Below, in pieces: positions 1 to 32,068 of a stretch of DNA of 32,068 nt. Positions within the stretch are counted from its first letter, which is position 1; every line of letters starts with the position of its first letter. A program made the position numbers and the translations under genes. The stretch comes from a virus. Below the pieces are notes generated by a model, which saw only the letters and a program-made list of their open reading frames with translations, made no database searches and had not been told where the DNA came from. Location of the stretch: positions 1 to 32,068 of IMG/VR virus record IMGVR_UViG_3300023116_000200, one strand, 5' to 3'.

Positions 1-468
1 GACATCGTAACGTGATTTTACCTTATTATAGCAAGCATCTTTCTTGCCACTACCTTTACCTGGTTTATCTTTTACTTCTTGTAGGTCCATTTCTTCAGTT
101 CTTACGTTAGTTGGTTTTGCTCCACCAGACTTTTCTGGTTGATTGGGATCTAAACGATTCTTTCTTCTTCTTGCTCTTTCTTCTTCTTTATTGGAAAGAT
201 CTCTCTTCATTTTAGAACTTCCGCATTTTGGTGTAGAAGTTTGACCAGGTTGACGAGCACAGGGTTTTCCTGCGTATTTGCCGCCAAGTTGAACCCATCC
301 AGGTTTTCCATCAGAAGATTTTGATTTTCCAAACCAATCACGAAGACCTTGGTCTCCGGATTTTGATTCATTCATTTTCTTCTTCTTTCCTTGACAATGG
401 GCACGCTGAGAAAATCCTTTTGGATTATCACAGTCAATTGACTTTTTATATTTGTCAGTCCAACCCAT
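1..468 (-). CDS. Small basic Cys-containing phage protein, DUF5872-like, C-terminus cut by window edge
   Basis: The reading frame opens at ATG 468 and is still open after 156 residues at the left edge, so the C-terminus is missing. Three short segments are visible. Residues 1-31 contain the motif SIDCDNPKGFSQRAHCQGKK. Residues about 42-122 contain DWFGKS, GKPCARQ and PKCGSSKMK, followed by a very basic RARRRKNRLDP stretch. Residues 133-156 begin KDACYNKVKSRYDV. From memory, each segment resembles small basic proteins common in marine phages; the middle one looks like a DUF5872-type domain. The gene starts 6 bases after the gp16 stop and sits where T4 order would put the large terminase gene 17. 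The basic charge and paired cysteines suggest nucleic-acid or metal binding, but that is inference and the function is unknown. Confidence 0.75.
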   Translation of the reverse strand, partial: MGWTDKYKKSIDCDNPKGFSQRAHCQGKKKKMNESKSGDQGLRDWFGKSKSSDGKPGWVQLGGKYAGKPCARQPGQTSTPKCGSSKMKRDLSNKEEERARRRKNRLDPNQPEKSGGAKPTNVRTEEMDLQEVKDKPGKGSGKKDACYNKVKSRYDV

Positions 469-474
469 TAGAAT

Positions 475-909
475 TTAAGATTCTTCTTTATTATTTAGAA
501 AACCTTGCTTGAGTAGTTTTTGTAGTTCGGATGTCGATCCAACAAATACAGCATTATTTGTGACATTATTTGGACCTTTTTTATCCACTTCTTCTTCAAC
601 ATCTTTGAGTTTTTTCTGTAGATCAATCAGTTTATCCGTTGTATCAGCAACACTCTTAATTAACTGACCAGCAACTTCATATGCTCTTGGACTACCGCCT
701 TCACCGGCAAGTTCCATGATTCCATTAATTGCTTCCTGACCTTTTTCAATTAAGGAATACAAATTAGCACGAGTATATTCATAATCTTTCTTAATATCGG
801 TTTTTTCTTCTGGTCTCTTTTTCTGAATACTTTTTACTTGGTCTTCAACTTCTACAATACTACTTTCCACGTTCAGTGCCTCATCGAGTTTTTCAAAATT
901 ATTTGACAT
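475..909 (-). CDS. 16: Terminase small subunit gp16
   Basis: This 144-residue protein matches T4 gp16 in layout. An acidic N-terminus is followed by a DYEYTRANLYSLIEKGQEAI helix that parallels the T4 segment beginning DDYGVVRRN. Next come a GSPRAYEVAGQLIKS helix and a KLIDLQKKLKDVEEEV coiled coil. The C-terminus has the motif NNAVFVGSTSELQKLL, close to T4 NATVFMGSPTELMDE. In T4-type phages the small terminase recognises concatemeric DNA and regulates the large-subunit packaging ATPase at the portal. It lies 10 bases downstream of gp15 and directly before the small basic protein at the edge. No clear Shine-Dalgarno precedes the ATG, so translation may depend on coupling to gp15. Confidence 0.93.
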   Translation of the reverse strand: MSNNFEKLDEALNVESSIVEVEDQVKSIQKKRPEEKTDIKKDYEYTRANLYSLIEKGQEAINGIMELAGEGGSPRAYEVAGQLIKSVADTTDKLIDLQKKLKDVEEEVDKKGPNNVTNNAVFVGSTSELQKLLKQGFLNNKEES

Positions 910-919
910 ATCAATTTAC

Positions 920-1963
920 TCAAATATCAGTTTGTAATGTTGGACTGAAGTCTTTGGAGTCTGTGTATGAGAATAGAGAATCATTAAACCCAAAATCATC
1001 ATCAACATCAACCATTGCATCATCTGCTGCAGTCAATAGATCTATTTGTGCTTTCTGTAGGTGAGTAGTGATTGTAGATCCATTATATCCTCTAATAACA
1101 ATAAGTTGATTTGCGTTTGGAATTTCTTTCACATACATTATTTCGTTACCAATAATTATCCTATTATCAACTGCAAATCCAGAAGTATCATTGACACCAA
1201 TAAGAGTTGTTGTTTTGGAAATATCTTCAGATAATTGTGATGTATCATCGTTTGTATAATCCTTAAGTGCTTTTGGTGTCGCTGTATATCTCAGTTCCCT
1301 CTTACTACTCAAAGCAGTATCTGCATGATAATCAACTTGAACCTTACGAATAAGACCATCTGTTGTATCTGCAATTGGACCGAACAGATAAGTCTTTGCT
1401 GTGAATGTTAATGTATAAATTAATGCTCTTCTAGTTGAAAAGTCTCCCTCATAATCATCTTGGAAAGAAATGTTATCTAAAACAATAGGGACATCTCTTT
1501 TTTCACCTATAGAATCAACTAGATTAATAGTTATATTAAATGATGGTTGAAAAAATGGTAAAATTTGCTCTACAATTTGTAAAGCATCATCATTTATTTT
1601 GCAGAGAATATTAAGTTCAAAACCAATGTTATATGGTACTGGTAAAAAAACTTTCTTTAAATTGGTCCCATCAGATGCTTTGAATGTTTGTGTTACACCC
1701 GCTTTTCTTGAAGAATCGTACTGAAGAGATGTCATTTCAAATGACATTCTTGGAAGAGTCATTGCAACAGCTTTATTCAAATCGGGTTGCTGTTCAATTC
1801 TTGCTAAGAACTTTTGTACTGGACCGTATGAAATGGGAACTTTGATCTGACTTATATCCGCACCGTTTCTGTCTTGATGACGAACATGAACTCCATTAAA
1901 TAGAGTACCAAAACCTATGACAGTTTTTCTAATAATTTCGTGATAAAAATAAGTTCCTAACAT
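920..1963 (-). CDS. 15: Tail sheath stabiliser / tail completion protein gp15
   Basis: The N-terminal 240 residues match T4 gp15. They include FYHEIIRKTVIGFGTLFNGV at the start, IKVPISYGP at 40-48, the diagnostic QIVEQILPFFQPSFN at 129-143, RRALIYTLTF at 178-187 and GLIRKVQVDYHADT at 203-216. In T4, gp15 caps the tail tube and sheath and joins the tail to the neck. At 347 residues it is longer than T4 gp15 (272). The extra length is a beta-rich insert at residues 249-303 (motifs NEIMYVKEI and IVIRGYNGST) that resembles modules in the gp7-like and DUF4815 proteins. The ATG overlaps the gp14 stop (TAATG), so coupled translation is likely. The C-terminus is acidic. Confidence 0.93.
   Translation of the reverse strand: MLGTYFYHEIIRKTVIGFGTLFNGVHVRHQDRNGADISQIKVPISYGPVQKFLARIEQQPDLNKAVAMTLPRMSFEMTSLQYDSSRKAGVTQTFKASDGTNLKKVFLPVPYNIGFELNILCKINDDALQIVEQILPFFQPSFNITINLVDSIGEKRDVPIVLDNISFQDDYEGDFSTRRALIYTLTFTAKTYLFGPIADTTDGLIRKVQVDYHADTALSSKRELRYTATPKALKDYTNDDTSQLSEDISKTTTLIGVNDTSGFAVDNRIIIGNEIMYVKEIPNANQLIVIRGYNGSTITTHLQKAQIDLLTAADDAMVDVDDDFGFNDSLFSYTDSKDFSPTLQTDI
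1055..1219 (-). repeat. Beta module of the 'NEIMYV...RG' type within gp15
   Basis: Residues 249-303 of gp15 read as a short beta module: T-x-I-x-V-x-x-T-S-G-F, then NEIMYVKEI, then a hydrophobic strand ending in IRGYNGS and TTHL. Similar modules occur in the gp7-like protein near 26220-26380, 25490-25655, 21870-22025 and 17235-17460, and in the DUF4815 protein near 7085-7305. T4 gp15 has no such segment, so this is an insertion relative to T4. Confidence 0.6.
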
Positions 1964-3387
1964 TAGTATTCACCAAAAGGATTTGATTCTGTAAAATCTA
2001 AGAGATCGTCTGCTTCCTCTTCAATCTCATCATTCTGGGTGTATTTATCATAAGTATCATCATGCACATAACTCTTGACAGTGTATCTTGCAGATGATAT
2101 TGTTCCAACAATAGTTTCTCCGGGTAAAAATCCAGCAGTTGTTGTTCCAATACCAACATTTGCTAGTTTTAAAACTCTGGTATCTTGATCCCAAGATTTA
2201 ACTCTTGCAACGGTATTTGATGTTTGACCTGTGATTATCTCATTAAATGTAAATGTTCCTATTCCAGTAATAATTGATGGGTTGCTGACTGTAGATGATG
2301 GATTTTCAGTTGCCGAATATCCATAACCAGGATTTACAATCCTAACTTGATTAACTTGATTTGTTGATGGACTAATTGTTAATGCACCAGTTGCTGTTAA
2401 ACCACCTCCAACTGGACCACTAAATGTAATTGTTGGAATATTACCAGCATATCCAGAACCATTATCATCAATAACAGTTCTAACAATACCATAAGATGTA
2501 GTATTAATACCACAAGTTGCTATCGCTCCAGATCCACCCCCACCAATTATTGCTATAGTTGGTGCAACAGTATATCCATTACCAGCATTTGTTAATATTA
2601 TTTCTTTTATAGAATGTACCCCACCACGAACAGTCGTTATTGCAACAGCTGTTGCATTGTGTAGTGGATTTCCAGTTGTCGATTCTGTAATAGATATTGT
2701 TGGAGTTGAAGTATAACCATTACCATCATTAGAAAGTGTTATACTATCAATGTATCCAGTACCAACAAAAGGTGTTACTTGAGCAGTTACACCCGCTCCA
2801 ATTAAATTCAGAGTTGTAATAAATCCCTCTTCTTGAACCTGACTATCAAGCTCGTAAATTGAAGTGTCGATAATTTCATCTTCATATTCAAAGAGTTCGC
2901 ATTTCAGTTCATAAACATAAAGTCTTCCTAATTGATAGAATGGCTGCTCATGCTCAACAAATTTAACTTCAAATAATCTCTGTCCCAATGGAAAATATAC
3001 TAGGTCTCCTTCTCTTGGGCGAGTTGACAATTCTATCTCATAATCACTTCCAGTATTATCTTGTGTCCCTAAAAATGGACCTATAAAATCTTCGAATCTT
3101 TCTTTTGAAATTGTTAAGGTTACCTCATCCCTTAAACTCATTCCAAATTTTGTTAAAATATCTCCTCCACCAGCATATCCTTCATAGGTATTAACATATG
3201 CTTCAATTGCATAGTTATCATCAAATCTCGACGATTGAACTTCTTCAATAATTGTTTTTTTATTGACAAAGTTTCTTGGGATGTAAATGACCTCAACACC
3301 ATGTATTTGTAGGTGCTCATTGATAAGACTCTGTACGAGTCTCTGCTCACTCGGAGATCCTTGAAGAAAGAAGGGATTAAGTGCCAT
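1963..3387 (-). CDS. 14: Neck protein gp14 with a large repeat insertion
   Basis: Residues 1-190 follow T4 gp14. They contain IHGVEVIYIPRNFV at 28-41, DEVTLTI at 87-93, EGDLVYFPLGQRLFEVKFVE at 126-145 and PFYQLGRLYVYE at 149-160. In T4, gp14 joins gp13 to form the neck that seals the filled head and receives the tail. The acidic C-terminus (EEEADDLLDF, ESNPFGEY) resembles the end of T4 gp14. Between them, residues about 195-440 are inserted: four GxGY-type beta units, followed by a pair of GE-x-I-x-G segments around residues 381-440. The protein is 474 residues against 256 in T4, and the insert accounts for nearly all of the difference. Its start overlaps the gp13 stop (TAATG), and its stop overlaps the gp15 start in the same way. 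Confidence 0.92.
   Translation of the reverse strand: MALNPFFLQGSPSEQRLVQSLINEHLQIHGVEVIYIPRNFVNKKTIIEEVQSSRFDDNYAIEAYVNTYEGYAGGGDILTKFGMSLRDEVTLTISKERFEDFIGPFLGTQDNTGSDYEIELSTRPREGDLVYFPLGQRLFEVKFVEHEQPFYQLGRLYVYELKCELFEYEDEIIDTSIYELDSQVQEEGFITTLNLIGAGVTAQVTPFVGTGYIDSITLSNDGNGYTSTPTISITESTTGNPLHNATAVAITTVRGGVHSIKEIILTNAGNGYTVAPTIAIIGGGGSGAIATCGINTTSYGIVRTVIDDNGSGYAGNIPTITFSGPVGGGLTATGALTISPSTNQVNQVRIVNPGYGYSATENPSSTVSNPSIITGIGTFTFNEIITGQTSNTVARVKSWDQDTRVLKLANVGIGTTTAGFLPGETIVGTISSARYTVKSYVHDDTYDKYTQNDEIEEEADDLLDFTESNPFGEY
2065..2805 (-). repeat. Tandem GxGY/PTI beta repeats inserted in gp14
   Basis: Four degenerate units of roughly 40-45 residues lie in series. Their cores are NDGNGYTSTPTISI (about residue 220), NAGNGYTVAPTIAI (267), DNGSGYAGNIPTITF (308) and NPGYGYSATENP (352). 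Each core follows a strand of the type S-I-x-x-I-x-L and precedes a Gly/Ala-rich turn. A further segment holds FNEIITGQTSNTVARV (381) and LPGETIVGTISSARYTV (421). The same core recurs in gp8, the DUF4815 protein and the gp7-like protein. Confidence 0.7.
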
Positions 3388-4241
3388 TATCCAATAAAAT
3401 CGTAAGGTGGTAGTTCGTAATCCATAGTCATTCTCTCACGAATTTGTTCAATTTCTCTTTCAGCATCTTCATATATCTCTCTTCCATTTAATTCAATTCC
3501 ACCAGGGAGTTTAACACCTCTAAACTTGATTAGATTTTGACCCCACTGTCTCTTCATGAGAGCAGTCAAATATTTTTTCACAAAACTATCATTATATACA
3601 TTTGTAAAGTCATTGGGATCTAAAATCCTGTAGCAATCAATTACAAAGAAGTTATTTTCTTTCTGTGCTCCCCAATCAATGTCCAAATATAATCTATTTT
3701 GTCTCTTATTGAATCTAATTTGTTTATCTGTAGTTAAAAGGTGGTCGATATCTTCTAGATACGACTTAACCATAGAATATTGAAGTAATTCAACAGAGTT
3801 GAAATAATATAAGTCATTAAGAAATAGTTGATACTTTATACTGAACATTCCACCAGAAATAGAACTAGTATCAAACTTAAATACCTTTTCAATTCCTATG
3901 ACAGAATCTGGAACCTGAATATAGTTTGAATTTTCATAGAAGTTGAAAGTATTTGTGCCATATGAAGTAGTGGAAATGCCAGTTGTAGTTACAATACCGG
4001 CGTTTGGGGTAAAAGATCCACCACTATATTTTGCAGTTCCCCTAGAAATATCATCAGCACTAACTTTATATTTCAAAAACATTCTTTCGACACCATCAAA
4101 GTGTCTTTCATGAAAATACTGAAGAGCATCATCAATTAGATCATCAATTTGATCGTCGTCGATGTTAATTTCTAAGACTGGAGCACCTAATCTCCTGAGG
4201 CAATAATCAATCAGTGATTGTCTACTATTTGGTTTTGCCAT
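3387..4241 (-). CDS. 13: Neck protein gp13
   Basis: The 284-residue protein has the gp13 N-terminus: a helix SRQSLIDYCLRRLGAPVLEI, then the acidic DDDQIDDLIDDALQYFHERH and a FDGVERMFLKYKV strand. Later landmarks are DWGAQKENNFFVIDCYRIL and a C-terminal helix containing GREIYEDAEREIEQI. T4 gp13 is 309 residues and forms the head-proximal part of the neck with gp14. Residues about 70-105 contain a Gly/Ser/Thr-rich loop (GGSFTPNAGIVTTTGISTT) that may be a small local insertion. A GGAGG Shine-Dalgarno lies about 11 bases before the ATG, which supports this start. The gene follows the fibre-like gene with one base between stop and start, and its stop overlaps the gp14 start. Confidence 0.92.
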   Translation of the reverse strand: MAKPNSRQSLIDYCLRRLGAPVLEINIDDDQIDDLIDDALQYFHERHFDGVERMFLKYKVSADDISRGTAKYSGGSFTPNAGIVTTTGISTTSYGTNTFNFYENSNYIQVPDSVIGIEKVFKFDTSSISGGMFSIKYQLFLNDLYYFNSVELLQYSMVKSYLEDIDHLLTTDKQIRFNKRQNRLYLDIDWGAQKENNFFVIDCYRILDPNDFTNVYNDSFVKKYLTALMKRQWGQNLIKFRGVKLPGGIELNGREIYEDAEREIEQIRERMTMDYELPPYDFIG

Positions 4242-4242
4242 T

Positions 4243-5394
4243 TTAGTAAGATCCTCCGTCTAAAACCCTGGTCCAAACAGGAACATGTGAAGCGTCTGTA
4301 GTTAAAATAAAATTAGAAGTGGTTGCATACCCAACTTCCGGTGAAAGGGTGCTTATTAATTTACCATTAGTATCAAAATAAGCAGATCCTCTAGTATGTA
4401 TTCCAGATACTGCCCAATCAAAATAAGCAGCACCTAAGTCTAATTCTCCCTTTGTTCCCGATACAATACTATTGTTTATAGATGCATTTGGGACGTATGT
4501 CCAACGTCCAGTACTGTCATCATATCCAAAAAATCCAGTTCTATTGCCAGAAGTTCCACCTACACCAGTGTTGTAATCAAAAGAAATACCCCTGTCAGTA
4601 TTTGTATCATAACCAGATGTTATTGTTAGTTGAGTTTCTGTGGATATCGTTCCAGTAAAAGACTCTGATAAAAATATAACGTTTCCAACATTATCAATAT
4701 TGACAATAGTAGATATTCCTGATGCTGATAGATATGGTGATCCTGTTACTACATCATTTTCATTTAAATTTTGGACGGAATCTAAACGGATAGTATTTAT
4801 ACCAGATGCTGTATTTTCACCAACAACCGTTCTAACCTTATTAACATCACCAAGTTTTAAGATTGTATCATCAACATGGACTTCAGTAGAATTTACTGCC
4901 GTCGTATCACCATCAACTTGGAGATTACCTTTAATAACAACTGTTCCTTGATTACTTAATCCATCTGGATATGGATCAATGTATAGAGTGTCTCCAGTTG
5001 TAGTTCTTATTAAATCTGATCTTATTCCAACGTTTCCAAAAAATGCTTCATCTTGGAAGTCTATAACTCCCCTAAACGTTGAAACCCCTGTTACATTTAA
5101 GTAACCATCAACATTCCATTCATCAACCTTTCTATTCTCATCAAGAATAGCAACAAATCCATTTGCTGGAGTTGTTTTGTTTTCCTGTCCTGCAACCTTT
5201 CCAGGTTCCAAGAACATATCGGTATAATATCTACCACCAACTTCTCTTGGGACCTCATTTTGGTCACCAATGAAAAGTCTTCCTCCACTATTAGCAGTTA
5301 ATGCCAATCCATCAGTGTAAGCTAACTCTCCATAGTAGAGAGAACCTGGTGCCGTTACTCCTGTAGATCGTCTGACTCTTATTATACTAGCCAC
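4243..5394 (-). CDS. Fibre-like virion structural protein
   Basis: The 383-residue protein begins ASIIRVRRSTGVTAPGSLYY, then has GELAYTD and GGRLFIGDQNEVPREVGG. This pattern (RRS...GELAY...GRLFIG) is typical of the N-terminal anchoring region of phage tail fibres and major-tropism-determinant-like proteins. The rest is Gly/Thr/Val-rich and beta-like, with GNLQVDGDTTAVNSTEVHVD and repeated segments containing 'SGIxTI'. There is no obvious chaperone domain at the C-terminus. It starts with GTG overlapping the TAG stop of the 78-residue gene (TAGTG), so translation is probably coupled. By position it corresponds to the T4 gene 11/12/wac region, so a short tail fibre or whisker role is plausible, but no sequence match to those proteins was seen. 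Confidence 0.75.
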   Translation of the reverse strand: MASIIRVRRSTGVTAPGSLYYGELAYTDGLALTANSGGRLFIGDQNEVPREVGGRYYTDMFLEPGKVAGQENKTTPANGFVAILDENRKVDEWNVDGYLNVTGVSTFRGVIDFQDEAFFGNVGIRSDLIRTTTGDTLYIDPYPDGLSNQGTVVIKGNLQVDGDTTAVNSTEVHVDDTILKLGDVNKVRTVVGENTASGINTIRLDSVQNLNENDVVTGSPYLSASGISTIVNIDNVGNVIFLSESFTGTISTETQLTITSGYDTNTDRGISFDYNTGVGGTSGNRTGFFGYDDSTGRWTYVPNASINNSIVSGTKGELDLGAAYFDWAVSGIHTRGSAYFDTNGKLISTLSPEVGYATTSNFILTTDASHVPVWTRVLDGGSY

Positions 5395-5630
5395 TAAAAG
5401 GTCCCCCCGTTAATGTCTAGATTTTGGCTGTTTCCAGGTGTTAATTCTAAGCTTGCTTGCCACAATCCAAGAGAAGAATTATAGACAAGAACCATTCCAT
5501 TAGACAGAGACGTGAAAGAGTCAGCATCCACGTCAATGAGTTCTGGCAATCTAAGAGCCTGTGCTCCAGCCAAAGATGATATGACTTTTACTGCATTTTT
5601 CTGACCAACTCTAACTTTTATATCTGCCAT
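5394..5630 (-). CDS. Small virion-associated protein, unknown function
   Basis: This 78-residue protein starts ADIKVRVGQKNAVKVISS. It contains the pattern ELIDVDADSFTSLSNGMVLV followed by YNSSLGLWQAS, which resembles the 'L-x-D-V-D...L-x-x-G-x-V-L-x-Y...W' motif of phage fibre and structural proteins. A GGGAG Shine-Dalgarno lies about 11 bases before the ATG and a TATAAATA late promoter about 73 bases upstream. The stop overlaps the GTG start of the fibre-like gene. The two genes probably act together, for example as adaptor and fibre, but this rests only on position and motif style. Confidence 0.7.
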   Translation of the reverse strand: MADIKVRVGQKNAVKVISSLAGAQALRLPELIDVDADSFTSLSNGMVLVYNSSLGLWQASLELTPGNSQNLDINGGTF

Positions 5631-5702
5631 TAGATAGGAACTCCCGCAAGTTTTAAACCATCATAACCACGAGATTTGCATACAAAATCAGGATCTAAAA
5701 TA

Positions 5703-5710
5703 TATTTATA
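5703..5710 (-). promoter_or_regulatory. T4-type late promoter core TATAAATA
   Basis: The minus strand reads GAGTATAAATATATTTTAG. The exact T4 late core TATAAATA lies in the short gap between the 56-residue gene (stop at 5712) and the 78-residue gene (start at 5630). Transcription would begin around 5690 and cover the 78-residue, fibre-like, gp13, gp14, gp15 and gp16 genes. In T4 this core is read by the gp55 sigma factor with gp33 and the sliding clamp. Confidence 0.75.
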
Positions 5711-5711
5711 C

Positions 5712-5882
5712 TCATCTCACACCCATGGTTGCCAGAACTTCTTGCTGACGCAGATATAATCTACAGTAAGATTTTGCAAAGTTTTTTAGTTCTTCAAAAT
5801 TCATCTCATCAATCATTCGAGCATGTTTTTCATATTCAAACATTTTACCAATACTTTCAAGGGTGATGTCATTTGGATCCAT
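5712..5882 (-). CDS. Small conserved hypothetical protein (56 aa)
   Basis: Reading the minus strand from ATG 5882 gives 56 residues beginning MDPNDITLESIGKMFEYEKH and ending QEVLATMGVR. The sequence is largely helical and charged, with FEELKNFAKSYCRLYLRQQ in the second half. The start overlaps the last 14 bases of the 66-residue gene, which is typical of coupled late genes. I recall similar short proteins in cyanomyovirus structural clusters but cannot assign a function. The stop lies two bases from the late promoter core, so this gene closes the upstream transcription segment. Confidence 0.72.
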   Translation of the reverse strand: MDPNDITLESIGKMFEYEKHARMIDEMNFEELKNFAKSYCRLYLRQQEVLATMGVR

Positions 5883-6069
5883 TGATTAACTCCTTTAGTA
5901 GTGATTTGATCTCAGTAATATCATTTTTTATTTGATCGATCTCCTCACGTTGTTTTTGTTTTTCATTTTTCATTTTAATATATTGAGAATAACCGATAGT
6001 ATCGGTACTAACAATAGCACCAGTCTTTTCATCTCTGAAAAGATTTTTATGTCCTTCTACGGGGATCAT
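5869..6069 (-). CDS. Small coiled-coil protein, unknown function (66 aa)
   Basis: The N-terminal half (VEGHKNLFRDEKTGAIVSTD) has an EGHxNLxRDxxTGAI pattern that I recall from small cyanophage proteins. Residues about 33-63 form a charged coiled coil (KMKNEKQKQREEIDQIKNDI, then TEIKSLLKELI). Its ATG overlaps the stop of the DUF4815 gene (ATGA), so it is probably translated by coupling to it. A structural or assembly helper role would fit the location, but the sequence does not show it. Confidence 0.75.
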   Translation of the reverse strand: MIPVEGHKNLFRDEKTGAIVSTDTIGYSQYIKMKNEKQKQREEIDQIKNDITEIKSLLKELINGSK

Positions 6070-9000
6070 GCTAGTGCTATTGCTCTCAAATCCTTCAATC
6101 TTACAGGTCTTGCTTCATTTGTGCCACTCATAACAATTTTTATTACAAAACCAGTAAATTGCTCTAGATTTTCCACACTAAATTGATATTCTAAGAATTC
6201 ATTATCTCTGCTAGCACGAACAAACGCGTCTGGCAATCCACTATTCTTATTAGAATCAACAATAGAATCGCCAAATCCATCACCATCAGTATCATTCAAG
6301 TTATCATAACCAGGGAATAATTCATATGTTGGTTCAATTTCACTAGAATCTGCTTTATAAAGTTTGTAAAGGACTCTAAAATCGGCAGAAGAGTGGCGAT
6401 ATGCTCCGACAAGGACTTTTAGGGAAGATGCTGGTTGTTTGAGATCTATTCTGTTAGAAATATAAACCGCAGAATGTGGATCATTAGAGTTTTGATTTAC
6501 TCTCGAATCGCCAGAATAATCATTAACGGGATTGTTTAATCTATTTCTAATAAGTGCTGTAAATGCAGTTTGAGTATCTACAACTGGTGATAGATTTGGA
6601 TCTGAAGAACTCAATTGAAGATCAACAGTAAGTGATTTCTTCTTAGGAAGGTTTGATAAGTATTCTTCTTCATTCAATTCTGAACAAACAACTCTTGGTG
6701 TTTCAAAATAATTGACTTCATTGATCTGGACTGATTCATATCCTTGATCTAAGAATGAAATCTCAGATCCACCCGAACTAGTTCCAGAAACAGTTCTTAC
6801 TCTTGCATTAACTGCGGTATCTGGTCCTGGAGTAATTACATTATATTGTGGAATAATGCCATTAAACTGATAGTTTTGTGATATGAATGCAGTTTCTCCA
6901 CCAACAGATTTTTCATCCGTGAAGCTCAACTGAGTATCTCCAGATGCTCTATCAGATCTATCAATCTGTACATGATATCTATCAATTTCTCTTGCAGATC
7001 TCAATGTTGAATCATTTGGTAATGTATGAGTTGTGTTAATTCTCGCTAAAGAGACTCCATTAACTTCATATTTGAAGATCTGATCTCCAATATTATGGGT
7101 TCTTGTTCCAGAAAGTAGAAGATCATTTCCTCTAGAACTAATTCCAAGAGTTCCAGATCCAATGCTATCATAGTAAATAATTTCATTATTAATCTTAGCA
7201 TACCCTCTGTCAGTTGATATTCCCTCAAAAGTTCCAAATAAAGAGGTATTCGCAACTGAGATAGTCGTATCATTTAACCCAAGAGATTGAGTCAAAGAAG
7301 TTGGAACAGTATCTGGTTTAATGTTATCGATACCAACTTTGTTAGTATCTTGGTGCATACCATGATTATAAGAGAATACTTCAATAACGTTTCCGCTGTA
7401 AAGACTACTAGTTACACTAGAATTTTCTCTAACAGTTACTCCAAGTGCAACATTCGTGGAACCATTAAAATATTGTAGATTATCGTTAGTTGCAAATGAT
7501 TCTCCCTGTACATTTGTCAGATACAGCGTATCGACACCATCGATGGTAGATACTGAGATTTGAGCGCCTTTTCCTTTAGCAACACTTGAGGTCGTTATTC
7601 CAAGGAGGTCTCCAATAGAGTAACCATTTCCAACTGTTGTAGCTGTAACTGATGTTACTTCACCACCACTGAAAACAACCGTTGCTTGTGCGCCACTACC
7701 AGATCCAGTTATAGAGTAGAGTGGGACATTTGCAAATGATCCAGTAGAATATCCAGAACCAACGTTTGAAACTCCAAGAGTATTGATTTTACTTCCAACT
7801 CTTTCAATATAACCATATGGTCCAGTAGAACCGGTTTTAGTAATTTTTGTACCAGGTATTAGATTTGCCAATACTGAGACATCAGTTTCTTCGGTAGATA
7901 CCCCAACTCTCAACTTCCTTGGTAGAGTTTTAATTGGATTAATATTTGTTGGAGAAATGTTCTCATCTATAGTACCAATAGATGGATTATAGAATGTGAC
8001 AGTTCCAGAGGATACAAATTCTGCCTTATAAAGTTTAAACTTCAAGTCCTCAAATTGATTTGGAGTCCAAATAGTTCCATTTTGAGATTTGAACAAACTT
8101 CCACCAATGTATTGTTGGGTTACTAATACATTATCAGGATTTGGTAAATTCTGGGTGTTGACTGTCTTTTCACCCATTCTTGCAATCCAAGCTTCATATT
8201 GATCTGTAGTTGGTGCTATTAGTACCAACGCATACTCTGTGTTTGGTTGTAGATAAACGGGAGATGGGAATTTCAGATTTGTTGATACTGAAGCATCAGA
8301 TGATGTATTAATTTGATCTGGATACACTTCTATTTGTGCGTAGTCCTGAACTAGTTGATTGGTTGGTGTTCCCAGTTCAACAGTTCTTAATTCAACATAT
8401 AATTTTTCATTTTCATCCTTATTTCCAAAGTAAAGATCAACGGATGTTATGAATGCACCAGTTCCATCTACAGTGAATGTCTGTGCTAAAGGATCTCTTC
8501 TTGGTGGTGGTGGAGGTGGAGGAGGAGTTCTTACATTAACTGTAACTTGAGCAAATGTATTGACTATACCACTTGCCGAGTATGATGTTTCACCACTAGA
8601 AATTAGAAGACTTCCTGGTAGTGGAGTTGCATTTGTAGAACTTGAGGTAAGTTTAACTGTACTGGTGCCTGTCGCCAGTCTTAGTGGTGGTGGAGGTGTA
8701 GTTAGTGGATTTCTGATGAAGAATGCACCACCAATATCACCCCAATTATCAGATACCAGTTTAATATCAGATACTGTTGCTTCAGCGCCACTGGTTCTAC
8801 CAACCAGGACCATGCCCTTAACAATATATCCAAAATATTTTCCAATTGCTTCGGCACATAATGAAGTTATATCAACGTTTAAAATCTGTGATGATGCCGA
8901 ATAAGTTCCTTCAACAGATACTGCTTTATCATATGGATTAACATTATATGTTCTTTCTGGATTATTATAAGATCCGTTTTTGTGATTTGGTGCTGCAGAT

Positions 9001-12000
9001 CTAAATGAAATTAAACGATCAGAACCAACAAATCCATCAATAGTTTCTCCGGTTGAGAAAGAACCAGAAACCATAGAAATTTGAATTAGTTTTGGAATAA
9101 TATCAATTCCAGAAGTTCCACTAATAAATGGGTAGTATCTAGTATAGGGTTTGAATCCACCGCCACGAATTTCTACGTTTCTAGACCTCATATGAGTGTC
9201 TGGAACACTACTAATCAATACATTTTCAATATATGATCCATTCCATCCGCCCCATATTGATCTGCTTCCACCAGGAACAAATATGTTTCTAACCCAGTTA
9301 TCTGAAGCAGGATTTAACTTAACAACACCCTTATATTCAATCATGTTGAATGGGTTAACATTTTCAACTCTAGATGCAAGAGGTTGTTCTATCCAACCCT
9401 TTTCTTCATAATCTAAGGTTATGAGATCTCCCGTTTTCTTGACATTAGAATCTAAAAGATTTAGATCAGTATTAAAGTCTGCAGTATCTTGATTCAAACT
9501 TGGAGCAACTGCAAGTTCTGATTTTAACGAATAAAAATCAATAGGAGTATTTAATTCTTGCTTTTCCTTATCAACATCAACATTACAATCTGGATCTGCA
9601 ATATTTAATAGGTTGATATTTTTAAAATCATCAACAAAGAAACCACTCTTAAATCTACTTAATCCATCAGCATCTTGGATTTGAAGAGATTTTGTATTCA
9701 ACTCCAGCAATGATAATGAAGTTACAACTTCCAGATTTTCAATTCTATCTTCAAGATCCCCAATATCTCTCATTGTATATCTCTTGTTATCTACAAGAGT
9801 AATCTTTGCATCAGAAACATTGTAAAGATATGCTGGAAGATCAATGGTTGCTAAAACCATTGCTTCTTCAATATTTACTGGTTCTTGGGGATTTAACGAA
9901 GGATTTCCTTTGATGACTGAGAAATTACCCAGTTTATCAAGAACAACCTTATCTTTTCTTGGTAGATATTGAGAATATCCAATCAGGGAACTCTCTCCAG
10001 GAGTTACTACTAGAGTTGGATTAGTTCCTGTAGTAGCAAAATTTCTACTTCCAAATGCAAATGGAGAACTTGAGGTGGATAAGAATTCTGAAACTCTTGG
10101 TCTAAAGTCCAAAGTATCGGAAGCTCTTACTCCATCTTTTAACAATGGAATATCTTTTTCAAATCTATTTGAATCATAAGAATTAGCACTATAGACATCG
10201 CCATTATCATTTGATGGTACAGTATAGCAATCATATATTACCAGAAGTTTTCTTGCAGGAGGCTGTGCTGATTGTTTTCTAACTATTCTAGAATAATCAT
10301 AATACTGTTCTCTTTGACCCTTATCTAGAGAATATGCATTAGACAAGTTGGTATAGTTGCCAAAAGTTATAGAAATAATGTTTGATGTTATATTTGATTC
10401 TTCAAAGGTAACAGATTCATTAACCAAGAATTTGTTGGAATTTAAATAAACAATCTCTACCTCAGTTTGAGACAATCTGGTCACAACTTGAGCAACAGCA
10501 CCACTTTCTGCACCAATAATTTTTTCCCCTAAGATGGAGGCAGTGTCTAAATTTAATCCAGATACGAAAGTTAATTTGTCTAAGGTTGGCAAACTAGAAT
10601 CGAGGGATTCATAAATTGCTATAACTTTTACTACATCTGGAACATTCAATGATATTTCTTTATCGTCGATTCTTAAACCATAGTAATTGCTAGTAGTTAG
10701 ACCCGTTACTGATGTTGAAACACCAGAACTTACTTTATCAATCGTTAATTTTTGGCTTCTTGTGTAGTTCTTTGCTTTATTTTGAATAGAGTTCTTTTTA
10801 ACAGACACATTTACGGTAACATTAGAAGCACTGGCTGTTAATCCGGTTAATGTTAATATTGTACTATTAGAGGACAAACTAAATTGATCTTCTGTTAAAT
10901 CTTCTATTGTTCCATTACTATAAACTACAGAATATCTTTCAGCATCAAAGTTTTCAAAGAATGCGCTAGTAATCCCTGTCGATGATGCATTTATTTCTAA
11001 AGATCCTGCAGAATCAACAAGTTGTCCTGTTACTTGCCTAGAAACTAGAAGATTTGAACCAGAAAGATTAACTGAAGAAATGTTTGACCCAATAATCGGT
11101 GCATACAAGTATGCATCTTCATTATTTGATAGTAGTGGATCACCAACAGAGAACGTTGTTAGAATTTCTGTGGATGGGAAAGATCCATCACATACTCCAG
11201 AAATTGTTGGAACTTCTGCTAGTTGAAGAACCAATCCATCTGAAGAAACACTTACAACTCTATGGAACGTTTCATCTACTAGACCTGTAGCTTGATATCT
11301 AATGATAGCATCACTTCTTATACCAACAAATGATTTTCCTGGGCAAGTGGTAACACCAGCATTATTAATTTGTAACTTATCTGTTGCACTGAACTTTGGT
11401 GGGATTGATTTTTGTAACACTGTATCAGCGACAAAATCACTCTGCAATCCATAAGAGCTGGAATCTTGATATACTGATTTAATATCTTGAGTTCCATAGA
11501 CTTTTGTCGCCTTTACTGATCTAGACAGTGTCCTAGATTCATTTATCAGTATTTGCTCACCAACAATAAAGATACCAGAAGTTTGATTAATTGTTATGTC
11601 AGATCCACTAGGAGTACCAACAACATATCCAGTTGCCCCACTACTCAAACCTCTAACAAATGTAGTTTCTGGGAAATCTGCTGCAAGAGCAGATTCATTT
11701 AAAGTTAATACTGTATATGTTTGAATATCAAACAGGTATAAATCCCATTCTGTAGAGTCTGAAGAATATGCATTATCAGAGACTGCAAAAGAATATACTC
11801 TTGCCTTACCAATAACGTCTCCAGTTGTTCCTGTATTGGTATTTGTTCTTTGATTGCAAAGATCAACAGTGTTATTATTATTATCTACTCCGATTAGAGG
11901 AGTTCCAAAAACATTATTGACTCTTAATCTATTTCCCATGTCAAATGGGACTAAAGATGATGAAACAGATTGTGTGCTTCTTGGTTTTTCTACATCTAAA

Positions 12001-13115
12001 ATAGTAGTTCCTGGATTTCCTACATCAAATCCTCTAACATAAGCTCTACCTGGGGAAACCCTAACACACATCAGATCATCTGATGGATCATTTCCTTGTT
12101 CTGTTTTTTGTGTGTCTAGATATAAACCTTCATTAGAAATTCTATCGTTTAAAGAATTTGCTACATTAACATTAAAATTGTCTACAGAATAGTCGCCAGA
12201 CTCTTCAAATGTTCTCTTGGCAAAATAATCCTTTATAATTGAATATGTTGATTTATCTTGTAATTTTTTAACTTCACCGTTATCAATACGAATTAACTCA
12301 ACAAAATCTTTGTCGTCAAAGTCAGTTAATTCTTTTTGTGTTAGAGTTGTGGATATTTTTAATCTATCTGCTCCAGGAGCAGCGAAGTTTGAAAAACCTC
12401 TTGCATTATCATATAAAGAAGTCTCAATACCAACACTGACAGTATTCTCAGTTATTTGAAGACCAACTCGATATGATGGACGATTCGAATAGGGATCGAT
12501 TACTAGAGTATCTTCATTAACAGTTACAAAATGACCTCTAATAAAATATATTCCATTACTTATATTAACTGCAGCACCAATATCTGTAGAATTTACATCT
12601 ACTAAATTAGCTACTGTATCTCCCGAATTTATAGTAGTATTTCCGTAAGTTAGAGAATCTAATAAAATTAGAGTTTCTCCATCATCAAATTCTGTAAATT
12701 GGAAATCAGAATCAGAATCAATATACTTTACAAAAATAGTTGGAGTATCAACTCCCTTTTCTGGTGGTAGAAGATAATTTACTACTTTTGCACTACTTCC
12801 TGTATTTTGACCCTGTACTCTCTTTCCAACTAACTGTTTAAGGTATAAAGATACGTCAATTCCAAGATGATCTGGATTAATCTTTACTGAATTATACTGA
12901 TCATCATAAGTGATACCACCAGGTATCACCATAGAACCATCTTTGAATATATGACTTCCAAATGATTCTATCTGATCTTGTAAGATAGATTGTAAAGTCG
13001 TTAATTCCCTTGCTTGAACAGGGAATCCTGGTTTAAATAATACCCGATAGAAATTATTAGTTGGGTCAAAATCATCATAGTATGGGCTGATATTTAAATT
13101 AGTCTTCTGTGGCAT
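6066..13115 (-). CDS. Giant DUF4815 virion structural protein (2349 aa)
   Basis: The N-terminus carries a DUF4815 signature: NISPYYDDFDPTNNFYRVLF, then KPGFPVQARELTTLQSILQD and GSMVIPGGITYD. The middle is beta-rich with GE-x-I-x-G/SGA segments. A PPPP tract at 1474-1477 and an eight-proline tract at 1531-1538 precede RRDPLAQTF and a jelly-roll-like stretch (SPVYLQPNTEYALVLIA). Residues about 1780-1830 hold GxGY units and about 1937-2010 an NEIIYYDS...RG module. The C-terminal 170 residues contain SLKVLVGAYRHSSADFRVLY, a Ca-loop-like DTDGDGFGD at 2275-2283 and a GFVIKIVMSGTNEA end. It follows gp8 by two bases and sits where T4 has genes 9-11, so a peripheral baseplate or fibre-network role is likely. 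Equivalence to gp10 is not shown. Confidence 0.88.
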   Translation of the reverse strand: MPQKTNLNISPYYDDFDPTNNFYRVLFKPGFPVQARELTTLQSILQDQIESFGSHIFKDGSMVIPGGITYDDQYNSVKINPDHLGIDVSLYLKQLVGKRVQGQNTGSSAKVVNYLLPPEKGVDTPTIFVKYIDSDSDFQFTEFDDGETLILLDSLTYGNTTINSGDTVANLVDVNSTDIGAAVNISNGIYFIRGHFVTVNEDTLVIDPYSNRPSYRVGLQITENTVSVGIETSLYDNARGFSNFAAPGADRLKISTTLTQKELTDFDDKDFVELIRIDNGEVKKLQDKSTYSIIKDYFAKRTFEESGDYSVDNFNVNVANSLNDRISNEGLYLDTQKTEQGNDPSDDLMCVRVSPGRAYVRGFDVGNPGTTILDVEKPRSTQSVSSSLVPFDMGNRLRVNNVFGTPLIGVDNNNNTVDLCNQRTNTNTGTTGDVIGKARVYSFAVSDNAYSSDSTEWDLYLFDIQTYTVLTLNESALAADFPETTFVRGLSSGATGYVVGTPSGSDITINQTSGIFIVGEQILINESRTLSRSVKATKVYGTQDIKSVYQDSSSYGLQSDFVADTVLQKSIPPKFSATDKLQINNAGVTTCPGKSFVGIRSDAIIRYQATGLVDETFHRVVSVSSDGLVLQLAEVPTISGVCDGSFPSTEILTTFSVGDPLLSNNEDAYLYAPIIGSNISSVNLSGSNLLVSRQVTGQLVDSAGSLEINASSTGITSAFFENFDAERYSVVYSNGTIEDLTEDQFSLSSNSTILTLTGLTASASNVTVNVSVKKNSIQNKAKNYTRSQKLTIDKVSSGVSTSVTGLTTSNYYGLRIDDKEISLNVPDVVKVIAIYESLDSSLPTLDKLTFVSGLNLDTASILGEKIIGAESGAVAQVVTRLSQTEVEIVYLNSNKFLVNESVTFEESNITSNIISITFGNYTNLSNAYSLDKGQREQYYDYSRIVRKQSAQPPARKLLVIYDCYTVPSNDNGDVYSANSYDSNRFEKDIPLLKDGVRASDTLDFRPRVSEFLSTSSSPFAFGSRNFATTGTNPTLVVTPGESSLIGYSQYLPRKDKVVLDKLGNFSVIKGNPSLNPQEPVNIEEAMVLATIDLPAYLYNVSDAKITLVDNKRYTMRDIGDLEDRIENLEVVTSLSLLELNTKSLQIQDADGLSRFKSGFFVDDFKNINLLNIADPDCNVDVDKEKQELNTPIDFYSLKSELAVAPSLNQDTADFNTDLNLLDSNVKKTGDLITLDYEEKGWIEQPLASRVENVNPFNMIEYKGVVKLNPASDNWVRNIFVPGGSRSIWGGWNGSYIENVLISSVPDTHMRSRNVEIRGGGFKPYTRYYPFISGTSGIDIIPKLIQISMVSGSFSTGETIDGFVGSDRLISFRSAAPNHKNGSYNNPERTYNVNPYDKAVSVEGTYSASSQILNVDITSLCAEAIGKYFGYIVKGMVLVGRTSGAEATVSDIKLVSDNWGDIGGAFFIRNPLTTPPPPLRLATGTSTVKLTSSSTNATPLPGSLLISSGETSYSASGIVNTFAQVTVNVRTPPPPPPPPRRDPLAQTFTVDGTGAFITSVDLYFGNKDENEKLYVELRTVELGTPTNQLVQDYAQIEVYPDQINTSSDASVSTNLKFPSPVYLQPNTEYALVLIAPTTDQYEAWIARMGEKTVNTQNLPNPDNVLVTQQYIGGSLFKSQNGTIWTPNQFEDLKFKLYKAEFVSSGTVTFYNPSIGTIDENISPTNINPIKTLPRKLRVGVSTEETDVSVLANLIPGTKITKTGSTGPYGYIERVGSKINTLGVSNVGSGYSTGSFANVPLYSITGSGSGAQATVVFSGGEVTSVTATTVGNGYSIGDLLGITTSSVAKGKGAQISVSTIDGVDTLYLTNVQGESFATNDNLQYFNGSTNVALGVTVRENSSVTSSLYSGNVIEVFSYNHGMHQDTNKVGIDNIKPDTVPTSLTQSLGLNDTTISVANTSLFGTFEGISTDRGYAKINNEIIYYDSIGSGTLGISSRGNDLLLSGTRTHNIGDQIFKYEVNGVSLARINTTHTLPNDSTLRSAREIDRYHVQIDRSDRASGDTQLSFTDEKSVGGETAFISQNYQFNGIIPQYNVITPGPDTAVNARVRTVSGTSSGGSEISFLDQGYESVQINEVNYFETPRVVCSELNEEEYLSNLPKKKSLTVDLQLSSSDPNLSPVVDTQTAFTALIRNRLNNPVNDYSGDSRVNQNSNDPHSAVYISNRIDLKQPASSLKVLVGAYRHSSADFRVLYKLYKADSSEIEPTYELFPGYDNLNDTDGDGFGDSIVDSNKNSGLPDAFVRASRDNEFLEYQFSVENLEQFTGFVIKIVMSGTNEARPVRLKDLRAIALA
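6267..6293 (-). other. Calcium-loop-like motif in the DUF4815 protein C-terminus
   Basis: Residues 2275-2283 read DTDGDGFGD, matching the Dx[DN]xDGxxD acidic loop used for calcium binding in EF-hand-like and thrombospondin type 3 repeats. It lies in a C-terminal region of the chain that reads like a separate beta domain. Metal binding is inferred from the motif alone. Confidence 0.5.
8502..8525 (-). repeat. Eight-proline tract in the DUF4815 protein
   Basis: Eight consecutive CCN codons (CCT CCT CCA CCT CCA CCA CCA CCA) encode residues 1531-1538, between a beta segment ending TVNVRT and RRDPLAQTF. A second run of four prolines lies at 8685-8696 (residues 1474-1477). The tract probably acts as a stiff linker between domains. 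Its GGTGGTGG-like DNA is also a plausible site for repeat-length change. Confidence 0.8.
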
Positions 13116-13117
13116 TT

Positions 13118-14683
13118 TTAAAATTCCAGGATAATTTTAACGTCTTCTTTTTGTCTGGAGTTCCTTGAAATAAGGGGTCTATTGTCAAGATAAATTATAT
13201 CCCCTGATCCTTTATTTATTTCAGAATTAGCAAGACCATTTGTAAATTCAACTCCAAGATCAATAAGTTTAGATCCAGTTGGATTTGTTGTTATGCCACT
13301 GAATTCTGTATGAATTGATCCTTGGAAAGAACCAGAAGTTACTTTAGTTGAGGATGATTCAAAATCAAAATCTTTACCTAATGTACTTATACCAATATAA
13401 TCAGTTTGATCATCGGTAGTTTGGTTGAAAGTTAGGGTCCTATCAACAAAGTATTTTAGAACCATTGTGTTGCTATCGTAAGAAGCAACATAACCTTTTG
13501 CAGTTCCACCAGCAACTAATTGTGTTATTTCATCTCCAACTGATGGAGTTCCAGTTACTGAAGAAAACTTAATAGCTCTTAATGAAGAAAACTCATTAGC
13601 AGTATAGAGAGAAGTTGATCCTATAGATGTTGGATTCTTTAAAATTCCAACTTGTGCAAATTTTGTATCTATAGGAAAGTCTTTAGTTGAATCATCAAAT
13701 CTTGCATAAACTAAAACTTTATCTGCACCCAGTTCCTTATAGAGATCATATCCATGTCCTTTTGATGGTGGAATGATTGGTATTAATCTTGCATATTGGT
13801 TGAGACCAACATTGCCGTTGATATCACCAAGATCAACAAGTCCATAACTATACCCACTTCCCCCCGAGGAGATCGTTGCATCAGTGATTTTGCCACTAAC
13901 AACATCTACAACGACTTTAGCGCCAGTTCCATCACCGATGATATCACATTCTTTACCAAGACCACCAGAATAATTTTCTCCTTGCCTATCTATATAAACT
14001 TTTTTTATTTGGTTTAGATATATATCAGAATTTGCGTTATCTCTAACAGCAGCAATTTGGGAATCTGTAGAAGATTCCCAAGAATTTGGTAAAGAAATAT
14101 ATTCAGTAGAATCAAACTTGATTATATCACTTGGAGTGACAGAAAATAGATATTTCCAAACATATCCATCACCACTTTCTCCAGCTTTGGATGGTTCTAA
14201 ATCGGTAAAGGTTGGTTCATCTTGGGATGCATTTCCTGTGGTGTTTATACCAGAAGATCCATTAGATATACAAATATAAACCTTATAATCGGAATTCATC
14301 ACATAGTAATTAGAATCATACAATCTTGTAGATCCTGTTACTGGAGATAAATTTTGATTCAATGGCGATCCAGAATAATCATGGCGATACATTTCATATC
14401 TTGTACCCCTAGTCCAATTAATTCTTCTTATTACTCTCTTCGCATTGATTGATGTCACTTTTTTACCAAACATCATTGTCTTACCGACATGATTCAAATC
14501 ATTAAAACTGTCGGAAGGTGCTGGTGTATTATCATCCCAATTGGTAGATCTTCCAAATCCAACCTGAGTTGGATTGGGAAGACTTAAAAAGACGTAATAT
14601 GAATTATTGGTAGTGTCATCAATCGAGTCTATAAAATTACTCGCATTTAATATTCTAAATTGATCTGTTACAATTGCCGCCAT
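13118..14683 (-). CDS. 8: Baseplate wedge protein gp8
   Basis: The 521-residue protein matches T4 gp8 (334 aa) at several places. They are AAIVTDQFRILNASNFIDSI at the start, an RRINWTRGTRYEMYRHDY stretch at 86-103, GDGYVWKYLFSVTPSD at 171-186 followed by EYISLP, and the C-terminal IYLDNRPLISR with EDVKIILEF, close to T4 IYMENRPPI and EEINILFTF. gp8 is a dimeric part of the baseplate wedge. Residues about 228-285 form an added GxGY module (GENYSGG, GDGTGAKVVV, SSGGSGYSYG). A later GDEITQLVAGGTAKGYV segment resembles the GE-x-I-x-G family. A TATAAATA late promoter lies 20 bases upstream of the ATG. There is no clear Shine-Dalgarno. Confidence 0.92.
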   Translation of the reverse strand: MAAIVTDQFRILNASNFIDSIDDTTNNSYYVFLSLPNPTQVGFGRSTNWDDNTPAPSDSFNDLNHVGKTMMFGKKVTSINAKRVIRRINWTRGTRYEMYRHDYSGSPLNQNLSPVTGSTRLYDSNYYVMNSDYKVYICISNGSSGINTTGNASQDEPTFTDLEPSKAGESGDGYVWKYLFSVTPSDIIKFDSTEYISLPNSWESSTDSQIAAVRDNANSDIYLNQIKKVYIDRQGENYSGGLGKECDIIGDGTGAKVVVDVVSGKITDATISSGGSGYSYGLVDLGDINGNVGLNQYARLIPIIPPSKGHGYDLYKELGADKVLVYARFDDSTKDFPIDTKFAQVGILKNPTSIGSTSLYTANEFSSLRAIKFSSVTGTPSVGDEITQLVAGGTAKGYVASYDSNTMVLKYFVDRTLTFNQTTDDQTDYIGISTLGKDFDFESSSTKVTSGSFQGSIHTEFSGITTNPTGSKLIDLGVEFTNGLANSEINKGSGDIIYLDNRPLISRNSRQKEDVKIILEF

Positions 14684-14702
14684 CGTAAATAGCTTTTTTC
14701 TA

Positions 14703-14710
14703 TATTTATA
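14703..14710 (-). promoter_or_regulatory. T4-type late promoter core TATAAATA upstream of gp8
   Basis: The minus strand reads GATCTATAAATATAGAAAAA, with an exact TATAAATA. The core overlaps the last bases of the gp7-like gene (stop at 14706) and lies 20 bases before the gp8 ATG, so the transcript would have a leader of about 10 bases. It would boost gp8 and the DUF4815 gene independently of the 11.9-kb gp7-like gene upstream. Confidence 0.75.
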
Positions 14711-17700
14711 GATCTTTTCTGAGAGACCCTGTATTTCTCAAACCAAATCCTCTTCTTTGAATTGTTGGGAAGGTGGTCAAACCTGAATTGAAAGTAAGAC
14801 CAGTTACTCCTATCGAAATCGGAGATGTTGATCTTTCCATTCCAGATAATCTACCCCACGAGAATCTTCCAAGAGGTTCTGTAGAACTTCCAGTAATTGC
14901 TATTCCGACAGTAGATGTATCTGTTCTGATATTAGTCAAAATCTCAGCATTCCCACCAGATACGCTTATATCATGAATATAATATATGTTATCTAAGAAT
15001 GTTGTCCCTATACTGACGATTGATGCATCTCCACTATCAACAGATGTTACTCCATGTCCAACTTTTGTATCAACAACACAAATTGGATAATTTACGGACA
15101 ATCCAGTAAAGAATGAAGCATTTAAGAATAGTTTGAGACCTAATCCATGACCACCAGTTCCAACAGTTGTTCCAATACCAGTAATAATTCCTGAGAATCC
15201 TTCAACAGTCGAAACATTACCAATGTTTTCATAATTTGGTGCTGGGAACTCTACTATTGCTTTTGGTGGTATGGTGTATCCAAGACCAGGATTTGTTATA
15301 TTAGCAGTTCCACTTAAAGATCCATTAACGATGGATATTGTAGCAGTTGCTGTTGTACCAACACCAACTTTAATATGTGGTGGAGAAGAAATTTTAATGT
15401 CTACAGAAGATCCAGTATATCCAGATCCAGCATTTATAATATCAATAGATTGAACTGTTCCACCAGTAGAAATTACTGCTGTTACAGCAGCAGAAACTGG
15501 ATCAACACTATCAACCATTAAGAGGTTGAATGAATCAATAACAATAGCAGATTCATTTTCTTCATAATTGAAGAAATATGCATCATCTACAAATATTTCA
15601 TTAGATGAGTCGGAAACATTTTTAATTATCTTTGCTGTTGGATAAACCTGAGTCTCTATTGAATCTCTAGATTTAGAAACAAATTCATTTCCAATAATTT
15701 TATCTGCTTTTTGTTTCGACCAACTCAATGGTTTATACTGATTTTCATCAATTCCAGGTCCATTATAGAGATTTGTCTCCATAACGTCTGAACTTGTTAT
15801 ACCAACTACAGTTCTTGGATTTTGAGTTACAGTATCGGCATTTGCATTTTTTAATACCTGAACAACATCACCAATTTTAATAGTTTCATTTACATCTATA
15901 ATATCCGAGTCAACTCCTCTAGTTCCTCTATAGAAGAATATTGAAACATTATCGGTTTCTTCTGGTGCTTCGCTAAAGGAGAAAGATGTACCCCCATCGA
16001 AGTTATAATTCACTCCAGGATCTTGTATAACTCCATTAACAAATATAATTAGAAGTGCATTTAAATCAATGTCCGCAGAATCTACATTTTCAGAATCTTT
16101 TTGGAAACTTATTAACTGGCTGTTGTAATATAATGGGAATCTAGTTCTCTTACCATCCTGCAAATTAGCAATACTATCAATATAATCTAATTCTCCAAAT
16201 TGCCAAGCAGAGAATGAATCTGTAAATGTTTCAATAACAGTTAATTCAAATCCAGATATTGGTTCTGAGAGGTTTCTATCTGTAACAAGACCAATTGGTT
16301 TAAATACATCACCATTCCTAAATCCATATCCAGGTCTTGTTATATTGAAGGATTTAACTTCGAATAGTGTTGAACCAATTCCTGTAGTTGAACTTGCACC
16401 AACTTCTAAAGATAGTAACAGACCAGTTCCAGTCTCCGATGTTGTACCAATACCAAGTCTTGAAACTCCAGTTACAGGCATATTCTCATAAGATGGTGCA
16501 GAAACACTTACAAATGTATTGCTTTCTGCATATCCAGTTCCAGGGTTGTCGACAGTAAATGATAGAGATCCACCTGCACCAACAATAGCGGAAATATCAG
16601 CACCATAACCTGTTGGTGAAGTAACGGCGACACTAACTGGTCCAGCATACCCAGAACCGTTTATGTCGGTTGATCCAATACCAACAGCGGTGATAGATCC
16701 AGAACCATCAATAAACGCTGTTACAGAGGCACCAACTAGAGGTGCATACCCCAAACCGTTAGTAGATCCAAGTGAAATAATATATCCTCCACGAGGAAGT
16801 TGGTTTTGTTCGATATAAACGGGATCTATTACAACTTGACCATTAGAAGAGGTTATTCCTGCGAATGTAACACTAGTAATTCCAACTTCATCGTTTAACT
16901 CATAATCATTTCCTGCATTATTGTCAGTTGTTGGGGTTTGGAATACATCATTTATTAAAAGTATTCCACTTCCAGTAGATATTCCTGTAGTGTTTAGACC
17001 TGAAGACGTTAAAGTAAATGTTCTTCCAATTCCAGTAAATTGATCAGATATATCATCATAAATTACGTTTGAACTATAGTCTTTCTTGAGGAATACTCTT
17101 CCATTAAAGGAAGAGAATGCTTCTCTCAAATTACTCAAATTAATACCATTATCAGCACCACCTTTTGGTGGTTCTGTGAAGAATAATTTGCTTCCGGCAA
17201 TATTGTAAGATCCTCTGTAAATTTGGAATGAAGTTGAATCTAAGTGACTAGTTGCCGAACTTCCAACAAAACCTCTGGATATATTAACAAGAGTTGTTAC
17301 GCCAACATTATCAATAGGTCCAGTAGATGTTGTTCCAAATCCAACTGCAATAACCTTGACATATTCATCATCAATTTTCAAAATATCTGCGGGTCTAATT
17401 GATGCAATACCAGAGACTGAGATATATGTTGATCCAGAACTTACTTGACCACCATTATCAACGAGTGAATATCCAAGAGGATTGAATGCAATAGGATATT
17501 GAATTACACCATCAACAGATAGAACTACTTTTTCAATTCTCTTATGCATTTCTAACTGGTGATAATTACCAGTTCCTACAGATGTGAAAGTTACTCCTAT
17601 TCCTGCAGCTGCATATTGTGGTGTGGTTGCTAATCTAAATTCATCATTTGTTACCTTGATTGCATATACAGATGATGGTAAAACATCAGTTGTACCTATT

Positions 17701-20700
17701 CCAACACCACCAGAAATTTCTGTCGCAGTCGAACCAATACCAACACTAGTAAATCCAACACCAATAATGCTACTATCTGGTCTATAGTTTAATCTTTCAC
17801 CAGTACTAAAGAAGTGATCTTTGATTGTAAATGTTCCAGTTGCAAGATTTAAAACATTTGAGTCTGATGGATTAAATCTCTTTGCAAAGATTGGAGTTCC
17901 CTCATAATTTAATTCAAAATCTAATTTATTTGATCTATCACCATTTCTTGAGTTATAGAATGCTAGTTCAACTTCTTCTGTAACTGGTCCATAATTTAAA
18001 TCTGGAGGAACATTGACAGTATCAGTCTCACTATAGAAAATTTTATCTAAACTTTGAATTTCATATGATCCACTGATTTCAGAATCTGGGTGGAAGACCA
18101 AATTTACATTAGATCCACTATAATTTCCAGAGAAAGTACCCATTCCACAAGTACTACCAATAGATAAGAATGGATATTGTGTTGTATAAACATCAATATT
18201 ATCATGAACCAACATTACCTGATGAATAGAAGTTGTTTCTCCATATGAAACTCTTACTAAAGATTTGACTGATGATACTATAGTCTTGTCTAAAGAAAGA
18301 ATAGTTGATGATGATGATGCTATTGAATTATTCGATTCAAATCGAACGCTTCTTTCAGATCCATCTGGTTGTGAGCTAGTTTTAAATCTATATGTTCCAG
18401 TCCCAACGGATGTTGTACCAAATCCAACGATTTTTCCTCTAACCAAGGTATCTGTTGTTGAGTTGTTAGTGTATTTGATTGATAATAGACCACTATCAAC
18501 ATTAATACCAAACGTTCCAATAAATCCAGATATAGGTCCTACTTTGTTATTTGAATAAACTTCTGATACGTATGAATTTTCTCCATCATGAGTTATTTCA
18601 AATTCTGCATAGTCCATATCTCCAGTCAATTGATTATAAGCCTGGAACTTTGCAAGAACGGAATTTATAGTATCTGTTGCAAATCCAACAAGAGTTTCTG
18701 TGATTCCAGAACCAACTAAAGCATTAGCACCGGTAAGATTTACAAATCCAACGGATTGTGTTCCAATTCCACCCAAAATTGAATTAAAGGATGAACTCAA
18801 AACCTTAATATCATAATCAGTATCAAACTTATCTTCTGGTGTAACTCTTATTGAAAGATTGCCAAAGACGTCCAAATATGATTCAATGTTTGCTACTTCT
18901 TGCTCTGTGCTATGTAATGATGTTTTTTCTAGAGTGATTGAATCTGAAGAACTGTTGAGAACTACCAACTCCGTTAATTGCCTATCATTTCCATTAGGAT
19001 CTACTAGTTGAATTAAGAACTCAGAATATGTGTTGTCATATGAAACAACATCGACATAATCTTCGGTTATATTACTTTGGTTTCTAAACTGTGGACTAAA
19101 GTCATCAATTCTAACAACTCTGTTGGTATCACATCTAATATAATCTGCAAGAACTTTATTTTCTAATTTTAAGTACTTTGATTTCTTCCCATCGGTAGAT
19201 ACGTCAATATCAAGAACATTATCATAGAAATTGATAGTATCAACTCTCTTTTCTTCTAAGATGTCTCTAACTATAACAGAATTGGATGTTGCTGTACGAG
19301 AAGTACCAACATTTACAGAATTTTGTATTTCGGTATCTGCAAAGTTTTTCAAACCTGAAGTATGAAGAAGTCTATTTACTGGATTTGATAGATCCTCATA
19401 ACTTACAGGACTCTTAACGCTGTAAGAAAGATTTTGATAATAATCATTATCTGGTAATACTTGATAATCTACATTCAACTTTCCAATATTATTTGACCAG
19501 TCATAATCCTTTCGGAGAGAATAGTCAATTTTAAATGTTCCTTTATTTTCTTTAATAGAAGAAATTGTTGCTAGTGTTCCCGAATATTGACCTTTAACAA
19601 TCTCATCTTTTTGCAATGAATATGATCCATAAACTTTCAAATAATCATCGCCATACTCAGTTACAATCAAATCTCTAAGTTCAAAGTTAAAACCATTGAA
19701 TGTTAATAGTTTTTCACCTTCAGAGAAAGAAGAATACTTATTTGTTACTTCAAATTTTGGATAATTGGCATAATTTATTATTGATGCATATAAACCTTGA
19801 TTTGTTTTTGCAAGACCAGGATTAGTAGTAAATCCAGATACGTTAAATTCTACTGTTGCTGGATTTGTGTTCTGATACTTAGTTACGGTAAAGAAATTAA
19901 AACCATTATCTGAAGAATTTAATCCATTTCCAGTTGAAGGTATATTTTCAATACCCTCAACATAAATTCTATCTCCTTCAGCAAAAGGTGGATTTGTGTA
20001 TCCAAAAACTGGAGTGCTAATATAGCAAGTAACCAATCCCGATGAAGATGATGCAATAGTGTTAATTCCTATACCATTTGTATTATCTACAGCGAATAGT
20101 TCAGTATTTCCGAAAGGTAATCCTTTGGGGGTTCTAACTATATCAACCTGAGTGATTGAACCCGTTGCTAAAACTGGTTGTAATAATCCCTCATCAATAA
20201 TTTTGCGAGTTTCAGAATTAACTATAACTATTTGTGGAGCGGCAGTTAAATTTTTACCACCATCTCTAACAAATACTGAGGAAATTTCACTAGAATTTTT
20301 TAGTTTTATTTGTGGAGAAATATATGCTTCTGGTCTCAAAGTCAGATCTGAAGAATAACTAAACCCTTGATCTAGTATTGTAGTATTCTTAATTCTTCCA
20401 ATAGTATTGGAATTTGGAGTAATTGATGCATTTTTTCCATCAACAGAAGTAATATCTACAAATGATGGGGTCTTCTTGTAATTAACACCACCAGAAAGGA
20501 TGGATAGTTTATGAACACCACCTTTTTCATTCAATGAAGTTGTAGTATATTTTAAATTGCTGCAATTAGTTTGGTCATAATTTCTTTTCTCTGGATTTCT
20601 TGATAAAGAAACAGTAAAAGTCGTCGATCCAACGCTGGTAATTGGATAATCAATACCACCATACTTACTATCAACAAAATGTATTGAAGAATCGTTCTTA

Positions 20701-23700
20701 ACAGTCTTATCCGAAGTACTAATATAACCAGATTTTTCTACATTGTAGAATAATGGGGATGGTATTGAAGAACTATAGTTCAAAGTTAAGTGTGCTTCAG
20801 AGGAAACACCTACAGTTCCAACTCCGGAAATTGTGAAATTGGATGTTTCTCCAATAGATACAAATTCACTAGAGAAAGTATTATTTGTATAAATTTTGAA
20901 TTCAAATCCATTTAGAGAAGAATCTGATAGATCAAATTTTAAACTATTTCCCTTTACACATTCTATTCTTGGACTAATGTAACTTAATTCTTGACCAGAT
21001 CCTCCAGTGCTTGCAATACTAACAACAGAAGGTGGATCTAATTTTAGATTATACTCAGTAGTAACTAATTGTATATTATTTTCGTCAACCCTATAAACAT
21101 AATATCTACCTGTATTTAATCCAGAAGATATTAAATCACTAGAATCGTAGAATAAGATATCTCCAGTTAAATATCCGTGATTTGTTATATTAATTTTGTT
21201 TGAATCTACATTTATTGATTCGGATCCAAATCCTACAGTATCTACTAGTACCCTTTCTATAGATGAATTATATTTTACTCTTACATGTGTTGAAGTTCCA
21301 ATACCAACAGTTTCTGAAGGAGTAATATTAAATCTTATCTTATCATTTCTCTTTAATTGATGATCTGTGGAAAGAGATACTGTAGTGTTTATCTTCTCTA
21401 CCTTTGCTGTCAACTGATTATAATTTGTTTCAAGATAATATTCGTAACTATTGCTGCCATTACTAAAGAAGAATAGACCATCAGTATTTGTTGTCAAACC
21501 AACTAAAGTTGTCAAACCAATGTAATCTTTTGACTTGTTGATTACATACAATGTCTGAGAGGTTCCACTAACTGGTAAAGCAAACGGAGTTGCTAAAGAA
21601 GTTGCTCCAACAGAAATAGTACTTGCACCATTTGTATAGAAAGTTACTTGTTGGTTTGTCTTAAATGGATGATTTGGTATGTAAATACTTTGTGTTGGTA
21701 CTGATACAACCTTAGCAACATCACCGATGAAATAATTGATTTGGGAACCAGCTCCAGTTGTAGATCCAATTCCAACAGAATTTACTGGATTAAAATAAAT
21801 TCTATCATTAACTTTAGAGTCAAAATAATTTGAAGGTAAATTAATAGTAAATTCTGATGGTTTTGAAAGAACTGCTGTTGATATTGTATGAGCTGCTCCT
21901 GTTACACCTCTCTTTACCCTTAAAACTTTTTCTTGATCAAATATATTCAAAACGGATAGAACTTCTGTTCCAATACCAATAGTAGATCCAACGGATATAT
22001 TGTTTAAGTTTCTGGAAACATAGATATCAGTTACCACTCCAGAAATTGCATTTGAAGAAACTTCTTTTATTAGATAAGTAGTATCTGTTGTTACTCCAAT
22101 TTTATGTGTTTTAGATAAACCAGGAACAAAAGTTGACAGACCACTTATTGTTATGTTTTCCCCATCTACTAGTGTATGATTCGAGGTCGTTTTGATTTCA
22201 AGTTGATTTTTATTCTTCCAAACAACTACGACATCTTCATAAGTTTCTGTTTCTGTAACTAAGTTTATAATATTTTTTCCTTCTAAAGAAGAAACTGATG
22301 CTGTTAATCCACCACCCCCAGTTCCATCATCATTAAAGTTTGCAATATCACCTATCTTGTAATCTTCTCCAGATGAGATAATACTTAATGAATCTACAGA
22401 ACCTTGTGTAACAGAGTCAATCCTAGTTCTTTGACTTACTATCTCATATGACTCTGGAATAAAATCGTTATTGATATCTTGCTCAGAAACACTATAAGGA
22501 TATGTGTTTCTCATCAAATTTGAAGATTCGAAGTCAAATGCTTGGTTTAGTTTTTTGTTCTCTGCAATATACTTGCTCTTAAATGTGTTTCCAACAAAAT
22601 ATGGGAAACTAGGAACCAAACTATTTGTCAATAAATTTGTTGTAATTCCACAGAAGTATGCATAAACTCCATTTGGAAACTCTGGAGTTTTGCAATATCT
22701 TCCATTATGATCATCTAAATTTCCAGTTGAAGTGTATGAGTAATCCTCAACAAAGAAACCAGAATTAAAAGAAGGAGGTCTATTAATTACTCTTGATGGT
22801 AGCAATTCGTATCCAGTACGAATTAGAACCGGATCTGAATTTATATTTTCTGGATCTGAGTATCCATATGGACCATAAATTGGATTCCCGTCATATGCCC
22901 ATCCAACTATTGGGGAGTGTTTGCTTCCGTCATCAATTAAAATTGAATTTCCAATCTGAGTTGAATAACCAACTAAACCATATTGGAGGCCACTACCAGA
23001 TGGATGTAATATTTCATCACCAAATCTAGAATGATTATTAACAGTTAGAGATCTAACATTAACATCAAGAACCGCTCCCGATCCTGGAGGAACCACGGAG
23101 ATATATGTGTTATCTGTATAACCAGATCCAGAGTTTATGACTACAACATCCGTAATTGATCCATTAGAAACAACTGCTCTTAATACAGCACCAGTTCCAT
23201 CACCTCTAACAATTAGATCTGGAGCAGCATTATACTCCGTACCTCTAGCTAGAATAGAAACTCTTTCGATGGATCCTGCAGTAATTAAAGGTCTTAATTC
23301 TGCACTTTTTCCATTTTTTATTGTTATTGCTGGTCTCTTGTGAAGGTTTAATACAGTAGATCCATATCCAGTTCCAGAATCATACAAATATGCATCTACA
23401 ATCTCTCCTCTAATAACTGGAGTTGCTGTTATTACACCAACAATACTACTTCCATAAGAAACATTGATATTTAAAGTTATATCTGGATAAGAGAATGTGT
23501 GATATCCAGTTCCAGGTGATTCAAATTTAACATAATTTTTACTAATGTAATTGGAACTTATAGTGCCACCAACACCAGCGTTAGCTAATCTAAAACTATC
23601 ATTATTTTCTTTTAGAATATAATATTGATTTGATGTTGATAGACCAGTAATTACTGTTCCATCTGAAGAATAATTTACAAGTTCTCCACTCTTGAAATTG

Positions 23701-26609
23701 TGATTTTTAAATGTTACTAAATTCTCTGAAGTAGAAATTCCTGAAGAATTGACATTTAATTTTCTATTTGTATATCCGGATCCAGAATTTAGAACTTTTA
23801 TCTGAGATATATTATTTTTACCATTAAAGACTCTAAACTTGTGGACACCACTATTTGCTATGGTTGTAAATCCAACAGTGTTTATTCCAGAATAATAATC
23901 TGTCTCTGATTGGTATAACTTGATAGTTGAACTATTAACAATTTCTGCAAAATATGCAGATCCATTAATTAAAGTTCTTCCTTGATCTGTGTTGGATGCA
24001 CCAAAAGTTCCAATGCCAATTTCAGAATTTCCATTTTTGTTATATACGATTTTTTCACCATTTTTGAAGTTATGATTAGATAAAAATGTAATCGTCTCAT
24101 TAGTTGAATCAATACCACCACCAGATGAAGAGATATCATTTCCACTGAAAGAAACTTCTCTATATCTTTTTCTTAAGACTGGCTCCAAAACGGCACCATT
24201 GCCGTTTCCACCAGTAATAGAGATTGATATTACATTCGATATATCAAAATCGGATGGATCTACAACTACCGATTTGACAGATCCAGAAACAACAGGTTGA
24301 ATATATGCAGTTGTACCGGCAGATGGTGTAGATACCTCTATAGTTGGTGGGTTGATAACATCATAATTTGAACCAGAATTAAAGACTGTTACTTCATTAA
24401 GTGGACCATAGTATATTTTATTATCGGATTTATAATTAAATATTTCAACACCATTAACCATCATACCGATTGGTCCAACCTCAGTCTCGTCAATTCCAGA
24501 ATCTAATAGATTTTTTTCTGAAGGAAACTTTCTAAAAATACTTTGTGGTTCAATCGATAAATTTCTATCTGAAGATAACGTAAATCTGTGATATCCAGAA
24601 TTTGATGTTGGCACCCCAAATTCTAGATAATCATCAATGTCAATGAACGACCTTGATGAATAAAGTCTAATCTGATTTCCACCACCTACAACTCTAACAT
24701 AGTAAATTCCTTCCTCAATGCCAAATAATGGTGCTAATTCTGGTTGGTAATAGACTTCATCACCAGTTAGTAAATTTACATTTGAATTAAAAGAAATTAT
24801 GGAATATTTTGATGTATTGCTATTATATCCCTGAAGAGTAATATTTGCTTCTGCAGTATCAATCTGCTCGGAAATTAATTTTTCATTTATTTGATATGAT
24901 GGTAATGAATTTGATGCAACATAATAAAATTCATTACCATCATTATAAGTGTTTTGTATATCTGATAGTACTAAATTATTTCCAAACTTAATATTTTGAT
25001 TTGAACTAGATGCTGTTTTTACAACTCTTCTTAAATCATAATATCCACTTAGTGTGGATAAATCAAATCCACTAAGATTATCTAAAGTAACTTCTCTCTT
25101 TGTGTAGTTGATATTACTGACTATTGCGCCACTAAAAATTGGTGTTTGTGTCTTTGAACCGACTATCTCGACAGTATCACCAACTTTTAATGAAGTTTTA
25201 TTTGGATTTCCTTTTAGAGTATATGTTGATGCTGTTTGTGCAGAATCAATGGCAAATCTTGAGCTGGTATTGTAAATCCATGAATTAAAGAACTTTTCTT
25301 TAATTCCATCACCATTAAATATTTTTTCACCAACATTTCTTACAAAAATTTCTTCTCCCTCAATTGCAGAAGAAATATCAGACTTAGTTTCAAAAGATGA
25401 CAGAGATCCGGTAATTTTAAATTCTACCTTCTTTGAAGTATCGCCATTTTCGTATCCAAAATAGATATCATCCGAAAATATGTCTGATGCTACAGTTATC
25501 TCATTTTCAATTCCAAGACAACCAAAGAATTGATTGATATTTTTACTAGAATATGTAATTACATTATTATTTGCTAGTAAAGTTCCTGTTTGTGCAAATC
25601 CAATAGTTGAATCTACCGTGATAATAGACGAACCAGCAGAAACTGTTGTTAAATTTTTAGTATTTGGTGTAATTTTAAAAGTTCCATTAATAAGATCATC
25701 ATCACTAAATCCAACAAATAGACCAACCTTATAATAAGTTTGAGCGTAACCAACCTGTCTGTTTCTTGTGAATATCTCAACTTCTGAGACAGAACCATTT
25801 GTATTGAGATCTTTTGATTTTACTATAGTTTGTCCAACTAATTTATTTGGATCCCCAGAAATTGGTTCTATAATTATAACTTCTCTTCTTAAGAAGTTTG
25901 CTGAGGATGGTTTTAGTAAGAATCCTTCTAAATCAACTATCTTTGGCGTTACACCATATAAAACATTAAAAAGAATTCTAAAGGACTCTTCTGTTCCTTT
26001 TGACTCGTAGAAACTTCTAGATTCTTTTATAAAGTTGCCAACATTTAAGTTGGATACAAAATCAACATCCTCCAACCCAGGAGTTAGTGAATATTTTAGT
26101 TTTTTATAAAATTCTTTTAAAAATAGGGAACTTAAATTTTCTACTCTAGAGTTTGACTCATGACTTGCGCTAGAGGTAGAAGAAAATTGTAATTCATTTT
26201 GATTTGAATCGGATCTATATGATGTAATACCACTAAATCCACGAACACAACCAGTAAAACTATTCGGAGTTATTCCAGTATATGTGATAATTTCATTATC
26301 AATCTTTAATAAACCATATTGTGTAGGGAATCCCTTTGTGGAATTTACACTTATGACATCATCGGTTTCGGTTATTTGACTTTGTAGTTCTGTAAATCCA
26401 ACTATTACATCTGGAGTTAGATTATCTAATTTTAAATATTGATCTAAATTTTCACTAATATCTACAGGACCACTCTGATATTCCTGAGAAATATAGTATT
26501 GCTTTAAAAAATCAACTGCCTTTGGACTTTCAGATAATATAAACTCAGGTAGTTGATTTTCAATAATCTGCTGTACTTTAACTCTAGTCTCAAAACCCGT
26601 TGTTATCAT
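14706..26609 (-). CDS. 7: Giant gp7-like baseplate wedge protein (3967 aa) with YHYH-type domain
   Basis: Position between gp6 and gp8 and the N-terminus (VKVQQIIENQLPEFILSESP, KAVDFLKQYYISQEYQSG) identify the cyanophage gp7 counterpart. T4 gp7 is 1032 residues and nucleates wedge assembly, so this protein is almost four times longer. An N-terminal module has NEIITYTGI and VRGFSG (about 77-130). Residues 130-240 contain FLKEFYKKLKYSLTPGLEDV and RSFYESKGTEESFRILFNVL, probably the conserved gp7 core. The rest is a long chain of beta modules: GxGY units, 'HxFxxG' units and 'DGVIQ'-type segments. Residues about 1225-1340 form a YHYH-type domain. The frame is open over 11.9 kb with no sign of frameshift. 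An AGAGGA Shine-Dalgarno within the gp6 end precedes the ATG. Functions of the added regions are unknown. Confidence 0.88.
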   Translation of the reverse strand: MITTGFETRVKVQQIIENQLPEFILSESPKAVDFLKQYYISQEYQSGPVDISENLDQYLKLDNLTPDVIVGFTELQSQITETDDVISVNSTKGFPTQYGLLKIDNEIITYTGITPNSFTGCVRGFSGITSYRSDSNQNELQFSSTSSASHESNSRVENLSSLFLKEFYKKLKYSLTPGLEDVDFVSNLNVGNFIKESRSFYESKGTEESFRILFNVLYGVTPKIVDLEGFLLKPSSANFLRREVIIIEPISGDPNKLVGQTIVKSKDLNTNGSVSEVEIFTRNRQVGYAQTYYKVGLFVGFSDDDLINGTFKITPNTKNLTTVSAGSSIITVDSTIGFAQTGTLLANNNVITYSSKNINQFFGCLGIENEITVASDIFSDDIYFGYENGDTSKKVEFKITGSLSSFETKSDISSAIEGEEIFVRNVGEKIFNGDGIKEKFFNSWIYNTSSRFAIDSAQTASTYTLKGNPNKTSLKVGDTVEIVGSKTQTPIFSGAIVSNINYTKREVTLDNLSGFDLSTLSGYYDLRRVVKTASSSNQNIKFGNNLVLSDIQNTYNDGNEFYYVASNSLPSYQINEKLISEQIDTAEANITLQGYNSNTSKYSIISFNSNVNLLTGDEVYYQPELAPLFGIEEGIYYVRVVGGGNQIRLYSSRSFIDIDDYLEFGVPTSNSGYHRFTLSSDRNLSIEPQSIFRKFPSEKNLLDSGIDETEVGPIGMMVNGVEIFNYKSDNKIYYGPLNEVTVFNSGSNYDVINPPTIEVSTPSAGTTAYIQPVVSGSVKSVVVDPSDFDISNVISISITGGNGNGAVLEPVLRKRYREVSFSGNDISSSGGGIDSTNETITFLSNHNFKNGEKIVYNKNGNSEIGIGTFGASNTDQGRTLINGSAYFAEIVNSSTIKLYQSETDYYSGINTVGFTTIANSGVHKFRVFNGKNNISQIKVLNSGSGYTNRKLNVNSSGISTSENLVTFKNHNFKSGELVNYSSDGTVITGLSTSNQYYILKENNDSFRLANAGVGGTISSNYISKNYVKFESPGTGYHTFSYPDITLNINVSYGSSIVGVITATPVIRGEIVDAYLYDSGTGYGSTVLNLHKRPAITIKNGKSAELRPLITAGSIERVSILARGTEYNAAPDLIVRGDGTGAVLRAVVSNGSITDVVVINSGSGYTDNTYISVVPPGSGAVLDVNVRSLTVNNHSRFGDEILHPSGSGLQYGLVGYSTQIGNSILIDDGSKHSPIVGWAYDGNPIYGPYGYSDPENINSDPVLIRTGYELLPSRVINRPPSFNSGFFVEDYSYTSTGNLDDHNGRYCKTPEFPNGVYAYFCGITTNLLTNSLVPSFPYFVGNTFKSKYIAENKKLNQAFDFESSNLMRNTYPYSVSEQDINNDFIPESYEIVSQRTRIDSVTQGSVDSLSIISSGEDYKIGDIANFNDDGTGGGGLTASVSSLEGKNIINLVTETETYEDVVVVWKNKNQLEIKTTSNHTLVDGENITISGLSTFVPGLSKTHKIGVTTDTTYLIKEVSSNAISGVVTDIYVSRNLNNISVGSTIGIGTEVLSVLNIFDQEKVLRVKRGVTGAAHTISTAVLSKPSEFTINLPSNYFDSKVNDRIYFNPVNSVGIGSTTGAGSQINYFIGDVAKVVSVPTQSIYIPNHPFKTNQQVTFYTNGASTISVGATSLATPFALPVSGTSQTLYVINKSKDYIGLTTLVGLTTNTDGLFFFSNGSNSYEYYLETNYNQLTAKVEKINTTVSLSTDHQLKRNDKIRFNITPSETVGIGTSTHVRVKYNSSIERVLVDTVGFGSESINVDSNKINITNHGYLTGDILFYDSSDLISSGLNTGRYYVYRVDENNIQLVTTEYNLKLDPPSVVSIASTGGSGQELSYISPRIECVKGNSLKFDLSDSSLNGFEFKIYTNNTFSSEFVSIGETSNFTISGVGTVGVSSEAHLTLNYSSSIPSPLFYNVEKSGYISTSDKTVKNDSSIHFVDSKYGGIDYPITSVGSTTFTVSLSRNPEKRNYDQTNCSNLKYTTTSLNEKGGVHKLSILSGGVNYKKTPSFVDITSVDGKNASITPNSNTIGRIKNTTILDQGFSYSSDLTLRPEAYISPQIKLKNSSEISSVFVRDGGKNLTAAPQIVIVNSETRKIIDEGLLQPVLATGSITQVDIVRTPKGLPFGNTELFAVDNTNGIGINTIASSSSGLVTCYISTPVFGYTNPPFAEGDRIYVEGIENIPSTGNGLNSSDNGFNFFTVTKYQNTNPATVEFNVSGFTTNPGLAKTNQGLYASIINYANYPKFEVTNKYSSFSEGEKLLTFNGFNFELRDLIVTEYGDDYLKVYGSYSLQKDEIVKGQYSGTLATISSIKENKGTFKIDYSLRKDYDWSNNIGKLNVDYQVLPDNDYYQNLSYSVKSPVSYEDLSNPVNRLLHTSGLKNFADTEIQNSVNVGTSRTATSNSVIVRDILEEKRVDTINFYDNVLDIDVSTDGKKSKYLKLENKVLADYIRCDTNRVVRIDDFSPQFRNQSNITEDYVDVVSYDNTYSEFLIQLVDPNGNDRQLTELVVLNSSSDSITLEKTSLHSTEQEVANIESYLDVFGNLSIRVTPEDKFDTDYDIKVLSSSFNSILGGIGTQSVGFVNLTGANALVGSGITETLVGFATDTINSVLAKFQAYNQLTGDMDYAEFEITHDGENSYVSEVYSNNKVGPISGFIGTFGINVDSGLLSIKYTNNSTTDTLVRGKIVGFGTTSVGTGTYRFKTSSQPDGSERSVRFESNNSIASSSSTILSLDKTIVSSVKSLVRVSYGETTSIHQVMLVHDNIDVYTTQYPFLSIGSTCGMGTFSGNYSGSNVNLVFHPDSEISGSYEIQSLDKIFYSETDTVNVPPDLNYGPVTEEVELAFYNSRNGDRSNKLDFELNYEGTPIFAKRFNPSDSNVLNLATGTFTIKDHFFSTGERLNYRPDSSIIGVGFTSVGIGSTATEISGGVGIGTTDVLPSSVYAIKVTNDEFRLATTPQYAAAGIGVTFTSVGTGNYHQLEMHKRIEKVVLSVDGVIQYPIAFNPLGYSLVDNGGQVSSGSTYISVSGIASIRPADILKIDDEYVKVIAVGFGTTSTGPIDNVGVTTLVNISRGFVGSSATSHLDSTSFQIYRGSYNIAGSKLFFTEPPKGGADNGINLSNLREAFSSFNGRVFLKKDYSSNVIYDDISDQFTGIGRTFTLTSSGLNTTGISTGSGILLINDVFQTPTTDNNAGNDYELNDEVGITSVTFAGITSSNGQVVIDPVYIEQNQLPRGGYIISLGSTNGLGYAPLVGASVTAFIDGSGSITAVGIGSTDINGSGYAGPVSVAVTSPTGYGADISAIVGAGGSLSFTVDNPGTGYAESNTFVSVSAPSYENMPVTGVSRLGIGTTSETGTGLLLSLEVGASSTTGIGSTLFEVKSFNITRPGYGFRNGDVFKPIGLVTDRNLSEPISGFELTVIETFTDSFSAWQFGELDYIDSIANLQDGKRTRFPLYYNSQLISFQKDSENVDSADIDLNALLIIFVNGVIQDPGVNYNFDGGTSFSFSEAPEETDNVSIFFYRGTRGVDSDIIDVNETIKIGDVVQVLKNANADTVTQNPRTVVGITSSDVMETNLYNGPGIDENQYKPLSWSKQKADKIIGNEFVSKSRDSIETQVYPTAKIIKNVSDSSNEIFVDDAYFFNYEENESAIVIDSFNLLMVDSVDPVSAAVTAVISTGGTVQSIDIINAGSGYTGSSVDIKISSPPHIKVGVGTTATATISIVNGSLSGTANITNPGLGYTIPPKAIVEFPAPNYENIGNVSTVEGFSGIITGIGTTVGTGGHGLGLKLFLNASFFTGLSVNYPICVVDTKVGHGVTSVDSGDASIVSIGTTFLDNIYYIHDISVSGGNAEILTNIRTDTSTVGIAITGSSTEPLGRFSWGRLSGMERSTSPISIGVTGLTFNSGLTTFPTIQRRGFGLRNTGSLRKDL
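22590..22937 (-). other. YHYH-type domain with YAYF in place of YHYH
   Basis: Residues about 1225-1340 of the gp7-like protein contain GWAYDGNPIYGPYGY (D1240 to Y1250), LDDHNGRYCKTPEFPNG (1298-1314), then YAYF at 1316-1319 and a SFPYFVG stretch. The order DGxPIYGPYGY, LDxxNGR, TPEFPxG, YxYx, PYxxG is that of the YHYH protein family. The histidines of the name-giving motif are replaced by Ala and Phe. The one remaining His nearby is H1301. Domain limits are approximate. Confidence 0.72.
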
Positions 26610-26610
26610 A

Positions 26611-28512
26611 TTATCCTCTTGTTAATTCTCCGTTTGTATAGCTTGAAGTAACCTTAAATCCAACTCCAGATATCTGCTCACCAGAAGTAATAGTATCTTT
26701 TATCATATTTATTGAACTATTCGAAATGTCAAAATTCAAATAAAGATCCTTTAATCCAATAACATCATTTGATTCTGGGAAAGCCTGAATTTCAATAATA
26801 TTGTTTGGTTTATCAGTTGAGGTAATGTTTATAGTTCCTATTATTATCTCACCTTTTACATAATCTACTGTTCCTGCAGATTTAACAACAACTACATTTT
26901 TATCATTTTCCAAATCTCTTCTAACTACAGAGATAACACCAGTCAAACCATCAGCATTTGGAGTATCTGTAAAATATACCGTCTGAGATGAACCAGAAAT
27001 TTTAAATCCAGTGGTCTTAATATTCATCCCCTTTGGATTTACATGGAATCTATTACCATAACACAATTCATACTGAGCAAATTGATTTGTTAGTGCCTTT
27101 AAGTTCCTCCTAATTCTAACTTTTGTAATATTAGATGTTATTGCAGTATCAATACCATCAATCACACCTAAAACTTTACTATACTTGAATCTACCACCAA
27201 ACTTGTTAATATCTCTAGATTCTCCATACACTTCTAAACCATTAATAACTTTGGTTTTCAAATCATTAACATTAGTAACTTGTGATGAATTATAATAAAT
27301 TGAAGAATCTAATTCAACATACAATAACTTCAAATCAAGTATTTTTTGATTAATTCCTGTCAGAGAATAATTTTTTAGATTTGAAAGAATTTGTTGTTTA
27401 TCAAAATCAGATACAAATTCTCCATTTTTTGGTTTAATGGTAATAAAAACGGTTCCAAATTGTGGTGGATCTAGTTCTTCTCCACCAACTACAGAAACAC
27501 TTTCTGTGTTTGGATAAATTGATTGTATAATCGATTCGTAGTCCCTTCCAGTAACCGCTCTATACTGTGCAGAGTACAGTCTAGGGGCAAAGTACTTAAT
27601 AGAATCTATAGATTCAATGTCGCCGCCGTTAGATGCCGCAGAGATCGTTGTTATTGTTGGGGTTGTGTTTGGAACAACAACATCATTAGCATCCAATCCT
27701 CTCAAACTACCAGAAAAGGAGAATTGTGATGGTCCATTACCATCTTTTCCGTCGGTTATAATATAGGTAACTGTTATAATAGTACCATCTTCCAACTTTT
27801 TACCAAAAATACCATCGCCAAATAGAAGTTCATACTTCTCATCTTGAACTTCTTGAATTAAATATGTCTCCGAATCTGACTTTACGTTTAAGATGTTATC
27901 AACTTTTTGGTATTGAGGTCCTAGACCAACGTCAGAAAGACCTTTTACATATACGACAATAGTTGAAGTATCAATAAATGAATTATCAAGCAAGAATCTC
28001 TGGTCTAGTGACCCATCAACAACAAATTGCTTGCTTAAAAATGTTCCTTGATATACACTAATTGGATTTTGAGATGTTCCAAAACTAGCAACACCATTAA
28101 CAACTGTTGTTGTTATATTTTCTGGAACAGAAAATACATAAGAAGTGTTATCAACAGCACCAACGCACACTAGACCCGCTTGTAAAGTTACTGTTGGGTT
28201 TGATGTGGTAGTTTGCACATTAAATGCGATAGATGCCTTAGAGGCGGTTCTAGAGCGAGGTACGTATCCTATGTTTCTCGCCAAAGAAACCACATTTTCT
28301 CTAAGTGTTGCTGAGTCCAGAAAAGACTCATTAACAATCATATTAGAGTTGAATGCAGTTATATAAGTATTATACGCTAACGTATCAATTAAGACTGAGA
28401 AATTAGATCCTTCAAAGTCAAAATCCGTGAATGTTGAATTAGCACGGAGATAATCTTTGATAGATTCTCTTATTTGATCAAAGTCTAAGTTAGAAAACTT
28501 GGTAAAAGGCAT
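26611..28512 (-). CDS. 6: Baseplate wedge protein gp6 (Baseplate J-like)
   Basis: The 633-residue length is close to T4 gp6 (660). The N-terminal region has the strongly conserved signature FDFEGSNFSVLIDTLAYNTY, then NMIVNESFLDSATLRENVVS, LARNIGYVPRS and ASIAFNV. The middle contains EKYELLFGDGIFGKKLEDG and APRLYSAQYRAVTGRDYESI, followed by FGTVFITIKP, typical of Baseplate J-like proteins. In T4, gp6 dimers form the inner iris that links neighbouring wedges through gp7 and gp53 contacts. It follows gp25 by one base and precedes gp7 by one base, the same order as in other cyanomyoviruses. No large insertion is apparent, in contrast to gp7, gp8 and gp14. Confidence 0.95.
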   Translation of the reverse strand: MPFTKFSNLDFDQIRESIKDYLRANSTFTDFDFEGSNFSVLIDTLAYNTYITAFNSNMIVNESFLDSATLRENVVSLARNIGYVPRSRTASKASIAFNVQTTTSNPTVTLQAGLVCVGAVDNTSYVFSVPENITTTVVNGVASFGTSQNPISVYQGTFLSKQFVVDGSLDQRFLLDNSFIDTSTIVVYVKGLSDVGLGPQYQKVDNILNVKSDSETYLIQEVQDEKYELLFGDGIFGKKLEDGTIITVTYIITDGKDGNGPSQFSFSGSLRGLDANDVVVPNTTPTITTISAASNGGDIESIDSIKYFAPRLYSAQYRAVTGRDYESIIQSIYPNTESVSVVGGEELDPPQFGTVFITIKPKNGEFVSDFDKQQILSNLKNYSLTGINQKILDLKLLYVELDSSIYYNSSQVTNVNDLKTKVINGLEVYGESRDINKFGGRFKYSKVLGVIDGIDTAITSNITKVRIRRNLKALTNQFAQYELCYGNRFHVNPKGMNIKTTGFKISGSSQTVYFTDTPNADGLTGVISVVRRDLENDKNVVVVKSAGTVDYVKGEIIIGTINITSTDKPNNIIEIQAFPESNDVIGLKDLYLNFDISNSSINMIKDTITSGEQISGVGFKVTSSYTNGELTRG

Positions 28513-28513
28513 T

Positions 28514-28915
28514 TTATCTTGTTGCCTCTAATATGAATGTGAACTCCTGGGTTGGAAACTCCTGTCCTACGATGTCAAAGATGATTGTCGCTTCAAATTC
28601 ATTAGTATCAGGTCTTGGAATAACCTCAACCTGTACATTTTCGACTCTTGGTTCAAAATTTTCTATTGTAATCTCAATTTGTCTCTGAATAATAGAAGCA
28701 GTACCATAATCAACAAAGTCAAACAAACTTGAACGAACCTCTGACCCTAAAAGTGAGTTAAAAAACCTTTCCGTTGGAATGGTTTCTACAAGATTCCTTA
28801 CGGATCTCTTGATTGCATTCTCATTTTTAAGGATTGTCATGTCCTTTGTCACCGGATGGGGATCAAAGGATAAACTAATATCTTTAAATGATCTAGATAT
28901 CCTTTGAATTGCCAT
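28514..28915 (-). CDS. 25: Baseplate wedge protein gp25
   Basis: At 133 residues this matches T4 gp25 (132). Recognisable features are AIKRSVRNLVETIPTERFFN at 34-53, GSEVRSSLFDF at 57-67, IQRQIEITIENFEPRVENVQ at 76-95 and VEVIPR, aligning with T4 SLRSIKNSL, SAVRNYEPRI and NVIP. gp25 is a gpW/gp25 lysozyme-like-fold protein of the baseplate inner ring that initiates sheath polymerisation. It is the first gene of the compact gp25-gp6-gp7-gp8 run and has a CATAAATA late-promoter-like core 24 bases upstream. No clear Shine-Dalgarno precedes the ATG. Confidence 0.94.
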   Translation of the reverse strand: MAIQRISRSFKDISLSFDPHPVTKDMTILKNENAIKRSVRNLVETIPTERFFNSLLGSEVRSSLFDFVDYGTASIIQRQIEITIENFEPRVENVQVEVIPRPDTNEFEATIIFDIVGQEFPTQEFTFILEATR

Positions 28916-28938
28916 CTGAACGAGAGTTTTCTTGCCTT

Positions 28939-28946
28939 TATTTATG
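28939..28946 (-). promoter_or_regulatory. Probable late promoter core CATAAATA upstream of gp25
   Basis: The minus strand reads AGCATAAATAAAGGCAAG, one base from the T4 late consensus at its first position. It lies 24 bases before the gp25 ATG, at a spacing similar to the exact TATAAATA site before gp8. It overlaps the stop region of the 72-residue gene upstream. It would serve the gp25-gp6-gp7 run. Confidence 0.55.
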
Positions 28947-28947
28947 C

Positions 28948-29166
28948 TTACTCATGCCATCTTTCAACAAAATCATCAAATCCGTGGGGTCCACCACATG
29001 GACGTTCTAGACGATCGTCTGGAATTGGGTAGAGTTCTTCGTTTTGAGTGATTTTTCTTTGTTTTGCTGCTTTTCTAAGGTATTTTTCACTTTCTACTTC
29101 TGTAATAAGGGTCATTCCATTCTCTATGAACAGATTTCCCTTGTCAACTTCGTGATGGTTTCCCAT
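28948..29166 (-). CDS. Conserved hypothetical protein (72 aa)
   Basis: The protein has a charged N-terminus (GNHHEVDKGNLFIENGMTLI), a basic helix KYLRKAAKQRK, and an acidic C-terminus with RLERPCGGPHGFDDFVERWH. I do not recognise a named family. A good AGGAG Shine-Dalgarno lies five bases before the ATG, partly within a stem-loop at 29175-29192. It precedes gp25 and follows the 218-residue gene. The aromatic GPHGFDDFVERW end looks like a conserved binding surface, but no role can be assigned. Confidence 0.75.
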   Translation of the reverse strand: MGNHHEVDKGNLFIENGMTLITEVESEKYLRKAAKQRKITQNEELYPIPDDRLERPCGGPHGFDDFVERWHE

Positions 29167-29174
29167 TTTAGCTC

Positions 29175-29192
29175 CTGTTTCGTTAAAAACAG
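29175..29192 (-). promoter_or_regulatory. Stem-loop overlapping the Shine-Dalgarno of the 72-aa gene
   Basis: On the minus strand CTGTTT pairs with AAACAG around a TTAACG loop. The 3' arm ends in the AG that begins the AGGAG Shine-Dalgarno (29172-29176), five bases from the ATG. It could modulate initiation. It has no U-tract and is not a terminator on this strand. Confidence 0.4.
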
Positions 29193-29222
29193 AACTTTTA
29201 GAGGGGTTGCTATCCCTTATCT

Positions 29223-29879
29223 CTATTTATTTTCACGTTCTTGGGCAGTTTTCCAGTGATATTCATCCTCATTTCCCATCCCAAGACGATCATAACCACA
29301 CTCTACCTGATACCATTGGGTTGAAACCTTAAAGTCAGGCATTTTTGGTTCTTTTGGAGTCAAACTATTATCAAAAATGCGTAATCTGTTGTTTGGATAC
29401 AGTGCATATTGTCCATTATTGAGTTCAATTAGGTTATGTGACTTGTGTTCTGCTGGATTTTCACTCGTTGCCCAGTCAACCATGTCTGGATCGCGGTGAT
29501 AATTGTCTATTGTGCAGACATAAGTGCCTTTTTGAATGCCGTGATCACGTGTATAGCACTCAAAATCCATACTTCCAATGAATTTCTTGTCAATACTTAC
29601 CACACCATAGTCCATACAGTTCCAAAACTGTAGATTTGGAAGATCCATATCAGGATCTGGTGTTTCTGGTGATGAAACAAACGCACTGATGGGCAATTTA
29701 TCATACATTGCCGCATATTCAGGCAAATATGTCTCAAAATAAAAAGCGCGTCCAGGAATCGACTTTGCCGAAACCCAAACGCCCTTTACAAATTCACCAT
29801 GTCCGCTTTGATGATCTGTTAGATACTCTTTACGAACCCATACTTCAAGTGAGGGTAAGTTCGTAATTAAACAAGACAT
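29223..29879 (-). CDS. Conserved hypothetical cyanophage protein (218 aa)
   Basis: The protein is rich in Trp, Tyr and Cys, with no signal peptide or membrane segment. Recognisable stretches are LEVWVRKEYLTDHQSGHGEF near the N-terminus, GRAFYFETYLPEYAAMYDKL at about 43-62, LQFWNCMDYGVVSI at about 83-96 and QWYQVECGYDRLGMGNEDEY near the C-terminus. I recall such sequences upstream of gp25 in marine T4-like phages but know of no function. Placement among late genes favours a virion or assembly role. Upstream, a weak GTTAAATA (29904-29911) is the only late-promoter-like sequence. The start chosen is the first ATG of the frame, which follows the 45-residue gene by 27 bases. Confidence 0.78.
   Translation of the reverse strand: MSCLITNLPSLEVWVRKEYLTDHQSGHGEFVKGVWVSAKSIPGRAFYFETYLPEYAAMYDKLPISAFVSSPETPDPDMDLPNLQFWNCMDYGVVSIDKKFIGSMDFECYTRDHGIQKGTYVCTIDNYHRDPDMVDWATSENPAEHKSHNLIELNNGQYALYPNNRLRIFDNSLTPKEPKMPDFKVSTQWYQVECGYDRLGMGNEDEYHWKTAQERENK
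29224..29231 (-). promoter_or_regulatory. Possible late promoter core AATAAATA
   Basis: The minus strand reads GAAAATAAATAGAGATAAG at the stop of the 218-residue gene, 58 bases before the 72-residue gene. It matches the late core except at the first base. AT-rich chance matches occur elsewhere inside genes, so this is tentative. Confidence 0.35.
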
Positions 29880-29906
29880 GTGACAAATTTACTATTCTGT
29901 TGTTAT

Positions 29907-30044
29907 TTAACCCTTACCTTGACCACGATATGCTTTACGTGCTTTGTTGCGAGACGACGCGGCATACTTAGTATTCGTTCCGCTTCCTTGCCGAGACTTT
30001 TTGGGTTTCCCGGGCACATAACCGCCACCTTTACGCATAGCCAT
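29907..30044 (-). CDS. Small basic Gly/Lys-rich protein (45 aa)
   Basis: Reading from ATG 30044 gives MAMRKGGGYVPGKPKKSRQG, then SGTNTKYAASSRNKARKAYR and GQGKG, then TAA. About a third of the residues are Lys, Arg or Gly, and none are acidic, so the protein is very basic and probably disordered. I recall similar KGGGY-PGKPKKSRQGSG proteins encoded by many cyanophages. An alternative start two codons later (position 30038) is possible. It begins 2 bases after the stop of the 56-residue gene. Nucleic-acid binding or incorporation with DNA in the head would fit the charge, but is inference. Confidence 0.78.
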   Translation of the reverse strand: MAMRKGGGYVPGKPKKSRQGSGTNTKYAASSRNKARKAYRGQGKG

Positions 30045-30046
30045 AA

Positions 30047-30217
30047 TTAAATCTCCGTGTAATCGTTGAACATTTCAGTTTGAATTTGTTTTGGACTAGG
30101 ATGACCTGTCTGATAATACTCTAAGGACAGGTCATCCATAATAGCGAAGTATTCTTCCTCTGTCAATGATTTGTGGGCTATACGCCCTTTGATGAGTATA
30201 TTGTACTTCGTTGCCAT
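30047..30217 (-). CDS. Small conserved hypothetical protein (56 aa)
   Basis: The open frame extends back to an ATG at 30298, but residues before MATKYNILIKG overlap the end of the glycosyltransferase-like gene and read as its shadow. The ATG at 30217 is 4 bases after that gene's stop and gives a protein of a type I recall from cyanophages. It has MATKYNILIKGRIAHKSLTE, then EEYFAIMDDLSLEYYQTGHP with a SPKQIQTE tail. The pattern is a short strand followed by an acidic helix (LTEEEYFAIMDDLSLEYYQT). Function is unknown. Confidence 0.75.
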   Translation of the reverse strand: MATKYNILIKGRIAHKSLTEEEYFAIMDDLSLEYYQTGHPSPKQIQTEMFNDYTEI

Positions 30218-30221
30218 CGCA

Positions 30222-30980
30222 TCAAATAACTCTTGTTTTTTCGTGACCAACGCGGATGCGAGGATCACACCAGATTTCAAAGCCAGCTTCTTTTGCATCC
30301 AGGCAGAAACTTACATCTTCTCCACACATATCCTGAACCTCACCAGATTCAAAGACTTGCATCTTCGGAGCAAACCAAGGATACTGCATACCCTTATCTT
30401 CGAATACACCATTCTTGATGAGCAACCATCCAAAACCAGTGTAATCAACAGTGAAGGGCTTACGACGCTTCTGAATGCTATCAAGAGTCTCGTGATTCAT
30501 GACTCCACCGTTATTGCGGAAGTCATCCTCCTCTAACCAGTGAGCAACTGATGTGGTGTGACCATCTTCAGTGCAGTACCAACCAGCAGCAATATCCTTT
30601 TCCATTAGAACAAGTTGCCAGAACTTCTCACTATTGAAAACAATATCACTATCGATCCACAGTTGCCAATCGTAGTTCAGTTTTCCATCCCAAGGTAGTT
30701 GATCTGGACCACGCAGAACATTAGCACCAAGGCACTTACAGCGTGCAAAATTCACCATGGAACTATAGTCCTGTGAAATCTGAATACTGGCACCTGCTTG
30801 TACGAGATCAAAACAGAGCTGTACAAAACTCTTCAAATATGTGTAAGAAACTCCTCTTCCTGGGAGACAGAACACAACCGTTTTGCCCCTTACAAGTTCT
30901 TTTGCTTTTTCGTAGTCCCACTCAGGTTCTTCCCGAGACGGCATGGGGCTCTTTGCCTTTACAGTAAATCCTTTAGCCAT
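30222..30980 (-). CDS. GT-A fold glycosyltransferase-like protein
   Basis: The 252-residue protein has an N-terminal TVVFCLPGRGVSYTYLKSFV strand-helix. This is followed by SQDYSSMVNFARCKC and then WQLWIDSDIVF, which places a DxD-type motif (D110-S-D112) after a hydrophobic strand, as in nucleotide-sugar transferases that bind a divalent metal. Later motifs are VDYTGFGWLLIKNGVF, GEDVSFCLDAKEAGFEI (GED at 220-222) and a conserved His (H246) in RVGHEK. These are characteristic of GT-A family 2-like enzymes. The likely reaction is sugar transfer to a virion or host glycan, but donor and acceptor cannot be read. It follows a consensus sigma-70 promoter with a leader of about 16 bases and no obvious Shine-Dalgarno, unlike the late-promoter genes. 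Confidence 0.75.
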   Translation of the reverse strand: MAKGFTVKAKSPMPSREEPEWDYEKAKELVRGKTVVFCLPGRGVSYTYLKSFVQLCFDLVQAGASIQISQDYSSMVNFARCKCLGANVLRGPDQLPWDGKLNYDWQLWIDSDIVFNSEKFWQLVLMEKDIAAGWYCTEDGHTTSVAHWLEEDDFRNNGGVMNHETLDSIQKRRKPFTVDYTGFGWLLIKNGVFEDKGMQYPWFAPKMQVFESGEVQDMCGEDVSFCLDAKEAGFEIWCDPRIRVGHEKTRVI

Positions 30981-31002
30981 AATAGAGCGTAATTACTTCA
31001 GT

Positions 31003-31031
31003 ATCATACAGTATTATGTATAGGTTGTCAA
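31003..31031 (-). promoter_or_regulatory. Sigma-70 promoter, TTGACA-N17-TATGAT
   Basis: On the minus strand TTGACA (31031-31026) is followed after exactly 17 bases by TATGAT (31008-31003), one mismatch from the full consensus. Transcription would start near 30996 and enter the glycosyltransferase-like gene, whose ATG is at 30980. It starts inside the short gap after the AbrB-like gene. A promoter this close to the host housekeeping consensus suggests early or middle expression by unmodified host polymerase. Confidence 0.8.
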
Positions 31032-31052
31032 TTGCCCTCTATTGAAAATCTC

Positions 31053-31223
31053 TCAGTCTTGTTCGCTGAGCAGTACTTCACTACCCTCAACGGCAAACCC
31101 AATCTCCGTATCCTCATACCATGAGAGCTCGTTGATAACCCACTCAGGGATAACTAAAAAGTACTCTCCCGTCACTGTATCGACTTGGATAGGTTTCGAA
31201 CTACCTCCGGAATTTTTTCGCAT
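31053..31223 (-). CDS. Small AbrB/SpoVT-like protein (56 aa)
   Basis: Translation from ATG 31223 gives MRKNSGGSSKPIQVDTVTGE, then YFLVIPEWVINELSWYEDTE and IGFAVEGSEVLLSEQD. From residue 12 the pattern IQVD...TGEYFLVIPEWV-x-x-x-x-x-W-x-x-x-T-x-I-x-F-x-V-x-G-x-x-V-x-L is that of a swapped-hairpin AbrB-like domain, the DNA-binding part of many antitoxins and transition regulators. No toxin-like partner gene adjoins it. The first 11 residues are outside the domain and another start cannot be excluded. A leader of about 155 bases precedes it, after the terminator, with an imperfect hairpin at 31350-31372 and no clear promoter. DNA binding is inferred from the domain shape. Confidence 0.65.
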   Translation of the reverse strand: MRKNSGGSSKPIQVDTVTGEYFLVIPEWVINELSWYEDTEIGFAVEGSEVLLSEQD

Positions 31224-31379
31224 CTCTTAGATTATCGAACCTCTTTCTGTCTTTTATATAGCGAAAAATTTTTTAGACCCCCTCGGTAATTCCTTTGCGT
31301 TTTAGATTTAGAGGGCGATCGTAACACTTTATAGATTAGGGGATCCTATGCGTTTTTAATATACAAGAACGCGCCCCAT

Positions 31380-31403
31380 AAAAAAAGGGGGCACAACGCC
31401 CCC
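31380..31403 (-). terminator. Strong intrinsic terminator after the GC-rich small genes
   Basis: On the minus strand GGGGGC, a GTTGT loop and GCCCCC form a perfect six-pair GC stem, followed at once by seven T residues. It lies 26 bases after the stop of the 80-residue gene and separates the GC-rich block from the AbrB-like gene. It is the only clear rho-independent terminator I saw in the window. Confidence 0.92.
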
Positions 31404-31429
31404 AACTGCTGGTCACGAACGAATGCCTA

Positions 31430-31672
31430 TCAGTAGCGGCAGGCGAGGGGGGAGTGTGCCTGGCGATCTGCCAAACGATCGCGGGCGGCGGCGATGCGAT
31501 CGGCGCGGTATTGTGCCTTCGCCTTTGCCATCACCCCGTCAAGGTCCTCCACCATGGAGGCACCCAGACCGCGTGCCTTGGTGAAGGTCATGCCGCCACC
31601 GCTGCTAGCGCGGAGAGCGCCGCCCTTGGTGTTGGTGTCGGTGGAGCGGGTGTTGCCGATTGCGCGTGCCAT
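31430..31672 (-). CDS. Hypothetical small protein in GC-rich block (80 aa)
   Basis: The protein begins ARAIGNTRSTDTNTKGGALR, has a Gly/Ser-rich stretch (SSGGGMTFTKARGLGAS), and ends in an Ala/Arg-rich helix (AKAKAQYRADRIAAARDRLA). I do not recognise a family. Support comes from the extended -10 promoter-like element about 23-31 bases upstream of the ATG and from the terminator after its stop. The frame also avoids stops in very GC-rich DNA. GC content is far above that of the structural genes. No Shine-Dalgarno is evident. An overlapping frame in the same strand (31588-31818) is less convincing. Confidence 0.6.
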   Translation of the reverse strand: MARAIGNTRSTDTNTKGGALRASSGGGMTFTKARGLGASMVEDLDGVMAKAKAQYRADRIAAARDRLADRQAHSPLACRY

Positions 31673-31694
31673 GGGGTTCGTTGCTGTTGTGAAT

Positions 31695-31703
31695 ATTGTA
31701 GCA
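31695..31703 (-). promoter_or_regulatory. Possible extended -10 promoter, TGCTACAAT
   Basis: The minus strand carries TGC directly before TACAAT, an extended -10 element, just after the stop of the 48-residue gene and 23 bases before the 80-residue gene. No -35 match is present. Initiation near 31688 would give a short leader. It is tentative. Confidence 0.4.
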
Positions 31704-31705
31704 GA

Positions 31706-31852
31706 TCAGAAGGCGATCGGGGCAGAGGTCGGAGCGTTGATTTCGGCAACGTTTCCCTGGTCGGAATCGGCGGCGATCGTTTCCAGGATCGCCAGGAGTT
31801 GGGCACCGTCAGCGGCACGGTTCAGGAGGGAAGCAGCGAGGTCGCGGGTCAT
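31706..31852 (-). CDS. Small conserved hypothetical protein (48 aa)
   Basis: Reading from ATG 31852 gives MTRDLAASLLNRAADGAQLL, then AILETIAADSDQGNVAEINA and PTSAPIAF. An N-terminal helix pair (LAASLL, then GAQLLAILETI) is followed by an Asp/Gln turn and an extended hydrophobic end. I recall short proteins in cyanophages and picocyanobacteria that start MTRD and end with a similar P-I-x-F, which supports this frame over the overlapping longer one. No function is known to me. The start is 10 bases after three tandem CAAACCA repeats and has no Shine-Dalgarno. Confidence 0.65.
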   Translation of the reverse strand: MTRDLAASLLNRAADGAQLLAILETIAADSDQGNVAEINAPTSAPIAF

Positions 31853-31862
31853 GGTAGGATCG

Positions 31863-31883
31863 TGGTTTGTGGTTTGTGGTTTG
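31863..31883 (-). repeat. Three tandem 7-bp repeats (CAAACCA on the minus strand)
   Basis: On the plus strand TGGTTTG occurs three times without interruption. On the minus strand this puts CAAACCACAAACCACAAACC just before the start of the 48-residue gene. A run of eight G lies close by at 31892-31899. The location in the 5' leader suggests a regulatory or translation role. Confidence 0.85.
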
Positions 31884-31903
31884 AAAGGAAAGGGGGGGGA
31901 GGA

Positions 31904-32068
31904 TCAGAGGTCCGTCATCATCTCCTCCATCTCTTGGGCATCGATGGCGGGGTCATCCCAGCGAACACCGTCGCCAGTCTTGACGAGGTGGCGTCCGATC
32001 TGTCCGTCAGTCATGCAGCGGATGAACTTTTCCCAAGGGGTCTCCCAAGGGGCACAGAACTCAACACA
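31904..32068 (-). CDS. C-terminal part of an unidentified protein, cut by window edge
   Basis: The frame is open from the right edge to TGA at 31904-31906, giving at least 54 residues. It reads CVEFCAPWETPWEKFIRCMT, then DGQIGRHLVKTGDGVRWDDP and an acidic end AIDAQEMEEMMTDL. The 5' end is outside the window, although an in-frame ATG at residue 19 could be an internal start. The mix of Trp, Cys and charged residues looks like a real coding sequence, and codons are GC-rich like the two genes after it. I do not recognise a family. Confidence 0.6.
   Translation of the reverse strand, partial: CVEFCAPWETPWEKFIRCMTDGQIGRHLVKTGDGVRWDDPAIDAQEMEEMMTDL

Follow-up and report, generated by a model that had tools for sequence, protein, structure and literature searches.

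A GC-rich block of small genes beside gp25 in a T4-like cyanophage fragment, probably the end of a variable island fitted to host expression

Introduction

The right end of the viral DNA studied here raises a simple question: why does an AT-rich phage sequence turn GC-rich at a single point, 665 bases before it stops? The window, that is, the whole stretch of DNA analysed, is a 32,068-base viral record (IMGVR_UViG_3300023116_000200) whose best DNA relatives are Synechococcus T4-like phages. A sequence-only reading had described a jump in composition at a terminator, explained by recent acquisition from a host, by codon choice suited to strong expression or by an assembly join, and had seen in some words of the block a hint of the cyanobacterial HIP1 palindrome. 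The jump itself is borne out, with a GC content of 0.612 (61.2%) over 31404-32068 vs 0.344 (34.4%) over 1-31403, and the base counts given for it are exact (42 of 60 G or C from 31441, 17 of 60 from 19141).

In the text of Sullivan et al. (2010, PMC3037559) considered here, the gp46-gp25 region of T4-like cyanophages is one of four hot spots of Synechococcus-phage-enriched genes. We argue that the block is probably the tail-side end of a variable small-gene island lying between gp46 and gp25, and that this island is fitted to the expression machinery of the uninfected host. The feature is thus partly known, as a variable region; the mechanism proposed here adds a host dialect with plug-in promoter-leader units.

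Results

Position and gene content of the block

Judged by its sequence, the window is a fragment of a T4-like cyanophage whose right end enters the small-gene region beside gp25. The baseplate genes gp6 and gp25 lie at 26611-28915 on the minus strand; the small genes adjoin them, facing away from the tail genes, and the isolates share this order. The window ends at 32068, before any gp46, and the gp25 side alone is seen here. The tail region holds two giant minus-strand frames of 3967 and 2349 aa (14706-26609 and 6066-13115). A 218-aa gene at 29223-29879 matches phrog_3704, named ferredoxin there, and the gene at the matching place in S-SKS1 is named PurM in one record, which conflicts with that label.

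The results below on the step in GC, on conservation and codon match, on tRNAs and leaders, on the place of the -10 box, and on repeats and contig ends were computed directly. In 600-bp windows left of the block the mean GC is 0.343 (sd 0.032, maximum 0.445), and an intermediate shelf of 0.422 over 29501-31403 precedes the step. The step coincides with a minus-strand intrinsic terminator, its stem followed by a T-run (Table 1); the terminator scan found two sites vs 1.1 from shuffles, and the scan alone is therefore weak. The block consists of three minus-strand genes of 80, 48 and 54 aa, the last one cut at its 5' end, and the long plus-strand frames across it are antisense to known families. 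The 54-aa fragment scores 58.2 bits against the curated DUF7249 (PF23907) cut-off of 27.

Table 1. Features of the block, its border and the synteny anchor (window coordinates unless another locus is given)
Feature	Position	Strand	Remarks
DUF7249 gene (PF23907 / phrog_871), C-terminal part, cut by contig end	31904..32068	-	Pfam 1.8e-15, PHROG 8.3e-15; GC3 0.71
Full DUF7249 homologue, 82 aa	L126:9409-9657		in 99.5% relative
P0002, 48-aa small protein (MTRDLAASLLNRAADG...)	31706..31852	-	75 related viral-contig loci, 8 phage records; GC3 0.71
P0001, 80-aa basic small protein	31430..31672	-	39 related viral-contig loci; GC3 0.77
Predicted -10 box TACAAT of 80-aa gene (P0001)	31695..31700	-	28 to 23 nt before ATG
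A/C-rich leader of 80-aa gene (P0001), without Shine-Dalgarno	31673..31694	-	23 homologues: A+C 0.72, Shine-Dalgarno 9%
A/C-rich leader of 48-aa gene (P0002), without Shine-Dalgarno	31853..31882	-	45 homologues: A+C 0.81, Shine-Dalgarno 0%
Intrinsic terminator closing the island towards the tail genes	31387..31403	-	7-bp stem, 6 G-C pairs; T-run from 31386 down
First gene left of the island, 56 aa, phrog_661	31053..31223	-	GC3 0.47; border marker, outside the island
gp25 baseplate wedge gene, synteny anchor	28514..28915	-	phrog_261 1.4e-50, PF04965

Codon usage

GC at third codon positions (GC3) is 0.71-0.77 in the three block genes (Table 1), 0.16-0.33 in the tail-side genes and 0.32-0.48 in the genes of the shelf. 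The spacers within the block reach only 0.45-0.53 GC. Thus, codons carry much of the effect, and the GC jump is caused mainly by them. The three homologue families likewise have mean GC3 values of 0.62, 0.69 and 0.73 (n = 31, 55 and 99 distinct sequences).

The codons chosen are those of the host. Codon frequencies of the island, taken from 9,182 codons in homologues of the three genes, correlate with those of a picocyanobacterial pool (ten loci from nine genomes) at r 0.90, and a residual r of 0.75 remains when GC3 is removed; against the tail genes of the window itself r is -0.08. Compared with the host average, the ribosomal-protein operons of these nine genomes give the island a slightly closer fit, the gain being 0.024 bits per codon (bootstrap 0.013-0.036), and the departures of the island from that average agree with the ribosomal genes only partly (r 0.33). 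In six isolates the DUF7249 gene ranks 1, 8, 4, 3, 1 and 1 of 142-171 genes for host-like codons, genes below 45 aa having been excluded; these ranks and the leader statistics given below carry the error of a simple codon-based caller, which yielded 147-173 genes per genome and trimmed some starts. Several other top ranks are held by neighbours of DUF7249 within 2.5 kb. High ranks are also taken by psbA (5-21, in all six isolates), gp32 (6-18, recognised in five) and gp23 (3-10, in three). Since these are strongly expressed genes, the host-like codon score was read as expression-related. S-RSM4 and S-WAM2 have another cluster of small genes with host-like codons some 8-10 kb from the first, as does S-H9-1 towards the opposite end of its circular record.

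A regional bias of mutation or recombination, such as GC-biased repair, an origin or a recombination hot spot, would lift GC whatever the codons. It could explain why first and second positions of the block genes are raised too (GC1 0.60-0.67, GC2 0.44-0.60) and why the region is variable and breaks assemblies. However, such a bias does not account for spacers so much poorer in GC than the third positions beside them, for a host codon match that survives the removal of GC3, or for the high ranks of psbA, gp32 and gp23. We therefore regard it as unlikely, though it is the strongest of the alternatives.

The same values of GC1 and GC2 might be attributed to the make-up of small proteins rich in Ala, Gly, Arg and Asp. 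Amino-acid composition does contribute to GC, but it is the third positions that change most, and GC3 refutes composition as the main cause; as a full explanation it is improbable. Codon choice suited to strong expression, one of the options of the sequence-only reading, is instead supported by the codon match and the ranks, as well as by the tRNA pattern described below.

Conservation of the block genes and their occurrence in hosts

It could be argued that the genes resemble the host in codon usage because they were taken from it recently and have yet to drift to phage composition. The word CGATCG, common in hosts (1972 copies in the 2.4-Mb WH7803 genome, against 103 of its mirror word), would fit such an origin. 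However, comparison of the sequences indicates that the block genes form a set long shared among phages. DUF7249 is present in 136 of 50,697 phage records; P0001 had no match in the phage collection at E 0.01. The searches with the 80-aa and 48-aa proteins that had been proposed earlier found both among viral contigs (39 and 75 loci), while 198 candidate stretches of genome contigs yielded no confirmed copy of the 80-aa protein. DUF7249 was found in none of nine picocyanobacterial genomes (a weak negative), in one of 31 of one genus and in three of 300 of the family, and the copies seen are diverged. Recent transfer from a host thus has very little probability, and the corresponding option of the sequence-only reading is not supported. 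If old genes retain host codons, selection or steady replacement is needed.

The diverged DUF7249-like genes (L430 in G034:C19, L431 in G188, L432 in G303) come from few picocyanobacterial genomes, and one of them lies on a 2.59-Mb contig.

The hint of HIP1 fared no better. The full octamer GCGATCGC has no copy in the whole window. CGATCG has four copies in the block and two in the rest of the window, and with synonymous codons permuted and proteins kept, the four copies in the block genes compare with 2.2 expected (p = 0.068), so that the excess is not significant. In the homologue families the observed counts and permutation means are 27 and 15.9 for P0002, 16 and 8.2 for P0003, and 10 and 9.7 for P0001. 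Most islands of the isolates are not rich in the word, with 0-2 copies within 2 kb, and Sf-CH11 has five. HIP1-bearing cyanobacterial DNA was thus rejected as a candidate.

That an assembly join of phage with foreign DNA made the jump, an idea invited by the contig stopping so soon after it, is refuted by contigs from four other metagenome datasets that match 28899-32068 at 99.5% identity (L008-L011), by a fifth (L012) that matches 29223-32068 at 88.5%, all of them crossing the junction, and by isolate genomes that peak in GC at the same gene. The island is an old and variable cluster and not the product of misassembly or of a recent capture of host DNA.

GC peak in relatives

The sequence-only reading had also pointed to the GC of the flanking sequence and to that of the same genes in related phages. 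Taken together, the outcome is mixed. Past the end of the window, the 20-kb relative G001, which is 99.5% identical, stays at 0.53-0.56 for about 0.5 kb and then drops to 0.44-0.45, rising again to peaks of 0.55-0.58 within 2.5 kb. As for the second point, most relatives are GC-rich in these genes and some, such as S-SKS1, are not. At seven isolate loci there is a local GC peak of 0.53-0.62 (250-bp windows) at or beside the DUF7249 gene, and in whole-genome scans of six isolates this locus has the highest 500-bp GC in five, Syn33 being the exception. Among contigs anchored on gp25 and picked by upstream length, not for DUF7249 (34 of the best-scoring 80 loci), a GC of 0.50 is reached by 0 of 34 in each of the 500-bp bins that cover the first 2 kb upstream, by one of 33 at 2-2.5 kb and by 10 of 26 at 2.5-3 kb, the later bins holding few contigs.

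The peak is weak in three AT-rich contigs of this set (L282, L295 and L335). S-SKS1 was isolated on WH7803, and its syntenic small genes, a DUF7249-like one among them, have a GC3 of 0.24-0.56. Together, these cases indicate that host GC alone does not set the effect, and that its strong form is limited to part of the phage group.

Phage tRNAs

The isolates carry tRNA genes of their own (S-H9-1, 13; S-RSM4, 12; S-PRM1, 8; S-WAM2, 12; Syn33, 5; Sf-CH11, 8), and most of their anticodons (TCT, TAC, TAA, TAG, TGT, TCC, TGG, TGA, TGC) read A-ending codons, among them AGA, GTA, TTA, ACA, GGA and CCA. No tRNA gene was found in the fragment, and the comparison pairs the tail genes of the window with the tRNAs of its relatives. 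The nine codons served account for 46.7% of the relevant codons in those tail genes (2,348 of 5,033). The island families have 11.8% (576 of 4,869), the block itself has 10 of 107 and the host pool 2,685 of 34,124. Thus, the island largely avoids the codons served by phage tRNAs.

Leaders, promoters and repeated units

The last 25 bases upstream of the block genes are rich in A and C. To the values for P0001 and P0002 given in Table 1, DUF7249 adds an A+C of 0.76 (60 sequences), vs 0.53 in 799 other phage genes. Shine-Dalgarno-like words, scarce in the first two families, occur in 10% of DUF7249 leaders vs 34% in other phage genes. Host psbA leaders were considered as a model for these leaders and rejected, as the ones listed are mostly T/C-rich. 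Host-like codons and A/C leaders go together only weakly when all 963 called genes are taken (rho 0.13).

A -10-like hexamer is found in 96% of distinct upstream regions of P0001 and 92% of those of DUF7249 (shuffled 44% and 32%), nearly always 26-35 nt before the ATG. For P0002 the figure is 36% vs 42% in shuffles, none beyond chance, and this gene, which mostly lacks such a box, is probably transcribed from the promoter of DUF7249. Across isolates the excess is modest, with 16 of 27 island genes vs 337 of 936 others (p 0.024). Inverted repeats upstream of the -10 box are enriched (DUF7249 39% vs 15% shuffled; P0001 55% vs 13%), and the boxes have no clear -35 element.

Promoter and leader also recur as a unit. 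The 99.5% relative (L126) has five copies of a 28-base -10-and-leader unit before different small genes, and L303 has six copies of a 43-base promoter-leader unit, again before different small genes. In S-H9-1 no repeated promoter-leader family was seen over the stretch tested. S-SKS1 has its own AT-rich sets of repeated upstream units; at L429:7100-13111 many non-homologous small genes follow near-identical upstream units, some of 84-102 nt, with G-poor leaders.

Variability of the region

Gene order around the island differs among relatives, and assemblies tend to stop there. Among contigs of at least 20 kb, 15 of 37 anchored on DUF7249 end within 2.5 kb upstream and one of 37 within 2.5 kb downstream, with 2.1 expected on each side; with gp25 as the anchor, nine of 19 stop at 1-5.5 kb on the upstream side and none stop downstream (loci from the best-scoring 80 of each). 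The right end of the window is a further case of a contig ending near DUF7249.

Discussion

The evidence from codons, tRNAs and leaders, which we consider good, argues for an island adapted to the uninfected host. This adaptation would consist of preferred host codons, A/C-rich leaders free of Shine-Dalgarno sites, often a nearby -10 box of the gene's own, and a terminator at the end. Host RNA polymerase and host tRNAs could then produce the island proteins rapidly and abundantly as soon as infection starts, while the AT-rich tail genes would follow later, leaning partly on phage tRNAs for A-ending codons. The repeated promoter-leader units would permit gene swaps, which may render the region variable and break assemblies.

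In this scheme, host codons probably let the cell make island proteins quickly as infection begins, the early timing being, like the high protein output and the use against the host, a part of the explanation that we infer. What suggests an early action of these proteins on the host is the design of their expression. A wider reading is more tentative, being possible but less likely than the fit to the host itself: T4-like cyanophages may have two translational dialects, one of a swappable immediate-early island in host codons, whose A/C-rich leaders without Shine-Dalgarno sites the untouched host could read, and one of late genes with the A-ending codons that phage tRNAs serve. In that case the supply of tRNAs would act as a timing switch, and the repeated units would form a plug-in host-takeover array that includes DUF7249.

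If this is true, the genes of a phage genome that are needed before phage tRNAs exist could be told by their codon dialect and leader type, and a few tiny proteins would be singled out as likely first-strike proteins against marine Synechococcus. It would also bear on why cyanophages carry tRNAs for A-ending codons, and suggests why metagenome assemblies of T4-like cyanophages often stop at the island.

Comparisons can be drawn with other phages. PeSL cassettes, each an early promoter plus a stem-loop, are found in hyperplastic regions of T4-type phages. In relatives of the window, sigma70-like promoter units likewise recur ahead of small genes that are unrelated to one another, the region being variable, and inverted repeats are enriched upstream of the island's -10 boxes; however, the island's stem-loops, putative terminators, are present in only 39-55% of cases and thus not universal. 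To our knowledge, the description of PeSL cassettes does not include host-dialect codons or A/C leaders. The host-takeover module of the Bacillus phage SPO1 is a dense set of small genes, many with their own promoters, thought to serve early takeover. The island may be compared with it in its dense small genes and own promoters, but SPO1 takeover genes carry strong Shine-Dalgarno sites and the island genes lack them.

The variable gp46-gp25 region matches the island in its gp25 side and its small hypothetical genes; local GC, codon usage, leaders and repeated promoters are not mentioned in the portion of Sullivan et al. (2010, PMC3037559) considered here. Puxty et al. (2015, PMC4503421), in the text considered, mention PeSL cassettes and also the S-PM2 ORFanage, a variable small-gene cluster that is found in a related phage and lies to the same side of the tail genes. 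The ORFanage was rejected as the same locus, since its deletion spans 5,799-15,339 of S-PM2 and the S-PM2 DUF7249 gene, at 23,894-24,055, lies outside. In the open-access literature we recognised no paper on cyanophages that describes leaders of this kind or an island marked by high GC or host codons.

The products of the block give few clues to their action. DUF7249 is acidic, with 14 D/E and 6 K/R in 82 aa, and its predicted structure is confident (pLDDT 92.8) and has four helices. This fold had no Foldseek PDB hit at E 10 and no VIA match; in BFVD the only clear hit was a 72%-identical cyanophage protein, K7YAQ1 being weaker. A DNA-mimic action was considered from the acidic charge, and nothing further supported it. 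Ocr is a DNA mimic and was the model for this reading. The model of the basic 80-aa protein is poor (pLDDT 61.5). The block proteins had no PADLOC defence match and no convincing PDB sequence match.

Some phages have two DUF7249 genes at a large distance from each other, as in S-B43 (at 140548 and 200739) and in G005 (at 4822 and 109095). Some deposited annotations in GC-rich islands deserve attention. In S-PRM1 the deposited genes at L002:518-757 and 1117-1497 are antisense to likely real ones, the codon model calling the opposite strand, with a P0001-like N-terminus, and in S-PM2 the annotation at L258:7875-8081 is likewise antisense to a likely real gene. The DUF7249 gene of Sf-CH11 (L007:4001-4252) is labelled 'aldehyde ferredoxin oxidoreductase C-terminal domain-containing protein', a label for which the family match gives no support.
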